Assembly (NCBI RefSeq): GCF_003977755.1
Contig: NZ_RQWN01000006.1
Coordinates: 1-64,000 of the forward strand
DNA from: Haloterrigena salifodinae
GTDB taxonomy: Archaea; Halobacteriota; Halobacteria; Halobacteriales; Natrialbaceae
Reading direction: 5' to 3'
Length of the DNA: 64,000 bases
Below, piece after piece: positions 1 to 64,000 of this stretch; position 1 is the first letter of the stretch; each line of letters begins with the position of its first letter. Under the pieces are notes generated by a model, which did not search any database, was not told the DNA's origin, and saw only the letters and a program-made list of their open reading frames with translations. Made by a program: the position numbers and the translations under genes.

Positions 1-627
1 GTGAATCTCAACGAGGATCCGATGCCGCTGGCCGAACAGGCCGGCGTGATGAAAGACCGCCTCGAGGCGCTGCCCCTCGGGGAGTACGAACATGCCACCC
101 GAATCGTCTCGGAAGTCGAGTGCAACTGGAAGGTGTTCGCGAGTAACTACTCGGAGTGCGACCACTGCCAGGCTAACCATCAGGACTGGATCAAGGGCAT
201 CTCGCTCAACGATTCCGAACTCGAGGTCAACGACTACCACTGGGTGCTCCACTACACCCACGCCCAGGACGTCGAGGACGAGATGCGGATCCACGACGAG
301 CACGAGGCCCAGTTCCACTACTTCTGGCCGAACTTCACGGTCAACATGTACGGCACCGCCGACGGCTACGGCACCTACATCATCGATCCGATCGACACCG
401 ACCGCTTCCAGCTCATCGCGGACTACTACTTCCGCGATAGCGAACTCTCCGAGGAAGAGCGCGAGTTCGTCCGGACGAGCCGCCAGCTCCAGGAAGAAGA
501 CTTTGAGCTGGTCGAACGCCAGTGGGAAGGCCTCAGAACGGGCGCGCTCGCTCAGGCCCAGCTGGGCCCCAACGAACACACTGTCCACCGCTTCCACCAG
601 CTCGCCCAGGAAGCCTACGACTCGTGA
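1..627 (+). CDS. Rieske-type non-heme iron oxygenase, C-terminal catalytic part (5' truncated by window)
   Basis: This is the catalytic half of a Rieske mononuclear iron oxygenase alpha subunit, a family that hydroxylates aromatic rings or demethylates quaternary amines. The fragment shows the family core NWKVFASNYSECDHCQANH at residues 42-60, with the iron ligands expected at His55 and His60. The third ligand would be Asp167 in the helix LQEEDFELVERQ. The N-terminal Rieske [2Fe-2S] domain is missing because the gene begins outside the window, so the GTG at position 1 is not a real start. A small zinc-finger gene follows after 58 bp on the same strand. The substrate cannot be told from the sequence; the overall look is closer to the choline/carnitine-monooxygenase branch than to benzoate dioxygenases, but that is a weak impression. 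Confidence 0.85.
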   Translation: MNLNEDPMPLAEQAGVMKDRLEALPLGEYEHATRIVSEVECNWKVFASNYSECDHCQANHQDWIKGISLNDSELEVNDYHWVLHYTHAQDVEDEMRIHDEHEAQFHYFWPNFTVNMYGTADGYGTYIIDPIDTDRFQLIADYYFRDSELSEEEREFVRTSRQLQEEDFELVERQWEGLRTGALAQAQLGPNEHTVHRFHQLAQEAYDS

Positions 628-685
628 TGGTATTGCCGCTGCATAACCGATCGACACTGAAACACGACAATCAGAATCAGAACCC

Positions 686-1045
686 ATGAGTACCCAAGAT
701 CAGGCACCGTACGTCGCGTCCTGTCCGGAGTGCGACGTCGATCTGCGAACCGACGCCCCGAACGAGATCATCGACTTCCACCGCCGTCACTATCGCGTGA
801 CGGGCCACGACGTGGAGTTCGAACACGCGCAGTTGGAGTTAGACGAGGACGTCACGAGTGACGGTCTCAAGGATGTTGTCTGGCAGCTCCAAGAGCAGTA
901 CGAGAACGGCGTCCCGATCGGCGTCGTCGCGGCGGCGATGTCCGACCGCGGACTATCGATTGGTGAGACGGTAGACGAGATCCACGAGGTACGGATGACC
1001 GGCGGCCTGTACGAACCGCAGGACGACCATTTGGGCGCGTTCTGA
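686..1045 (+). CDS. small zinc-finger plus winged-helix protein
   Basis: A 119-residue acidic protein. The N-terminus has a C2H2-like zinc site (Cys13-x2-Cys16, then His32, His35 and His41). Residues about 58-115 resemble the winged-helix module at the C-terminus of archaeal MCM helicases: an acidic helix, then GVPIGVVAAAMSDRGLS, then a wing ending GGLYEPQDDHLGAF. It could bind DNA or act as an adaptor; no specific function is recognised. It lies 58 bp behind the Rieske oxygenase and may be cotranscribed with it. The ATG at 686 is the only start that keeps the zinc motif. Confidence 0.75.
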   Translation: MSTQDQAPYVASCPECDVDLRTDAPNEIIDFHRRHYRVTGHDVEFEHAQLELDEDVTSDGLKDVVWQLQEQYENGVPIGVVAAAMSDRGLSIGETVDEIHEVRMTGGLYEPQDDHLGAF

Positions 1046-1274
1046 CGTTGGTCCCGATCCTCGAGTCGCGTGCTTCGAAGTCGCCGCTGACGGGTGAGCC
1101 CGGGTTCTTCCTCTGGACCGACTTGCACCGCGTGTCCTGAAGAAGGCGCCGTCGCGGACCGCTGTCGACGAAACTACTGTCAGACCAACAAGAAACGGTC
1201 TTGCCTTCTACTGCAAAGACATCGAGACAACGTTGGTTCTCGACGCTTCATTATTTAGTTGAGACATCTCTGAC

Positions 1275-1409
1275 AAGGTGGCTGCGTTTCTGCAGAAACG
1301 CCGCGAGAAACACGATCTTTCCGAGGCTGAGTTTCTCGTCGATCAGTTTAGCTATCGGACTGCCCTTGCTCGAGTAGGATTATACGGTCGAGTGAATTAT
1401 ACTAGCTAA
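1275..1409 (+). pseudogene. transposase fragment, haloarchaeal DDE (IS6-like) type
   Basis: Translation from 1275 reads KVAAFLQKRREKHDLSEAEF, then LVD, then YRTALARVGLYGRVNY before a stop at 1407-1409. This matches the middle of haloarchaeal DDE transposases, where a REKHDL..EFLVDG segment carries the second catalytic Asp. There is no start codon and neither end of the gene is present, so it is a remnant. Confidence 0.6.
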
Positions 1410-1427
1410 AGCCACATTGAGAATTCG

Positions 1428-1638
1428 TTCTTCCGTGAGTTCCTCGACAAATACGACATCTCCGACGCCGCGTTTCTCGTCGATAGCGATCAATCACTGA
1501 ACGACGCCTACCAGCGGCGTGGCCTCGATTTCAGATGCAAAACGCACGGGATCCGACTAGTAGTAAACATATCTTTAGAGAGGTAAAACGAAGAACCTCT
1601 TCCTTTCTAAACCGCTTCAGCAACGAACACACGGAACG
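1428..1638 (+). pseudogene. second transposase fragment, IS6-like
   Basis: From 1428 the reading FFREFLDKYDISDAAFLVDS, then LNDAYQRRGLDFR, is again the transposase core around the second catalytic Asp. After a frame change near 1575 the reading HIFREVKRRTSSFLNRFSN continues into the region of the catalytic Glu (family consensus NAVERxFREVKRRTSSFSN). It is a second, differently decayed element directly behind the first. Confidence 0.65.
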
Positions 1639-2006
1639 GCTAATAAGTGCTTAATCTTGTTCGTATTTCTGGAATCAGCTTCCCTAACTACGATGGTAGA
1701 GTTCACTCGAGTTCGCTTCCTGTGTCCTATCGCGAAAGTTAAGAAGTATAATAAATGTCGAAGTCGATGGTTTATAATGTCGTATTTGTGTCCGCAATCG
1801 GCACAGTATGATGACGAACGACACCGTTCGTTGACGTGGAGGCACCCAATGGGATAGAGACGAGTATGCGTTCGAGCGTGGTCGCGCTTTCGAGGGTACT
1901 TCTCGCTGTTCTTATTCGGACCAGTAGCAGTAGTAATACGGCAGCCACTGGTAGTATAAGTTGCTCGAGTTCGTCGGAATCGGAGTCGACTCGAGCTGGG
2001 TTCCGC

Positions 2007-3329
2007 TCAGTCGTTGTCTGACACGCTTACAGACTCTTCACTGAACTCGACTGGTGTCTCGGTCCAGACGCCGGACGAAAGATCGATCGCATCGTTCCAC
2101 TTTGCGACTACCGTGGTCACTGCGAGGTCGCCAGCAATGTTGTTCATGGTCCGAAGGCGGTCGAGTAGTGGATCGATGCCCGCGATCATCCCAATGACCT
2201 CGAGTGGTAGCCCTACCTGCGTCAACACCGCAGTCATCATGACGAGGCTGGCACTGGGAACGCCCGCGGTGCCAATACTTGCAAGGAGTGCAGTAAGCAG
2301 GATGGTAAACTGTTCGACCAGTGTAAGGGAGACACCGGCCATATTCGCGGCGAAGACCGCGACAATACCGAGGTACATCGATGTCCCGTCCATATTGATC
2401 GTCGCACCTAACGGGAGTGAAAAGCCATACACGCGCTCTTCGACACGGAGGTTCTCGTCGGCATCCGACATCGTGACGGGAAGCGTTGCGGTGGACGATC
2501 GAATACTGAGTGCTGTAATAAGCGCCTCCTTGATCCCACGCAGGAAGGCCACTGGTGAAGCGCCGACTGCTCCTCGGATGATCAGGAGCAGATAGACGAG
2601 GGAAATCTGGAGGCCAATAGCAAGCGCGAGAGTCAGGGAGAGAGTGAAGTACGCACTAATCGCTTGTACGCCAACTTCCCCGAACAACGCTGCCATGAGT
2701 GCGAACACACCGAGGACGCCGAATTCCATAATTCCCCAGACGATTTTGAACATGACCTCTGCTCCGGCGTCAACTACGTCAAAGATGGTGTCAATGCCGT
2801 TCCGGACCGCTGAGTCCGGTTCGACTTCTGCTCGTACCATTGTCATCCCGAGACCGAAGATGAGGGTGAAGAATATGATCGCCAGAATGTTCCCCTCGGC
2901 TATCGCAGCGAACGGGTTCTCAGGGACAATATTGAATACTTGATCCACGAGCGACGGTGTTTGTTCGGTCTGGACGTCAGTCTGCTCTACGGTCATCCCT
3001 GCGCCGGGGTTGATGAGATTGCTCATACCGAGTCCCATCGCGATAGCAACAGCCGTCGTGGCGATATACAGGAGTACGACCTGTCCGCCGACCTTCCCCA
3101 AATTCTTCGGGGAGAGTTCTCGCGTCGCCATCAATAATGTGAATATTATGATGGGAACGATGATCATCTCGAGTAATCGGACAAAGAGATCACCAACCGG
3201 CTGCAGTGACGTTGCCGGCTGACCAACTCCCAGTCCAACGAGAGCACCGAGAACGAACGCTGCTCCGATTCGATAAACGATCGGAACTGATCGGTATTGT
3301 CGCCATGCCGACCGAAATAATCTAGCCAT
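2007..3329 (-). CDS. dicarboxylate/amino acid:cation symporter (DAACS family)
   Basis: A 440-residue membrane carrier of the glutamate/C4-dicarboxylate:Na+/H+ symporter family (GltP/DctA type). It has the family signatures in order: the first transmembrane helices with FVRLLEMIIVPIIIFTL, the re-entrant loop SSTATLPVTM, the helix motif GATINMDGTSMY, and the C-terminal substrate-binding stretch DRLRTMNNIAGDLAVTTVVA with its conserved Asp, Arg, Thr and Asn. The start chosen is ATG at 3329; an upstream TTG at 3338 would add three residues. It stands alone between transposase remnants. The most likely substrates are glutamate, aspartate or C4-dicarboxylates; the family does not allow a finer call by eye. 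Confidence 0.9.
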   Translation of the reverse strand: MARLFRSAWRQYRSVPIVYRIGAAFVLGALVGLGVGQPATSLQPVGDLFVRLLEMIIVPIIIFTLLMATRELSPKNLGKVGGQVVLLYIATTAVAIAMGLGMSNLINPGAGMTVEQTDVQTEQTPSLVDQVFNIVPENPFAAIAEGNILAIIFFTLIFGLGMTMVRAEVEPDSAVRNGIDTIFDVVDAGAEVMFKIVWGIMEFGVLGVFALMAALFGEVGVQAISAYFTLSLTLALAIGLQISLVYLLLIIRGAVGASPVAFLRGIKEALITALSIRSSTATLPVTMSDADENLRVEERVYGFSLPLGATINMDGTSMYLGIVAVFAANMAGVSLTLVEQFTILLTALLASIGTAGVPSASLVMMTAVLTQVGLPLEVIGMIAGIDPLLDRLRTMNNIAGDLAVTTVVAKWNDAIDLSSGVWTETPVEFSEESVSVSDND

Positions 3330-3392
3330 AGTTTCCAATGTAAAATTCAGGAACTTGCTGATAGTCTTTACGGATTAAACTATATAGTTCTG

Positions 3393-3482
3393 GGTCTCCT
3401 CGGCTATCGTCTTTCCATCGAGCGATTGATGCGGTCGCTGTCGCTTATAGTAATGCACAAGTTATGCAATCCATTTGCGTGC
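3393..3482 (-). pseudogene. C-terminal transposase/integrase-core remnant
   Basis: On the minus strand the reading LVHYYKRQRPHQSLDGKTIA, preceded by ARKWIA and a stop, matches the end of an integrase-core transposase (typical form YNxxRPHQALDGRTPxEE). Nothing upstream continues it. It may belong to the same kind of element as the fragment at 1275. Confidence 0.55.
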
Positions 3483-3604
3483 GCTCGACCGACTGCTATC
3501 CAGGCGTTCAGCCGCGTAACTCCCGTTGGGCGAGTCTTCCAGCAGAGATTTAGACGTACTCTCTGACCTGTTCGATTCTCAACTGTCCTCTCTATACACG
3601 GTCG

Positions 3605-3675
3605 CTATCTCACCTATTCCACCTATTGCAACCCTTCTATCTATTTTATCTATCTGAACTATTGCACCTATTCTT
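3605..3675 (+). repeat. degenerate CTATT/CACC micro-repeat tract
   Basis: About 70 bp made of irregular copies of CTATT, CACCTATT and CTATTGCA. A tract of the same kind in reverse orientation is at 55791-55826. The rest of the gap 3340-3842 holds only the transposase remnant and the malate synthase terminator area; no other gene is visible there. Confidence 0.5.
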
Positions 3676-3842
3676 CCTCTTCCCTCTATGAGGCGTCCGT
3701 ATTCAATTTCCAGCACCGAGACGCTTGTTCGTCTGGACCACCAGTCTTCATCCGGACCACTACTGACCGTCGGATCTCCGAACCGCTCTCACAAACCCCT
3801 CTAATATAGAAAATACCGGATTCTCTGAATATTGCGCCCTGA

Positions 3843-5153
3843 TCAGCCGACCACCATCGCGCGCTCCACGAGGTCCTCGCCGTACATCTCCTCTAAGTCC
3901 TCGTGTTGGTCCGGCCGGTTCTCGTAGACGTCTTGGAACAGCGTGATCGGGGTCTGGGCCGCCTGGTAGGTAGCCTCGTCCCACATTCGGTCGTTGCTGA
4001 TCTCGACCTCGACGCCGTCGATGACGATGGTCGCCGATCGCTCCATCGCGATCGCACCCTTTCCGGCTTCCTTGGCCGCTTCGAACTCCTCCATCGAGTC
4101 GACGATGTCGTTCAGACTCGGGATGTAGGAGGCCAGATCCAGAAGCTCCTGGGAGAGTTCGTCGCCGTCGAGTTCGCGCTCGTCGCCGCCGACGCTGAGT
4201 CTGTACTGGTCGTCTGTCGCTTCTTTGAGTTCGATCGCGTCGCCCTCGTAAACGTAGCGACCGTCCTCCGCTTCGAGTTCGATCTCGCGGTCGTCGACCT
4301 CGAGAAGCCAGCTTCCGTTCTTCGGCGGGAGCGGCGACTTGTTTGCCTCGACGACCTGACCGGGGGTCAGCGACCAGATTCCGAGCATCCCCTTCGCCTG
4401 GTTGTCGGTCATCCGCTCGTGGTAGCCCTCGACATCGCGGATGTCGTCGTACGGGCCGTCGATTGCGATCAGTCCAGCCGCGCTCGCGCCGCGGGAGGTG
4501 TTGTGTCGCAGCTCCGGCCACGGCGGCAGTTCGCCAGTCGGCGTGATCGCGCGCATGTCCTTGGTGTAGTCGACCTCGCCGTCGACGAGGAGGAACAGCC
4601 GCTCTAAGTTGTTCGAGGGCTTGCCCATCTCCTCGCGGAGGTCGCCGAGCGCCAGTTCGGCCTCGCCGCTCTCGACGATGACCGACATGGCCAGACTCCC
4701 CTCCTCCAGTCCGTGCTCGTTCTCGACGATGGTGATGAACTCGTCGGCCTTCTTCCAGTCGTCGATGTCGCCGACTTCCGGAATCACGACGCCGTCGAGG
4801 TGTTCGACGGCGTCGTTTTCGGGATCTGCGAGCTCGAGGATTTGCTGGAAGCCCTGGTATCGGGTCTCGGGGCTCTCGCGGTGCCAGACGACGCGGGGGT
4901 GGACCTCGCCGGGGACGTTGTCGCCGTCTTCGGACAACACGTCGATGATGTTCTCGATTCCCTCGTCGCGCATCGAAGGGGCCGTCGCGTCCTCGTTGTC
5001 CGGCACCCAGACGTCCGGCGCTTCGATGCCGCTAAGCTGGGCGGCACGGCGCAGCATCTTGGCGGAATCGTCTTCTCCTTTCACGGCCGTCGGGGTCGTA
5101 AAGAACGTCCGAACGAACTCCCGATCGTGAAGGCGATCAGTGTGCGTACTCAT
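3843..5153 (-). CDS. aceB: malate synthase, haloarchaeal type
   Basis: A 436-residue protein matching the short haloarchaeal malate synthase characterised in Haloferax volcanii, which condenses glyoxylate and acetyl-CoA to malate in the glyoxylate cycle. Diagnostic stretches are VRTFFTTPTAVKGEDDSAKM near the N-terminus, VWVPDNEDATAPSMRDEG, RLFLLVDGEVDYTKDMRA, the central LRHNTSRGASAAG and the C-terminal MWDEATYQAA. This family is unlike bacterial MSA/MSG enzymes. No isocitrate lyase gene is next to it, although that partner is commonly nearby. An IclR regulator lies 201 bp upstream on the same strand. An AT-rich box (ATATTAATAG on the minus strand) about 35 bp upstream of the ATG is a plausible promoter. 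Confidence 0.93.
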   Translation of the reverse strand: MSTHTDRLHDREFVRTFFTTPTAVKGEDDSAKMLRRAAQLSGIEAPDVWVPDNEDATAPSMRDEGIENIIDVLSEDGDNVPGEVHPRVVWHRESPETRYQGFQQILELADPENDAVEHLDGVVIPEVGDIDDWKKADEFITIVENEHGLEEGSLAMSVIVESGEAELALGDLREEMGKPSNNLERLFLLVDGEVDYTKDMRAITPTGELPPWPELRHNTSRGASAAGLIAIDGPYDDIRDVEGYHERMTDNQAKGMLGIWSLTPGQVVEANKSPLPPKNGSWLLEVDDREIELEAEDGRYVYEGDAIELKEATDDQYRLSVGGDERELDGDELSQELLDLASYIPSLNDIVDSMEEFEAAKEAGKGAIAMERSATIVIDGVEVEISNDRMWDEATYQAAQTPITLFQDVYENRPDQHEDLEEMYGEDLVERAMVVG

Positions 5154-5354
5154 GAATCCAATTACCGGTATTCTTTCCTACTATTAATATTGTGTGGTGC
5201 GCTCTCTCGGTAGCCGCTATCACGGTCGGCCGCACGAATCGTAGGTACTGTCCGCTTCCCATCGGCGTTTGTCGGTGGCTTCTCCCGGCTCAACACTCAC
5301 GATCGGGCGTGCGACGTAGAACGTCAGAACGGATCGCTGACAGCGGTCGCGTCG

Positions 5355-6122
5355 TCAGACGTTGTACTTGTTGAGTTCGATCACGTTCACCGTTCGCTGG
5401 AGTTCACTGACGAACTCGTTCGACTCCCAGTCGTCGTCGATCCGGGCGGTCGGCCCCGACACGCTGATCGCGCCGATGACGTCCGAATCGAACTTGATCG
5501 GCGCGGCGATACAGCGAAGCCCCTCGAGTCGCTCCTCGTCGTCGACCGCGAACCCGCGCTCTCTCGTCCGCTCGAGTTCCTCGAAGAGTTCTCCGCGCGA
5601 CGTTATCGTCTGGGGCGTCACCTGCGGGAGCCCGTGTTGGTCGATAATCGCGTCGACGCGATCCGCCGGGAGCCGGGAGAGGATCGCCTTCCCGAACGCC
5701 GTGCTGTGCATGTGGTGTCGACAGCCGATGTAGGTGTCCAGTTCGACCGCGCGCTCGCCCTTCGAACGGCACAGGTAGACGCCCTTGCCGTCCTCTTCGA
5801 CGACGAGGTGGACGAGTTCGCCCGACTCTTCGGCCAACTCCTCGACCTTCGGCTCCGCGACCTTGTAGACGTCTCTCTGGCTCCGGATCTGCCCGCCGAT
5901 ATCGAGGAACTTGAGGCTGAGCCGGTAGGTTTTGGTCTCCGAATCCTTCACGACGTAGCCGTGTTTCTCGAGCGTGCTGAGGTGGTTGTGGACCGCGCTT
6001 TTCCCCATCTCGAGTTCGTTCGCAAGCGTCGTCACTCGCGCTTCCCCCAACTGGTTGAGCTCCGCGATGATTCGCAGCGACTTCTCGGTCGTCCGGACCG
6101 GGTGTTTCGCCCGTTTCGTCAT
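5355..6122 (-). CDS. IclR-family transcriptional regulator
   Basis: A 255-residue regulator. Residues about 12-60 form the winged helix-turn-helix (TTEKSLRIIAELNQLGEARV, then LANELEMGKSAVHNHLSTLE). Residues about 75-250 are the IclR effector domain (GELVHLVVEEDGKGVYL, HSTAFGKAILSRLP, GLRCIAAPI). I take ATG at 6122 as the start, since all close relatives begin near MTKR; an upstream extension to 6164 would add a hydrophobic leader absent from the family. A TATA-like CTTATATTG lies about 25 bp upstream. It precedes aceB on the same strand and is a candidate regulator of it, by analogy with bacterial IclR/aceBAK. That link is inference. Confidence 0.9.
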   Translation of the reverse strand: MTKRAKHPVRTTEKSLRIIAELNQLGEARVTTLANELEMGKSAVHNHLSTLEKHGYVVKDSETKTYRLSLKFLDIGGQIRSQRDVYKVAEPKVEELAEESGELVHLVVEEDGKGVYLCRSKGERAVELDTYIGCRHHMHSTAFGKAILSRLPADRVDAIIDQHGLPQVTPQTITSRGELFEELERTRERGFAVDDEERLEGLRCIAAPIKFDSDVIGAISVSGPTARIDDDWESNEFVSELQRTVNVIELNKYNV

Positions 6123-6853
6123 AGTCAACTGTATTATCACGAGCAATATAAGTGTTGTTCTCACATAGCAAACAATGTGTCTATCGGTGTCGAGGATAGG
6201 CTCGTTTTATCGTTTTCCGGCAGCGATACACCGGAACTCCTCCCGCTCCTGCCGATCCTCGCCAGCCCCGGGCGATGCCGTTTCGGATAGCGAATCGAAC
6301 GGCGCCGAACTGGCAGTCGCCTTTGCTGCGAAGAGAGTCTCAACCACGCGTCTCCGTGGTTAATTCCGAATCTATGTCCCTCAACCGCTGGGGACGCTTT
6401 CTCCGGCCAACCGTTCTGGAATAGAAAACGACGGAGCGTGGCTCCTTTGTTCCTCTCCGTTTCGCTGCGACACTATCTCAATTATTTACAGATGTACGAG
6501 TGTAATTCAGTTGGCCGGCGTGTTCACCGTTGGCAATGATTCTGGAATAGAGAACAACTGAACTGCTTCGAGTCAGCGAGCCGGACCCAGTAGTCGCGCC
6601 TCGCTGGTCTTCCCGTCCGTTCACAATTCGCCATCGCGGAACAGAGGTGGAATACGAACGAAACACGGACGGGAGTTGGACGGAAGACAGGCGAATAGGC
6701 GGAAGACGAACGGCACACAATGACGAGACGGCCGAAACCGACGACGGACTTTCGTGAACCATCCGGGAGGTAATCCCGAAATACTCGCCTTGCTTCGCTG
6801 TAGAATCGGTGAGCCGCGCTGTACCGGACCCGGTGAGCCGCGTTACACCGGAG
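6123..6853. other. 731-bp gap without a supported gene
   Basis: No reading frame here looks like a protein. The gap holds the promoter region of the IclR gene, the palindrome at 6486-6505 and a near-duplicate of TCTGGAATAGA at about 6415 and 6540. The duplicate may be leftover of a small local duplication. Confidence 0.5.
6486..6505. promoter_or_regulatory. 20-bp palindrome TTACA-N3-GTAC-N3-TGTAA, copy 1
   Basis: TTACAGATGTACGAGTGTAA, a dyad centred on GTAC. The same 14 fixed bases with identical spacing recur at 18536-18555 and 55290-55309. It lies 364 bp upstream of the IclR gene start. It is a candidate operator for an unknown dimeric regulator. Confidence 0.5.
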
Positions 6854-7222
6854 TCAGTCTAACGATTCGACGAGTTCGACTTTCCGACCGTCCGGGTCGT
6901 AGACGAACGCCGTTCGAGCACCGGCCTCGGGCTGATCACCCGGTTCTTTGACGACGCCGTAGTGATCAATCTCCGCGAACACCTCGTCGACGTCGTCGAC
7001 GCCGATGGCGAGGTGGTCCCAGGCCGTTCCCTCTTCGAACTCCGTCTCACCGTCGGTATCGGAAAGCTGCAGTTCGATCCCGTTTTCGTCCGCGATGTAC
7101 CGGTTTTTCGTTTCGCCGTCCGGGGTTTCGAACTCCCAGCTCTCCTCGAACCCGAACTGTTCGTAGAACTCGATCGTCTCGTCGGCGTCGGCGACGTTGA
7201 TGTTGAGATGGATGAACTCCAT
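6854..7222 (-). CDS. VOC-superfamily (glyoxalase/dioxygenase) protein
   Basis: A 122-residue single VOC module pair, beginning MEFIHLNINVADADETIEFY and ending YDPDGRKVELVES, as in lactoylglutathione lyase-like proteins. The putative metal ligands are His5, Glu51 (IELQL), His69 (AWDHLAIGV) and Glu118 (KVELVE), the usual H/E/H/E pattern. It stands alone, transcribed away from the lactate module. Such proteins can be glyoxalases, epimerases or dioxygenases; the substrate is not clear. Confidence 0.85.
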   Translation of the reverse strand: MEFIHLNINVADADETIEFYEQFGFEESWEFETPDGETKNRYIADENGIELQLSDTDGETEFEEGTAWDHLAIGVDDVDEVFAEIDHYGVVKEPGDQPEAGARTAFVYDPDGRKVELVESLD

Positions 7223-7379
7223 ATCTCAGTTCCCGACGACCATTCTCTTAAAGTCGTTGATCAGTGCTCGAGGCGACCCGCTCGAGACACGGGTCGGTCC
7301 CCAATCAGTGTACCTTTCGAAGGTAACGGATGCAACTAATGGCAGGGTTTATAATAATTGATGTACGAAAAAGAATACG

Positions 7380-10370
7380 ATGGCTGTTGAAAAGCCACAG
7401 GGCGATCTCAGCAACTACGAGGAGTTTCGAACTACGCTCGACCACGACTACAGCGACGTCGGTGAGTACGCCGAACTCGCGGACGATCTGCGATCGGTTA
7501 TCAAGGGGGAAGTTCGGTTCGACGAGTACGCACAGGTACTGTACTCGACTGACGGGAGTATCTACCAGGCTCGTCCGGCCGGCGCCGTCCTCCCTCGGGA
7601 TACGGAGGACGTGCGAAACGCCGTCCGCGTCGCAGCCGAGCACGACGTCCCGATCATGGCCCGCGGCGCCGGGTCCTCTCTCGGGGGACAGACGGTCGGT
7701 CCGGGCTGTGTCGTGCTCGATATGTCGACCTATATGGACGATATCCTCGAGGTCGACGCTGAGGAGAAACGGGCGCGCGTCCAACCGGGCGTCGTCCAGG
7801 ACCACCTCGACGATCACCTTGCACAGTACGGCCTCAAGTTCGCGCCGGATCCCGCTTCATCGAACCGCGCGACGATCGGCGGCGGGATCGGGAACAACTC
7901 GACCGGCGCTCACTCCGTTCGCTACGGGATCACCGACGCCTACACCGAGGAGTTGAACGTCGTCCTCGCCGACGGCTCGTTGATCCATACCCGCGAGGTC
8001 GTCCTCGACTCCGAAGAGTACGAGGAAATCGTCTCGAGGGACGACCGCGAGGCAGAGATCTACCGGACCGTCCGCGACCTCGTCGAGGAGAACGCCGACG
8101 AGATCGAGGCCCGCTACCCGGACCTCAAGCGCACCGTCTCCGGCTACAACCTCGACAGGGTGATCTACGAGAACGAGGACGGAGAGACGGTCATCAACCT
8201 CTCGAAGCTCTTCGTCGGCGCGGAGTCCACCCTCGGCGTGATCGTCGAAGCGGAGCTCAGCCTCGTGACGCTCCCCGAGGAGACCGCGCTCGTGCTCTAC
8301 TGTTTCGACGACCTGATCGACGCGCTCGAGGCGGTCCCCGAAGCCCTCGAGTTCGATCCCAGCGCGGTCGAACTGATGGACAGCGAGGTGTTCAGGCTCG
8401 CCCGGGAGTCCGAGCAGTTCTCCCGTTACGAGGAGCCGATCCCCGATGGGACGGAGGCGGCGCTGATGCTGGAGTACGACTCGGAACTCCACGACGACTT
8501 CGAGGCGGCGATCGGGCAGACGAACGCCCACTTCGTCGACGAGGGCGACGCCTTCGAAGCCCTCGAGGCCTACACCGAGGACGAGCAGGCGGACCTCTGG
8601 AAGCTTCGGAAGGCGGCCATTCCGCTGCTGATGAGCCTCGAGGGCGATCCAAAGCCGTACCCGTTTATCGAGGACGCGACGGTTCCGCCCGAGGAACTCG
8701 CCGAGTACGTCGAGAAGTTCATGGACATCCTCGACGACCACGATACCTCGGCGGCGTACTTCGCCCACGCGGGCAGCGGTACGCTCCACATCCGGCCCAT
8801 CCTCAACCTGAAGGAGGACGAGGGCGTCCAGGCGATGCAGTCGATCTCCGAGGATGTGACGGACCTCGTCGTCGAACACCACGGCTCGTTCTCCGGCGAG
8901 CACGGCGACGGGCTTGCCCGTACCGCGTTCAATCCGAAGATGTACGGCGAGGATCTCTGGGCCGCGTTCCAGGAGGTCAAGTCGGTCTTCGATCCCGACT
9001 GGCGGATGAACCCCGGCAAGGTCGTCTACACCGACGAGAACCCGACCGACATGCGCGAGAACCTCCGGTACGGTGCGGGCTACACGTCGATCGAGCCCCA
9101 GACGAAACTGGACTTCACCGACGAGGGCGGGTTCTCGCAGCTTGTCGAACTCTGCAACGGCTGTGGGACCTGTCGGCAAACCGACGACGTGATGTGTCCG
9201 ACCTATCGGGGGATGAAAGACGAAATCGCGACGACCCGCGGCCGGGCGAACATGCTCCGATCGGCGATCTCCGGCGAGATCGACGAGGAAGAGATGTACT
9301 CCGAGCGCTTCCAGGAGGAGGTGCTCGACCTCTGTGTCGGCTGCAAGGGCTGTAAGAGCGACTGCCCGACCGGGGTCGATCTAGCGAAACTCAAGGCCGA
9401 GACCAAACACCAGTACCACGAACGGGAGGGGATCGGGCTCCGCGAGCGGCTGTTCGGTAATATCGACACGGTCTCGAAGCTCGGGAGCGCGCTCGCGCCG
9501 CTGGCCAACGCCGGAAAACAGCTCCCGGGCAGTCGACTCGTGATGGAGAAGGTCGCCGGCATCGCGCCCGAGCGGATGCTGCCCTCCTTCGAGCGCGAGT
9601 CCCTCCAGGAGTGGTTCGCCGAGCGCGGCCCGCGGGTGAGCCCGGAAACCGCCGAACGCAAGGTGGTGCTCTTCCCCGACACCTACACGAACTACAACTA
9701 CACCCGGCCCGGGAAAGCCGCCGTGCGCGTGCTCGAATCGGCCGGCGTCCACGTCGAGATCCCCGAGGACGTCGCGCCGAGCGGCCGTGCGGCGTTCTCG
9801 GTCGGCATGCTCGACGCCGCCGAGGAGCGCGCCCAGGCAAATATCGACCTCTTCTCCGACTATATTGAGAACGGGTACGACATCGTCACGGTCGAACCGT
9901 CCGACGCAGTGGTCTTTCAGGACGAATACGGCGATCTGGTGAGCACGCTGCAGGCCGAAACCGTCTCCCAACACGCCTACGGCATCAGCGAGTACATGGA
10001 CACGTACCGGCTCCTCGAGCGGTTGCCCCTCGACGAGACCGACGAGACGCTCGCGTACCACGGCCACTGCCACCAGAAGGCCACCGGCAAGGACCACCAC
10101 GCGGTCGGCGTCCTCCGGCGGGCCGGCTACGCGGTCGATCCGATCGACTCCACCTGCTGTGGAATGGCTGGCTCGTTCGGCTACGAGGCCGAACACTACG
10201 ACCTCTCGAAGGCCATCGGCGAGCGGCTCTACGAGAAACTCGACGAGAGCGACGGGACGCCGGTCGCACCCGGCGCGTCCTGCCGGAGTCAGATCGGCGA
10301 CCAAGAAACGCGAGACGAGAAGCCGCCGCACCCGATCGAGAAGGTGAACGACCTGCTCACGGGATCGTAG
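7380..10370 (+). CDS. dld: D-lactate dehydrogenase-type FAD/Fe-S oxidoreductase (GlcD-GlcF fusion)
   Basis: A 996-residue fusion. Residues about 45-285 are a PCMH FAD-binding domain (RGAGSSLGGQTVG, then PASSNRATIGGGIGNNSTGA). Residues about 290-535 are the FAD-linked oxidase C-terminal domain with HAGSGTLHIRP and GSFSGEHGDG. Two ferredoxin-type clusters follow (CNGCGTC near 590, CVGCKGCKSDCP near 651), then a CCG-type domain (HGHCHQK near 893, CCGMAGSFGY near 925). This is the layout of the long D-lactate/D-2-hydroxyacid dehydrogenases that pass electrons to quinone. D-lactate is favoured by the neighbouring Lut and LctP genes; glycolate or D-2-hydroxyglutarate are alternatives. An A/T-rich box (TTTATAATAATTG) lies about 25 bp before the ATG. 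The C-terminal 380 residues are clearly paralogous to those of the convergent LutB-LutA protein. Confidence 0.88.
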   Translation: MAVEKPQGDLSNYEEFRTTLDHDYSDVGEYAELADDLRSVIKGEVRFDEYAQVLYSTDGSIYQARPAGAVLPRDTEDVRNAVRVAAEHDVPIMARGAGSSLGGQTVGPGCVVLDMSTYMDDILEVDAEEKRARVQPGVVQDHLDDHLAQYGLKFAPDPASSNRATIGGGIGNNSTGAHSVRYGITDAYTEELNVVLADGSLIHTREVVLDSEEYEEIVSRDDREAEIYRTVRDLVEENADEIEARYPDLKRTVSGYNLDRVIYENEDGETVINLSKLFVGAESTLGVIVEAELSLVTLPEETALVLYCFDDLIDALEAVPEALEFDPSAVELMDSEVFRLARESEQFSRYEEPIPDGTEAALMLEYDSELHDDFEAAIGQTNAHFVDEGDAFEALEAYTEDEQADLWKLRKAAIPLLMSLEGDPKPYPFIEDATVPPEELAEYVEKFMDILDDHDTSAAYFAHAGSGTLHIRPILNLKEDEGVQAMQSISEDVTDLVVEHHGSFSGEHGDGLARTAFNPKMYGEDLWAAFQEVKSVFDPDWRMNPGKVVYTDENPTDMRENLRYGAGYTSIEPQTKLDFTDEGGFSQLVELCNGCGTCRQTDDVMCPTYRGMKDEIATTRGRANMLRSAISGEIDEEEMYSERFQEEVLDLCVGCKGCKSDCPTGVDLAKLKAETKHQYHEREGIGLRERLFGNIDTVSKLGSALAPLANAGKQLPGSRLVMEKVAGIAPERMLPSFERESLQEWFAERGPRVSPETAERKVVLFPDTYTNYNYTRPGKAAVRVLESAGVHVEIPEDVAPSGRAAFSVGMLDAAEERAQANIDLFSDYIENGYDIVTVEPSDAVVFQDEYGDLVSTLQAETVSQHAYGISEYMDTYRLLERLPLDETDETLAYHGHCHQKATGKDHHAVGVLRRAGYAVDPIDSTCCGMAGSFGYEAEHYDLSKAIGERLYEKLDESDGTPVAPGASCRSQIGDQETRDEKPPHPIEKVNDLLTGS

Positions 10371-10462
10371 TCGTCTCCGCGGTTCGGCGACTGAGCCGCG
10401 AACCAACTGCTATCGCGGTTCTCTCGCGAGACGGCCGAAAGAAAAACCGGTGGTAGCAGTGG

Positions 10463-12688
10463 TCAGCGGCCGATTCGCTGCCGCGGATCGAGTAGCTCCA
10501 CTGGGTGGACGGCGTCGCGCTCGAGCAGCGAGCCGAGCTGGTCCTCACAGGAGGTGCCGCTCGCGGCGACGATTCGATCCCGCGCCTCGGGGGCCGTGAA
10601 CTGCTCGCGAAGGCGGTCGCCGACGTCGATGCTCAGCTCGTAGTACTCCGTCTTGTAGCCGAAGCTGCCGGCCATCCCGCAGCACTCGACGTCGCTCTCG
10701 AGGACATCGTAACCCGCTTTCTCGAGGACCGTCGTCGTGTACGGCTCGAGGCCGAGGGTCCGCTGCTGGCAGTGGGAGTGGTAGGCGATTTCGGCGTCGG
10801 CGCCGCCGAGCGCGTCGGCGTCGGCGCCGTTCTCGAGCAGTCCGTAGATGTACTCGAGGGCCTCGTAGCTGCCATCGCGCAGCCGTTCGAACGACGCTTC
10901 GGGCAGCAGCTTCTCGTACTCCCGGCGGAACATCGCGAGGTCCGACGGCTCGACGACGACCACGTCTCGGCCTGCGTCGATGTGTTCGGCGAGGGCGGCG
11001 TAGACCCGGCTGGCGCGCTCGTCCGCGGTGTCGATCATCCCCTGCGAGAGCGGTGCGCGGCCGCTCTCGGGTACCTCAGGGATCCGAACGCGAACGTCGA
11101 GCGCCTCGAGGACCCGGACCGCCGCCTTGCCGCGGTCGACGTCGACGTGGTTCGTGTAGGTGTCGGGATAGAGGACGGCCTCCCGATCAGCATCGGCCGC
11201 GTCGACCCGCGGCCCGCGACTCTCGTACCAGTCCCGAAGCGTTTCGCGCTCGAATTCCGGTAGCTCGCGTCGGCTGTCGACGCCGGCGACTCGCTCGAGG
11301 ACCGTCCGTGCCGGTCCGGCGGAAGCGAGCCAGTTGGAGACGGGTGCGGTCGCGCTCCCGAGCTTCGCGAGCGTCTCGTAGTTGCCGAACAGTCGCTTCT
11401 GCAGGTCGATCCCGCCCGGCTCCTCGTCGGGGGTGAGTCCCTCGACGAGGAACTCGAACTGTCCCTCGTCGCCCCCGCGGTTGAGCCGGTCGCGGACGAC
11501 GGTGTTGATCCACGGGATGTCGATCTCCACCGGGCACTGGTTGACGCAGCGCGAACAGCCCGTACAGAAGTCGTTGAACTCGGCGGCGCTGTCGTAGCCG
11601 TGGACGCCGGCCTCCCAGCCGGTCGCGATTCCCCCGGAGTAGGTTTCGCCGCCGAATGCGTGGCCGCCGACGGACTGGAAGTTCGCACAGGAGTTGGCGC
11701 AGGCCGAACACCGGATGCAGTACAGCGTCTCCCGCAGCTGGTCGTCCTCGCGCATGGCCATGCGACCGTTGTCAATCAACACGAGGTGGAACTCGCGGTC
11801 GTCGTCGCGGTCGGCGAACGCGACGTCGGGCTCGTCGACGTCGACGACCGGCGACTCGACCGGCGGCGTCAGCAGCGAGATGTAGGAGGTGATATCCTGA
11901 CCGGTTCCCGAGCGCCCGATCAGTTCGATGAAGGGGGCCAGATCCTCGACGCTCGGGACGATCTTCTCGACGCCCGCCACCGCGACGTGGGTGTCCGGAA
12001 CGACGGCCGACTTGCGGGCATTGCCCTCGCTCGTGACGAGCGCGATCGTCCCCGAGTCGGCGGTGATGAAGTTCGCACCAGTCATCCCGACGTCCGCCTC
12101 GCGGATGAGCCCGCCCAGCCGCTCGCGGGCGAACGCGGTCAGCTCCGCGGCGGTCTCGAGGGGCTCCTCCGGGTCGAACCGCTCGTTGAACAGCCGGGCG
12201 ATGTCCGCCTCGGACCGGTGGATCGCGGGCGCGACGATGTGCGACGGCGCCTCGTCGGCCACCTGTAACACCCACTCGCCGAGGTCGGTCTCGACGACGT
12301 CGACGCCGTCGGCTTCGAGGGCCTCGTTGACCTCGAGCTCCTCCGTGGTCATCGACTTCGATTTGACGAGCCGGTCGGCGTCCTTCTCGCCTGCGAACTC
12401 CCGAATGTAGCGGTTGGCGTCGGCGGCATCGTCGGCGAGGTAGACGGTCCCGCCGTTTTCCTCGACGGTCGCGGTCAGTTCGTCGATCAGCTCCGGCAGC
12501 CGCTCGATGGCGTCCTCCTTGATCGCCCGCGCCTCGGACTTGAGCTCCTCGTAATCCTCGAGGTCGGCCACCGACTCGTACCGTCCCTGATTGAACCCGA
12601 TAGTGTTCTCCTCGACCGCGTCGCCCTCCGTCTCGAGCAGGCGGCGGATGTGGGCCGCCTTCGAACGGCGGCTGTCGGCGTCACTCAT
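10463..12688 (-). CDS. LutB-LutA fusion, lactate utilisation Fe-S protein
   Basis: A 741-residue protein joining two proteins that are separate in Bacillus. Residues about 60-300 are a LUD domain as in LutB. Two 4Fe-4S motifs follow (CIRCSACANSC near 322, CTGCSRCVNQCP near 375). The C-terminal 350 residues form a CCG domain as in LutA (HSHCQQRTLG near 634, CCGMAGSFGYKTEYY near 668). LutABC oxidises L-lactate to pyruvate. I chose ATG at 12688, which overlaps the stop of lutC by 8 bp; a GTG at 12697 would add three residues. The gene is cotranscribed behind lutC and runs convergently with the D-lactate dehydrogenase gene. Confidence 0.88.
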   Translation of the reverse strand: MSDADSRRSKAAHIRRLLETEGDAVEENTIGFNQGRYESVADLEDYEELKSEARAIKEDAIERLPELIDELTATVEENGGTVYLADDAADANRYIREFAGEKDADRLVKSKSMTTEELEVNEALEADGVDVVETDLGEWVLQVADEAPSHIVAPAIHRSEADIARLFNERFDPEEPLETAAELTAFARERLGGLIREADVGMTGANFITADSGTIALVTSEGNARKSAVVPDTHVAVAGVEKIVPSVEDLAPFIELIGRSGTGQDITSYISLLTPPVESPVVDVDEPDVAFADRDDDREFHLVLIDNGRMAMREDDQLRETLYCIRCSACANSCANFQSVGGHAFGGETYSGGIATGWEAGVHGYDSAAEFNDFCTGCSRCVNQCPVEIDIPWINTVVRDRLNRGGDEGQFEFLVEGLTPDEEPGGIDLQKRLFGNYETLAKLGSATAPVSNWLASAGPARTVLERVAGVDSRRELPEFERETLRDWYESRGPRVDAADADREAVLYPDTYTNHVDVDRGKAAVRVLEALDVRVRIPEVPESGRAPLSQGMIDTADERASRVYAALAEHIDAGRDVVVVEPSDLAMFRREYEKLLPEASFERLRDGSYEALEYIYGLLENGADADALGGADAEIAYHSHCQQRTLGLEPYTTTVLEKAGYDVLESDVECCGMAGSFGYKTEYYELSIDVGDRLREQFTAPEARDRIVAASGTSCEDQLGSLLERDAVHPVELLDPRQRIGR

Positions 12689-13205
12689 TGGTCTCACCGT
12701 CCTCGAGCAGGACGACGTGGACCGCTTTCGGGCCGTGCGCGCCGCGGACGAGCGCTCCCATGTCGGCCGTCGCGCTGGGCCCCGTCGCGAGGATCGCGCT
12801 GCCCCCGTCTCGAAGCACGGGCCCGAGGCGATCGATCGCCGTTGGCATGTCCGGAACGAGGTCCGACTTCCGGAGGATCGGCACGTGCAGTTCCGGGAAG
12901 AGACTGACCTGTTCGCTTCCGTCCGTCCGCGCGGGTAGGACGACGCTCCCGTAGTCGGCGATGCCCAGCGAGGCCGACGTGACGCTCGTCGTCGCCGCCT
13001 CGAGCGTCGCCGGCGTCGGCGCGTCGTCGATCCAGTCGGGCAGCGAGACCACCTCGAACTCGAGGGGCGTTCCGATTACCGGCTCGCGAACGATCTCCTC
13101 GAGCACGGACTCGAGGGCCGTCGGCTCCGTTCGGGTCACCGGCACCTCGAGCTCGGCGAGCGACTCCTCGAACCGTTCCCGGGTCGTCTGTACGTCGACT
13201 GTCAT
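12681..13205 (-). CDS. lutC: LutC-like LUD-domain protein
   Basis: A 174-residue LUD-domain protein beginning MTVDVQTTRERFEESLAELE, with SASLGIADYGSVVL and a C-terminal GPSATADMGALVRGAHGPKA segment typical of LutC. It is the third subunit of the LutABC L-lactate oxidation system and the first gene of a lutC-lutBA operon with overlapping ends. The family is shortened in haloarchaea compared with the roughly 240 residues of Bacillus LutC. Confidence 0.85.
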   Translation of the reverse strand: MTVDVQTTRERFEESLAELEVPVTRTEPTALESVLEEIVREPVIGTPLEFEVVSLPDWIDDAPTPATLEAATTSVTSASLGIADYGSVVLPARTDGSEQVSLFPELHVPILRKSDLVPDMPTAIDRLGPVLRDGGSAILATGPSATADMGALVRGAHGPKAVHVVLLEDGETNE

Positions 13206-13534
13206 ACCCGAAATGACCGAGCCCGGCTATTTCATTGTTCCCCTCGTTTTCGGCGCAGGTACTCGGCGCCGGTACCGCTTCGATGGGAACGTTAGTCGAA
13301 TGCGTTTCGATCGGAGTACGCTTTCCGCCCGAGGTTGTCGTTCCGAGGGTCGAATTGCTAGTATAAAGCTGTTTTTCGCCCGCTCGAGACCCAATTCGAC
13401 TGGTATCGCTCCGAAGCTAACCAATCAGAGACGTTCATTATACTATTCAGTTGATGAACTAGACAATCGGGAATTCAACGTCTGTCGCCGGTTTCTGCCG
13501 TCAACGACGGTCCATAATATGATAATAGTCGACA

Positions 13535-13544
13535 ATTATAAATG
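13535..13544 (+). promoter_or_regulatory. TATA box upstream of the lactate permease gene
   Basis: ATTATAAATG in an AT-rich stretch. A start of transcription about 25 nt downstream would leave a leader of roughly 80 nt before the permease ATG at 13646, consistent with the good Shine-Dalgarno sequence seen there. The divergent lutC promoter must lie in the same 13206-13530 gap, where I see no clear box. Confidence 0.4.
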
Positions 13545-13632
13545 CTATCTGAACAGTTTACCACCCATGCCATGCTCCACCAATGATGGCAGTAGGGTAG
13601 TCGTCGAAGCACCGTTGCTCGGACGCTCCGCC

Positions 13633-13641
13633 GGGGGTGAT
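13633..13641 (+). promoter_or_regulatory. Shine-Dalgarno sequence deciding the lctP start
   Basis: GGGGGTGAT matches the archaeal anti-Shine-Dalgarno complement GGAGGTGAT at 8 of 9 positions, and the G run sits 8 nt before ATG 13646. It overlaps the alternative GTG at 13637, which therefore is unlikely to be the start. Confidence 0.6.
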
Positions 13642-13645
13642 TCGG

Positions 13646-15382
13646 ATGGCTAGTGCGGTTGAACTCGCGCTGGCGGCGACGCCGCTCCTGCTCGCGGGCG
13701 TGTTGCTCGTGGGGCTGCTGTGGCCGGCGACGCGCGCGATGCCGATTGCGTACGTCGCCGCGCTGATCGTCGGCTACTTCGTCTGGGACATGCCGGGTGA
13801 GTATCTCTTCGCCGCCTCCGCGGTCGGGGTGATGACGGCGATACAGATCCTCTGGATCGTCTTCGGCGCGTTGTTGCTCCTGTATACGCTGATGCAGGCC
13901 GGGGCCTTCGATCGGATCAACCGCGGGTTCGCGACGATCAGCGACGATCGACGGGTGCAGATCGTCCTGATCGGCTTCTTCCTGGCGGCGTTCATCGAGG
14001 GCGCGGCCGGCTTCGGGACGCCTGCGGCGGTCGTCGCGCCGCTCCTGTTGGCGCTCGGGTTCCCGGCGCTGGCGGCTGTGATAGCCGGACTGGTCGGTCA
14101 TATCCTCGCTGTCACGTACGGCGCGGTCGGCACACCGATCGTCATCGGGATCCAGGATCCGCTCGGGTCCACCGAAGCCACGAGCACGGCGATTACGGAG
14201 GGCGGATTCACCGTCCAGGAGTTCTCGCTTCAGGTCGCCGTCTGGGCCGCGACCTATCACTCCCTAATCGGGTTCGTCATGCCGCTGTTCGCGGTCGGGA
14301 TGGTCGTCTACTTCTTCGGTGACACGGACGAACGCAGCCTGGAGCCGGCCTGGGAGGTCGCGCCGCTGTGTCTGTTCTCCGGAATCGCGTTCGTCGTTCC
14401 CTACTGGCTGGCGGCGCAGGTCAGCGCCGAGTTCCCGAGCCTGATGGGCGCGATGGTCGGCGGCGCGATCGTCGTCGGCACCCTGAAGGCGGGCTACTTC
14501 GTGCCCGACGAGGAGTGGGACTTCCCGGACCGCGAGGAGTGGCCGGCCCACTGGGTCGGAACGATCGAACCCGGACAGGCCAACGCACCCGGCGTGGGCG
14601 GCGGCGCCGGCGACGCGACCGCCGCCGACGGCGGCGTCGTCAGAACCGACATGTCGCTGCTCCGCGCCTGGGCGCCGTACATTCTGCTGGTCGTCCTGCT
14701 CGTTGTCACGCGGGTGGTCGAACCGCTCCCGTCCGTCCTCCAACAGTTCGGCACGCAGTGGAACGACATCCTCGGAACCGGTCTCAGCGGCGGTATCGAC
14801 TGGGTGTACGTGCCCGGCTTCTGGCTGTTCGTCTGCGCGCTGATCGCGATTCCCCTCTACGGGATGTCTGGCACGGAGGTCAAAAACGCCTGGAGCGAAG
14901 CGGGACAGAAACTCATCGCTCCGCTGATCGCGCTCGTGTTCGTCATCGCGATGGTGCAGGTGATGCTCCAGTCCGGCGCACACGCCGACGGGACCGAGAG
15001 CATGATCTTCGTCCTCGCCGAGGCGACCGCCACCGCCGTCGGCCCCGCCTACCCGTTCATCGCCGCGCTCATCGGTGCGCTCGGCGCCGCGATGGCCGGT
15101 TCGAACACGGTTTCGAACATCACCTTCGGCGGGTTCCAGTTCGAGGCTGCCTCCCAGCTTGGACTGCCGACGCAGGTCATCGTCGGCGCACAGGCCGTCG
15201 GCGGCGCCATCGGGAACCTCGTGGCGATCCACAACGTTGTGGCCGCGCTGGCGACCGTCGGCCTCGTCGGCAGCGAGGGGCGAGTCATGCGACTGAACCT
15301 GATCCCACTCATCTACTACGCGGTCGGGGTCGGGATCGTCGCCACTCTGTTTAGCTACCTCATCTTCCCGGGACTCTTCTAG
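13646..15382 (+). CDS. lctP: L-lactate permease family transporter
   Basis: A 578-residue protein with about 13 hydrophobic segments matching the lactate permease family (LctP/GlcA). Signatures are [39 protein letters not shown] with the Gly-rich AAGFGTP motif, and the C-terminal [18 protein letters not shown]. It imports lactate, or glycolate in some members, by proton symport. A hydrophilic glycine/aspartate-rich loop around residues 310-335 is longer than in bacterial members. It is divergent from lutC and completes the lactate module. Confidence 0.93.
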
Positions 15383-15542
15383 CCGTCTCGCGCCGTTCTT
15401 TCGCGGGCCCGACTCGAGGAATCACCGACGAACAATCGTTCTCGAACAGCGACGCGTGACGGGGTCCGTCCTCGAGCGTCGCGAGTCACCGCGGCGTCTC
15501 GAGTCGGTTCGATCTCGAAGAAATCGGGCCGCGACGCTGGGA

Positions 15543-16262
15543 CTATTCTTCGGCGCTGACGACCGAATTGCGCAGCGTTCCGACGTTCTCGTAGGTGATC
15601 TCGACGGTGTCGCCGGGCTCGATGAGTCCGGGGTTCGCGGGACTGCCGAAGGCGATGACATCGCCCGGACGGAACGTGAATCGCTTCGAGAGGAACGAGA
15701 CGACTTCGTACGGATCGAACAGCATGAGCTCCGTGTTCGCGTCCTGTCGCCGCTCGTCGTTTACGTCCGTCCACATGTCGATGCCAGTCGGGTCGACGTC
15801 GGTTTCGATCCACGGGCCGAGGGGGCCGGAGCCGTCGAACGCCTTTCGCGCGGTCCGGCCCTGCTGATCCAGCGCGTCCACGTCGTTCATGATCGTGTAT
15901 CCGCGGACGACCTCCGGAACTTCGTCTTCCGAGAGGTCGTGGCAGGGTTCGTCGATGACAGCCGCGAGCTCGCCGGCGTAGGTTAGTTCGTTCGTGAACT
16001 CCGGATAGGAAATCGGCTCCTCGTGGCCCAACAGGGAGGCGGGCGGTTTGATGAAGAAGTCGGGCTCCTCCGGTCGTTCGTAGTCCATCTGGTCGAGCGT
16101 CTCCGCGTAGTTGCGGCCGACGCAGTACAGCGCCGAGGGGTCACAGGGCGGCAGCAGTTCCCCGTCGACGCCGACTTCGTACGTTTCGTCGGCGTGCACG
16201 TAGCCGTCTTCGTACTCTCCGGCAACCGGTCCGTCGGACGTTTCGATCCGTGCGAGTCGCAT
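15543..16262 (-). CDS. fumarylacetoacetate hydrolase-family protein
   Basis: A 239-residue FAH-fold enzyme. The active-site region is YCVGRNYAETLDQM near residues 46-59; the metal-binding acidic residues are in TYAGELAAVIDEPCHDLSE (near 95), and the C-terminal motif is RPGDVIAFGSPANPG. Members hydrolyse or decarboxylate beta-diketo acids. In the oxidative deoxysugar pathways an FAH-family enzyme splits a 2,4-diketo-3-deoxy acid into pyruvate and L-lactate, which would suit the position next to lactate genes. The short length also fits 2-hydroxyhepta-2,4-diene-1,7-dioate isomerases. It is a single gene, convergent with lctP. Confidence 0.85.
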   Translation of the reverse strand: MRLARIETSDGPVAGEYEDGYVHADETYEVGVDGELLPPCDPSALYCVGRNYAETLDQMDYERPEEPDFFIKPPASLLGHEEPISYPEFTNELTYAGELAAVIDEPCHDLSEDEVPEVVRGYTIMNDVDALDQQGRTARKAFDGSGPLGPWIETDVDPTGIDMWTDVNDERRQDANTELMLFDPYEVVSFLSKRFTFRPGDVIAFGSPANPGLIEPGDTVEITYENVGTLRNSVVSAEE

Positions 16263-17000
16263 TATCGACTCTCTTCCGTCCAGGACGGTAGGTTTACCGA
16301 TTCGTCACGATCTCGAGTACTTTTCTGCCACGGAAGTCACACGGGATCTCGAGGTGGCTATTTCGTCGTGTCGTGTGTCGGCGCCGTATCGATACGACGC
16401 CGATCGCATCTATCACGTTCGTGACCTATTCGGGCGAAACGCGCCGATCGAAACGACCCTCTAGAGACGACAATTCTACATTATATACAAGTTAGGTATT
16501 TGTGTTGTACTAGAACTGAACGGGCTGGGAATTATTGGGTGCCGGTTCATACGATCGTATTACCGGGCGATAGTCTCGGGATAATTGCTCACTTTGCCTC
16601 GACCGATCAGCGGAAGAGCGATACCTCCGATACACGAGCGTGCTGGGGAATCGGATCCATAATATCTAATTGAGTCGATATCACGATCCCTGCTATTCGA
16701 CTGTTACCACTACTACTGAATACTATTTTGAACCACTCTCAGAATATTACTTTTCATTATATGGATATAACCCGTTGAACGCTATTCTCACGGCAATGTG
16801 TTACTTCCGATTGGTCTCTCTCAGGAAACGCGGAACACCGTAGCGATGAACTGAACTGAACTTCTCCGGTGAGAAGCGTCGCAAATCGTATCCTCCTCTC
16901 GGGATTTGTCAGCCATCGCGACCGGGCAACCGATCGTCGCCAACGAACCGGCGTCTCCACCTCCCTAGATTTATGTCACTCTATACCAATTAGAGAGACA
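16263..17000. other. 738-bp gap without a supported protein gene
   Basis: AT-richer than its surroundings. It contains a strong TATA-like ATTATATACAAG near 16480 that is not followed by a convincing reading frame, and three tandem TGAAC units at 16847-16861. An untranslated transcript is possible but not shown. Confidence 0.4.
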
Positions 17001-17216
17001 ATGACGTCGATCACGGTCGATCCGTTGAATCCGCGGGTCCTTACGCGCAACTACGATTACGCACAGAAGAACGTCCGCGTCCTCGCAATGTGGTACGGAT
17101 GCGATATCGAGCGAATGCTTGAGCTGCTTGCGGCAAACGATATCGAACTCTCGAGGAACGATCGGATCCAGTTCGGCGCGGAGTATCGGTCGATCCAACG
17201 GAAACGCTCCGTATAG
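17001..17216 (+). CDS. small conserved-looking haloarchaeal protein, function unknown
   Basis: A 71-residue protein beginning MTSITVDPLNPRVLTRNYDY and continuing with AMWYGCDIERMLELL, a likely helical pair. Composition and codon use look like a real haloarchaeal gene. An ATTTATG box lies about 33 bp before the ATG, giving a nearly leaderless transcript. I do not recognise the family. The longer in-frame start at 16869 runs through AT-rich non-coding sequence and is rejected. Confidence 0.55.
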   Translation: MTSITVDPLNPRVLTRNYDYAQKNVRVLAMWYGCDIERMLELLAANDIELSRNDRIQFGAEYRSIQRKRSV

Positions 17217-17747
17217 CGGTCTCTTCGTTACCCTTTTCGAGGACTCCAGCCGATATTCGAATCGGTGTCCGTTCGAACATTCTCCTCTCTGAGCACGGTG
17301 GGTGCCCGCAGCTATACCTGTGGATAGAAAAGAGGTGTTGAACCTGGATAGCTGCTGAGACCGGAAATCCGATTTCTTGTCTTTGCGACGGTAGCCGCTC
17401 CGATACCGTGTTCCCTGCCGTCGAAACGGGGTCCTTCGGAAATTTTTAAATCGATGATGGATTTGACCATCTTCCAATACCCAATACAATCATGAACAAA
17501 TTCATAACGTTATATAATGTCTATCTATGCGAGAGTGCCGGCTAGCTGACCGCTACTGCTGATCGGTCCGTTCGTCCCCGTTAACGGCTGTCCCGGATTC
17601 CATCGGGAGTTTCCGTTGCACGCGTCTGACACGACTTCTCGCGAAAACGAATCGACCCTTTCTCCCGAAACTGCACGGCCGATAGTCGAACTCGGTCCCG
17701 CTCCGCTCGCTCTCTCGCCTTCTTGTGGTGTGTTATCAAGCACCACT

Positions 17748-17756
17748 CTTATATAC
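17748..17756 (+). promoter_or_regulatory. TATA box of the small zinc-finger gene
   Basis: CTTATATAC, 30 bp before ATG 17787, the usual distance for a leaderless or near-leaderless haloarchaeal transcript. Confidence 0.55.
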
Positions 17757-17786
17757 GGGAACGTAGTCTACCTTCGTAGATGAAAA

Positions 17787-17936
17787 ATGGCGCCCGAAAA
17801 CCCCACTCGGTGTCCGCGCTGTGGCGGGAGTCTCCGGAAAGGAATCTCGTGGCATGAGTTCCTGCTCTCGAACGTGTTGAACTGCGAGGAGTGTCAGTAC
17901 GCAGCGTACCTGATACCGCCGGATTCCCACGCCTGA
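17787..17936 (+). CDS. 49-residue two-CxxC zinc-finger microprotein
   Basis: The protein starts MAPENPTRCPRCGGSLRKG and later has NCEECQYAAYLIPP, so two Cys-x2-Cys knuckles separated by about 21 residues make a treble-clef or zinc-ribbon site. Small proteins with CPxCG-type motifs are abundant in haloarchaea and several affect stress response or swarming; the partner of this one is unknown. The ATG at 17780 gives a 25-codon dead frame, so 17787 is the start. Position relative to the TATA box supports expression. Confidence 0.65.
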   Translation: MAPENPTRCPRCGGSLRKGISWHEFLLSNVLNCEECQYAAYLIPPDSHA

Positions 17937-17955
17937 ACTGAACTGAACTGAACTG
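17934..17955 (+). repeat. tandem TGAAC pentamer, four copies
   Basis: Four perfect TGAAC units; the first supplies the TGA stop of the zinc-finger microprotein. Three more units occur at 16847-16861. This is likely slippage-derived sequence. Confidence 0.6.
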
Positions 17956-18052
17956 CTAATCGTATTGCCGACTCGTGCACGGCGTCGACTCGCGTCGCCG
18001 ACCGCGCGTTCGGATTGCCTTCGGAGAGCGAGAGTCGGTACCGATTCGACGA

Positions 18053-18295
18053 CAGCACAATGCTCTTCGTCCGCATCATCGCGTGTATCGAAGCGTCGAG
18101 CCCTTCTCGGCCGATACCCGAATCCTTGTTCCCGCCGAAAGGGATATCGCTGAGTCCATGGGACGGCGCGCCGTTGATGCGGACCGCACCCGCATCGATC
18201 CGGTCGGCAAGCGCGAGCGTATGCTCGTAATCGGTCGTGAAGACGGCAGTGTCGAGCGCTAACTCGGACCGGCTGGCGAACTCGTCCGACGCGCT
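18053..18295 (-). pseudogene. aldehyde dehydrogenase C-terminal remnant
   Basis: On the minus strand the reading ELALDTAVFTTDYEHTLALA, then DRIDAGAVRINGAPSHGLSD, then IPFGGNKDSGIGREG, and finally MMRTKSIVL is the end of an NAD(P)-dependent aldehyde dehydrogenase. GxAxxNGAPxHxxxxxPFGGxKxSGxGREG is the family's C-terminal block. A stop at 18298 cuts it off upstream and the Cys active-site domain is absent. The type with PSHGLSDIPFGGNKDSG resembles lactaldehyde/glyceraldehyde dehydrogenases. Confidence 0.75.
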
Positions 18296-18535
18296 CTAAT
18301 AAACGCGACGCCGGACACGCCGAGAATCGGCGCATTCGATCGGTCTCGATTCACTGTTCGGGAGGACGTTGTGTACGCTATTACCATATGCGGCCGACAG
18401 CGGCGGGTCCGTCGGGCGAGGTAGCCGGACGATCGTTCGGCGCGTAAAACTACACGCAGACTTGAGAGGGAATTGCGGAAGCACTACTGTTAGAAACTTC
18501 GTAGGAGCGATTAGTGGGTCTTCTCAGCGAATTGT

Positions 18536-18555
18536 TTACAGAAGTACTCGTGTAA
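18536..18555. promoter_or_regulatory. 20-bp palindrome TTACA-N3-GTAC-N3-TGTAA, copy 2
   Basis: TTACAGAAGTACTCGTGTAA, flanked by AATTG, the same spacing as the copies at 6486 and 55290. It is 207 bp downstream of the end of the IclR remnant. Confidence 0.5.
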
Positions 18556-18761
18556 TCGAGGTCGAAGCCAGACGTCGATCTGCCTCGTTCTCTGCTCCCG
18601 ATCGCGTCGACGTCAGTATCTGCGGCCCACGTTCGAGTCGACCGCACATCTTCCGTCGCCCGTGGAACCGGATCGTCGTCGGCAACGAATCGCCGGAAGG
18701 AGATCTGAAACCGCGAACGCGGGAGCCGGAACCGACCGTACGACAATATCGTATCTGCCGC

Positions 18762-19335
18762 TCAGCTGTACTTCAAATCGAGCGTGATCCGGTTTGCGGC
18801 CTCGAGAACGTGCTTGGATAGTTCCTCTTCGAACCGCTCGTCGCTCGCTCGGGACATCGGACAGCAGACACTCACGGCGCCGAACACGGTACCGTTCTTC
18901 TTGACGGGAACCGCAATCGAGCCGAGTTCGGGCACCCGCTCGCCGCGAATGGTCGCGTAGCCGTCCTCCCGCGCTGTCTCGAGGTGTCGGAAGAACCGTT
19001 CTTCGTCGGTGATTGTCTCCTCGGTGACCGCGGGGAGCCCCTTCTCGGCGATGATCTCCGCGACGCGCTCCCAGGACATGTTGGCGAGCATCGCTTGCCC
19101 GAGGGCCTACAGTGCATCGGCGCCCGGCGACCGACGAACGTATCCAGGGAGACGGCCCGTTCGCCCTCCGCCTCGTAGACAATGACGCCGGTGCCGTTCT
19201 TCTCGACCGAGAGGTAGACGAGTTCGCCCGTCTTCCGCGCCAGCTGATCGACCTCCGGCCTCTCAGTTTTGAAGAACCGCGATTGTTTCTGGCGTGATCG
19301 CCCAACTCGAGAAAGCGTAGTCCGTCTACTTCGCC
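18762..19335 (-). pseudogene. IclR-family regulator remnant with frameshifts
   Basis: The last 109 codons are open from 19091 and match an IclR effector domain (GLPAVTEETITDEERFF, then FGAVSVCCPMSRASDERF). Upstream the frame shifts near 19110, where the reading TGELVYLSVEKNGTGVIVY, then ERAVSLDTFVGRRAPMHC, continues the same domain; a further shift near 19270 leads to GLRFLELGDHARNN. The N-terminal helix-turn-helix is gone. The effector part resembles the intact regulator at 47642. Confidence 0.8.
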
Positions 19336-19720
19336 ATCCTCGAGACGATCACGCTGCCGGTCGGACTCGCCCGCTATACGGCCGCGGTGATTGCCTCGTC
19401 GAACTGGCTTACAACAGGTATAGAGGGATTGAAACTGACTTTTGTGGGATTCATCATCCCGTCTGTCTTCGTGTTCGACGGCACGCTGCTCGCACAGGGG
19501 AGTCTCGGCCACATCCTGCTCGTCGCCAGCGTTGCGACCGTCGGCACCGTCTCGATCGCCGCCGGACTGAACGCATCGAACGTGGGATCGGTGAAACGGT
19601 TCGGACTCGTCGCCGCCGGCGTCGGGATGTACTACCCGTCGTACTGACGTACTCGCTGGAACTGGTGCTGTTCGTGCTCCTCTCCTGGGGCTACATCGCG
19701 GCGTCGTCAATGCGCGACCG
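19321..19720 (+). pseudogene. TRAP transporter large-permease remnant (fused 4TM/12TM type)
   Basis: From 19321 the reading SVYFAILETITLPVGLARYT, then GLKLTFVGFIIPSVFVFD, matches the C-terminal part of DctM/TAXI-type TRAP permeases (family form: ITPPxAxAAYxAAxIA..P..TGxxAxKLxxxGFxxPFxFVY). A stop at 19645-19647 and a one-base frame change are followed by YSLELVLFVLLSWGYIAASS. A stop at 19318 abuts the oppositely oriented IclR remnant, so the junction near 19318 looks like a deletion or rearrangement point. Confidence 0.7.
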
Positions 19721-19953
19721 AGCATCGACCCCTTCGAAAACCGCGAATGAGCCGAGCGCGATTCAGCGTCGGCTCGGAGACGACAGGATTCGCCGCTGTC
19801 GATCCGTCCCCTGTCTCAGTGTCGCGTTGGTCGCTATCCGAGGAGAGCGCAGTACTGTGCTATATTTCGACCTGACAGCGCCGACCGCAGTCTGGTAATG
19901 AACGCTTTATTCGAATGCAGCAGTTAGGGCACCTCTACCAGCTGCTGACGACT

Positions 19954-20031
19954 ACTCTCCCGGGAGATGCAACTCGGGTTGTGGTGTGTTAAACTCTCCC
20001 GGGGGATGAAACTCGGATTATGGTGTGTTAA
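19954..20031 (+). repeat. two tandem copies of a 39-bp unit
   Basis: Units 19954-19992 and 19993-20031 begin ACTCTCCCGGG and end GTGTGTTAA, and agree at about 35 of 39 positions. The first unit contains the palindrome TCTCCCGGGAGA. No gene is associated; the gap 19721-20264 holds nothing else I can support. Confidence 0.7.
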
Positions 20032-20264
20032 CCCATTACTACCGCCGGCTATCCCTTCGCTTCGATACGCGGGTCGGTGGTTCGGACTCCGTCCTCGCTG
20101 GTACCGAACGAAAGTAGCGTCGAGTGAGAGCGCTGTGATTCACGTCGCGGTCGGCGCTCCCGCTCGCCGCACGATCCATCACGCGCCGTCGGCGTCGCTC
20201 GAGAGCCGGCGCAGTTCGCAGTCGCGGAACGCGCCGAGAATCGTCGACTAGCGGACGCGGCCTA

Positions 20265-22745
20265 CTAACGGCCGACGTCGACCGTCGTTTCGCTCCCGTC
20301 GTAGGTCACCGTCGTCTGCGACTCGGCCTCGTCGACACCGGTGCCGACGCCCCGCTCGACGGGGACGATCCGGAACTCCCGCGTTTCGGTCAGTTCGGGG
20401 AACCAGCCCTCGCGGTCGCCGATCGCGAGTTCCCCGGCAGGATCGTCCCACGCGATCGGCGTCACCGCGTACTCCCCGTCCTCGTACGCGTATCCGTCGC
20501 CGGCATCCTCGTAGAGCTCGAACGAGCCGTCGCGGCCGGGGTAGACGCGCAGTGTCCACGGGGCGTCGGGCCGTTCCTCGGTGTGTTGGACGACTGGGCC
20601 CATCGGGACGACGCTCCCCGCGCGGACGAACAGCGGAAGCTTCTCGAGGGGCGCGTCGGCGAGGATCGTCTGCCCGCCCTCGTAACGCTCGCCCGTCCAG
20701 AAGTCGTACCACGCCGCGCCGTCGGGGAGGTAGACCTCGCGGGCTTTTGCCCGTCCCTCGAGGGGCGTCGAGCCGGGGCCGTAGTACATCGGTTCGGTGA
20801 CCGGACAGACCAGCAACGCCGGGCCGAACATGAACTGGTCGACGATCTCGTGGACGCGGTCGTCCTCGCGGAACTCGAACGCGAGGTGGCGGAACATCGT
20901 GTACTCGTCGCGGGTTTCCCATCCCGCCAGCGAGTAGATGTACGGAAGCAATCGGTAGCGCAGTTCGTCGAATTTCACGAGCGTGTCGTAGGTTCGATCG
21001 CCGGGTTCGCCGAAGCGCCACATCTCGCGGGGCGTGTTCGTTCCGTGCGAGCGAAACAGCGGCAGGAAAGTGCCGAACTGGAACCAGCGCGTGTAGAGCT
21101 CCCGATAGCCGAGGTCCTCGTGGCCCGCGTCGAAGTCGCCGTTCGCGTAGAACTCATCGTCGGTGTTGTCTTCGACGAAAAAGGCGCCGATGTCGAGGGT
21201 CCACTTCGGGTTCCCGGTGACGGTGAACTGCAGCCCGTCGGCGATCTGTCTCTCGAAGCGGTCCCACGTCGCCTCGATATCGCCTGACCAGGTGACCGCG
21301 CCGTAGCGCTGCTGGCCCGGATACCCGCTCCGCGTGAGGTTGAGTACCCGTTTTTCCTCGGTCGTCGACCGCTGTCCCTTGTAGAGTCCTTTCGCCTGGT
21401 AGAGCGAGTAGGCGTTGGTGTAGGCTGGATCGAAGACCCGCTTGTAGTCGCTCGCAATCAACTCGAGGCGTTGTTCGGGCTCGAGGGGGTCCTCGAGCCC
21501 CCAGTTGGGGTTGTACGGCTCCGTCGAGTCGGCCCACCAGGCGTCGACGCCGTGGGAGAACAGCCCTTCCTCGGCCTGGTTCCAGTACAGGTCCCGCGCG
21601 TCCTCGGAGAAGACGTCGTAGTAGTGGACTTCGTTGTCGGGCGCCGAGAGGTCGCCGTCGTCGAGCAGGTGGCCCGCCGCGGCCATCTCCTCGTGGTCCT
21701 CGCCGGTGATCATGTTCGGCCAGATGGAGAGCATCAGGCGCACGTTACGTTCGTGCAGTTCGTCGGTCAGCGCGTCGGGATCGGGGAATCGCGACGGTTC
21801 GAACGACTTCTGGCCCCAGCGTCCCCAGTCGCCTTCCGGGCCGCCCCACGACTCGAAATCGGGGTCGTCCGCCGTCGAATCGGGCCAGTACTGCCAGTCC
21901 TGGACGATGCAGTCGAGCGGAATCTCCCGGTCGCGGTACTCGTCGACAACCTCGAGGAGTTCGTCCTGACTCGTATAGCGCTCTTTCGACTGTACGTAGC
22001 CGTAGGACCACTTCGGGAGCATCGTCGCGTCACCCGTCAGCCGGCGAACGCCGGAGACGACGTCGTCGAGTTCCGGTCCGTAGACGAAATAGAAATCGAG
22101 TTCGTCCACGCACTCCGACCAGACGTACGTGCCGTGGCGGTCGTCGTGGAACGTCGATAGCGAGTAACTGTCGAACAGGAACCCGTACCCGCGCGTAGAG
22201 ACGAACACGGGCATCGCCACCTTCGTGTTGTGCTGGTAGAGGTGCTGATCGCGTCCGCGGTAGTTCGCGATGCCGTCGTCGTGCTGGCCGAGCCCGTAGA
22301 TCGCCTCGTCCGCGGCGAACTCGAGGGACAGCTTCGTCGAGTACGCCTCGCGCTCGAGCGTCTCTACCGGCGTCGCGGCGTTCTCGCCGGCCAGTTCGGC
22401 GACGTCGACGGGGCAGCGTTCCTTCCCGCCGTCGCGGGGCTCCCGGACCAGCAACTCGCCGTCGGCGTCACGCCACGTGAGCGCGCAGGTGTCCTTTGCG
22501 AGGTCGACCCGGAGCGTGTCGGTCTCGAGCGTGACCGTCGCCTCGCCGTCGGTCACTGACCAGTCGACGTCGGTTGCGGGTTGCTCGACGATCATCGGGC
22601 TCTCGGTCGACGGCTCGGTGATCGAGTCGCCGTCCGTCGCGACAACCCTGACGACGGCGTCGTCGATGATTTGGAGCTTCAACAACCCCTCGTCGGTTCG
22701 AATGCGCGGACCGTCCGGTTCCGATCGGAGTGCCTCGAACTGCAT
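20265..22745 (-). CDS. glycoside hydrolase family 31, alpha-xylosidase/alpha-glucosidase
   Basis: An 826-residue GH31 enzyme. An N-terminal galactose-mutarotase-like domain (IYGLGQHDDGIANYRGRDQ) precedes the TIM barrel. The catalytic nucleophile is the Asp in DAWWADSTEP near residue 405, and the acid/base is the Asp in WSGDIEATW near 485; a C-terminal beta domain (DUF5110-like) ends the protein. The barrel start PKWSYGYVQSKERY and IVQDWQYW are typical of alpha-xylosidase-type GH31 proteins, but alpha-glucosidase activity cannot be excluded. There is no signal peptide from ATG 22745, so it should be cytoplasmic; upstream in-frame starts to 23003 run through AT-rich promoter sequence. It is divergent from the secreted beta-galactosidase. 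Confidence 0.9.
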   Translation of the reverse strand: MQFEALRSEPDGPRIRTDEGLLKLQIIDDAVVRVVATDGDSITEPSTESPMIVEQPATDVDWSVTDGEATVTLETDTLRVDLAKDTCALTWRDADGELLVREPRDGGKERCPVDVAELAGENAATPVETLEREAYSTKLSLEFAADEAIYGLGQHDDGIANYRGRDQHLYQHNTKVAMPVFVSTRGYGFLFDSYSLSTFHDDRHGTYVWSECVDELDFYFVYGPELDDVVSGVRRLTGDATMLPKWSYGYVQSKERYTSQDELLEVVDEYRDREIPLDCIVQDWQYWPDSTADDPDFESWGGPEGDWGRWGQKSFEPSRFPDPDALTDELHERNVRLMLSIWPNMITGEDHEEMAAAGHLLDDGDLSAPDNEVHYYDVFSEDARDLYWNQAEEGLFSHGVDAWWADSTEPYNPNWGLEDPLEPEQRLELIASDYKRVFDPAYTNAYSLYQAKGLYKGQRSTTEEKRVLNLTRSGYPGQQRYGAVTWSGDIEATWDRFERQIADGLQFTVTGNPKWTLDIGAFFVEDNTDDEFYANGDFDAGHEDLGYRELYTRWFQFGTFLPLFRSHGTNTPREMWRFGEPGDRTYDTLVKFDELRYRLLPYIYSLAGWETRDEYTMFRHLAFEFREDDRVHEIVDQFMFGPALLVCPVTEPMYYGPGSTPLEGRAKAREVYLPDGAAWYDFWTGERYEGGQTILADAPLEKLPLFVRAGSVVPMGPVVQHTEERPDAPWTLRVYPGRDGSFELYEDAGDGYAYEDGEYAVTPIAWDDPAGELAIGDREGWFPELTETREFRIVPVERGVGTGVDEAESQTTVTYDGSETTVDVGR

Positions 22746-22978
22746 ACACAGACGAAGTCGGTCCGATCCCTTTACTGTTGCTATCACAACAGGTCGGGAT
22801 CGTCGACGACGTCGGCGGCGATCGAGTTCGCACGGCGTTCGCGCCTCGCCGCCCCCGTCCGATTCTATCGGTGAGACGGCCCCAAACGGAGGGGATGACT
22901 GTCTTTCCGCCACGATATATAATATATCATCCCGGTACGAACATTTATTATTAACGTTATCATTATCTATCATTCCGA

Positions 22979-25900
22979 ATGGGAAGCGAACAACCCGATT
23001 CACGGCGGAGTGCAGTCGATGGTACAGTACCGATCTCCCGACGGAACGTGTTGCTGGCCTCGGGGGCCGTCACCCTCCTCCCCGGCCTCGCGGCCGGCGG
23101 TCGAACGGACGACCCGATACCCGATCGATCGCCGGGCGATCTCGATCTCGAGGCGTACCTTGAGAATCCGGCGACGGTCGCGGAAAACCAGACCGAACCG
23201 CACGTCCCGACGATCCCGTATCCGTCCGTCGAGGCGGCCCTCGCTGGGGACCGACGGTGTGCGTCGCCGAGCGAGCGACGGGATCGGTCGCCGTTCGTCC
23301 GATCGCTCGAGGGCGAGTGGGAGTTCGTCTGGTCGCTCACGCCCGACGGCGCGCCGGACGACTTCGACGCGGTCGACGACTGGGACCGGATCGACGTCCC
23401 GTCGGTCTGGCAGACGGAGGGCTACGGCCACGCCATGTATCGGAACGTTCCGGTACCGATGACTCCCTACGAGCCGCCCGAAGTACCCGACACCATCAAC
23501 CCGGTCGGGACCTACCGCCGGACGGTGACGGTGCCGGGGAACTGGACGAACGACCGACGGACGTTCCTCCGGTTCGAGGGGGTCAAGTCCGCCGCCTTCG
23601 TCTGGGTGAACGGCCGGTACGTCGGCTACGATCAGGGCTCGATGACGCCGGCCGAGTTCGACGTCACCGATGCCCTCGAGCCCGGCAAAAACACGGTCGC
23701 CGTACAGGTGTACCGGTGGTCTGATGGCACCTACCTCGAGAACCAGGACATGTGGCACTTCGCGGGTATCTACCGGGACGCGTACCTGTACTCGACGCCG
23801 CAGGTTCACCTCCGCGACTACGCCGTTCGCACCGAGTTAGACGAGAGCTACGAGGACGCGACGCTTACAGTAGACGCCGAAGTCGCCGACCTCTCGACGG
23901 CGGATGCAGACGGGGACGGGCGCGGAAGAGGGAAAAACGGTGGGGGCGAAAACGGGAAGAGACACGGAAGAGCGAACGGAAACGGTACGTCCGGCTCGTA
24001 CGCTCTCCGCGCGCAGCTGTTCGATCCGGACGGCGATCACGTGACGACGGTCGAGGAGGACGCCGACGTCCCAGCCGGCGACAGTGTCGGCGTCACGCTC
24101 GAGGCCCACGTCTCGGACCCGCACAAGTGGTCCGCGGAACACCCCCACCTCTACCGGCTCGGGCTCGAACTTGTTCCGTCCGGCTCGAACCGGCCGCTCG
24201 AGGCCCAACTCGAGCGCGTGGGGTTTCGCGAGTACGAGATCGTCGACGGACAGGTCCGCGTCAACGGCGCGCCCGTCGAGTTCAGGGGCGTCAATCGCCA
24301 CGAACACGACCCCGTGAGCGGCCGGACGATGACGACCGAGCGGATCCGCGAGGACCTCGAGTTGCTGAAGCGATCCAACGTCAACGCGATCCGCACCTCA
24401 CACTACCCGAACGATCCCAAGTTCGCCGCACTGGCCGACGAGTACGGCTTCTACGTACAAGACGAGGTCAACGCCGAGACCCACCAGAACGAGGAACTCG
24501 TCAACGAACACCCCGAGTTCGATCCGTCGTTCATGGATCGGTTCCGCAGCATGGTTCAGCGCGACAAGAACCACCCGTCGATCTTCACGTGGAGCACCGG
24601 TAACGAAGCCGGTCTCGGCCCCGCCCACGTCGAGATGGCCGACTACGCGACCGACGTCGACGACACGCGCTTTCTCTATCACCAGGCCAACAACGGCGGC
24701 GTCGCCCCGTTCGCGCCGATCATCGGCCCGCGGTACATCAGCCCCGACGAACTCGAGGGCTTCGCGCTCGACGAGGACGAGGACCGACCGGTGATCATGG
24801 GCGAGTACAGCCACGCAATGGGCAACAGCTTGGGGCTCATGGAGCCGTTCTGGGAGACGATTCACGAGCGCGACCAGCTTCAGGGCGGCTTCATCTGGGA
24901 CTGGGTCGACCAGACGTTGTACGAGGACCTGACGATCACGCCCGACGAGAGCGGCACCGGGAACGACGGGGCCCTCCACGGCAACCCTTCGATCGTCGAG
25001 ACCGACCGCGGGAGCGCGCTCGCCCTCTCCGGACTCGACGACTGGGTGGAACTCTACAGGGACCCGAGTCTCGACGTCACCGAGCCTGGGCTCACCGTGG
25101 AGGCCGTCATCAAGCCGCGGGAGCCCTGGACCGGCGCGGATCCGTACGTCACGAAGGGCGACACCCAATACGCCCTCCAGATGGCCGACGAGGAGACGCT
25201 GGAGTGGTTCGTCTACGATCCCGACGAGGAGTGGATCACCGTCAGCGCGCCGGTGCCGGACGACTGGACCGGCTCCTGGCACCACGTCGCGGGCGTCCAC
25301 ACCGGCGCCGAACTGCAGCTGTACGTCGACGGCGAACTGCTCGAGACGACCGAGCACGACGGCGATATCGGACATGCCCGCCAGCCCGTCAACGTCGGGC
25401 GAAACGCGACGCTGCACACCGACGGCTACGAGGGCTGGCTGTCCAACGCCGTCTTCGATTCGGTCCGCATCTACGACCGCGCGCTCTCGCCCGCGGAACT
25501 CGCGTCCGACCGCGCCGCCGACGATGCGATCCTCGACCTCGCGTTCGAGGAGTTCCGCGACGAGGGAACGTTCCGCTCGTACGGCGTGAGCCCCTTCTGT
25601 ATCAACGGAACGATCTTCGCCGACCGCACCCCGCAGCCGGAGCTGTGGGAACTGAAAAAGGCCCACCAGCCCGTCGGAATCGACCCGGTCGATCCGGCCG
25701 CGGGCGTCGTCGAGATCCACAATCGGTTCCACTTCACGCCCCTCTCGGCCCTCGAAACGATCTGGGAGCTGACCGACGGCGAGACGGTGCTACAGGACGG
25801 CGTCCTGTCGCTCGAGGTCGAACCGGGAGCGACGCGGGACGCGACCGTCCCGTTCGATGAGCCCGATCTCGAGCCGGGTGCGGAGTACTGGCTGACCATC

Positions 25901-26041
25901 AGCGTCGCGCTTGCCGAGGATACCAAGTGGGCCGACGCCGGCCACGAGGTGGCCTTCGAACAGTTCGCGGTCCCCTTCGACGTCCCGGAACCGCCGCTCG
26001 AGCGAATTGACTCGATGCCGAGCACCTCGGTGAGCCGATGA
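22979..26041 (+). CDS. GH2 beta-galactosidase large chain with inserted LamG domain, Tat-exported
   Basis: A 1020-residue protein. It opens with a Tat signal (ISRRNVLLASGAVTLLPG, residues 19-36). GH2 sugar-binding, immunoglobulin-like and TIM-barrel domains follow. The acid/base Glu is in WSTGNEAGLG near residue 543 and the nucleophile Glu in GEYSHAMGNS near 608. Between the barrel and LacZ domain 4 there is an extra concanavalin/LamG-type domain at about 660-845 (TVEAVIKPREPW, WHHVAGVHTGAELQLYVDG), probably a carbohydrate-binding insertion. A low-complexity Gly/Asn/Lys/Arg-rich loop at about 305-340 is unusual for this acidic protein. The LacZ domain 5 is encoded separately by the next gene. 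Confidence 0.9.
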   Translation: MGSEQPDSRRSAVDGTVPISRRNVLLASGAVTLLPGLAAGGRTDDPIPDRSPGDLDLEAYLENPATVAENQTEPHVPTIPYPSVEAALAGDRRCASPSERRDRSPFVRSLEGEWEFVWSLTPDGAPDDFDAVDDWDRIDVPSVWQTEGYGHAMYRNVPVPMTPYEPPEVPDTINPVGTYRRTVTVPGNWTNDRRTFLRFEGVKSAAFVWVNGRYVGYDQGSMTPAEFDVTDALEPGKNTVAVQVYRWSDGTYLENQDMWHFAGIYRDAYLYSTPQVHLRDYAVRTELDESYEDATLTVDAEVADLSTADADGDGRGRGKNGGGENGKRHGRANGNGTSGSYALRAQLFDPDGDHVTTVEEDADVPAGDSVGVTLEAHVSDPHKWSAEHPHLYRLGLELVPSGSNRPLEAQLERVGFREYEIVDGQVRVNGAPVEFRGVNRHEHDPVSGRTMTTERIREDLELLKRSNVNAIRTSHYPNDPKFAALADEYGFYVQDEVNAETHQNEELVNEHPEFDPSFMDRFRSMVQRDKNHPSIFTWSTGNEAGLGPAHVEMADYATDVDDTRFLYHQANNGGVAPFAPIIGPRYISPDELEGFALDEDEDRPVIMGEYSHAMGNSLGLMEPFWETIHERDQLQGGFIWDWVDQTLYEDLTITPDESGTGNDGALHGNPSIVETDRGSALALSGLDDWVELYRDPSLDVTEPGLTVEAVIKPREPWTGADPYVTKGDTQYALQMADEETLEWFVYDPDEEWITVSAPVPDDWTGSWHHVAGVHTGAELQLYVDGELLETTEHDGDIGHARQPVNVGRNATLHTDGYEGWLSNAVFDSVRIYDRALSPAELASDRAADDAILDLAFEEFRDEGTFRSYGVSPFCINGTIFADRTPQPELWELKKAHQPVGIDPVDPAAGVVEIHNRFHFTPLSALETIWELTDGETVLQDGVLSLEVEPGATRDATVPFDEPDLEPGAEYWLTISVALAEDTKWADAGHEVAFEQFAVPFDVPEPPLERIDSMPSTSVSR

Positions 26042-26159
26042 CCGGGAGCGCCGTCGACGCGACCGACCGCCCGCGACCCAGCCGGCGTCAGATCGATGCG
26101 GCGCGGACTGACGGACAGCGGTTTCGAACGAATTCACACCGACGACCACGGACGAGCAC

Positions 26160-27800
26160 ATGACAGACAACGTTCAAACGGCGATCGACGGACCGAATTT
26201 CGAGTACACCTTCGACGCGGATCGCGGGACGCTTCGCTCCCTCGAGGCGGACGGCCGCGAGTTCCTCGCTCGCGGGCCGCTGTTGAATGTCTGGCGGACG
26301 CCCATCTCGAACGAGATGGTCGACTGGGGGACGGCGGAGGTCGAGGAGTGGTACGAACTCGGTCTCGACCGGCTCGAACACGCGGTCGAATCGTTCGAGA
26401 TCTCCGATATCGCCGACGGCGTCACCCGCGTCGAGATTACGACGCTGGTTTCCGCGCCCGACGCCGACGCCGGCTTCGAAACGACGTATCTGTATCACGT
26501 CTTCGGGACAGGCGACGTGCTACTCGGCGTGCGCGCGGAACCGAACGACGCCCTTCGCGAAGGGATCACGAACTGGCTCCCGCGCGTCGGCGTCCAACTC
26601 GAGGTGCCCGACGCGTTCTCGGAGTTCTCGTGGCACGGGAACGGACCGGTAGAGACCTACCCGGACCGCAATAACGGCACGGAGATCGGCACCTACGCCG
26701 GCGCCGTCTCCGAGCAGTACGTCCCCTACGTCCGGCCCCAGGAGTACGGCAACAAAACGGACGTCAGGTGGGCGACGCTCTCGGCGGCGGACGGCGCCGG
26801 ACTCGCCGCGTTCGGTCGGCCGACGGTCAACGTCAGCGCCCACGGCGTGGCGAACCTCGATCGGGCGCTGTTCGACTACCAACTCGAGGAGCGCGACGGC
26901 GTGCTGTTCAACGTCGACCACGCCGTGACCGGCGTCGGCGGCACCCCCGTCCAACCGAGCCCGGAGCACCGCGTCGTCCCCGACGGCCCCTTCGAGTTCG
27001 TCGTCGGATTCCGCCCCCGGACGGCGGACGATCCGTCGCCGATGGAGCTCTCGCGCCGGCGCCTCCCGTACGCGTTCGCCTCGACGAGCCCCGTCGGCGG
27101 ATTCGAGGCCGAACACGACGCGGACGAGGGGACGATCACCGCGTCCGCGGTCGTCAGGAACGCGGACGCGCAACCGGAGCGGATCGACGTCCCGCTGACC
27201 GTCAACGACGAGGTGGTCGCGAGCCGAACGGTCGACCTCGCTCCCGGCGAGAAGACGACCGTCTCGTTCGAGCACGACGTGCCCGAAACCGGCGTGTTCG
27301 AGGTGCGCGTCGGTGACGAACCGCCGCTCCTGTTTACCGCTCCCCAGCTCTCGCTCGAGGGCGAGTGGCGGTTCCGCGAGGGGGACGACCCCGCGTGGGC
27401 CGAGCCGGAGTACGACGACGGCGACTGGGAGGTCGTCAACGTGCCGGCGACCTGGGAGGCCCACTCCGAGTACACCGAAAACGATGTCTTCGGCTGGTAC
27501 CGGACGACGTTCGACGTTCCCGAAAGCTGGGCCGGCTACGCCCTCGAGCTCCCACTCGGCGCGATCGACGACGTCGACGAGACGTTCCTCAACGGCGAGA
27601 AGATCGGACAGACCGGCACGTTCCCCGAAGACGGGTTCGAGACCGCGTGGAGCGAACCGCGACGGTACACCGTCGACCCGTCGACCGTCGCGTTCGGCGG
27701 CGAGAACGCGATCGCGATCCGGGTGTACGACGGCGGTGGCGGCGGCGGACTGCACGACGGGCCGCTCGGCCCGATCACGGTGGTGCCGGCAGGCGACTGA
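26160..27800 (+). CDS. GH2 beta-galactosidase small chain plus extra jelly-roll domain
   Basis: A 546-residue protein whose first 290 residues match LacZ domain 5 (Bgal small chain): GPNFEYTFDADRGTLRSLEA, then LNVWRTPISNE, then SWHGNGPVETYPDR. A beta-sandwich of the CARDB kind (about 310-390) and a GH2-like sugar-binding jelly roll (about 395-545: LEGEWRFREGDDPAW, VFGWYRTTFDVP) follow. It lies 118 bp behind the large chain and should complete the active site as LacM does for LacL. It has no signal peptide, whereas the large chain has a Tat signal, so export would need joint transport of the folded complex. The reading frame between the two genes contains stops, so this is a real split and not one point mutation. 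Confidence 0.85.
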   Translation: MTDNVQTAIDGPNFEYTFDADRGTLRSLEADGREFLARGPLLNVWRTPISNEMVDWGTAEVEEWYELGLDRLEHAVESFEISDIADGVTRVEITTLVSAPDADAGFETTYLYHVFGTGDVLLGVRAEPNDALREGITNWLPRVGVQLEVPDAFSEFSWHGNGPVETYPDRNNGTEIGTYAGAVSEQYVPYVRPQEYGNKTDVRWATLSAADGAGLAAFGRPTVNVSAHGVANLDRALFDYQLEERDGVLFNVDHAVTGVGGTPVQPSPEHRVVPDGPFEFVVGFRPRTADDPSPMELSRRRLPYAFASTSPVGGFEAEHDADEGTITASAVVRNADAQPERIDVPLTVNDEVVASRTVDLAPGEKTTVSFEHDVPETGVFEVRVGDEPPLLFTAPQLSLEGEWRFREGDDPAWAEPEYDDGDWEVVNVPATWEAHSEYTENDVFGWYRTTFDVPESWAGYALELPLGAIDDVDETFLNGEKIGQTGTFPEDGFETAWSEPRRYTVDPSTVAFGGENAIAIRVYDGGGGGGLHDGPLGPITVVPAGD

Positions 27801-27874
27801 GACGCCGCTCCTTCGTTTTTCGCGCTCGAGATCGATTTCGGTTCTCGATGCCGACCGATCCCGGTTCGTCGCGA

Positions 27875-28987
27875 TTACCGTTGCTCCGCGAGCGGCGAGT
27901 CAGAATCGATCTGCTCGGACAGGAACTCCCGTACCTCGACCGCCTCGCCGGTCTCGGCGCTCTCGATGGCGGCGAAGACGATCGCCATCGACCGGAGGTT
28001 CGCGCGGGCGTTCGTCTCCATCGGCTCGCCGCCGGCACACCACTCGGCGAACCGCTCGACGAGCAGGGCGTTCCCCCACTTCTTCCCGCTCTCGAGGGTG
28101 ATCGGCTCGCCCGCCTCGAGCGATGTGTGGCCGAGACAGTTCTCCGCAGACCGCTCGTAGGGGAACCGACGGAGTTCGCCGTCGTCGAGGACCAGCGAGG
28201 CGTCCCGACAGTTCGCCCGGATGCGTTCCGCCCACCAGCCGTTGAAACTGGTCGCGGCCGTGTTCAGTCCTTCGTAGACGATCGTCGTCCCATTGTCCAT
28301 GCCCAGTTGCACGATCGCGTTCGGATCGCCCGCGAAGTCGGAGTACTCCGGGTTCCATGAGCGACAGAACACCGTTTCGGCGCGCCCGCCGGCCAGATCT
28401 GCCAGCAGATCGAGGTGGTGGATCGCGCCGTCGACGAGCAGCGGCTGTTCCTCGATGTCGTACAGCCGTTCGCCGGCCCAGCTCCCGCGGGACCGGGCGT
28501 TGACCGCGTACCGACAGTACAGGTAATCGACGGGGCCGTCCTCGCCCGATCGAAGCCGCCGCCGGAGCGAGGTAACGTCCCGCCGAAACCGGTGGCTCAT
28601 CGTGACGCCCAGCTTCGTGTCGCTCTCTTCGACCAGTTCGACGATCTCGACGGTGTCGTCCATCGACGCGGCGATCGGCTTCTCCGTGAGTATCTCGAGG
28701 TCGTGATCGATCGCGAGCGAGACGAGTTCCGTTCGAGCGCCGGGCGGGACGACGAGCGCCACGGCGTCCGCGTCGCGCCCGTGTTCCGCCATCGCCGTCT
28801 CGGCGTCCGTATAGCACTCGGCCTCTGAGAGCGGAAGCGCCTCGACTGCGTTCGTCAGCGCCCCCTCGTTCACGTCGACGGCCGCGACGACCTCGACGGT
28901 CCCGTCTTCGACGTTCGGCGGGAGGAACTCCCGACACCAGGCTTCGCCCTGGTTTCCCGTCCCGAGCTGTATCACTCGACAGGTCAC
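27875..28987 (-). CDS. Gfo/Idh/MocA-family oxidoreductase
   Basis: A 370-residue NAD(P)-dependent sugar or inositol dehydrogenase-like protein. The N-terminal Rossmann fold starts VIQLGTGNQGEAWC; the catalytic EKP motif is in ILTEKPIAASMDD near residue 97, and the second conserved helix has a putative active-site His in DGAIHHLDLLADLAGG near 190. It is convergent with the beta-galactosidase small chain. The substrate is unknown; in this neighbourhood oxidation of galactose, xylose or a deoxysugar is likely. Confidence 0.85.
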   Translation of the reverse strand: MTCRVIQLGTGNQGEAWCREFLPPNVEDGTVEVVAAVDVNEGALTNAVEALPLSEAECYTDAETAMAEHGRDADAVALVVPPGARTELVSLAIDHDLEILTEKPIAASMDDTVEIVELVEESDTKLGVTMSHRFRRDVTSLRRRLRSGEDGPVDYLYCRYAVNARSRGSWAGERLYDIEEQPLLVDGAIHHLDLLADLAGGRAETVFCRSWNPEYSDFAGDPNAIVQLGMDNGTTIVYEGLNTAATSFNGWWAERIRANCRDASLVLDDGELRRFPYERSAENCLGHTSLEAGEPITLESGKKWGNALLVERFAEWCAGGEPMETNARANLRSMAIVFAAIESAETGEAVEVREFLSEQIDSDSPLAEQR

Positions 28988-29179
28988 GTCAGAGACGTCT
29001 GATGACGGTCTCCTTGAATGTACCGGTGCGAGAGGGCGACTCGAGGCCGAACGCTCCGCTCCGCGACCGCTCGAGGTGAACGTCTCGTCCTCGGGTCGCT
29101 CGAAGTGACCGTCCAGTTTTCCGGCCGATCGAGGCGAGTCTGCTACGGGATCACTCGAGACGAACGCTCCGCGCTCCGA
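28988..29179. other. short gap with irregular CTCGAG/CGCTCGA repeats
   Basis: About 190 bp with several irregular occurrences of TCGAGG, CGATCG and CACTCGA spaced about 20-30 bp apart. No reading frame is convincing. Confidence 0.3.
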
Positions 29180-32125
29180 TCACTCGAGTTGGATCGTGTG
29201 CACGCGGACGTCGCCGCCGCGAACCACGACGTAGAGGTCCCTGTTGTTCCCGTTGGCGTGCTCCAGCGACAGCGTCCGCTCAGCGTACTCGTAGACGCCA
29301 CCCGTCGAGGGGACCCCCGTCCGACCGAGCAGCGGTCCAGACGGCGAGCCCCGGCGTAGTTGTAGCGTCGCCTCGCCCTCGTCCGCTCTGGCGACCGAGA
29401 CGGTCGCTTTAGTCGGCTTGCTCCGCAGGTCGACGTCCGCGAACGAGAGCCACGAGCCGTCGGTCATGCCGACGACCGTCCCCGCAGAACGCGACCGGTC
29501 GAGGAGTTCGATCTCCGACCACGACCAGTCGTCGGCGTCGACGGCCCGCGTCGTCGCGGAGAGGTCCCGCGGCGGGATCGTCTCGCCGTCGACGCGGATC
29601 GATCCGCGCTCCCGGATATCGTCGGACGCGGCGCCGACGAGCACCGAGTGCGTCGCCCGCTCGACGACCCGCTGCCGGCGCGTGACGTCCCAGAACGAGA
29701 ACTCGTTGTACCCGACCGAGAACTCGACGGTCACGCTCTCGCCGGGCTCGAGGTGGATCCGCTCGAACCCGCGTAGCACCCGCTCGGGCTGGTCGGTTCG
29801 GGACTGGCGCTGGCGGGTGTAGAACTGGACGACTTCGTCGGCGGCCGTCGAGCCGGTGTTGGTGACCTGAACGCTGACGGTCGCCGTCTCGCCGGGCTCG
29901 AGCGGCCCCGTCGGCGAGATGCGGCGATCGTCGTACTCGAAGCTGCTGTAGGAGCGCCCGTGTCCGAACGCGTACAGGGGGTCCGCCTGTCCGTAGCGGT
30001 AGGTCATCCCCGTCTCGGCGATGTTGTACTCGGTGATATCGGGGAGGCGATCGGCCGAGCGCGGCCAGGTCTGGGTCAGCCGGCCGCCGGGGGAGACGTC
30101 GCCGACCAGCACGTCCGTCAGCGCGCGCCCGGTCTCCTGCCCGGCGTGGCTGGTCCAGAGGATCGACGGCACGCGGTCCTCGACGCCCTCGAGGTGGACC
30201 GGGTAGCTGCTCTGCAGGACGACCGCGGTATCCGGCTGGGCGTCGCTGACGCGCTCGACGAGTTCGCGCTGGGAGTGCGGGAGGGCGAGCGTCTCTCGAT
30301 CCTGTGTCTCGCGGCCGCCCATCAGCGGGTGCGTGCCGACCGCGATGACCGCGGCGTCGGCGTCGCGCGCGGCCTCGACCGCCGCTTCGATTCCGTCGGT
30401 TCGCACTTCGACGTCGAACCTGGCGGCGTCCGCCTGTGCGTCGGCGCTGGCCCGTAGCGTTCCCTCCTCGACGGTCACGTAGCTGTCGCTGCCGGGATGG
30501 TACAGGACGACTGCATCGCCGACGTCGACGAACTCGAAGGCCTCGTCGACCACCTCCCAGCCCCCGGGTCCGTCTGAGGAGTTGACCAGTTCGTCCCCGT
30601 CGACGGTCACGTACCGCTCGTTGGCCGTCGCCCGGAGCGTCCAGGCGTCGTCCGTCCACTGGATCCGTTCGAACAACTGCACGCTGGGCGCGTCGGTGCT
30701 CTGCAGCCCAAGGACGCCGCCGCCCTTGCCGACGCCGGCCGACACGTAGTCGCCGGACGAGCGCTCTTTGAGTGCGATCCGATCGGCGCCGACGTCGGTG
30801 CGGAGCCGGCCGGGACCGAATCGATCCCGCAGTCCCTCGCGAAGGGTGATCCGGTACGGCATCGTACCGCTGTACCAGTCCTCGAACACCCGATCGGAGA
30901 GCGGCCCCACGACGGCGACAGTGTCGTCCGTCGAGAGCGGGAGCACGCCGTCGCCGTCACCGCCGTTCTCGAGCAGGACGGTCCCCTTTCGCGCCGCCTC
31001 GCAGGCGAGTTCGCGGTGGTCCTCGTGGCCGATGACGTCCTCGGTGAGATCGGCGTAGGGGTCTTCCGAGGGCTCGAGGAACTCCCCGAGCAGCGAGCGC
31101 ACCGTCAGCACGTGGCCGGCGGCCCGGTCGAGATCTGTCTCGTCGAGATGCCCGTCCTCGATCGCACCCAGTAGCGCGTCGGTCGTCGTCGAGTTATCGG
31201 CGCCGAACTCGGTGAAGCTGTCGAGTCCCGCGAGTACCGCGGCGGCGCGCGCTTCCGCATCCGAGTCGAAGTACGCCTGGTCGCCGGTCAGATTCACCGG
31301 CGCCCAGGCGTCGCTGACGTTCATGATCGCGTTGCCGTCGGGCGCCCACTCCCGAACTCCGTCCAGCAACGGCGAGACCGTCATCGGTCGACCGTTGACG
31401 AGGTTGTACGAGGCCATGACGCCGGCCGCGGTTCCGGATTCGATCGGATCCCGGAAGAAGGGAAGATAGTACTCGCGGAGGAGCCGCGGCGGCAACTCGG
31501 CGTTGGTCGTTGTGCGCTCAGTCTCGTTGTTGTATCCGATGTAGTGTTTGAGTATCGGCGCCGTCTTGAGGTACGTCGGATGGTCGCCGGTCAACCCGTC
31601 CGTGTAGGCCGTCGCGATCTCGCCGCTCACCAGCGGATCTTCGGCGTACCCCTCCTCGTTGCGGCCCCAGCGGGGGTCGCGGAGGGGGTCGACCGTCGGC
31701 GACCAGATGTTGAGGCCGACGCCGCCGTCCGTTGCGTTGTGTTTCCCGCGCACTTCGTCGCCGACGGCGTCGCCGACGCGCTCGACTAGGTCCGGATCCC
31801 ACGTGCTCCCGAGGCCAATCGCCTGCGGAAAGACAGTCGCCTCGCCCAGCCACGCGACGCCGTGGAGCGCTTCCGTCCCGGTCCGGAACGCGTCCAGTCC
31901 GGCGCTCGGAATCGGCGGCTGATACTGGTGGAGCAACGACGCCTTCTCGTCGATCGTGAGTCGCTCGAGGAGGTCGGCGATTCGGTCGTCGAACGGTACC
32001 TCGGACGTCCCGTCGTCCCGGTCGTCGGTTCCATCGATTTCGGCAGTTGCGATGCCCCCGACGAGGGACAGCCCCGTTCCCGCTCCGATACCTGCGAGTA
32101 CGTCTCTGCGTTGCTGGCTAACCAT
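29180..32125 (-). CDS. glycoside hydrolase family 3 (beta-glucosidase/beta-xylosidase), Tat-exported
   Basis: A 981-residue GH3 enzyme. ATG 32125 gives a Tat signal (VSQQRRDVLAGIGAGTGLS). The barrel domain contains KHYIGYNNETERT and the nucleophile Asp in MNVSDAWAP near residue 272. The alpha/beta sandwich is interrupted at about 470-570 by a beta-trefoil/fascin-like module (ERYVTVDGDELVNSS, DSYVTVEEGTLRASA). A fibronectin-III-like domain (EPGETATVSVQVTNTG) and a C-terminal CBM6-like sandwich (MTDGSWLSFADVDLRSKP) complete it. Upstream in-frame codons to 32248 precede the signal and are rejected as a start. Beta-glucosidase or beta-xylosidase activity is likely, acting outside the cell. Confidence 0.9.
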   Translation of the reverse strand: MVSQQRRDVLAGIGAGTGLSLVGGIATAEIDGTDDRDDGTSEVPFDDRIADLLERLTIDEKASLLHQYQPPIPSAGLDAFRTGTEALHGVAWLGEATVFPQAIGLGSTWDPDLVERVGDAVGDEVRGKHNATDGGVGLNIWSPTVDPLRDPRWGRNEEGYAEDPLVSGEIATAYTDGLTGDHPTYLKTAPILKHYIGYNNETERTTTNAELPPRLLREYYLPFFRDPIESGTAAGVMASYNLVNGRPMTVSPLLDGVREWAPDGNAIMNVSDAWAPVNLTGDQAYFDSDAEARAAAVLAGLDSFTEFGADNSTTTDALLGAIEDGHLDETDLDRAAGHVLTVRSLLGEFLEPSEDPYADLTEDVIGHEDHRELACEAARKGTVLLENGGDGDGVLPLSTDDTVAVVGPLSDRVFEDWYSGTMPYRITLREGLRDRFGPGRLRTDVGADRIALKERSSGDYVSAGVGKGGGVLGLQSTDAPSVQLFERIQWTDDAWTLRATANERYVTVDGDELVNSSDGPGGWEVVDEAFEFVDVGDAVVLYHPGSDSYVTVEEGTLRASADAQADAARFDVEVRTDGIEAAVEAARDADAAVIAVGTHPLMGGRETQDRETLALPHSQRELVERVSDAQPDTAVVLQSSYPVHLEGVEDRVPSILWTSHAGQETGRALTDVLVGDVSPGGRLTQTWPRSADRLPDITEYNIAETGMTYRYGQADPLYAFGHGRSYSSFEYDDRRISPTGPLEPGETATVSVQVTNTGSTAADEVVQFYTRQRQSRTDQPERVLRGFERIHLEPGESVTVEFSVGYNEFSFWDVTRRQRVVERATHSVLVGAASDDIRERGSIRVDGETIPPRDLSATTRAVDADDWSWSEIELLDRSRSAGTVVGMTDGSWLSFADVDLRSKPTKATVSVARADEGEATLQLRRGSPSGPLLGRTGVPSTGGVYEYAERTLSLEHANGNNRDLYVVVRGGDVRVHTIQLE

Positions 32126-32322
32126 TTCGGACAACTCCGTCCTCAGTGTACCGTAATGATATTGAAAAAGATACTCGATTATATTTATTCTCATATGGCG
32201 AAATAAAGAGAAATCGAACGACGGAACGCCGAGTAGCGTGTTGACCACAGTTGCTCGCTTCGGGCCGGTGGAACGTAATTCGGATCAGCAGTCGATCCGC
32301 GGTTCATGTCGATGGACGCTAA

Positions 32323-32329
32323 TCTTTAT
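32323..32329 (+). promoter_or_regulatory. TATA box of the ABC ATPase gene
   Basis: TCTTTATG about 29 bp before ATG 32358, pointing to a leaderless transcript and supporting this start over the in-frame ATG at 32328, which overlaps the box. Confidence 0.45.
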
Positions 32330-32357
32330 GGGGACACTCGATAAACGAACTCGTGGT

Positions 32358-33497
32358 ATGGGTTCAGTTCGCCTGGAAAACGTTACCAAGCGGTACAGCG
32401 ACGTCACGGCGGTCGACGACATGAACATCACCATTGAGGACGGCGAGTTCGTCTCGTTCGTCGGCCCCTCCGGCTGTGGCAAGTCCACAACGTTGGAGAT
32501 GATCGGTGGCCTGACTACGCAGTCCGAGGGGAGCGTCTACATCGACGGGACCGACGTCACCGACCTCCCGCCGAAGGATCGGAACCTCGCGATGGTCTTC
32601 CAGAACATCGCGCTGTTCCCCCACATGGACGTCTTCGACAACATGAGCTACGGGCTCCGGATACGGGGCGCCGAGGACGAGGCCATCGAACGGCGAGTCG
32701 ACGAGGCCGTCGAGACCCTCAAACTCGAGGGGATGTTAGACCGCATGCCGAGCGAACTGTCCGGCGGGCAGCGACAGCGCGTCGCCATCGGTCGCGCCAT
32801 CGTCCGGGATCCCGAGGTGTTCCTCATGGACGAGCCCCTGGCGAACTTAGACGCGAAGCTGCGGGTACATATGCGCACGGAACTCCAGCGCATTCAGCGC
32901 AAACTGGGGGTAACGGCGATCTACGTCACCCACGATCAGGAGGAGGCGATGACGATGTCCGACCGCGTGGCGATCATCAACGACGGCGAACTCCAGCAGA
33001 TCGCGCCGCCCCTGACGTGCTACGAGGAGCCGACGAACGTCTTCGTCGCCGGCTTCATCGGCTCGCCGTCGATGAACTTCCTCGAGGGGACGGTCGCGGA
33101 CGGCCGCTTCGAGTCGGAGATCGTCTCCCTCGACGCGCCCGGCGTGGACGCGTCGACCGACGTCACGCTCGGGGTCCGGCCGGAAGACATCTATCCTGTC
33201 GACGATCACCGCGCTCCGGCGACGGTCGGCACCGTGCGCGCCGACGTCGACGTGATCGAACCGATCGGGGAGAAGATGTTCGTCTACCTCCGGCCGGCGG
33301 CGGCCGATTCGCCGGTCGAGGAACGGGGCCGCACGGAACGCGACTCCCTGCTCATGAGCGTCAGTCCGGAGACGGAACTCGCGGAGGACGAGGTGATCGA
33401 GGTCACATTCGATCAGTCCAGCATCCACCTGTTCGACGCGGCGTCCGGAAACGCCCTCGTCCACGGTCTGGAACGGGAGCCGACCCCGACAACCTGA
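32358..33497 (+). CDS. CUT1-type sugar ABC transporter ATPase (MalK/UgpC-like)
   Basis: A 379-residue ATPase: Walker A GPSGCGKST at 36-44, Q-loop in AMVFQNIALFPHM, signature LSGGQRQRVAIGRA near 134, Walker B VFLMDEPLANLDAK near 154, His switch in VTHDQEEAM. The C-terminal 140 residues are the OB-fold regulatory domain of MalK-type proteins (LGVRPEDIYPV). It has its own promoter, 230 bp before the substrate-binding protein and the two permease genes it probably energises. The same ATPase may serve other CUT1 importers of the cell. Confidence 0.92.
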   Translation: MGSVRLENVTKRYSDVTAVDDMNITIEDGEFVSFVGPSGCGKSTTLEMIGGLTTQSEGSVYIDGTDVTDLPPKDRNLAMVFQNIALFPHMDVFDNMSYGLRIRGAEDEAIERRVDEAVETLKLEGMLDRMPSELSGGQRQRVAIGRAIVRDPEVFLMDEPLANLDAKLRVHMRTELQRIQRKLGVTAIYVTHDQEEAMTMSDRVAIINDGELQQIAPPLTCYEEPTNVFVAGFIGSPSMNFLEGTVADGRFESEIVSLDAPGVDASTDVTLGVRPEDIYPVDDHRAPATVGTVRADVDVIEPIGEKMFVYLRPAAADSPVEERGRTERDSLLMSVSPETELAEDEVIEVTFDQSSIHLFDAASGNALVHGLEREPTPTT

Positions 33498-33698
33498 GCG
33501 AGACCAGAGATATCGATGGACTGAGAGAGACCTGGACGATCACTGAACTGGTCGAGACCAGAGCGTCCCTACGGGACGGAGACTGGAGCCGTTACCGGTC
33601 CGAATGGATGCGGAACTGTTCACACCGAGGAAGCTGATCGGTCGCGAGCGACCGCACTGGCGACGATAATTGGCCGACGGTCTTATTCGAGGAAAAAT

Positions 33699-33707
33699 AT
33701 TTATACT
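33699..33707 (+). promoter_or_regulatory. TATA box of the CUT1 importer operon
   Basis: ATTTATACT, 21 bp before ATG 33728. The distance indicates a leaderless transcript starting at the ATG. Confidence 0.55.
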
Positions 33708-33727
33708 TGCTTACGGTTGTTGTGATT

Positions 33728-35167
33728 ATGCATGACAGCCGCAGCACGGACGCTGCTAGCGCTGGCAGTGTGCTCCGTCGACGACGGTTCGTAATCACAG
33801 CGGGCGCGACCGCCACCGCCGGCCTCGCCGGCTGTTATGGCGGGGGGAGCGACGACGCGCTCCAGCTCACTGCCACGAACGAGTGGCGGAACAACAGCGA
33901 CGAGATAACGCAGGCGCTGTACGACGCGGGCCTCTCCGAAGACATCGAGCTGGAACTGATCAGCGGCGGACAGACCACCGACGAGATGCAGAACCAGTAC
34001 TCCCAGTGGCTCTCGTCCAGACAGGAGAAACCGGACCTGCTGGCGTTCGACAGCGGGTGGACGCTGCCGTTTATCGTCCGGGGGCAGCTCCAGAACCTCG
34101 AGGGAGAGCTGCCGTCGGACGTCCTCGATACCGTCCACGAGGACTACTTCGAACAGAGCGTCAACACCACGACCGACTCGGACGGAGAACTCTACGGCGT
34201 CCCGCTGTACCCCGACTTCCCGACGATCCAGTACCGGAAGGATCTGGTCGAAGACGCGGGGTACGACTGGGAACAGTACCGGACCGATCCGCTGTCGTGG
34301 GAGCAGTTCTCCCACGAACTGCAGGACGTCTACGAGCAGGCGGACGTCGCGTACGGCTACAACTGGCAGGCCGCCTCCGAGATCCAACTGGCCTGCTGCG
34401 TGTTCAACGAGTTCGTCACCTCGTGGGGCGGGGCGTACTTCGGCAACCCCGAGGAGTACCTCTACGGGCCGATCGGCGATCGCCCCGTGACGATCGACGA
34501 GGAGCCCGTCCTCCAGTCGCTTCGGATGGCGCGGACGTTCATCCACGGAACGGACGCGCCGGACACGCTCGACGAATTCGCCGGTGGCATCACCTCCGAG
34601 GAGGCATTCCAATGGGGACTGTCACCCTCGATGCAGCCGTTTACCGACGGCGACGCCGTCGCGCTGCGCAACTGGCCGTACTCGATCAACATCAACGGCG
34701 CCGACGACGCGCTCGGCGAGGACATGGGCGTGATGCCGATGCCGTACGGCGTCCCCGAGGGCGAAGGCGAGTACCCCGGCACCGGCGGCTCGATCGGCGC
34801 CCTCGGCGGCTGGAACTACTGCGTGAATCCGAACACGGACCGGCTCGACGACGCCCTCGCGTTTCTGGAGACGCTGACGTCGCCGGAGTTCCAGCGGGCG
34901 AACTTCGAACTTGTCGGTCACATCCCGCCGAACCCGGACATCCTCGAGGACGCGACCGACGTGTCGATCATGGGTCGGTACCTCGAGCCGCTCTCGTTCG
35001 CCGGCGATCACACGATGGCTCGTCCGGCGACGGCGGTGTGGAGCCAGCAGTCGGATCCCGTCGCCCAGGAGGCCAACGCTGCGCTAATGGGCGACACCGG
35101 CGTAGAGGACGCGATGTCGGAGCTCGCCTCGCGGCTGACCGACCTCGAGGAATCGTTCGAATCATGA
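33728..35167 (+). CDS. CUT1-type sugar ABC transporter substrate-binding lipoprotein
   Basis: A 479-residue protein with a Tat/lipobox signal (RRRRFVITAGATATAGLAGC), so it is probably anchored by lipid at Cys after export. The mature protein is an extracellular solute-binding protein family 1 type: DEMQNQYSQWLSSRQEKPDL, GVPLYPDFPTIQYRKDLVED, TGGSIGALGGWNYCVNP. ATG 33728 fits the TATA box; the TTG at 33707 lies inside the promoter. Its stop overlaps the next gene by 4 bp (ATGA). Position between GH31/GH2/GH3 and the isomerase gene suggests that it binds an oligosaccharide released by those enzymes. Confidence 0.92.
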   Translation: MHDSRSTDAASAGSVLRRRRFVITAGATATAGLAGCYGGGSDDALQLTATNEWRNNSDEITQALYDAGLSEDIELELISGGQTTDEMQNQYSQWLSSRQEKPDLLAFDSGWTLPFIVRGQLQNLEGELPSDVLDTVHEDYFEQSVNTTTDSDGELYGVPLYPDFPTIQYRKDLVEDAGYDWEQYRTDPLSWEQFSHELQDVYEQADVAYGYNWQAASEIQLACCVFNEFVTSWGGAYFGNPEEYLYGPIGDRPVTIDEEPVLQSLRMARTFIHGTDAPDTLDEFAGGITSEEAFQWGLSPSMQPFTDGDAVALRNWPYSININGADDALGEDMGVMPMPYGVPEGEGEYPGTGGSIGALGGWNYCVNPNTDRLDDALAFLETLTSPEFQRANFELVGHIPPNPDILEDATDVSIMGRYLEPLSFAGDHTMARPATAVWSQQSDPVAQEANAALMGDTGVEDAMSELASRLTDLEESFES

Positions 35168-36150
35168 GTACGGACGACCGCTCAGCGACGATCACCGGTG
35201 ATCGATCCCGGTATCGTCTCGACCTCGCGGTGCTCGACCGGATCGAGCGACTGAGCGATACGCAGTTCGTCTACGTGATGTTGCTCCCCGTCTTCGCGCT
35301 GCTCGGAACGATGGCCATCTGGCCGTTGCTCTACACGGCCAACATCTCACTGCACGCGGACAACATCGTGGCCACGAACCCGGTCGGCGAGTTCGTCGGC
35401 CTGGGGAACTACGTCGACATTCTCACCGGTCAGGCGAACCTCCAGCGGCCGTTTTTCAGCCTCGAGACCCCCTTCACAAGCGCCGTTCCGGTGACACTGC
35501 TGTTCACGGTCGGCGCGGTCGCCGTCGAAACGGTGTTCGGGCTCGCGATGGCGCTGATCCTGAATAAGGAGTTTCGCGGCCGACGGTGGGCGCGCGTCGC
35601 GATGATCCTTCCGTGGGCCGTCCCGATCGTCATTCAGGGGATGATCTTCTATCTCATGTTCCAGCCGTCGGTCGGGTTCGCTGTCGGTCCACTCAACGAA
35701 CTCGGGCTGATCTCGACGACGCCGCTCGCGACCAGCCGAGACGGGCTGTTGATCGCCATCCTGGCCGACGTCTGGAAGCAGTCGGCGTTCATGGCGCTGC
35801 TCATCCTCGCGGGCCTGCAGAGTATCGATCGGAGCCTCTACGACGTCGCCGACGTCGCGGGCGCGTCGAAACTCCAGCAGTTCCGGACGATCACGTTCCC
35901 GCTCGTGCTCCCGGCGCTCCTCGTGGCGCTGCTGTTCCGAACGATCGGGGCACTCAAGGTGTACGGACTTGTCGAGGCGACGTCGGGGTGTAACACGGTG
36001 CCGACGCTCAGCTGTCTCGTCATCGGGCTCTGGAACGGGAACAGGTACGGCTCCGCGGCGGCGGTCGCGTTCATCATCGCCGCCGTCATCGGCGTCCTGT
36101 TGCTGGGATACCTGGCCCAGCTACGGCGCCACGAACGGGGTGAGATGTAA
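35164..36150 (+). CDS. CUT1-type sugar ABC transporter permease (MalF/UgpA-like)
   Basis: A 328-residue membrane protein with six predicted helices. The inner-membrane EAA loop reads SIDRSLYDVADVAGASKLQQ near residues 220-239, the site that contacts the ATPase. The start ATG 35164 overlaps the stop of the binding protein gene (ATGA), so translation is coupled. The apparent longer frame upstream of 35164 is the binding protein gene in another frame. Confidence 0.92.
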   Translation: MSTDDRSATITGDRSRYRLDLAVLDRIERLSDTQFVYVMLLPVFALLGTMAIWPLLYTANISLHADNIVATNPVGEFVGLGNYVDILTGQANLQRPFFSLETPFTSAVPVTLLFTVGAVAVETVFGLAMALILNKEFRGRRWARVAMILPWAVPIVIQGMIFYLMFQPSVGFAVGPLNELGLISTTPLATSRDGLLIAILADVWKQSAFMALLILAGLQSIDRSLYDVADVAGASKLQQFRTITFPLVLPALLVALLFRTIGALKVYGLVEATSGCNTVPTLSCLVIGLWNGNRYGSAAAVAFIIAAVIGVLLLGYLAQLRRHERGEM

Positions 36151-36151
36151 T

Positions 36152-37069
36152 ATGAGCGACGCCACCAGCGATACCGAGTCCGTGATCGACCGCACGGCCC
36201 ACCGAGCGATCCGCGATCCCGACACCGTCTACCGATGGTTGACCTACGCCGGGATCGGGTTCTTCCTCACCGTCTCGCTGTTCCCGTTCTACTGGCTGGT
36301 CGTCCTCGCGCTCACGCCGAACCGGGCGATCGCCGATATGGGCGTGGTCCCGAAGGGGTTCAACCCCGGCGCGTTCCTCGAGGTCTTCGAGGTCGTGCCG
36401 TTCCACCTCTACATGCTAAACAGCGTGATCATCGCCTCGCTGTCGACGATCATCGTCCTGACGGTGGGCAGCATCGCCGGCTACGTCTTCGGCCGCTACG
36501 ACTTCCCCGGTCGGACGCCGCTCCTGCTCGGGATCCTCGTCATCTCCTACTTCCCGCCGGTTGCCTTCCTGATCCCCCTCTTTCGCCTGTTCACGGGCCA
36601 GGTGACGCTTATCGGGCTCGAGTCCCCGGAGCTCTACAACACGCCGTGGGGGATCGTCATGCCGTTGAGCGCGATTACCATGCCGCTGATAATCTTCCTG
36701 CTGACGACGTTCTACCGACAGATTCCCGACGGTCTCGAGGACGCCGCACGCATCGAAGGGTCGACGCGAATCGGCGCCCTCCGCCGCGTCATCGTTCCGC
36801 TGTCGGCGCCCGGCGTGGCGACGGCGGGCATCCTCTCGTTCATCATCGTCTACAACGAGTTCTTCTTCTCGTATCTCATGGTGAACGGGACGGTCGAGGG
36901 CTGGTCGCCGGTCCTCCACGGGATCTTCGCCTTCCAGGGGTCACAGCAGGTCGCGTACAACCTGATGGCCGCCGCGAGCATCATCGGCGTGATTCCGATG
37001 GCGCTACTCGTCATGATCGCCCAAGAACGGATCGTTAGCGGGCTCACTCAGGGGGCGCTCAAGGAGTAA
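36152..37069 (+). CDS. CUT1-type sugar ABC transporter permease (MalG/UgpE-like)
   Basis: A 305-residue second permease. The EAA motif GLEDAARIEGSTRIGALRRV lies near residues 197-216. Helices are predicted from about residue 30 onward. It starts 1 bp after the first permease stops and closes the binding protein-permease-permease operon. Confidence 0.92.
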   Translation: MSDATSDTESVIDRTAHRAIRDPDTVYRWLTYAGIGFFLTVSLFPFYWLVVLALTPNRAIADMGVVPKGFNPGAFLEVFEVVPFHLYMLNSVIIASLSTIIVLTVGSIAGYVFGRYDFPGRTPLLLGILVISYFPPVAFLIPLFRLFTGQVTLIGLESPELYNTPWGIVMPLSAITMPLIIFLLTTFYRQIPDGLEDAARIEGSTRIGALRRVIVPLSAPGVATAGILSFIIVYNEFFFSYLMVNGTVEGWSPVLHGIFAFQGSQQVAYNLMAAASIIGVIPMALLVMIAQERIVSGLTQGALKE

Positions 37070-37133
37070 GTCCGCGCGGTCACCATTCTGTTACCTCCCC
37101 AAGAGCTTTGGTCGTCTCCGGTGACCGTCTCGT

Positions 37134-38102
37134 ATGGACATCGGAGTCCTCACGACGTCGATTTCGGACGAATCGCTCGCGGACGCGTTCGCGTACCTCT
37201 CGGAGCAGGGCGTCGACGCAGTCGAACTGGCCTGCGGCGGCTTCGTCGGCGACGACCACCTCCCGCAGGACGAGTACCTCGACGATCCCGACGCGCAAGC
37301 GGAACTGCAGGACCGCCTCGAGGAACACGGGTTGTACATCTCGGCGCTCGCCACTCACAACAATCCGCTTCACCCCGTCGACGACCGCTCGCGGGAGGCC
37401 GACCGGGAACTTCGCGGCGCGATCCGCCTCGCGTCGCAACTCGGCGTCGACACCGTGACGACGTTCTCGGGGCTTCCGGCCGGCGGACCGACCGACGAGG
37501 TTCCGAACTGGATCACCGCCCCGTGGCCGGCCGAACACCGGGAGGCCCACGAGTACCAGTGGGACGTCGCTGAGGCCTACTGGTCTGAGGTGGCCGCCGT
37601 CGCCGACGATCACGACGTGAACGTCGCGATCGAGATGCACCCGAACATGCTCGTCTACGAGCCCCGAGGGCTGCTCCGGCTGCGCGAACTGACCGACGAC
37701 CGGATCGGCGCGAACGTTGACCCGTCGCACCTGCTCTGGCAGGGAATTTCCGTCACCGAGGCGATCCGACTGCTCGGAAACCGCGACGCGATCCACCACG
37801 TCCACGCCAAGGACACGAAGGTCTACGACCACAACGCCCGCGAGAAGGGCGTCCTCGACACGGCGCCCTACACCGAGGAATCCGAGCGCTCGTGGCTCTT
37901 CCGGTCGATCGGCTACGGCCACGGCGAGGACTTCTGGAAGGACGTCGTCTCCGCGCTCCGGTTGGTCGACTACGACGGCGCGCTCTCGATCGAACACGAG
38001 GACTCGCTCACGTCGGCCAGGGAGGGACTCGAGAAGGGGATCGACGTTCTCGACCGCGCGATCTTCGAGTCGACGCCGGACGACGCCTTCTGGGCGGAGT
38101 AG
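37134..38102 (+). CDS. sugar phosphate isomerase/epimerase-like TIM barrel
   Basis: A 322-residue protein of the xylose-isomerase-like/AP-endonuclease-2 barrel family. Expected metal ligands are visible in AIEMHPNMLVYEPRG (Glu near 167), ANVDPSHLLWQG (Asp and His near 200), HHVHAKDTKVY (His near 225) and SIEHEDSL (Glu near 288). Members isomerise or epimerise keto-sugars and inosose. It has a weak promoter box (GAGCTTTG) 28 bp before the ATG and follows the CUT1 importer by 64 bp, so it probably handles the imported sugar. The exact sugar is unknown. Confidence 0.85.
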   Translation: MDIGVLTTSISDESLADAFAYLSEQGVDAVELACGGFVGDDHLPQDEYLDDPDAQAELQDRLEEHGLYISALATHNNPLHPVDDRSREADRELRGAIRLASQLGVDTVTTFSGLPAGGPTDEVPNWITAPWPAEHREAHEYQWDVAEAYWSEVAAVADDHDVNVAIEMHPNMLVYEPRGLLRLRELTDDRIGANVDPSHLLWQGISVTEAIRLLGNRDAIHHVHAKDTKVYDHNAREKGVLDTAPYTEESERSWLFRSIGYGHGEDFWKDVVSALRLVDYDGALSIEHEDSLTSAREGLEKGIDVLDRAIFESTPDDAFWAE

Positions 38103-38782
38103 CGTCGAACTGATCTCGTCGCGGCCGACGGGACGAGGGCTCGTTTCGTCCCGTCTCGTCTTATCTTATCCCGTCTTGTCACCCGCCCTATCCGTTTCTC
38201 CCGAAATTCTCGAGCCTCGGCCCGTTTCTGGCGACGAAACCGAATACGGCCGCGTCGAGTGCCGGTCAACGAACCGTGAAACACGGCGTTCATCATCGAT
38301 GAACGAAATCGTCTCGCCGGTTCGTCGCTCGTCGGTGCGACGACGGAATCACGTCGGTTCCTCGTCCATACTTTGGCAACCTTTCGCGTTCTATTACAAC
38401 CATACTGCTGTAACAGATGTACCGATACTCGGCATGCGTCGCGAAGCGCACGGACGGAGCGACGCGTTCGATCCTAACACTAGATCGTACTATCATTCAT
38501 CATCGTTGAATAGCCCGGGTTCACGGATCTCTCTCACCGGCCGCGTTAACGGCTCTCGGACTGGGAATCGCTTCGCATCCCGAGGGGCGAACGGATTGCG
38601 AGCGGCGTTTCTGCGGGTCGAACGCGTGCGTTAATCGGTTCGTTCGTCTCGGTCGCGCGAATCCGCGGGTGGGGTCGTTCATCACTACGTAACACGGACG
38701 TTCACTACTCCGTACTGCGCCATTCTTTCCGTGAGCGTGCCGCCTCAGGGAAATTTATGGTGCTGGTCGTTGGACGACTCGT
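38103..38782. other. 680-bp gap, no supported gene
   Basis: Begins with an irregular CGTCTTATC/CCGTC run (about 38135-38180). A sequence TAACAGATGTACCGATACT at 38411 resembles half of the 20-bp palindromes elsewhere. No frame looks coding. Confidence 0.4.
38751..38758 (+). promoter_or_regulatory. TATA box of the dehydratase remnant/oxidoreductase operon
   Basis: AAATTTAT, 24 bp before ATG 38783, giving a leaderless transcript. The start context CTCGT-ATG is shared with the genes at 37134 and 40452. Confidence 0.5.
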
Positions 38783-39232
38783 ATGGCGCCGACGATAACG
38801 CGAATCGAGAGCTGCGAGTTTCAGTACCCGCTCGAGGATGTCGGGACCGATCGGAACGGCTTCAATCTCGTCTACGAACCCGGGGAGACGACGCGGCGGA
38901 AGCTGTTCGGGATCAAAATCCACACGGACGCCAGATTCACCGGCGAGTACGTCGGGGGGAACTCGCCCGGCGCGGCCCAGATCAACATGTTCGCCGACTA
39001 CCTCGTCGGCGAGAACCCGCTCGAGCGCGAGAAACACTGGAGCAAGATCAACAAGATCCACGGCTGGGGCGGCAGCGACGCCAGCCGGAACCTCGACTGC
39101 GAGATCGCCTCGATCGAGACGATCGACGAGCAGGGCCGCGTCGAAGTCCCGGATGGGCCGGGCCTCGGCGTCGATTACGACTGGGAGTACATTGAGGAGC
39201 ATCGGACCGGCGACCTGCACGTCTACGAGTGA
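38783..39232 (+). pseudogene. enolase-superfamily (MR/MLE) sugar-acid dehydratase with large internal deletion
   Basis: The 149-codon frame begins like the capping domain of mandelate racemase/muconate lactonising enzymes (ITRIESCEFQYPLEDVGTDR, then GEYVGGNSPGAAQINMFADY). After residue 92 it jumps to a short piece of barrel-like sequence (INKIHGWGGSDASRN) and then to the normal C-terminal end (GRVEVPDGPGLGVDYDWEYI). About 250 residues, including all the barrel's catalytic acids and bases, are missing, yet the frame stays open. Full-length relatives are about 400 residues and dehydrate sugar acids such as L-fuconate, L-rhamnonate or galactonate. The promoter and a tight link (6 bp) to the next gene remain. 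It is either a broken gene or a shortened protein with another role. Confidence 0.75.
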
Positions 39233-39238
39233 TCCCCG

Positions 39239-40336
39239 ATGACGTACACTGCAGGCATCATCGGAACCGGCGGCATCGCCGGCATGGGGATTCTCGGGAT
39301 GCACGACGAGGAGCGGATCGGCCGCGAGAAGATCACGGCCAGTCACGCCGGCGGCTTCGACGCGCAAGCCGAGATCGATCTCGTCGCCGGCGCCGACGTC
39401 GAGGCGGCGAAACTCGAGCGGTTCGGTGAGGCGTGGGGGATCGATCCGGACCGGCGCTACGTCGGCCACGAGGCGATGCTCGAGTCGGAGTCGCTCGACG
39501 TCGTCTCGGTCTGTACGCCGTCGTCCCTCCATCACCGGCACGTCGTCGATGCCGCCCGATCGGCCGCGGACCCCGAGCTGATCTGGTGTGAGAAACCGAT
39601 CGCGACCGACGTCACCGCCGCCCGCGAGATGGTCGACGTTTGTGCAGAGACGGGGACGGAACTGGTCGTCAACCACTCGTTTCGGTTCACCGACAAGCTC
39701 CGGCGGCTTCGGACGCTCGTTCAGGAGGAGCGACTTCTCGGCGACCCCCAGTCGGTGACGATGCAGTTCCGGATGGAGTTGCTTCGAAACGCCACGCACC
39801 TGCTCGATACGCTCGTCTACCTCCTCGACGCTCGCGCCGAGACCGTTTCGGGGCACATCACCGGCGAGAACGAGGCGGTCAAGAGCCTCGAGGCCGGCAC
39901 GCAGGTCGACGACGCCGGCGGCGGCGGCTTCGTCGTCATGGACGACAGCACGTTCGTTACCGTCGATTGTACGATCCCTCGTGACAGTTCGTCGATGACG
40001 CTCCAGTTCATCGGCAGCGAGGGGAAACTGTACCTGAACAACGACGACGGCGAGTGGCGCTACTGGCGACTCGAGGACGGCGAGCACGTCGAGGAGCCGC
40101 TACCTGGCATCGACGGCGCGTGGACCTGGGAGGACGACTACGAACGGGCGTTCAGCAACGCGGCCGCACACGTCGTCGACGTCCTCGAGGGACGCGCGGC
40201 GAACCGGTCGACGGGCGAGGAGGCGACGCGCAGCCTCGAGATCATTATCGGCCTCTACCTCTCACACCACACAGGCGGACAGGTCGAGATTCCGCTGCCC
40301 CGTCCGCTTCGCGACGTCCGCGTCACCTCGTGGTAA
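39239..40336 (+). CDS. Gfo/Idh/MocA-family oxidoreductase
   Basis: A 365-residue NAD(P)-dependent dehydrogenase. It has the nucleotide-binding IIGTGGIAGMG, the EKP motif in LIWCEKPIATDVTAA near residue 118, and the conserved helix with His in ELLRNATHLLDTLVYLLDA near 188. It starts 6 bp after the dehydratase remnant and must depend on that gene's promoter. It is only distantly similar to the Gfo/Idh protein at 27875. The substrate is likely a sugar or sugar lactone. Confidence 0.87.
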   Translation: MTYTAGIIGTGGIAGMGILGMHDEERIGREKITASHAGGFDAQAEIDLVAGADVEAAKLERFGEAWGIDPDRRYVGHEAMLESESLDVVSVCTPSSLHHRHVVDAARSAADPELIWCEKPIATDVTAAREMVDVCAETGTELVVNHSFRFTDKLRRLRTLVQEERLLGDPQSVTMQFRMELLRNATHLLDTLVYLLDARAETVSGHITGENEAVKSLEAGTQVDDAGGGGFVVMDDSTFVTVDCTIPRDSSSMTLQFIGSEGKLYLNNDDGEWRYWRLEDGEHVEEPLPGIDGAWTWEDDYERAFSNAAAHVVDVLEGRAANRSTGEEATRSLEIIIGLYLSHHTGGQVEIPLPRPLRDVRVTSW

Positions 40337-40451
40337 GCCCGACTGACGACTGCGCGTCCGCGACGGAAGAACGGGTGTGCCGACCGCAGGACCGACGGTC
40401 CTCTCACGACGCTGGCAAAGCTTTGTGTCGGTGGCCGTCGAGACGTCTCGT

Positions 40452-40790
40452 ATGACCGATGAACTGGAGCGGGCGGTCTACGTCCAGCGAATCGATCCGG
40501 ATCGAACGGCGGAGTACATCGAGGCCCACGACGACGTGCCGGACGGCGTCACCGAGGCGATGGAGCGCGCTAGCGTCGAGACGTTCCAGCTGTTCGTTCG
40601 CGACGATATCGTGGTCTGTTTCCTCGAGTGTCCGGACGTGGACGCCTACGACGAGGTGATGGCGAACGACCCGGCCGTCGAGGCGTGGGAGCGCCGCGTG
40701 GCGCGGTTCAAACGCGACGGTGTCGACGCCGACGCCGCCGCCGGCGAACAGATCCCCTACATGGAGGAGATCTGGTCGTTCGAATCGTAG
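40452..40790 (+). CDS. L-rhamnose mutarotase-like protein (RhaM/DUF718)
   Basis: A 112-residue protein of the L-rhamnose mutarotase family, which interconverts the anomers of L-rhamnose. Matching parts are VYVQRIDPDRTAEYIEAHDD with the family's Tyr and His, the strand FQLFVRDDIVVCFLECPDVD and the C-terminal PYMEEIWSFES. ATG 40452 has a box (CTTTGTG) about 28 bp upstream and the shared CTCGT-ATG start context. Members also act on L-fucose. It is convergent with the lactonase-like gene, 7 bp apart. Confidence 0.85.
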   Translation: MTDELERAVYVQRIDPDRTAEYIEAHDDVPDGVTEAMERASVETFQLFVRDDIVVCFLECPDVDAYDEVMANDPAVEAWERRVARFKRDGVDADAAAGEQIPYMEEIWSFES

Positions 40791-40797
40791 CCCCCGA

Positions 40798-41667
40798 TCA
40801 GCCGTGGAGGCGCTCGAACGTCCGGTGCGAGATGAACGCCCGATCGCGCCGCGAGAGGGTCTCAACCGTCTCGAGCCACGAGAGGCAGTCGTCGTAGGCG
40901 GCCCAGTCGTCCATCCAGGGGTAGTCCGAGCCGAGCAGCAGCCGTTCGGGACCGAACCACTCGACGAGGTTCGTCACGTAGCCGTGTAGATCCTCGTACG
41001 GCCAGGGCTCGGTCGCCGATCGGGGCAGCGAACTCAGCTTGACGGAAACGTTCTCGTACTCGGCGAGCGTCTCGAACTCGGTCCATGACCCCTCGTCGGG
41101 GCTCGTGGTCTCGTCGGGCCAGGCCATGTGATCGACGACGACGGTCGTCTCCGGGTAGCGGTCGGCGAGCGTCGCGAGGTGCCCGAGTTGCTGGGCCTTC
41201 GGGAAGACGAAGACGCAGGTCTCGAGGTCGCCGGCCGCCCGCCAGACCGGCTCGAGGCGCTCGTCGAGGATCCAGTCACCGCAGCGATCGACGGTCGTCG
41301 GAATCACCTCGTACTCGTGGGCGGCGTGCATGCGAACGCCGAGCATCCGCGGGTGGCCCGTGACGCGTTTCAGGGCGGAGACGATCGCTTCCGGGCCCGA
41401 CCGGAAGAACTCGAGCAGGCCAACGCCGTAGAGGCGGTCGGGGTGGGCCTCGATCGATCGCATCGTGTACTCGTTGGCCCGCACGCCGCGGCCGTACAGC
41501 GGCGTCGTGACGACGACGGCCTCGTCGACGCCCGCGGCGTCCATATCCGCGACGAGGTCGCGGTGCGTGTACGATCCTGTCCACCCAGGCGGCAACACGT
41601 CTGCGGCCCAGGGGAGTTCATCGGTCGGCTCGCCCCACGCGTGGGTGTGCGTATCGACGGTTTTCAT
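40798..41667 (-). CDS. amidohydrolase-family lactonase-like protein (L-fucono/L-rhamnono-lactonase type)
   Basis: A 289-residue TIM-barrel metal hydrolase of the amidohydrolase-2 family. It has the N-terminal VDTHTHAWGE, TTVVVDHMAWPDE in the middle (His near 176), and the late catalytic Asp in RLLLGSDYPWMDDW near residue 244. This subfamily includes L-rhamnono-1,4-lactonase and L-fuconolactonase. The gene starts 12 bp after the alpha-fucosidase gene on the same strand, so the two form an operon. That context favours hydrolysis of L-fucono-lactone. Confidence 0.82.
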   Translation of the reverse strand: MKTVDTHTHAWGEPTDELPWAADVLPPGWTGSYTHRDLVADMDAAGVDEAVVVTTPLYGRGVRANEYTMRSIEAHPDRLYGVGLLEFFRSGPEAIVSALKRVTGHPRMLGVRMHAAHEYEVIPTTVDRCGDWILDERLEPVWRAAGDLETCVFVFPKAQQLGHLATLADRYPETTVVVDHMAWPDETTSPDEGSWTEFETLAEYENVSVKLSSLPRSATEPWPYEDLHGYVTNLVEWFGPERLLLGSDYPWMDDWAAYDDCLSWLETVETLSRRDRAFISHRTFERLHG

Positions 41668-41679
41668 GCTCTGGAGGGC

Positions 41680-43458
41680 TTATCGGTGGGCGTTCTCGGA
41701 GGGCTCGAGGTCGAACCCCTCGAGCGCGAACGCGACGGCGACGTCGCTCGGGCGCGCCGACTCGGCGAGATCCGGCACGTCGATCACCGGGCAGCCGTCC
41801 GCCGAGACGGCGAACGGGACCGGTCCGTGCCCGAGCAGCCGAATCGAACTGCTCGCTGTTCCCCGACGCTTCCCGGGAGGTCCCTGATCGCGGCCCGATG
41901 GCTCAGTACATCCCGGCGGTGAGCCGCCGTGGCCCGGCGGCGTTCCGGGGGCCGCCGAGGGGTGGTCGACGGTCATCCCCTCGAGGACGAATTCGCCGGT
42001 GCCGGGCCAGCCCATGACGATGGCGTACACCGTACTCCCGTCTTTCGACCGGGTGTACCGCACGTCAGCCGGGCCGTACTCGACGTCCTCGATGAACTCG
42101 CCGCCCTCCTCGAGGCGGGTCGGTCCCTCGCCGAACGCGTCCCACGGACGGGTCTCGTAGATCGCTTCGCCGTGGACGTCGAGCCAGTCGCCGATCGCGA
42201 GCAGTCGCTCGCGTTCCTCGCGTTCGATGGTGCCGTCGACGCGCGGTCCGACGCTCAACAGTAGTTGGCCGTTCTTGCTGACGACGTCGATCAGGACGTG
42301 AATCAGGCGCGTCGGGGAGTGGAACGTGCGGTCCTCGACATACCCCCACCCGCCCTCGTCGGCGACCTTGAACTCGGCGTTCCACGCCTGCTCCTGGGTG
42401 TGACGCGGCCGCCCGAGTTCGAAGTCAGCGACGCTCGACTCGAGGGGCAACGCGTCCTCCTTGTTCGTTGTGACGACCTCCTTCCCACGCTTTGCGGCCG
42501 CGTTGTGGTAGTATGCCAGGAACCGCCGTTGATACTCCTCGGGAACGTCGGGGAGCCCCCAGTCGAACCAGACGAAGTCGGGGTCGTACTCCCCAACAAC
42601 CTCGACGAGCTTCGCCAGCCACGTATCGAACTGCAGCGTCTCGGGCAGGTTACCGTACAGCACGCGGTCGGGGTAGCCCTCGGTGACCGACGGGTAGTTC
42701 TCGTAGGCGAACGAGAAGTAGCCGTCCTCGCCGATCAGGTTGTACGAGTGGTGGAACGTCGTCACGAACCGCATCTCCCGCTTCCGGATCGCCGACTCGA
42801 GCTCGCCGGCTAGATCCCGCTCGGGCCCGGTGTCGGCGGCGTTCCAGGGGGTGACGTCGGAGTCCCAGAGCGACCAGCCGTCATGGTGTTCGACGACCGG
42901 CCCGGCGTATCTGGCCCCCGCCCGTTCGAAGAGCGCCGCCCACTCATTGGCGTCGAACGCCTCGGCGGTGAACTCGGGGACGAACTCCTGGTAGGGGTGT
43001 TCGTCCGGTTTGCCGTACGTCTCGCGGTGGTAGTCGTTGATCTCGTTGTCGGTGTTGTACATCTGGCGGGGGTACCACTCGTGTGCGTACGCGGGTACCG
43101 AGTACGGCCCCCAGTGACAGAAGATGCCGAACTTGTCGTCGCGGAACCACTCGGGGACCTGCGTCACGTCGGCGAGGGACTCCCACTCCGGATCGAACGG
43201 GCCGTCGTCGACCACCGCTCGAGCGCGCGCGACCGTCTCCTCGACGGCGTCCTCGAACTGGTCCATCGTTTCCGGCGCCCGGGTAGCCGTCGTTTCCGAT
43301 GTCGTCCGGGCGGTCGTCGACTCGGTTCCGAGCGCCGCCGCTATCGCGAGCGTGCCGCCGGTCGCGAGGAACCGACGCCTCGGCGTTCCGTCCTCGTACT
43401 CGCTACTCGCGCCCCTCCCATCGTCTCGGTCCGCAGACTGGTCCTCGTGTGTCATCAT
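41680..43458 (-). CDS. GH29 alpha-L-fucosidase, Tat-exported
   Basis: A 592-residue GH29 enzyme. A Tat signal (PRRRFLATGGTLAIAAALG) lies near residues 26-44. The barrel begins EWFRDDKFGIFCHWGPYSVP; the nucleophile is the Asp in DFVWFDWGLPD near residue 299. The binding-site HH motif is in PVVEHHDGWSLWDSD. The beta-sandwich C-terminal domain is interrupted near residues 510-545 by a proline/glycine-rich, basic stretch (GTPPGHGGSPPG) not usual for the family. It releases terminal alpha-linked L-fucose. It is the first gene of an operon with the lactonase and divergent from the CUT2 importer genes. The start is ATG 43458 or 43455. Confidence 0.9.
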   Translation of the reverse strand: MMTHEDQSADRDDGRGASSEYEDGTPRRRFLATGGTLAIAAALGTESTTARTTSETTATRAPETMDQFEDAVEETVARARAVVDDGPFDPEWESLADVTQVPEWFRDDKFGIFCHWGPYSVPAYAHEWYPRQMYNTDNEINDYHRETYGKPDEHPYQEFVPEFTAEAFDANEWAALFERAGARYAGPVVEHHDGWSLWDSDVTPWNAADTGPERDLAGELESAIRKREMRFVTTFHHSYNLIGEDGYFSFAYENYPSVTEGYPDRVLYGNLPETLQFDTWLAKLVEVVGEYDPDFVWFDWGLPDVPEEYQRRFLAYYHNAAAKRGKEVVTTNKEDALPLESSVADFELGRPRHTQEQAWNAEFKVADEGGWGYVEDRTFHSPTRLIHVLIDVVSKNGQLLLSVGPRVDGTIEREERERLLAIGDWLDVHGEAIYETRPWDAFGEGPTRLEEGGEFIEDVEYGPADVRYTRSKDGSTVYAIVMGWPGTGEFVLEGMTVDHPSAAPGTPPGHGGSPPGCTEPSGRDQGPPGKRRGTASSSIRLLGHGPVPFAVSADGCPVIDVPDLAESARPSDVAVAFALEGFDLEPSENAHR

Positions 43459-43572
43459 CTCTCCCGATACACGCAGCATCAACACCTCAATTAATAAATT
43501 TTCTCACGTCCTAGGGAATGAATAAGACGGTAAGGATGACACTCTCATTTCGTTTAGTCCAATGTAACAACA

Positions 43573-43580
43573 ACCAAGGT
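43573..43580. promoter_or_regulatory. candidate ACCAAGGT operator in the fucosidase/CUT2 divergent region
   Basis: ACCAAGGT is a near-palindrome; it lies 14 bp before a TTTTATC box at about 43594 that would serve the binding protein gene. The same octamer stands just before the promoter of the IclR gene at 47604-47611. The assignment as an operator is inference. Confidence 0.3.
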
Positions 43581-43627
43581 GTGTAATACCAAGTTTTATC
43601 TGGGTCGGTGTGACTGTATCGAGTAGC

Positions 43628-44737
43628 ATGCCCATCACTAGCAGACGCCAGTACCTGATCACCGCAGGTACCGTCGGTGCGCTCGGGGTCGCCGGGTGTA
43701 CGGGCGGCGACGGTGACGGCTCGCTCCGGGTCGGGGTTTCACAGCATCTCGTGGGGGGTGACTGGGTGACCGCGTTCTACGAGGCGGGCGAACTGTACGC
43801 TCAGGAGGAGGGGATCGAGTACGACGTCGTCAGCCACGATCAGGATTCAGCCCAGCAGGTGACCGACATCCGGCAGTTCGTCGCCGAGGGCTACGACGCG
43901 ATCATCGCCGCGCCGTTCGACAAAGCGGTCGACGACGCGATCGACGAGGCCGCGGCGGAAGACATCCCCGTCTTCACGGTCAACGACCCGGGAACGACCG
44001 ACTCGATCAAAACGTTCACCGCGTTCGGCAACGCCGAAGCGGGCGAGACGTGCGCCGAACTGATGGTCGACGCGCTCGAGGAGCAGTACCCGGATCGGGA
44101 GGAGTACTCCGTGTTGCACGTCCGCGGCGCGTTCAACCAGCAGTCGAACGCGCGGACCGACGGCTTCGACGAGTACATCGGCGAGCAGGACCACGTCGAG
44201 GTCGTCGATACGATCCAGACCGACTGGAGCATCGACGATTCGCAGTCGACGACGACGGACTACCTGAGTGCGAACGATCCGCCGGACGGGATCTACGCGA
44301 CGAACATGACCTGCGGGATCGGCGTCCAGAACGCGCTCGAGCAGTTGGATCTCGCTGCTCCCGCCGGCGACGACGACCACATCGTCCACACGCAACCGGA
44401 CGCCGGTCCGGACGTGAACCCGTTGATCGAAGACGGCTACATCGATGCGACCGTCGATCAGCCGGTTCACTTCTACATTCCGCTGGCGATCAAACAGTTG
44501 CTCGACTACCTCGAGGACGGCGACGAGGCGCTTCCGCAGCCGGGCGAGACCGTCACCGAGGACGACTACTCGTTCGATCCCGTCGAGCACAACGGCGCCG
44601 AACTCTGGTCGGATCCAATCTGGGCGCCCGCCGAGGTCACCGAACGGGACGGCCACACGCACGTCCTGACCGCCGGCGTCGCCGTCACCGCCGAAAACGT
44701 CGATAACCCGGGTCTCTGGGGGAATATCTGGAGCTAG
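43628..44737 (+). CDS. CUT2-type sugar ABC transporter substrate-binding lipoprotein (RbsB-like)
   Basis: A 369-residue protein with a Tat/lipobox signal (SRRQYLITAGTVGALGVAGC). The mature part is a periplasmic-binding-protein type I fold as in RbsB/XylF: GVSQHLVGGDWVTAFYEAG, then YDAIIAAPFDKAVDDAIDEA, then FTVNDPG. The ATG 43628 directly precedes the signal. It is the first gene of a binding protein-permease-ATPase operon and faces the alpha-fucosidase gene. A monosaccharide such as L-fucose or L-rhamnose is the likely ligand. Confidence 0.9.
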   Translation: MPITSRRQYLITAGTVGALGVAGCTGGDGDGSLRVGVSQHLVGGDWVTAFYEAGELYAQEEGIEYDVVSHDQDSAQQVTDIRQFVAEGYDAIIAAPFDKAVDDAIDEAAAEDIPVFTVNDPGTTDSIKTFTAFGNAEAGETCAELMVDALEEQYPDREEYSVLHVRGAFNQQSNARTDGFDEYIGEQDHVEVVDTIQTDWSIDDSQSTTTDYLSANDPPDGIYATNMTCGIGVQNALEQLDLAAPAGDDDHIVHTQPDAGPDVNPLIEDGYIDATVDQPVHFYIPLAIKQLLDYLEDGDEALPQPGETVTEDDYSFDPVEHNGAELWSDPIWAPAEVTERDGHTHVLTAGVAVTAENVDNPGLWGNIWS

Positions 44738-44750
44738 CGAGCGCTGTGTT

Positions 44751-45751
44751 ATGAGTACGTCGAACATCGTTACGCGGCAGTTCGAACGGATCCCCGAACG
44801 AACGGTACTGGTGTTGCTCGAGAACATGATCTGGCCGATTCTGGCCGTCATCTCGCTGCTGATACTCGCGACCGTCCCGCGGGTCTTTACGAACACGATG
44901 GCACTCAGACTGATGCTCTTCGCGGCGGCGCCGCTCGGACTCGTCGTGCTGGCCGAGAGCATCTGCCTGCTGTCGGGCCACTTCGATCTCTCGGTCGGCG
45001 CCATCGCCGGCTTCTCCGCCGTGTTCACCGCGATGGTGCTCGCCGAGTGGAGCCTCGTCTCGAACCCCGTCCTCGGCGTCGCGATCGTCCTCGCGGTCGG
45101 CTCCGCGATCGGCGCCACGAACGGGATCATGATCGCGAAGCTCGGAATGAACCCCTTCCTGCAGACGCTGGCGTTCTTTATCATCTTCGGCGGCGGGAAG
45201 CTGGCCCTGACGACCCGACCGATCTCGGACCTTCCGGAGGGGTACGTCGCGCCCGGGGGCAACGAGTACGTCGCTATCGGAATCCTGCTCGCGTCCTTCG
45301 CGTGCATGGCGGTGGTCTTCCGGTACACGGCGTTCGGACAGGCCGTCTACGCGGTCGGAAGCGACGAGGAGGCCGCGCGCGCCGTCGGGATCCGCACCGA
45401 TCGAACGATCATCGCGGTCTATACGCTGAGCGGGTTCTTCTGTGCGCTCGCGGGCTGGCTGCTGACCGGCTACACGGGGATCGTCTCGCCCGATATCGCC
45501 GACGACATGGTGTTCTCCGCGTTCGCCGCCGCCATCATCGGCGGGATCAGCCTCTTCGGCGGTCGCGGCAAACTGCTCGGCGCGCTCGGCGGCGTATTGC
45601 TATTGAGCCTCGTCGAGACCGCGCTCAACGTCAGCGGGTTCGATCCGACGCTCATCGAAGTCGTCAACGGAGTCGTCCTCCTGTTCGCGATCCTACTGTA
45701 CAACACGAAAGAGAGCATCCGCGAACGAGTCCTTTCGGCGGGGGTCAGCTC

Positions 45752-45755
<4 letters not shown>
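44751..45755 (+). CDS. CUT2-type sugar ABC transporter permease (RbsC-like)
   Basis: A 334-residue membrane protein of the RbsC/XylH family with about nine or ten helices. LSGHFDLSVGAIAGFSAVFT and the cytoplasmic loop AVYAVGSDEEAARAVGIRTD are hallmark stretches. It follows the binding protein by 13 bp and overlaps the ATPase gene by 4 bp (ATGA). Confidence 0.9.
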
Positions 45756-46546
<791 letters not shown>

Positions 46547-46708
46547 ATTGATTCCCTTCCCTGACTACTGGCTTCCGAACGCGGCGATCAACTGGAGTTC
46601 CGATCGCTAATCCCGAACTCGAGTCCCGCTCTCCGACGCCCGAACTCACCGGGTGCGTCCGCTCTCGGGGATCGCCGCCGATATCGCAACCCGACGGTGT
46701 CGGATCCG

Positions 46709-47515
46709 TTACTGTAGGTTCCCGCCGCCGCTCACCCGCAGGATCGTGCCGACGACGTACGTGGCGGCGTCGCTGCAGAGGAACAACACCGCGTCGGCAA
46801 CGTCCGCCGGCCGGCCGAGGCGGCCCAGCGGGCGCTCGGCTGCCCACTCCTCGAGGACGTCCTCGGTCGTCTGTCCGGACCGATCGGCGGCGATTCGACC
46901 GGCCTCGCGGCGAAGTTGCCTCGAGTCGGTCGCGTCGGTCGAGACGGCGTTCATCCGGATGCCCTCTTTGGCCAACTCGTGGGCCATTCGCCATGTGAGT
47001 CCGTTGACCGCCGTTTTGGACGTCCCGTACAGCCCGCGTCCCCCGGTCCGCCGGTCGCCCGTCTGGCTCGTGACGTTGACGATCGATCCCTCGACGCCCC
47101 GCTCGATCATATGTCGAGCGACCAGTTTCGACGCGTAGTACTGGGCGCGCACGTTCACGTGCATCGTCGCCTCCCAGTCCTCAAGGGGTGCGTCGACCAT
47201 CGACGCTTCTTCTGGCCAGACGGCGGCGTTGTTGACGAGGATACCGATTTCGCCGAACGCGTCGATCGCCTCGTCGATCAACCGGTTGATCTCGTCCGTT
47301 CGCGAGAGATCCGCCGCCACGCCGACGATGGAGCCGTCGCCGAGCTCGTCCAGTTCGGCCGCCGTCTCGTCGACGTCCGACGCCGTTCGAGAGTTGACGA
47401 CGATGTCGGCGTCCGCCTCGGCGAGCGCCGTCGCGATTCCGCGCCCGATGCCGCTCGTCGACCCGGTTACGATGGCGGACTCTCCGCTGTAGTCGTACGC
47501 CGTGCGTCCAACCAT
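46709..47515 (-). CDS. short-chain dehydrogenase/reductase
   Basis: A 268-residue classical SDR. Cofactor motif TGSTSGIGRGIA (TGxxxGIG), NNA motif ILVNNAAVWPE, catalytic Ser in VNVTSQTG near 145 and the YxxxK pair in GRGLYGTSKTAVNG near 160. The C-terminus RLGRPADVADAVLFLCSDAA is standard. I use ATG 47515; three residues more are possible. It lies between the CUT2 importer and the IclR gene, divergent from the latter. In deoxysugar oxidation pathways SDRs act as L-fucose dehydrogenase or 2-keto-3-deoxy-acid 4-dehydrogenase; either would fit. Confidence 0.88.
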   Translation of the reverse strand: MVGRTAYDYSGESAIVTGSTSGIGRGIATALAEADADIVVNSRTASDVDETAAELDELGDGSIVGVAADLSRTDEINRLIDEAIDAFGEIGILVNNAAVWPEEASMVDAPLEDWEATMHVNVRAQYYASKLVARHMIERGVEGSIVNVTSQTGDRRTGGRGLYGTSKTAVNGLTWRMAHELAKEGIRMNAVSTDATDSRQLRREAGRIAADRSGQTTEDVLEEWAAERPLGRLGRPADVADAVLFLCSDAATYVVGTILRVSGGGNLQ

Positions 47516-47603
47516 ACCGCTCACTGCCAGCCGAGAACGTATATAATTACCTCAGATTGCGACGGGACAGCGACTCGTCACGGCCTTCGTTTCACAGTCT
47601 TGA

Positions 47604-47611
47604 ACCAAGGT
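47604..47611. promoter_or_regulatory. ACCAAGGT element before the IclR gene
   Basis: Same octamer as at 43573-43580, immediately upstream of the T-rich stretch that could be the IclR promoter. It is a candidate site for autoregulation. Confidence 0.3.
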
Positions 47612-47641
47612 TTTTGTGTGATGAACGATACTAGCAAGCTA

Positions 47642-48406
47642 ATGTCTCCCACAGCGAGGAACCCCATCAAATCGACGCGGACGACGTTTCGCATCCTCGA
47701 GGCGCTCGTGGAACTCGACGGCGCGGGCGTGACGGCGGTCGCCGACCACCTCGATCTCCCGAAGAGCAACGTTCACAACTACCTCAGTACGCTCGAGGAA
47801 GCGGGGTACGTGGTGAAACGGGGGACGACGTTCCACGTCGGTATCCGGTTTCTGGAACTCGGCGCCCACGCCCGGAATCGGCGCGATCTGTACGACATCG
47901 CCCGCCCCGAGATGGACAAGATCGCTGATGAAGAGGGCGAACTGGTGAACCTCCTCGTCGAGGAACACGGCCGCGGGACCTACATCTACCGGGTCGCCGG
48001 CGACGATGCCGTCCAGGTAGACGCCCACGTGGGAACGCGCGTTCACCTCCACTGTACGGCCCTCGGCAAAGCGATCCTCGCCCACCTCCCGGAAGAGCGC
48101 GTCGACGAAATCGTCACCCGGCACGGCCTGCCGGCGGTCACCGACGACACGATCACGGATCGCAACGAATTACGCGAAACGCTCGCCGACGTCCGAGAGC
48201 GGGGCATCGCCTTCGATAGGGAGGAACGCGTCGAGGGGCTCCGCTGTGCGGCGGCGCCGATCTGCAGCAACACTGGCCGCGTCCTCGGAGCGCTCTCGAT
48301 ATCGGGACCGACGACGCGGATTCAGGACGAACGACTCGAGGAGGAGATTCCCTCGTTGCTCGAACGTGCGACGAACGTGATCGAACTAAACATCACGTAT
48401 TCCTAA
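47642..48406 (+). CDS. IclR-family transcriptional regulator
   Basis: A 254-residue regulator: helix-turn-helix at about 10-60 (TTFRILEALVELDGAGVTAV, LDLPKSNVHNYLSTLE), effector domain about 75-250 (GELVNLLVEEHGRGTYIY, TALGKAILAHLP, GLRCAAAPI). ATG 47642 is chosen; an in-frame ATG at 47621 would add seven residues. It is divergent from the SDR gene and near the CUT2 importer, so it probably senses the sugar or an oxidation product. It resembles the decayed regulator at 18762-19335. Confidence 0.9.
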   Translation: MSPTARNPIKSTRTTFRILEALVELDGAGVTAVADHLDLPKSNVHNYLSTLEEAGYVVKRGTTFHVGIRFLELGAHARNRRDLYDIARPEMDKIADEEGELVNLLVEEHGRGTYIYRVAGDDAVQVDAHVGTRVHLHCTALGKAILAHLPEERVDEIVTRHGLPAVTDDTITDRNELRETLADVRERGIAFDREERVEGLRCAAAPICSNTGRVLGALSISGPTTRIQDERLEEEIPSLLERATNVIELNITYS

Positions 48407-48533
48407 CTCGAACGTCTCCCTGTGTTCGCATCGCTCGAGACGAACTCGAAGTCGTTTTCATTGCGTTTTCAGTCACCTTCTCCCCACTCGAATCGCTTTA
48501 ACCGAGCTGTGTTCGGCGAACGGAACCTCGTGT

Positions 48534-48698
48534 ATGACTTGCTGGTGAAACTCGCAATCGAGGGCGAGAACACGACGTACGCACCGCGTGTGGATTCAAA
48601 TCAGTTCCTCACGGTGGCGAAGAAGTACTACGGCCTCGACCCACCGGACTAACTCTGAATCACCCTGTGTGTGCTGACGGTTGAGCGGCGGAGCTGTC
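48534..48698 (+). pseudogene. 3' end of an IS4-like element, inverted relative to its neighbour
   Basis: The reading DLLVKLAIEGENTTYAPRVD and NQFLTVAKKYYGLDPPD, ending at 48652, is almost identical to the last 40 residues of the transposase at 49036. The match continues about 45 bp beyond the stop (TTGAGCGGCGG...CTGT). The two ends point at each other across about 290 bp, so this is the leftover of a second copy in opposite orientation. Confidence 0.8.
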
Positions 48699-49035
48699 CT
48701 GTGCCGTTTGTTTTCGACTGATTTCCGGCCATTCCTGAAATGGCGACCGCATCTCTCCTTGACGTTCCTTTCGTACAATCGAATTGCAGTGATAGGAACA
48801 GCGTTTCAACCGATTATGTAGGCAAATGCCTGCCTTCAGCACTTCTAGAAGACAGGTATGTGACCAAATAATCGGTTGAACCGAGGTTCCTTGCGACATA
48901 CCACGCCCATACGAAAACGCCCTGAGAAGACGCTGAGGGAGGCGATTCAGAAACAGCCAGAATTCTTCTGAAAATAAGGTACATAGAACAGCGCCGCCGC
49001 TCAATGGTCAGCGAACATCTGACCGACCGACGGTG

Positions 49036-50909
49036 TTAGTCCGGCGGGTCGAGACCGTAGTATTTCTTCGCCACCGTCAGGAACTGGTTCGCGTCCACAC
49101 GCGGTGCGTACGTCGTGTTCTCGCCCTCGATTGCGAGTTTCACCAGCAAGTCTACCAGCCGCCAGACGTTGTACAGCACGCACGCGAACACGAAGTTGAA
49201 GAACCGATACGTGTGGCGCTTGCTCGTCGTACGGACTCGGAACGTCTTGATTTGCTTGTAGCCGTTCTCGATGCCCCAGCGATGGCGGTAGCGGCGAACC
49301 ATCCGCTCAACCATATGGATGCGCTCGGCCTCGCTATCACCCTCATTCAGCGTCACGCTGGGATGATTCGTCTCGAACAACGCGTACTCCCGTGCATCCT
49401 TCTTACTTCCCACGGTCGGCTCGTTCTCCTCCTCTTCTCGAAGTTCCTCTGTGAGGGCACTGAAACCGTGCTGAGCATCCCCCTCCTCCAGTTCGATACC
49501 GAGGTCAGCAAGGTCTTCTCGCATCTCTTCGCGGATGTCCAGTCTCTCCTCATCTCTGTCCCCCTCATTCTCGTTCTCTGCTTCGAAATCATCGTCAGCA
49601 CTGGACGGGAGGTACATCCGCTTGCGAGTCGGGCCGCTTGAGACTGGTTCCACCTCGATGTGAACCGTCTCCCCGGAACGGCGGAGTCGCGTACACGTCG
49701 CCTTCGCTGACTCGTGTTTCCGTGCGCCATTTAGATAGTACACACCGTGCTTGTCGCACGAGTCTTTCACACCCTCGCTGTCGAACTCTCTATCCATCAT
49801 CACAAGTTCGATGTCGTCCACGAGGTCAAGTGCGTTCTCTAGCAGACTGTCCACGATGTCGGCCCGCTTCATCCCCCGTTTGACGGGAATGGCGTCCAGC
49901 ACGAGCGGGATGTCGTATCCAACAATCTGAATGGTCGCCCACTGATAGTACACTTCACCGTCTTTGTAGCCGAGAATCCAGTCTTCCGTGATGTTGTTAT
50001 CATCGTCGCGCTCGATTTTGCCCGTCCACGGGTTGCCCTTGGTGACAGAGTTTGCCGACAAGTTCGGAGTTGTGCCGAGCGCGGGCGATGAGCATCCGTG
50101 TAGTCTCGTGAAGCATCGAACGCATATCCTCGACAGTGAGTTTTCCTATCTGGTAGCGGTGGTCCGATGCACTCGGTGTGCGGTCACGCTGAGAGTCGAT
50201 GTAGAAGGAGTGCTGGCCGCTCTGGGCGTACATGTTCTCTCGCATCCCCATGTACGCGTGCTGTTCCCAGAACGCGTTCTCGTGAACCACGGTGTTCTCG
50301 GCCCGCTTCAGGTAGAACGTGTCCGTGACAAACGGTTTGGCCTGTTGCCAGACCTCTTTGGTCTTCTCTGCAACGAGCCGCTGTTCACTCCGTTTTGAGG
50401 TGATGTCGCGTTCCTCGGGGCGGAACACGGGGTCGGGTGCGGGGATGCCTTGTTCGCGGGCGAAGGCGAGGGCTTCCTCGGTGGCCGTCCGCACGAACTC
50501 GCGCTGTACGTCGGTAAACTCCTCGTTCCACATCTCCCAGAGCCGCGACTGACTCGGCGTTCCACTCGTGTCGCGGTCGTGGTCGATGGGGAATCCGAAG
50601 TCGCGGCAGATGTTGGGGAACGAGTGGAGGAAGTAGCGCGGAGGAATTCTTCGCGGCAGTCCCACGCAAGTCGGAGCATATGGGCTTTCATCCACGCAAA
50701 GATGGACGTGGTGTTCCGGTGCCAATCCTCACGGGTGTCGCCGTAGGTCTTATCTTGGAAGAAGGCATTCCGCAAGACTTCCACGAAGTCCGGTTCCCGG
50801 CGTAGTGGGTGAGGAAGTGAATACTTCCGGTGTAGGTCTCGTCGTTGATAGTGAACGTGAAGTACCTGTCGTGGTCGAATGGGGAGTCAGTAGGTTGAGC
50901 AACCGACAC
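49036..50909 (-). pseudogene. IS4-like transposase broken by frameshifts
   Basis: The protein is spread over four frames. The N-terminus starts at 50909 (FDHDRYFTFTINDETYTGSI). A shift near 50800 leads to EVLRNAFFQDKTYGDTREDW. A shift near 50660 leads to RRIPPRYFLHSFPNICRDFG and a long frame to about 50050. A last shift leads to the C-terminal 341-codon frame (GNPWTGKIERDDDNNITEDW). The catalytic region contains ELVMMDREFDSEGV and YRHRWGIENGYKQIK, which fits the Y-x2-R-x3-E-x6-K signature of IS4-family transposases. With at least three frameshifts it should be inactive unless the frame changes are programmed, which is unlikely. Confidence 0.8.
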
Positions 50910-51054
50910 TAGTTGATAGCACGAGAAACGTCGTATATAATAGTATGTATCTTGATGAGACCCTGAACGGAGAACATCCGATAAATGCAGGTGAAGCCGT
51001 CTACAGATTTTTCAAAAGATGACTATCTGGAAAATAGATTCCAAGAAATCGGTT

Positions 51055-51492
51055 TTATCCCGTTGCAGGTGCTGGATGATTGCCGTTATCACGCCGTGCG
51101 CTAACGCTGAGGGCTATCGCAGCAGTCAATAAGCCCACTGCCGAGACCATGAAAAACCATCCCAGCCAGATACTGAAGACGGAAATTCCTACGCTAACAA
51201 TTGCAGTTCCCCATGTTATGCGTCGGTGGTTGGTCCATGTAGCGATTCCGCCGATAGCGACGAGGCTTAGGAGGAGAACTGCCCAGAAGAACAGCGTAGA
51301 TGCATTGCTACCAGCACTCCCAACAAGATAGTCGATGCCCGCTACACATCCTTCGGTTCCACCACTTGTCTGAGAACACGAGACTGAACCGAATGCGCCC
51401 ATGAGATAGAGAAATCCATACACTCCGGCCAGACTGGCCAAGCCAGCAGCAATTTGGGCGACACGTCTGGGACCGACCGTGGCATTCACCAT
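51055..51492 (-). CDS. small four-helix membrane protein, function unknown
   Basis: A 145-residue protein with four hydrophobic segments (about 12-32, 60-80, 88-108 and 112-132) and two cysteines in an outer loop (SCSQTSGGTEGC). The start is ATG 51492. It lies between the transposase remnant and the recombinase gene and may be element cargo. The family is not recognised. Confidence 0.6.
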   Translation of the reverse strand: MVNATVGPRRVAQIAAGLASLAGVYGFLYLMGAFGSVSCSQTSGGTEGCVAGIDYLVGSAGSNASTLFFWAVLLLSLVAIGGIATWTNHRRITWGTAIVSVGISVFSIWLGWFFMVSAVGLLTAAIALSVSARRDNGNHPAPATG

Positions 51493-51857
51493 AATAGAGA
51501 CAATGATGTATAGAGACTTTAACATTCCCCGGATAAACATGATTCACTCAGTACGCATTTGTATTGAACGGCCAGTCTGCGAGAAGCGGTTGTGAAGTAA
51601 AGTCCGTTGAATGAGAAATCCAAGCGATTATTTCTGACGTGCCTGCCTTCTAAGCACTTCCGATTGCTATAGCGATATACGATATATACCCTCTCGGCGT
51701 CAGATGGATGGAATATTATTTATCTCGTGTGTCCTGCAAGCGACACACGGCTAAACAATAGCCTTATGTGACTGTCAATTGTGGCAGAACCTACGAAAAT
51801 GAGCGTCTTCGAATACCACCAACCCGGAGGAAACGCCTTTCTCGAGCGGGTAAAACG
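51493..51857. other. 365-bp AT-rich gap before the recombinase
   Basis: AT-rich, with ATATACGATATATACC near 51675 as a possible promoter. TGCCTGCCTTCTAAGCACTT at 51639 resembles TGCCTGCCTTCAGCACTT at 48833, a possible shared element end, unproven. No gene seen. Confidence 0.35.
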
Positions 51858-53081
51858 ATGAGTAGCGAGCAAATCAACTGGTCTCGGATGTCCCTCGAGG
51901 AACTCCAGACGACGTGGAACACCGAGGTCGAACCCAACCTCCAACGCGAGGGCATCGATCTTGACGACCGGCCGACCTACCAAGAGGTCGCCGACGCCGG
52001 CTACGGTGGTATCGCGTACGCGCTGCGCGAACACCACGATCTGACGTTGACCGAGTTCCTTGCGACCATCGGCTACGTAGACCCTGATGATGACACCTAC
52101 CAGTGGGGTATCGACGACGAAACCACGGTTGACGCGCTCGAGGCGTTCCTGCGACGGGTCAAGCGCAAGCGTGCCGAGACAACCGCCGACTCGAAACGCT
52201 ACCGACTCGCAACCTACGTGCGGCTGTACGAGACAGTCCACGGGACGGCGGCGATCGCCGACCGCGTGATGGACGAGGAGAACGAGTACGACGAACTCCG
52301 GCGTGTCGAAACCGTCCTGTACGAACTCGACGACGAACTCGAGAGTCCCGAATCGAAACTCCGGTATCTGAGCGACATTCGGCAGTGGTATGAGCACCTC
52401 GAGACACGCCACGGGGCGCCGTTCAACCCGGCCAAGAACGTCGACCACGACGATATCTGGCGGGGAGAACTCGACGACGAGAAGGATAACCCTGCACTCT
52501 CGAGCGACCAAGTCGGAAAACTGTACAACGCTGTCGAGAGCCCGGACGAGGAACTCCTCGTACTTGCGCTGTGCGCGTGGGGGCTACGCCGGAGCGAGGT
52601 TGCATCGTTGCACGTCTCCCAGCTCGTACTTGAGAGCGACGACCCACACATCGCGTTCGACGAACGGAAGAACGGACCGGGCACGGTCGCGTTGATCTAC
52701 GGTGTTCCTGAACTCGCCGACCGCGTCGACGCACTCGGAAGCGACGATCGTGACTGGAACGGTTACCTCTTCCCGTCGCGAAAGTCCTCGAGCGGCCACA
52801 TCACCGGCGAGACGGTACAGGCTCGGTTCAAGCGGCTGGCCGAACGAGCGGAGGTCCGCGTTCGTGGGGACTGGCCGACGTCGAAAATGGGGCGGCGGTT
52901 CTGGTATACGACGTACAATCAGGCGATGAACGACCTCCTGAACAATCTCGATGCGATTGCTGGCGACCAGGGAAGTTCTGACGCGAGCGTGGTCCTGAAA
53001 AACTATCTCTCGGAAGCCGAGCGGCGGAAGTACCGACGCGAGTTTATGCGCGACCGGCTCGAGGAAGCGTTCGCCGATTAA
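51858..53081 (+). CDS. tyrosine recombinase / phage-type integrase
   Basis: A 407-residue site-specific recombinase. Residues about 110-215 are a SAM-like core-binding domain. The catalytic domain holds the first Arg in CAWGLRRSEVASLHVSQL near residue 250, a Lys in FDERKNGPGTVAL, a K-x-x-R box in TSKMGRRFWYTTYNQAM near 340 instead of the usual H-x-x-R, and the putative nucleophile Tyr in VLKNYLSEAERR near 382. K-x-x-R in this box is known from some archaeal virus integrases. The start is ATG 51858; codons upstream to 51768 are improbable. It probably moved, or moves, the DNA around 48-54 kb; no tRNA target is visible. Confidence 0.8.
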   Translation: MSSEQINWSRMSLEELQTTWNTEVEPNLQREGIDLDDRPTYQEVADAGYGGIAYALREHHDLTLTEFLATIGYVDPDDDTYQWGIDDETTVDALEAFLRRVKRKRAETTADSKRYRLATYVRLYETVHGTAAIADRVMDEENEYDELRRVETVLYELDDELESPESKLRYLSDIRQWYEHLETRHGAPFNPAKNVDHDDIWRGELDDEKDNPALSSDQVGKLYNAVESPDEELLVLALCAWGLRRSEVASLHVSQLVLESDDPHIAFDERKNGPGTVALIYGVPELADRVDALGSDDRDWNGYLFPSRKSSSGHITGETVQARFKRLAERAEVRVRGDWPTSKMGRRFWYTTYNQAMNDLLNNLDAIAGDQGSSDASVVLKNYLSEAERRKYRREFMRDRLEEAFAD

Positions 53082-53622
53082 TCTCCCTACGGACAGCACG
53101 AAGATTTACCTCACTGTCGTTGAGTTCTAATAACATGACACCAGAACAACCTCCTACGGCTGACGGAGAAGTTAACGGAGGAAGAGGTGGATGAAGTATT
53201 AGAACCGATTTGCGAGTATATAGACGACGAACTCTTGATGGAGTAGGGTAGAGCTGCAAGGTCTTGGTTACAACCTCACACGCCACGTTTCCGCTGCAAT
53301 TAGACCTGTTCAAGGACAGCGGAAGGTGGTTCTACTCCCGCTGAATCCGAACCCCAATTCCGCGAGTATCGATTTTGCCTTCGGTCGGTAGCCCATCGCC
53401 GTCGACGATATGAAGGATTGACTTGCCTCCGACGAGGGGACAGAAGCTGAGGAGTTGCGACATGAAATCGAAGCACCCGAAAAGCGTATTGACGACCTCA
53501 CGAGCTTCCGGGCAGGGACGGAGGTACAGGGATGACCGCTGACAGCTTGTGTATCTCAGTGTCTTCTGTAAAATGATAGAGTGATGCCCGAGACGGGTTA
53601 CTCCAGGTGAAATCGTTTGCTG
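53082..53622. other. 541-bp gap with decayed coding fragments
   Basis: Two short frames without starts look like protein remnants: LRLTEKLTEEEVDEVLEPIC at about 53150-53246, and EAEELRHEIEAPEKRIDDLT at about 53440-53535, a coiled-coil type. I do not recognise either family. Confidence 0.4.
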
Positions 53623-54015
53623 TTAGTTTTGCTGTGCTCGCTTGAAGAAAGCGATTGCAGCGCCGAGGAGCACGAGATTCTGAAGGAACGAGGTGAGTTC
53701 TTCGTCATATGACTCTTCGTCGACGGCCCAGAAATCGTGCATAACCGGAGTTACACCGATAAAGAACGTGGCGATACTGGCTGTAGACAGCTTGGGTAGT
53801 TTCCAGAGGCCGATGCCAAGGCTGCCTCCGAGGAGGAGACCACTCGAGGTTGGGACGAGTTTGTCTGCGAGAGGGACGTCTTTGGCCTCTGCATAGGCAA
53901 TTCTTCCGTCGAGATTCGTCAAGTTGCGGAGTGCGAGTGCTGCAAGTCCACTCCCAAAGAGGAGTCGACCAAGCAACGACGGTGGGCTCTCGTCGAGAGA
54001 GGCGGAATCAGACAT
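53623..54015 (-). CDS. DoxX-family membrane protein
   Basis: A 130-residue protein with four hydrophobic segments and the DoxX layout: LLFGSGLAALALRNLTNLDG at the first helix, AYAEAKDVPLADKLVPTSSG in the first loop, FFIGVTPVMHDFWAVDEESY before the last helix. DoxX relatives form small membrane parts of redox or quinone-linked systems; the exact role is unknown. Confidence 0.75.
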   Translation of the reverse strand: MSDSASLDESPPSLLGRLLFGSGLAALALRNLTNLDGRIAYAEAKDVPLADKLVPTSSGLLLGGSLGIGLWKLPKLSTASIATFFIGVTPVMHDFWAVDEESYDEELTSFLQNLVLLGAAIAFFKRAQQN

Positions 54016-54117
54016 CAACTAAAGCAGAGGGCGGTGGCAGGTTAACTGCTACTATCTCCGATGCTCCTGCCGCTATCTCGGGAATGGAACACAGTGTGCT
54101 TGTGGTGTAATTGTGTC

Positions 54118-54489
54118 ATGCCGACCAAACAACGCGACATCGGGGATCAGTCGTGTTGTCTCGCCGTCGACCTCGATACCGGCCTCGTTCGTGGATTCCG
54201 GATTTGCCGGTCGGCTTCCTTGGTGATCGACGGCGGAGCAATCGTCCGTTTCCGAAGGATCGCACCGATATCGCTGCTGGGCTCAGATCGTTCGACTGTG
54301 GCCTTCTCGACGGCCGTGTACTTACTCGCCGCGTGGTCATTCGGAAACAGCGGCCACTCGTCGATCGGAGGATCCTACGCTCAAGGGCGTCATGAGCGGC
54401 TTCCGTCAGCCCGACGGTTGGATGGAGAGCCACGTGAGGAAATCATCGACCGACTCGAACGGACTCGAGAGCTAGCAAAGCAAGCGTAG
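54118..54489 (+). CDS. hypothetical protein, possibly frameshifted
   Basis: A 123-codon frame beginning MPTKQRDIGDQSCCLAVDLD. The last 35 residues (HERLPSARRLDGEPREEIID, then RLERTRELAKQA) look like real acidic/basic helical protein, but the middle is unusually hydrophobic and Ser-rich, and the codon use is not typical. It may be a small gene with compensating frameshifts. Family not recognised. Confidence 0.35.
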   Translation: MPTKQRDIGDQSCCLAVDLDTGLVRGFRICRSASLVIDGGAIVRFRRIAPISLLGSDRSTVAFSTAVYLLAAWSFGNSGHSSIGGSYAQGRHERLPSARRLDGEPREEIIDRLERTRELAKQA

Positions 54490-55007
54490 TGTGGGTGGAA
54501 TCCCCTCCAACAGATTGCTCCCAAATTACTACAAGATAGCAAGACTTGATGAGACGGTAAGCCCTTGAATAGGCTAACGCCAGTTTCCGCTGGCGTTGAA
54601 GCTCCCTACTGTGACGTTATCGGGTACGTGACGTTGATACTCTACCTCAGTACCACGCGTGATTATTCGACTAACCATGAGTGTGCTCTAATTTCGACGA
54701 TATCTGGGATATCGGGCGTTCCAGGAGCTAAAGGTAGAAAACCCGTCTAAATAAATCATATAGTGCTATACATAATATGGCGACCTGGAAGTTGAGACGA
54801 TAGTAAGGGAAGCAAGGCTGTAATCATGATTTCTGGCGAGCGAGCCCCTTTTGATCGACTCCCGAACGATTATCCGAACTCGCCAGGTACTTCACTTGGA
54901 CGAGTACGACCGGAAGTCCAGTTTAGAGCGTCACGCTGGTAGCGAAGGTAGCAGCGCTATTCAACCGAAGGTACTCTACCGAAATATCGTTCAGACCGCC
55001 GTTCTGT
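54490..55007. other. 518-bp AT-rich gap
   Basis: No coding sequence is supported. It contains short AT runs (AAATAAATCATATAG near 54750) and sequence of the type usual between insertion sequences. Confidence 0.4.
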
Positions 55008-55283
55008 CTACAACGTGATTCGCTCTCCGTCCTCAGGAACGGGAACATCCTCCGGCCCCGACTGCAATTTGTTGCGCGAGAGCAGGCGATCGGTGACCCC
55101 CTCAGCAGTGAAGGCGTCCGCCACTTCCGGCTGACAAAAGAGGGAGACAGCCACCTCGAGTTGCGGTCGCCACGACCGAACGTGCGGAGTTCTCGCCCGC
55201 TGTTCGCGCCAGCGCGCATACGCCGCCGCTGGTGACCCCTTTATCACGTCGAGACCGGCGAGTACGAGTGGTTCCCTGCTCAC
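55008..55283 (-). CDS. putative 91-residue protein behind palindrome copy 3
   Basis: A frame starting at GTG 55283 reads SREPLVLAGLDVIKGSPAAA and ends EDVPVPEDGERITL; composition is acceptable for a haloarchaeal protein. A TTTTATTA box at about 55308-55315 (minus strand) would place the transcript start near the GTG. The 20-bp palindrome overlaps this promoter. No family is recognised, and it may be a remnant of a longer gene. Confidence 0.3.
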   Translation of the reverse strand: MSREPLVLAGLDVIKGSPAAAYARWREQRARTPHVRSWRPQLEVAVSLFCQPEVADAFTAEGVTDRLLSRNKLQSGPEDVPVPEDGERITL

Positions 55284-55289
55284 GAACCA

Positions 55290-55309
55290 TTACACATGTA
55301 CGAATGTAA
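55290..55309. promoter_or_regulatory. 20-bp palindrome TTACA-N3-GTAC-N3-TGTAA, copy 3
   Basis: TTACACATGTACGAATGTAA, overlapping a TATA-like box for the minus strand. The position between box and start is that of a repressor site. See copies at 6486 and 18536. Confidence 0.5.
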
Positions 55310-55565
55310 TAAAATCACGACGTGTGCCAAGACGCGGATCCCCTAACCGAATATCGCCTTGCAGTTCTATCGATTTACGGTGCCAATAGCCGTTCTTTCG
55401 GCAGCGAGATCCGTTGTCGTTCGATATTCCCGACTCCCGAACGTTGGTTCACATCGCGGGTCGACTACATCAAAGTTTGCTCTGACGATCGTCGTGATTC
55501 GATAGACCGTCAGCGAACCCATACGGAGGGTGATGGCACCGATCCGGAGTGAGGGTGACGGTCTC

Positions 55566-55587
55566 CGGAACTGCTCGAGCAGTTCCG
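55566..55587. repeat. perfect 22-bp palindrome
   Basis: The left half CGGAACTGCTC is followed without spacer by its exact complement, around a central CTCGAG. With no loop it is more like a protein-binding dyad than a terminator hairpin. Confidence 0.6.
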
Positions 55588-55790
55588 TGTGGCCTCAGCG
55601 GGTGAACTCGCGTTCGCCACTGGGGATCAGCACGTTCGAGGTCTCGCGGCCCGCCACGTACCATCGCTGTCGTAGGGATGACCGACTCTTCGATCGATTA
55701 CGTGGTGGAGCGCTCGAGAACGCTTTCCCGCTGAAATCTTTCAGGAAACGATCTGAACCATTGATAGAATCGGTACAGTAGGATAAATAG

Positions 55791-55826
55791 CTGCAATAGG
55801 CACAATAGGCACAATAGCACCAATAG
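55791..55826 (-). repeat. CAATAGGCA micro-repeat tract
   Basis: CAATAGGCA and CAATAGCAC occur four times at 9-bp steps. Read on the minus strand it is CTATTG-TGC-CTATTG, the same kind of sequence as the tract at 3605-3675. It is about 120 bp upstream of the GH105 gene. Confidence 0.6.
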
Positions 55827-55946
55827 ACTCTACTCGTCAGCGTGTAGTGTGTCGCTTCACGTTTGAACGACATGAGGGATCGATTCGATGATCGTTGACT
55901 GATCGACATCTATAACCTTAAGTGATAATCCGTCACATATCCCCGT

Positions 55947-56996
55947 ATGTCCATGGAACGATCGTTAGCAGAACTGCTCCCGACCGTCGCCGAGTACACG
56001 CTCGACCTCGATTTCGAGGATTTCATCCAGGGTGAACGACCGATGGTACTCCGCGGCCTGCTGGCGACGGACGACGACGAACACACCGAGATCGCCGAGC
56101 GGTATATCGACTGGGCCGTCCGATCGCAGTCGAGCGACGGACTGATGGCCTACGGATCGATCGACGTCGTCCCGGAGTGGGACGAACACCGCATCTTCCG
56201 CCCCATTCCGGACGCCGGAGCGGTCGCCGTCCTCGCTCTCGAGGCCTACGAGAACGGCGGCCCCGACTCCTACCTCGAGGCCTGCCGGCGACAGTTCGAG
56301 TACCTCCACGAGGATGCTCCCCGAAGCGCGGACGGCGGAATCACTCACCACATGGACGACATCGAACTGTGGGTCGACGCCATCTACATGATGTGTCCGT
56401 TCATGGCCCGCTACGGCCAGCTCACCGATACGCCCGAAGCGATTGACGAAGCCGTCGACCAGATTCTGGTCCACGCGAAGCACCTCCGCGACCCGCAGAC
56501 CGATCTTTACCGGCACATCTGGCGCGAGACGCCGAACAGCTACCCCGACGGCTCGCTCTGGCTGCGCGGCAACGGCTGGTTCGCCACGGGCGTCCTCGAC
56601 ACGTTAGACTACGTGCCCGAAGACCACCCCGAGCGAGATCGCCTCGAGGAACTCGTCCGTGACCACCTCCTGAGCATGGCCGAGTACCAGGACGCCAGCG
56701 GCTTCTGGCACCATCTCATCGACGACGACACGATGTACCTGGAGACCTCGGGGACCCTCCAGTACGCCTACGCCTTCACCGAGGCCGTCGATCGCGGCCT
56801 GCTCGAGGAGGAGTACCGCGAGGTCGCCGAGGACGCGATCGGTGCGGCCAAGACGGTCGTGACCCCCGACGGCGCGGTCCAGCGCAACGCGGCGATGCCC
56901 GGTGGCCCGGAGGCTCCGCAGGCGATCAACCTCTACGGGCAGGGCTGGTTCCTGATCGCCGGCAAGCGGGTCCTCGAGTCGGACGCTGACGTCTGA
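55947..56996 (+). CDS. GH88/GH105 unsaturated glucuronyl/rhamnogalacturonyl hydrolase
   Basis: A 349-residue alpha/alpha-barrel protein matching YteR/YesR-type hydrolases. Key parts are IELWVDAIYMMCPFMARYGQ with the likely catalytic Asp at 144, SLWLRGNGWFATGVLDTLDY and LETSGTLQYAYAFTEAVDRG. These enzymes remove the unsaturated uronic acid left by pectin or rhamnogalacturonan lyases. There is no signal peptide, so it works in the cytoplasm on imported disaccharides. No polysaccharide lyase gene is seen in this window. The alternative start ATG 55953 gives two residues fewer. It is convergent with aroE. Confidence 0.88.
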   Translation: MSMERSLAELLPTVAEYTLDLDFEDFIQGERPMVLRGLLATDDDEHTEIAERYIDWAVRSQSSDGLMAYGSIDVVPEWDEHRIFRPIPDAGAVAVLALEAYENGGPDSYLEACRRQFEYLHEDAPRSADGGITHHMDDIELWVDAIYMMCPFMARYGQLTDTPEAIDEAVDQILVHAKHLRDPQTDLYRHIWRETPNSYPDGSLWLRGNGWFATGVLDTLDYVPEDHPERDRLEELVRDHLLSMAEYQDASGFWHHLIDDDTMYLETSGTLQYAYAFTEAVDRGLLEEEYREVAEDAIGAAKTVVTPDGAVQRNAAMPGGPEAPQAINLYGQGWFLIAGKRVLESDADV

Positions 56997-57174
56997 GCAG
57001 GTTAGAAACTCGCGTCTGTTCGCGATCACCGTCGCGACGATCGCTGACGCGCCTAAACGATGATCTCGAGTTGCCGTCTGTCGACGAGCCACGTTTTGCG
57101 GCGACCAGTGCAAAAAGCGAAATTAGGGGCTCGACCGGTCAGTTCGCAGTTCGCAGTCGTCGACCGAGCGCGAG

Positions 57175-57975
57175 TTACAGGTGACTGCGAAGCGCCTCGT
57201 TCATCGTCTCGACCGGCGCGTCCTCGCCCGTCCACGTCTCGAAGGCGTCGACGCCCTGGAACAGCAGCATCCAGGCGCCGTCGATCGTCTGAGCGCCGGC
57301 GACCGCCGCATCTTTCAGGAACCGCGTCTCGAGGGGCTTGTACACCGCATCGAAGGCCACGAGATCCCCGTGCCAAGCGTCGGCCGGCGCGACCGACTCG
57401 TCGGACTCCAGCCCGACGCTGGTTGCGTTGGCGACGACGTCGGCGTCGGCCATCAGGTCGGGGAGTTCCTCGAGTTCGTGACCGGTCGCCTCCGGAACCT
57501 CGTCGGCGAGGTCGCGAGCCTTGGACGCCGTCCGGTTGGCGATCTGTACGGTGGCGCCCGCTTCTTCGAATCCGAAGGCCAGCGCCCGGGCGGCGCCGCC
57601 GGCACCGACAACGACCGCACGAGTGCCCTCGAGGGCCACGTCGTGATGCTCGAAGGCGCGGAGCGTCCCGGTCATGTCGGTGTTGTACCCGACGGGCCCG
57701 CTTTCGGTGAAGTCGATCGTGTTGACCGCTCCGACCCGGCGGATCTGTTCGTCCGGCTCGGTGAATTCGAAGGCGTCGTGTTTGAACGGTAGCGTGACGG
57801 TCAGACCGTCGATCCCGAGTGCTTCCGCGCCGCGGAACGCCTCCTCGATCCGGTCCGGATCGGCCTCGAAGGTGACGTACTTGGCGTCGATTCCGCGCTC
57901 GCGAAAAGCGGCTTCGTGCATCGGCGGCGACAGTGAGTGCTCGACGGGACTCCCGATGATACCGTAGACGTCCAT
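57175..57975 (-). CDS. aroE: shikimate dehydrogenase
   Basis: A 266-residue enzyme that reduces 3-dehydroshikimate with NADPH in aromatic amino acid synthesis. The substrate site is VYGIIGSPVEHSLSPPMHEA at the N-terminus; the catalytic Lys is in LTVTLPFKHDAFE near 64 and Asp in GYNTDMTGTLRAFE near 100; the NADP loop is VVVGAGGAARALAFGFEEAG near 122. The start ATG 57975 fits the family; the upstream extension to 58047 does not. The surrounding sugar genes leave open a catabolic quinate/shikimate role, but the sequence looks like an ordinary AroE. It stands alone. Confidence 0.92.
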   Translation of the reverse strand: MDVYGIIGSPVEHSLSPPMHEAAFRERGIDAKYVTFEADPDRIEEAFRGAEALGIDGLTVTLPFKHDAFEFTEPDEQIRRVGAVNTIDFTESGPVGYNTDMTGTLRAFEHHDVALEGTRAVVVGAGGAARALAFGFEEAGATVQIANRTASKARDLADEVPEATGHELEELPDLMADADVVANATSVGLESDESVAPADAWHGDLVAFDAVYKPLETRFLKDAAVAGAQTIDGAWMLLFQGVDAFETWTGEDAPVETMNEALRSHL

Positions 57976-59133
57976 ACGACCCCTGCTATGGCGAGAAAAA
58001 TAATCATGACGATTTGCCGTGATGGGGAGCGAAACGGCGACTGTCATTCCTTAAACCATCAAAGCCGATCCTTTTCTGATAGGTAGTCCCCATAATATTC
58101 TAACATTTGGGCCAGCATAGAAACACACCTTTGTAGAGATATTGGAAGATACCACAGATAAGATCCAAAGCACTTAGTTACAAATCATTCCTCGAGATAT
58201 CGGTGGGTCTTGTGCTGTGTTATTTAGATCGACTGATTCCACCAGTACGCGTAGCTTTACGATCACATCTCGGCAGTTGATGGATCGACGTCCCTGAAAT
58301 CATATCCAATCTATCATATGTATCATTTTACCTCTATAGAATAACATTCGATAGCGTTTTGATTCCCACGTTTCGTATCGAAATCGGTGGTCGCGATCGT
58401 GAAGTACAGCGTTGAACCGCGGAGTTGAATTGGCGAGAACGCGGCGTCACTGGTGTCGTATTTATCATGAAACACTGAGAACAGTTACGGTATATATTGT
58501 CAATTGAGTCGAATAGAGCTAAGTATGGTGGAAACCGTTCAGTTTAGATCAATAGCGGTATACTGCCAGTAGGGCCGATCGGTGTGTCGAATCACGGTTT
58601 TGTCGAGCGCTACGTGAGTTTGCCGTCTTCCACCCGCTGGCTACGAATTAGCTTTCCGCATCAGTTATGATCTGTCGACCGTGCTCGTTCGACACCGACA
58701 CATCGGATATGTGTCTAGTATTTATATATGATGGTTTCACAAATACCCAATTGCCTCAACTCGCGCGGTGTCACCTCGTGCTCTACAAAATCTACCCGAA
58801 TCGAAAGTAGACGGCGCCACTCACAAGCCACATGACAGGATGTCACGAGACGACTGCGACAGCGGAGCCTCGTCGCTATCCTCGCCTGAATTCGGCTGCT
58901 TCGACCCGCTCGAGCGTTTTCTCCGACCCATGGAGCAGACGGATATCGCTTCGATGTTGTCGAAGCGGCGGCTCGAACGGTGGCCATCGCAGCGGCGCCG
59001 AAAATCGGCTGTTATCGATCAGTTCGGCCGGTTTGGAACGAACGCAATGGGAACACTACTGACTCCGGTAATCTCACCGTACTGTTCTTGGCGCTTCGTC
59101 CGTCAGATACGCGATGTCGAGATGGACGAATCA

Positions 59134-59235
59134 CTAGTCGGCACCGCGTCGTGGCGGATGTCCGCAGTGCGGGCAACTCGAGGGGTGCTGTCGGAGCACG
59201 ATCGATTGGGAACATCGGGAGCACTTGTACTCCAT
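59134..59235 (-). CDS. 33-residue zinc-ribbon (rubrerythrin-like) microprotein
   Basis: MEYKCSRCSQSIVLRQHPSS continues with CPHCGHPPRRGAD, giving two Cys-x2-Cys knuckles 12 residues apart, as in rubredoxin/rubrerythrin-like zinc ribbons found as tiny stand-alone haloarchaeal proteins. It could bind zinc or iron. There is no clear TATA box, so expression is uncertain. Confidence 0.45.
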   Translation of the reverse strand: MEYKCSRCSQSIVLRQHPSSCPHCGHPPRRGAD

Positions 59236-60306
59236 ATCGGCGGAAACATCGGCAATCACTAAAGTGTTACTACGACAATCGTCGTATTCAGAGCGATTGA
59301 CCAGTGTTTGGGCCCGACTTCCGCCCGTCGATAGCATCTCTCGGAACGAGACGATGGTGACGCAGCGTAGCGACTGAGCGAAGCGTGAATATCCGTGTCC
59401 GAACCGGCAGCTAGTGTGCGTCGGTAGTGTGCCGCGAGCGAGTTGCGACGTCGTGATGGTATCTGTCCGGACTGGATTTGACGCGTTCGGTAGCGAGCGA
59501 TGAGCCCGGTTAGCGAGTTGGGTCGTCAGAACATCGGTTCGATGAGCTACGACTGCGTGTTGTTCGCGAGTACGATGAGATGTGCACCGATCTTCGACGA
59601 CCCTACCGTAGGGGGTCGGCGAATACCTATGAACATGCCGATTCTCGGTGCATCTCGTTTCGATGGGCTGACTCGAGTTAGTCGTCCGAGCACAGTCGGT
59701 CGGGATCGATCGATGCGACTTGATCGAGCACGCGCGACGATCCTCGTTGGGTCAGTTCGTCCATCCTGGCTACCCTCGCTCGTACCCATCTTCCGGTTGC
59801 CTCTCCGTTCATCGTGTCGATACAGGTCATATAGAGAATGGCGTTCTATATTCCAGAGTTCTTGTTCAGAATATCTTAACGCATCGTATATGGGCGCATA
59901 AAAATGTCAACACGGACACGCCCCCTCTCTTAGTGAGACAACGACTGATCGGCATCGATTCATTACACCAATACGGTTGTAAAACAGTACGTATTACGGT
60001 GAGCACCGGCTTTCACTGAATATCGCAATCGGACTTCGTCAAGCTCGGGCTGCCTCCACCTCTAGCGCACTGTGAAGCGTTTGATCGACCACGTCGTTGA
60101 TCGTCGTATACTCAAATTGATTGATGGCAGGTAACATGCCCCGTGGCATATTACTCGCTTCTGTTCTTTGTATGAGAATACTGCACTCTGATGGAGAATC
60201 TCTTGGCGCTCGTTTGGAGAGCCGATCTCTCCGAATAGGGTGAATCCCTTAAAATATATACTCTGTATTTCTTAATACTATCTGAACTAAATAAATTATT
60301 GCATTG

Positions 60307-60316
60307 TTATATAATC
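60307..60316 (+). promoter_or_regulatory. TATA box of the GH43 gene
   Basis: GTTATATAAT, 33 bp before ATG 60349. Together with the Tat signal it supports that start over the GTG at 60322. Confidence 0.5.
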
Positions 60317-60348
60317 TATAAGTGTCTGAATGTGCGATATCGATTCGC

Positions 60349-61881
60349 ATGACGGAGACTCATGATTGCAATGAACCGAATCGACGCAGCGTACTACGAA
60401 CACTCGGCGCCGGAGCGATCGGCACCGCGGGCATCCTCGGAGCTAGCGGATCGGGAAGTGCCGATCACGGCGGAGACCACTACTACAACCCGCTGTACGA
60501 GCCGCATTTTCCGGATCCGGAAGTCCACCGCGCCGCCGACGGTACGTGGTGGGCGTACGGAACGAACATGAATCGAGAGAACACCGAGGACGAGTTGCTC
60601 GTTCCGATCCTCTCCTCGACGGATCTGGTGAACTGGACTTACGAGGGCGAGGCGTTCGACACGCGACCCGGTTGGACCGATGGCTCGATCTGGGCCCCGG
60701 ACATCCACTATTACAACGACGAGTGGATCATGTTCTACTCGCTCGAGCCGCGGCCGTGGGAAAGCGGCGAGTTCGGTATCGGCCTCGCGACGTCCGAGAC
60801 GCCGAGGGAGCCGTTTACCGATCACGGACAGGTCATCGGGGACGGCGATACGGGCGGCGGAACCATCGACGCCTACTTCGTCGAGTATCAAGGGACACCG
60901 TACCTCTTCTGGGGGAGCTTTCAGGGGATCTACGTCGCGGAGCTTACGCCCGACCTGCGGGACGTCGATATGACGACGGTCACGCAGGTCGCTGGCGACG
61001 CCTACGAGGGGACGATTCACCACGAGCGCAACGGCTATCATTACCTGTTCGTTTCGACGGGGACCTGCTGTGAAGGCCACAGCAGCACGTACGAGTACGA
61101 AGTCGGTCGCTCCGAGTCGTTCTTCGGTCCGTACGTCGACCAGAACGGCGTCGACCTGATGGAGTACGACAAGCACAACCAAGGGACGCCGGTCCTCACC
61201 GGTACCGATCGGTTCCCGGGTGCGGCCCACGGGGACATCACGACGTACGACGACGGCTCGGAATGGCTGCTCTATCACGCGTACGACGCGGACGATCCGG
61301 AGTTTATCGACGGCGTCCCGCGGCGCGTGCTCATGATGGATCGGATCGACTGGGTAGACGGGTGGCCGGTGATCGGCTGCGACGGGACGCCGAGTGAGGT
61401 CACACCGGTACCGGGCAGCGGCACGCACTGCGGCGATACTGGTGACGGAACGCTCTCTGCGGGAACGTACCGAATCTCGAACCAAAACAGCGGGCTGTTG
61501 CTGGAGGTCGGGGATGCAGACACCAGCGAGGGAGAGAACGTCAACCAGTGGTCGGATACCGGGCATCCGTGCCAGGAGTGGGAGCTAATCGAACACGGCG
61601 ACGGGACCTACCGGCTGGAGAACGGCCACTCCGGACACGCGTTGTCGGTGGCGGACGGGTCGACGAGCGAGGGTGCGACGCTGGTCCAACGCGCCTGGGC
61701 GACCGCCGCCGATCAGCGCTGGCATCTTATCCAGGCCGCCGACGGCTCGTATCGACTCGAGAACGACGCCAGCGGATACGTCGCGGACGTGCTGGAGGCA
61801 TCGACTGACGACGGCGCTGACGTCATCCAGTGGAGTTGGCTGGGTGGCGATAATCAGCGGTGGCACTTCGATCCAGTCTGA
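60349..61881 (+). CDS. GH43 arabinanase/xylosidase with ricin-type lectin domain, Tat-exported
   Basis: A 510-residue secreted enzyme. Tat signal NRRSVLRTLGAGAIGTAG at residues 11-28. The five-bladed propeller contains the catalytic base Asp in HFPDPEVHRAADG near 55, the second Asp in DGSIWAPDIHYYND near 117 and the acid Glu in DAYEGTIHHERNG near 224. The C-terminal 140 residues (about 370-510) form a CBM13/ricin beta-trefoil with QEW, QRW and QRW repeats (GHPCQEWELIE, AADQRWHLIQ, DNQRWHFDPV). It probably cuts arabinan or xylan side chains outside the cell. It stands before the KdxD-like gene and a sugar-binding protein. Confidence 0.88.
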   Translation: MTETHDCNEPNRRSVLRTLGAGAIGTAGILGASGSGSADHGGDHYYNPLYEPHFPDPEVHRAADGTWWAYGTNMNRENTEDELLVPILSSTDLVNWTYEGEAFDTRPGWTDGSIWAPDIHYYNDEWIMFYSLEPRPWESGEFGIGLATSETPREPFTDHGQVIGDGDTGGGTIDAYFVEYQGTPYLFWGSFQGIYVAELTPDLRDVDMTTVTQVAGDAYEGTIHHERNGYHYLFVSTGTCCEGHSSTYEYEVGRSESFFGPYVDQNGVDLMEYDKHNQGTPVLTGTDRFPGAAHGDITTYDDGSEWLLYHAYDADDPEFIDGVPRRVLMMDRIDWVDGWPVIGCDGTPSEVTPVPGSGTHCGDTGDGTLSAGTYRISNQNSGLLLEVGDADTSEGENVNQWSDTGHPCQEWELIEHGDGTYRLENGHSGHALSVADGSTSEGATLVQRAWATAADQRWHLIQAADGSYRLENDASGYVADVLEASTDDGADVIQWSWLGGDNQRWHFDPV

Positions 61882-62160
61882 CCGATCGGCGGCTCTCGAC
61901 TCACCTATTCCCACCCCATCGGTCTTCCGTGCGATCTGGAACGCCGTGCTCCGGAAGAGTAGTGCGGTTTCAGACGGTCAGCGCAGAACCACTCCGTACG
62001 TCCCAGACGGAAACTCGAGGCGGACGCCGTTGAATGGGGAAACTGAGGCACGATGGCGAGAGAGGGTCGTTTTCCACGTACCCGTGTCGTACGTGGATAG
62101 TCTCAACTCGAGGATCCTGGCACCAGAGCTAATACCGTCGGGTAGAAAGGACGTAGCGAC

Positions 62161-63033
62161 ATGCGTTACTACCAGCTCCGCGAGGGAAGCGCCCCTCGTC
62201 TCGTCGTGAAAACGGAAGGATCGCTGTACGATCTCACCGCCGCAACGGACCAGCTACGGACGTTCGAGGATCTCCTTCGGGCAGCGGCGATCGCGAAGGA
62301 ATCGATCGACGCGATCGCCGACCGACTGCGCGGGGATGCGACCGTTCTCTCGTCGGACGTCTTGGACGAAACCGCTCCGTCAACGCCCGTTTCGTCGGGT
62401 GAGGTGTGGGCGGCAGGCGTCACGTACCGTATCAGCGAGGAGGCGCGCAAAGCCGAAAGCGGGATGCCGGAGATGTATCTCGACGTCTACGAGAGCGACC
62501 GTCCGGAGGTGTTCTTCAAGGCGACGCCGAGTCGAACCGTCGGCCCCGACGAGTCGGTCGGCATCCGCGGCGACTCCGAGTGGGACGTCCCCGAACCGGA
62601 GCTGGGGGTCGTCCTCTTCGAGGACGAGATCGTCGGCTACACAGTCGGAAACGACATGAGCAGCCGATCGATCGAGGGCGAGAACCCGCTCTACCTCCCG
62701 CAGGCGAAAGTGTACGACCGGTGCTGTTCGATCGGGCCCTGCGTCCGTTCGGCCGAATCGATCGACGATCCACACGATCTCGAGATGTGGATGACGATCA
62801 GCCGCGACGGCGAGGTGCTGTACGACGAGTCGACGCGGACGAACGAGATGGAACGCTCCGTCGAGGAACTGGTTGACTGTCACGTTGCACACGACGCCGT
62901 TCCCGACGTTTCGGTCCTGCTCACCGGGACGTCGTTGGTTCCCGACGAGGAGTTCACGCTCCAGGAGGGCGACGAGGTCAGTATCGGCCTCGAGGAGATT
63001 GGCACGCTCTCGAACACCGTCGTCGAGGTCTGA
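62161..63033 (+). CDS. KdxD-like 2-keto-3-deoxy-pentonate dehydratase (FAH family)
   Basis: A 290-residue FAH-fold protein. Its layout agrees with the haloarchaeal 2-keto-3-deoxyxylonate/arabinonate dehydratase that feeds pentoses to 2-oxoglutarate in Haloferax: EVWAAGVTYRISEEARKAES, then RPEVFFKATPSRTVGPDESV, then WDVPEPELGVVLFEDEIVGY with the metal-binding Glu residues, then NDMSSRSIEGENPLYLPQAK. The other pentose enzymes are not in the window. It clearly differs from the shorter FAH protein at 15543. The identification is by resemblance recalled, not by a search. Confidence 0.75.
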   Translation: MRYYQLREGSAPRLVVKTEGSLYDLTAATDQLRTFEDLLRAAAIAKESIDAIADRLRGDATVLSSDVLDETAPSTPVSSGEVWAAGVTYRISEEARKAESGMPEMYLDVYESDRPEVFFKATPSRTVGPDESVGIRGDSEWDVPEPELGVVLFEDEIVGYTVGNDMSSRSIEGENPLYLPQAKVYDRCCSIGPCVRSAESIDDPHDLEMWMTISRDGEVLYDESTRTNEMERSVEELVDCHVAHDAVPDVSVLLTGTSLVPDEEFTLQEGDEVSIGLEEIGTLSNTVVEV

Positions 63034-63203
63034 ACGAATGACGTCGAACGTCGAATGAGTAGCCCAGCCGATCGAATCAGCGGAGTGCACCGTCGTGACC
63101 TCGTTCGTGCCCTTTCGCGTTTCAATCTGAAATCCGCGAAACGCCGCCGATGAGGCGCTCTTATTTGCGCCTTTATCGGAGTAGAATACACTTGGCCCGA
63201 TAA

Positions 63204-63212
63204 CTTTATTAA
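63204..63212 (+). promoter_or_regulatory. TATA box of the last sugar-binding protein gene
   Basis: CTTTATTAA, 25 bp before ATG 63238, so a leaderless transcript is expected. ATG 63226 would lie before the predicted transcript start. Confidence 0.5.
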
Positions 63213-63237
63213 TGTGTGTGAAAACATGTCGATTAGC

Positions 63238-64000
63238 ATGGTCAAGAATAACAAACTGACTAATGGACTCGATAGACGAACGTATCTCGGTGGGATTGCG
63301 GCGGGTGCTGTGGCCGGATTAGCGGGCTGTACGGATAGCGAAGACGACGGACTCGAGGTGCTTCACGGCTGGACCGGTGGCGACGGAGCGGCTGCGATCG
63401 AGACGCTTATCGAGGCCTTCAAGGAGGAACACTCCGATATCGACGGGACCTTCGAACCCGTCGGCGGCGACGGGAACGTCGAACTGAATACAGCCGTCCT
63501 GCAGCGGTTGACGAACGAGAACCCGATGAGTTCCTTCGCCAACTGGCCGGGCAACAACCTCAAGCGGTACGAGGGCGTCCTCATGGATCTCGAGGAGGAC
63601 GTCTGGGAGGCAGAGGGACTGAAGGAGAACATGCAGGAGCGCGCCGTCGAACTCTGTACGTACAACGATAAGATGCCGGCGGTGCCGATCGGCTCCCATC
63701 GGATGAACAACCTGTTCTACAACACGGCCGCCTTCGACGAGGCGGGGATCGATGCAGAGAGCCTCGATAGCATGTCCGACCTCATGGACGCCCTCGAGAC
63801 GATCGATCAGGACACCGATTACATCCCGTTCGCTCACGGGATGCGGTCGGCGTTCCTCGGCTTGCAGACGTGGGTTCAGATCCTCTCGAGCCAGTCCGGA
63901 GTCGACGCCTACACGAACTTCATCGAGGGCAACGGCGACAGAGACGCCGTGATCGACGCGCTGGAAACGCTCCAGGAGATTCAGGAGAACTACATCTCCG
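63238..64000 (+). CDS. CUT1-type sugar ABC transporter substrate-binding lipoprotein (3' truncated by window)
   Basis: The first 254 residues of an extracellular solute-binding protein. The Tat/lipobox signal is DRRTYLGGIAAGAVAGLAGC. The mature start VLHGWTGGDGAAAIETLIEA and GDGNVELNTAVLQRLTNENP are typical of glucose/xylose-type CUT1 binding proteins, including XacG-like proteins of haloarchaea. The gene runs off the end of the window and its permease genes presumably follow. Pentose or glucose uptake is likely, given the KdxD-like gene 204 bp upstream. Confidence 0.85.
   Translation, partial: MVKNNKLTNGLDRRTYLGGIAAGAVAGLAGCTDSEDDGLEVLHGWTGGDGAAAIETLIEAFKEEHSDIDGTFEPVGGDGNVELNTAVLQRLTNENPMSSFANWPGNNLKRYEGVLMDLEEDVWEAEGLKENMQERAVELCTYNDKMPAVPIGSHRMNNLFYNTAAFDEAGIDAESLDSMSDLMDALETIDQDTDYIPFAHGMRSAFLGLQTWVQILSSQSGVDAYTNFIEGNGDRDAVIDALETLQEIQENYIS

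Follow-up and report, generated by a model that had tools for sequence, protein, structure and literature searches.

A LacZ-type enzyme split between two haloarchaeal genes: a candidate for Tat export by hitchhiking

How, if at all, does an enzyme subunit without a signal peptide follow a partner that carries one out of the cell? This question is raised by two adjacent genes in the 64,000-nucleotide stretch of DNA analyzed here (the window), which together encode the domains of a LacZ-type GH2 beta-galactosidase, with a Tat signal on the large chain only. The Tat pathway carries folded proteins, and Tat hitchhikers are mostly cofactor enzymes for which assembly is required inside the cell. Tat is the main export route of halophilic archaea (PMC2910488) and carries partners lacking a signal in HybOC and PaoABC (PMC4273604); hitchhiking has also been described for the secreted MelC1/MelC2 (PMC2758597). 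From the sequence comparisons reported below, we consider it fairly likely that the two chains form one secreted, LacLM-like heteromeric GH2 beta-galactosidase, in which the small chain hitchhikes via Tat on the large chain.

A prior reading of the sequence alone (here, the sequence-only reading) had described LacZ domains 1 to 4 on the large chain with a LamG-like domain between the barrel and domain 4, LacZ domain 5 on a second gene as in LacL/LacM, and an added jelly roll on the small chain. Both ORFs lay at the positions it gave, and Pfam searches bore out this anatomy: the five LacZ-type domains (GH2_N, GH2, GH2_C, LacZ_4, and, on the adjacent ORF, Bgal_small_N) all scored above the cut-offs over two chains, LamG lay at the place described, and the jelly roll matched GH2_N/BetaGal_ABD2 (Table 1). 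The acid/base, nucleophile, and galactose-site motifs of GH2 LacZ enzymes, WSDGTYLE, NRHEHDP, SHYP, NAETH, GNEAG, GPRY, EYSHAMGNS, WDWVDQ, and FCING, were found. The large-chain barrel contains the acid/base motif GNEAG and the nucleophile motif GEYSHAMGNS; all catalytic residues are on the large chain, and none of them is on the small chain. In the small-chain model (pLDDT 75.5), residues 2 to 292 fold as LacZ domain 5 and match domain 5 of 9m0e (Z 30.2; rmsd 2.3 Å; 275 residues); the structural matches for this chain were LacZ-like chains only, with the jelly roll outside that comparison, and its alignment to 6sd0 reached residue 395. The best large-chain model superposed over LacZ residues 3 to 732 (Z 25 to 29; rmsd 9 to 10 Å) with a mean pLDDT of only 65.8, its weak part being the surroundings of the active site. 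RefSeq labels the small-chain orthologues "beta galactosidase jelly roll domain-containing protein." The same type of jelly roll is also present on GH97 and 3-keto-disaccharide hydrolase-like proteins with Tat motifs, an association that fits an extracellular small chain.

The Tat signal is one-sided, as that reading had also stated. On the large chain, the motif ISRRNVLL is followed by 19 uncharged residues, and the score against the Pfam TAT_signal model was below the cut-off. On the small chain, an RR motif and a hydrophobic stretch were sought and neither was found. A small-chain signal peptide overlooked in gene calling, which had been named in advance as evidence against hitchhiking, was looked for in the upstream region and the other frames and rejected: no in-frame upstream start codon or hydrophobic stretch was present, and the other frames were empty.

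Table 1. Features of the split beta-galactosidase locus and its neighbors in the window
Feature	Position	Strand	Basis
GH31 neighbor, divergent, without signal	20265..23003	-	
TATA-like box TTTATTATTA, about 31 nt 5' of large-chain ATG	22944..22953	+	consensus match only
Large chain, 1020 aa, LacZ domains 1-4 and inserted LamG	22979..26041	+	ORF read, Pfam
Tat signal region, RR at residues 21-22, 19 uncharged residues, without lipobox Cys	22979..23098	+	
LacZ domain 1 (Glyco_hydro_2_N, residues 108-274)	23300..23800	+	Pfam
LacZ domain 2 (Glyco_hydro_2, residues 276-417)	23804..24229	+	Pfam
LacZ domain 3, TIM barrel (Glyco_hydro_2_C, residues 420-654)	24236..24940	+	Pfam
Inserted Laminin_G_3 (LamG), residues 687-842, E 1e-20	25037..25504	+	Pfam
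LacZ domain 4 (LacZ_4/DUF4981, residues 911-999)	25709..25975	+	Pfam
118-bp gap at former domain 4-domain 5 linker	26042..26159	.	sequence, linker alignment
Small chain, 546 aa, without signal peptide	26160..27800	+	ORF read, Pfam
LacZ domain 5 (Bgal_small_N, residues 11-280, E 1e-54)	26190..26999	+	Pfam, model
CARDB-like domain, residues 324-384	27129..27311	+	Pfam, below cut-off
Added jelly roll (GH2_N/BetaGal_ABD2-like), residues about 398-522	27351..27725	+	Pfam
Gfo/Idh/MocA oxidoreductase neighbor	27875..28987	-	
GH3 with CBM6 and Tat-like signal	29180..32248	-	
Sugar ABC transporter ATPase and permease	32238..36150	+	
GH29 alpha-L-fucosidase with Tat-like signal, same locus	41680..43485	-	

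Most LamG-bearing haloarchaeal relatives are single chains of about 1370 to 1790 aa with a Tat-type signal, and several of these fused enzymes have a further LamG inside domain 5. The LamG-less enzymes examined were all without a signal, as was one fused, LamG-bearing relative outside the haloarchaeal clade (G344). In trees built without the LamG columns, the split pairs formed one clade (SH-aLRT 100) nested in a haloarchaeal clade (support 98 to 99), the other members of which are fused and bear Tat-type signals, except for one nested group without LamG or signal. Bacterial relatives fell outside the haloarchaeal clade and are fused, except for one probably broken MAG gene (L022). The direction read from the tree suggests that the split arose by a single fission inside this clade of fused, mostly Tat-bearing enzymes. 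The basal order of the three branches of the haloarchaeal clade was a three-way fork without resolution in the tree, and parsimony across this fork points to an ancestor that was fused, LamG bearing, and Tat exported. The alignment places the break exactly in the domain 4-domain 5 linker, with linker length kept: the large-chain tail MPSTSVSR pairs with MAALSVDD of the fused enzymes, and the start of the small chain pairs with the rest of the linker (...FDVPEPPLERIDSMPSTSVSR / MTDNVQTAIDGPNFEYTFD matching fused ...FEVPEPSTVSVEGMAALSVDDAGDAVAVSGDGFEYAFD). The CARDB-like and jelly-roll modules of the small chain were not seen on fused relatives. Because the ancestor would have been one Tat-exported chain with domain 5 attached, hitchhiking gains comparative support.

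Domain 5 is under purifying selection. It keeps 57 of 61 family-conserved positions (140/141 in domains 1 to 4; a fraction of 0.89 to 0.98 for domain 5 of other clades), and its dN/dS was 0.12 to 0.24, with 0.16 to 0.23 for the large chain and higher values (0.24 to 0.51) for the CARDB-like and jelly-roll parts. If domain 5 was once exported attached to the signal-bearing chain, its retention of these positions is most simply read as continued docking on domains 1 to 4 and joint exit with them. The position in domain 5 that we take to be the counterpart of E. coli W999 is variable in the family and not defining. No enzyme of the haloarchaeal clade, be it fused or split, has the Trp, and GVGGTP stands in place of GVGGDxSW; some bacterial relatives have GVGGDxSW, and others also lack the Trp. 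Since the W999 counterpart is absent, the share of domain 5 in the active site is uncertain, and domain 5 might add less to catalysis than in LacZ. The N-glycosylation sequons and composition of domain 5 did not distinguish signal-less controls from signal-bearing relatives.

The large and small ORFs of the window lie in different frames with 118 bp between them, and spacing across orthologues ranged from 12 to 118 bp. An AT-rich promoter box resembling the one before the large-chain gene was sought in the 118-bp gap and not found, and a promoter-like AT box was missing before the small gene in 5/6 loci. Given the 5/6 loci without such a box and the range of gap lengths, the two genes are likely carried on one transcript. 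An AT-rich element with a TTATTAT core occupies the same place ahead of the large-chain genes of H. salina, G378, and G402, and the large-chain transcript is likely leaderless, with the TATA-like box about 31 nt before the ATG.

Both the split and the LamG insertion recurred when homologues were surveyed. The insertion was common at the same place in fused relatives, and the adjacent split was found at the identical linker position in eight further haloarchaeal genomes or plasmids from several genera (nine records with the window): Haloterrigena salina, H. salifodinae, Halosolutus gelatinilyticus (G378), Natrinema sp. SYSU A 869 (G402), genomes G186 and G276, and two Haladaptatus plasmids. The window small chain is 99% identical to that of H. 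salifodinae and 96% identical to that of H. salina. A Tat motif was present on the large chain in 9/9 split records (in G186 only in a shifted frame) and a signal on the small chain in 0/9; in each of six genomes searched, a single stand-alone full domain 5 gene was found, directly behind the large chain. A frameshift pseudogene or assembly artifact of a fused gene is hardly credible as an explanation. The G186 large chain does carry assembly damage (an undetermined base and an adapter-like run at its end, with the Tat motif SRRNVLLA in another frame beside the undetermined base), but the same break is shared by independent assemblies from several genera and both parts are under purifying selection, comparisons that refute an artifact for the window. 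The recurrence of the pair in these records also puts the split beyond chance. Recoding by frameshift or stop readthrough could in principle join both ORFs into one exported chain: the G276 ORFs share a frame, with one stop codon and a handful of further codons between them, the small frame of H. salina and G378 is open across the large-chain stop, and programmed frameshifting is known in archaea (PMC8037382). However, two stops close the small frame in the window, a TGA at 26109-26111 and one shortly ahead of the large-chain end, frames and gap lengths vary among orthologues, and every small ORF begins with an ATG of its own at a constant domain position, making recoding very improbable.

Two further explanations accept the split and dispute the export of one or both chains. 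The complex could act in the cytoplasm with the Tat-like segment unused for export, a reading in keeping with the below-cut-off TAT_signal score and with the nested LamG-less LacZ group, which lacks a signal and is presumably cytoplasmic. We regard this as distinctly unlikely, since the RR and hydrophobic core persist in most fused LamG relatives and in split orthologues that have diverged to about 60% identity, and the GH3 and GH29 of the same locus also have Tat-like signals. Less improbable, though still unlikely, is that only the large chain leaves the cell, acting by itself or through a rearranged interface, while the small chain remains cytoplasmic in another role. The small chain does lack a signal and has none of the catalytic residues, the W999 site of domain 5 shows no conservation, and the extra modules could give the small chain a new role. 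Against this, domain 5 has kept family-conserved residues and a low dN/dS, the small gene always adjoins the large-chain gene, and the small-chain jelly roll is of a kind that belongs to Tat-motif enzymes.

Export of both chains as one hitchhiking complex is thus the reading that we prefer, and we infer it from the ancestry of the enzymes, the continuity of the linker, the associations of the modules, and selective constraint. A fused, Tat-exported, LamG-bearing haloarchaeal LacZ would have been broken once in the domain 4-domain 5 linker. Domain 5 of the small chain would dock on domains 1 to 4 of the large chain in the cytoplasm, as in LacZ, and the folded 1:1 complex would exit via Tat on the large-chain signal, with the small chain as a passenger without a signal of its own. 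Outside the cell, the complex may cleave beta-galactosyl side groups off plant polysaccharide, with LamG and the jelly roll as putative binding or spacing modules. The computed mass of the 1:1 complex (about 169 kDa) exceeds the 150 kDa quoted as cargo handled by Tat (PMC6708511), yet it is within the range computed for Tat-bearing fused relatives (about 152 to 195 kDa), so any further oligomers would probably have to form outside. We give slightly better than an even chance to the fuller proposal that gene fission created a Tat hitchhiker here: an exoenzyme of haloarchaea without a known cofactor-loading need would have been cut at a linker, its C-terminal domain severed from the export signal, and export would thereafter have depended on cytoplasmic assembly with the part that bears the signal.

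The gene neighborhood offers a tentative view of the substrate. The Gfo/Idh gene, the GH3 with CBM6, and the sugar ABC transporter are kept beside the split pair in Natrialbaceae, and a Gfo/Idh/MocA gene adjoins the pair in Haladaptatus salinisoli too. GH31 is adjacent to the pair in the window, H. salina, and H. salifodinae; its true start in the window is probably internal, because the ORF start overlaps the large-chain start. GH29 lies 14 kb from the pair. The combination of GH31, beta-galactosidase, fucosidase, and beta-glycosidase recalls the xyloglucan enzymes of Xanthomonas (PMC8245568), and GH31, GH29, GH3, and the sugar ABC transporter together suggest a fucosylated, xyloglucan-like substrate. 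This assignment is tentative because the scores against families of defined activity stay under their cut-offs (GH31 and GH3 against the NCBIfam equivalogs).

Among known systems, LacLM of lactobacilli is the nearest in layout, sharing LacZ domains 1 to 3 on the large chain, domain 5 on the small chain, adjacent genes, and gene order. However, LacL stops short of domain 4 (only 20% of the columns of this domain are filled in LacLM), whereas here the cut falls after domain 4, which stays on the large chain; lacL overlaps lacM, whereas here a gap of 118 bp separates the genes; and here the large chain adds LamG and a Tat signal and the small chain two extra modules. A joint clade with LacLM was rejected (p-AU 0.0053; one long-branched Lactiplantibacillus plantarum pair, pRI113_1, represented LacLM). 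The likeness to LacL/LacM claimed by the sequence-only reading thus holds for domain 5 on a separate gene, but the break point is different and the fission is independent. Because the break point differs and joint monophyly was rejected, the split pair is not a LacLM member by descent, although it may work like LacLM, which itself derived from fused enzymes by gene disruption (PMC5145203).

The LamG insertion, present as first described, is not peculiar to this locus: many fused LacZ relatives from haloarchaea, and some from bacteria, have it, and it was published in 2016, between GH2_C and DUF4981, in a few probably secreted GH2 enzymes (PMC5145203), so we rejected it as a novelty. The GH2 type 3 enzymes with a Laminin G3 insertion share the LamG site of the split large chain (PMC5145203). 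Fused haloarchaeal LamG LacZ proteins share domain order, LamG site (GH2_C/LacZ_4), Tat-type signal, and linker sequence, and those of Halocatena salina, Halalkalicoccus jeotgali, and Haloterrigena turkmenica are one polypeptide rather than two. The closest solved relative of both chains by sequence, Thermotoga maritima LacZ (6s6z, 6sd0), has an extra domain after domain 5, as here, but is a single chain without LamG or jelly roll. Taken as sequence anatomy alone, the pair goes only modestly beyond LacLM and the GH2 enzymes that bear LamG; a limited open-access literature search turned up no description of a secreted LacZ split over two chains or of a hitchhiking glycosidase in archaea.

If the proposal is true, the pair would be an archaeal hitchhiker for which cofactor insertion is not the driving force, and the fused sister enzymes, exported by Tat, would serve as natural controls. 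The two chains together would also make a large, naturally occurring Tat cargo, useful for studying size and assembly limits in Tat-reliant organisms. As here, HybOC, PaoABC, and MelC1/MelC2 have the signal on one subunit and a partner without one. Those systems carry metal cofactors or use a helper, whereas this glycosidase has no known cofactor-loading need; unlike them, the pair was split from one chain and is archaeal, and its co-export is a proposal. A pair derived from a single exported chain would uncouple co-export from a cofactor requirement.

Three glycosidases of the window, a GH3, a GH29 and a GH43-like arabinanase, have Tat-like signals; together with a GH31 enzyme and ABC transporters they give this part of the window the look of a locus for plant-polysaccharide utilisation.

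Glycosidases with Tat-like signals in the window
Family	Position	Signal
GH3	29180-32248	Tat-like
GH29	41680-43485	Tat-like
GH43-like arabinanase	60322-61881	Tat-like

Upstream of the small-chain gene, the heptamer TTCGAAC lies approximately 30 nt or more 5' of the ATG in four of the six split loci (window positions 26123 to 26129; relatives' loci L072, L074, and L076). This heptamer may serve as a promoter element inside the pair, or its occurrence may be due to chance.

Several split orthologues have peculiarities of their own. The large chain of genome G186 (L074:4527-7781) contains an undetermined base and a translated adapter-like run, LLYTSLMALASPLRDVYKRQ, which together are probably an assembly artefact. 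In the large chain of genome G276 (L075:7653-10667), a Cys behind the Tat core (LLPGLSECGS) forms a lipobox-like site; no such site was found in the remaining split orthologues, including those of Haladaptatus. Other genes are also broken in Natrinema sp. SYSU A 869 (G402), where the GH3 gene neighbouring the split pair is present as two ORFs (L076:1451-4494), of which the C-terminal ORF bears the annotation carbohydrate-binding protein, and where a LamG-less LacZ (L103) is likewise broken.

Among the fused haloarchaeal LacZ relatives, further LamG domains were observed. One or two extra copies lie within domain 5 of the Tat LacZ proteins at L068, L087, L089, and L104 to L110, and two fused relatives (L078:12843-17999 and L086:2941-7992) carry an additional LamG near or within domain 2, on top of the one preceding domain 4. 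LamG also occurs in giant haloarchaeal Tat-motif proteins (L061 to L063), alongside 3-keto-disaccharide hydrolase, GSDH, NPCBM_assoc, jelly roll, and cupredoxin domains.
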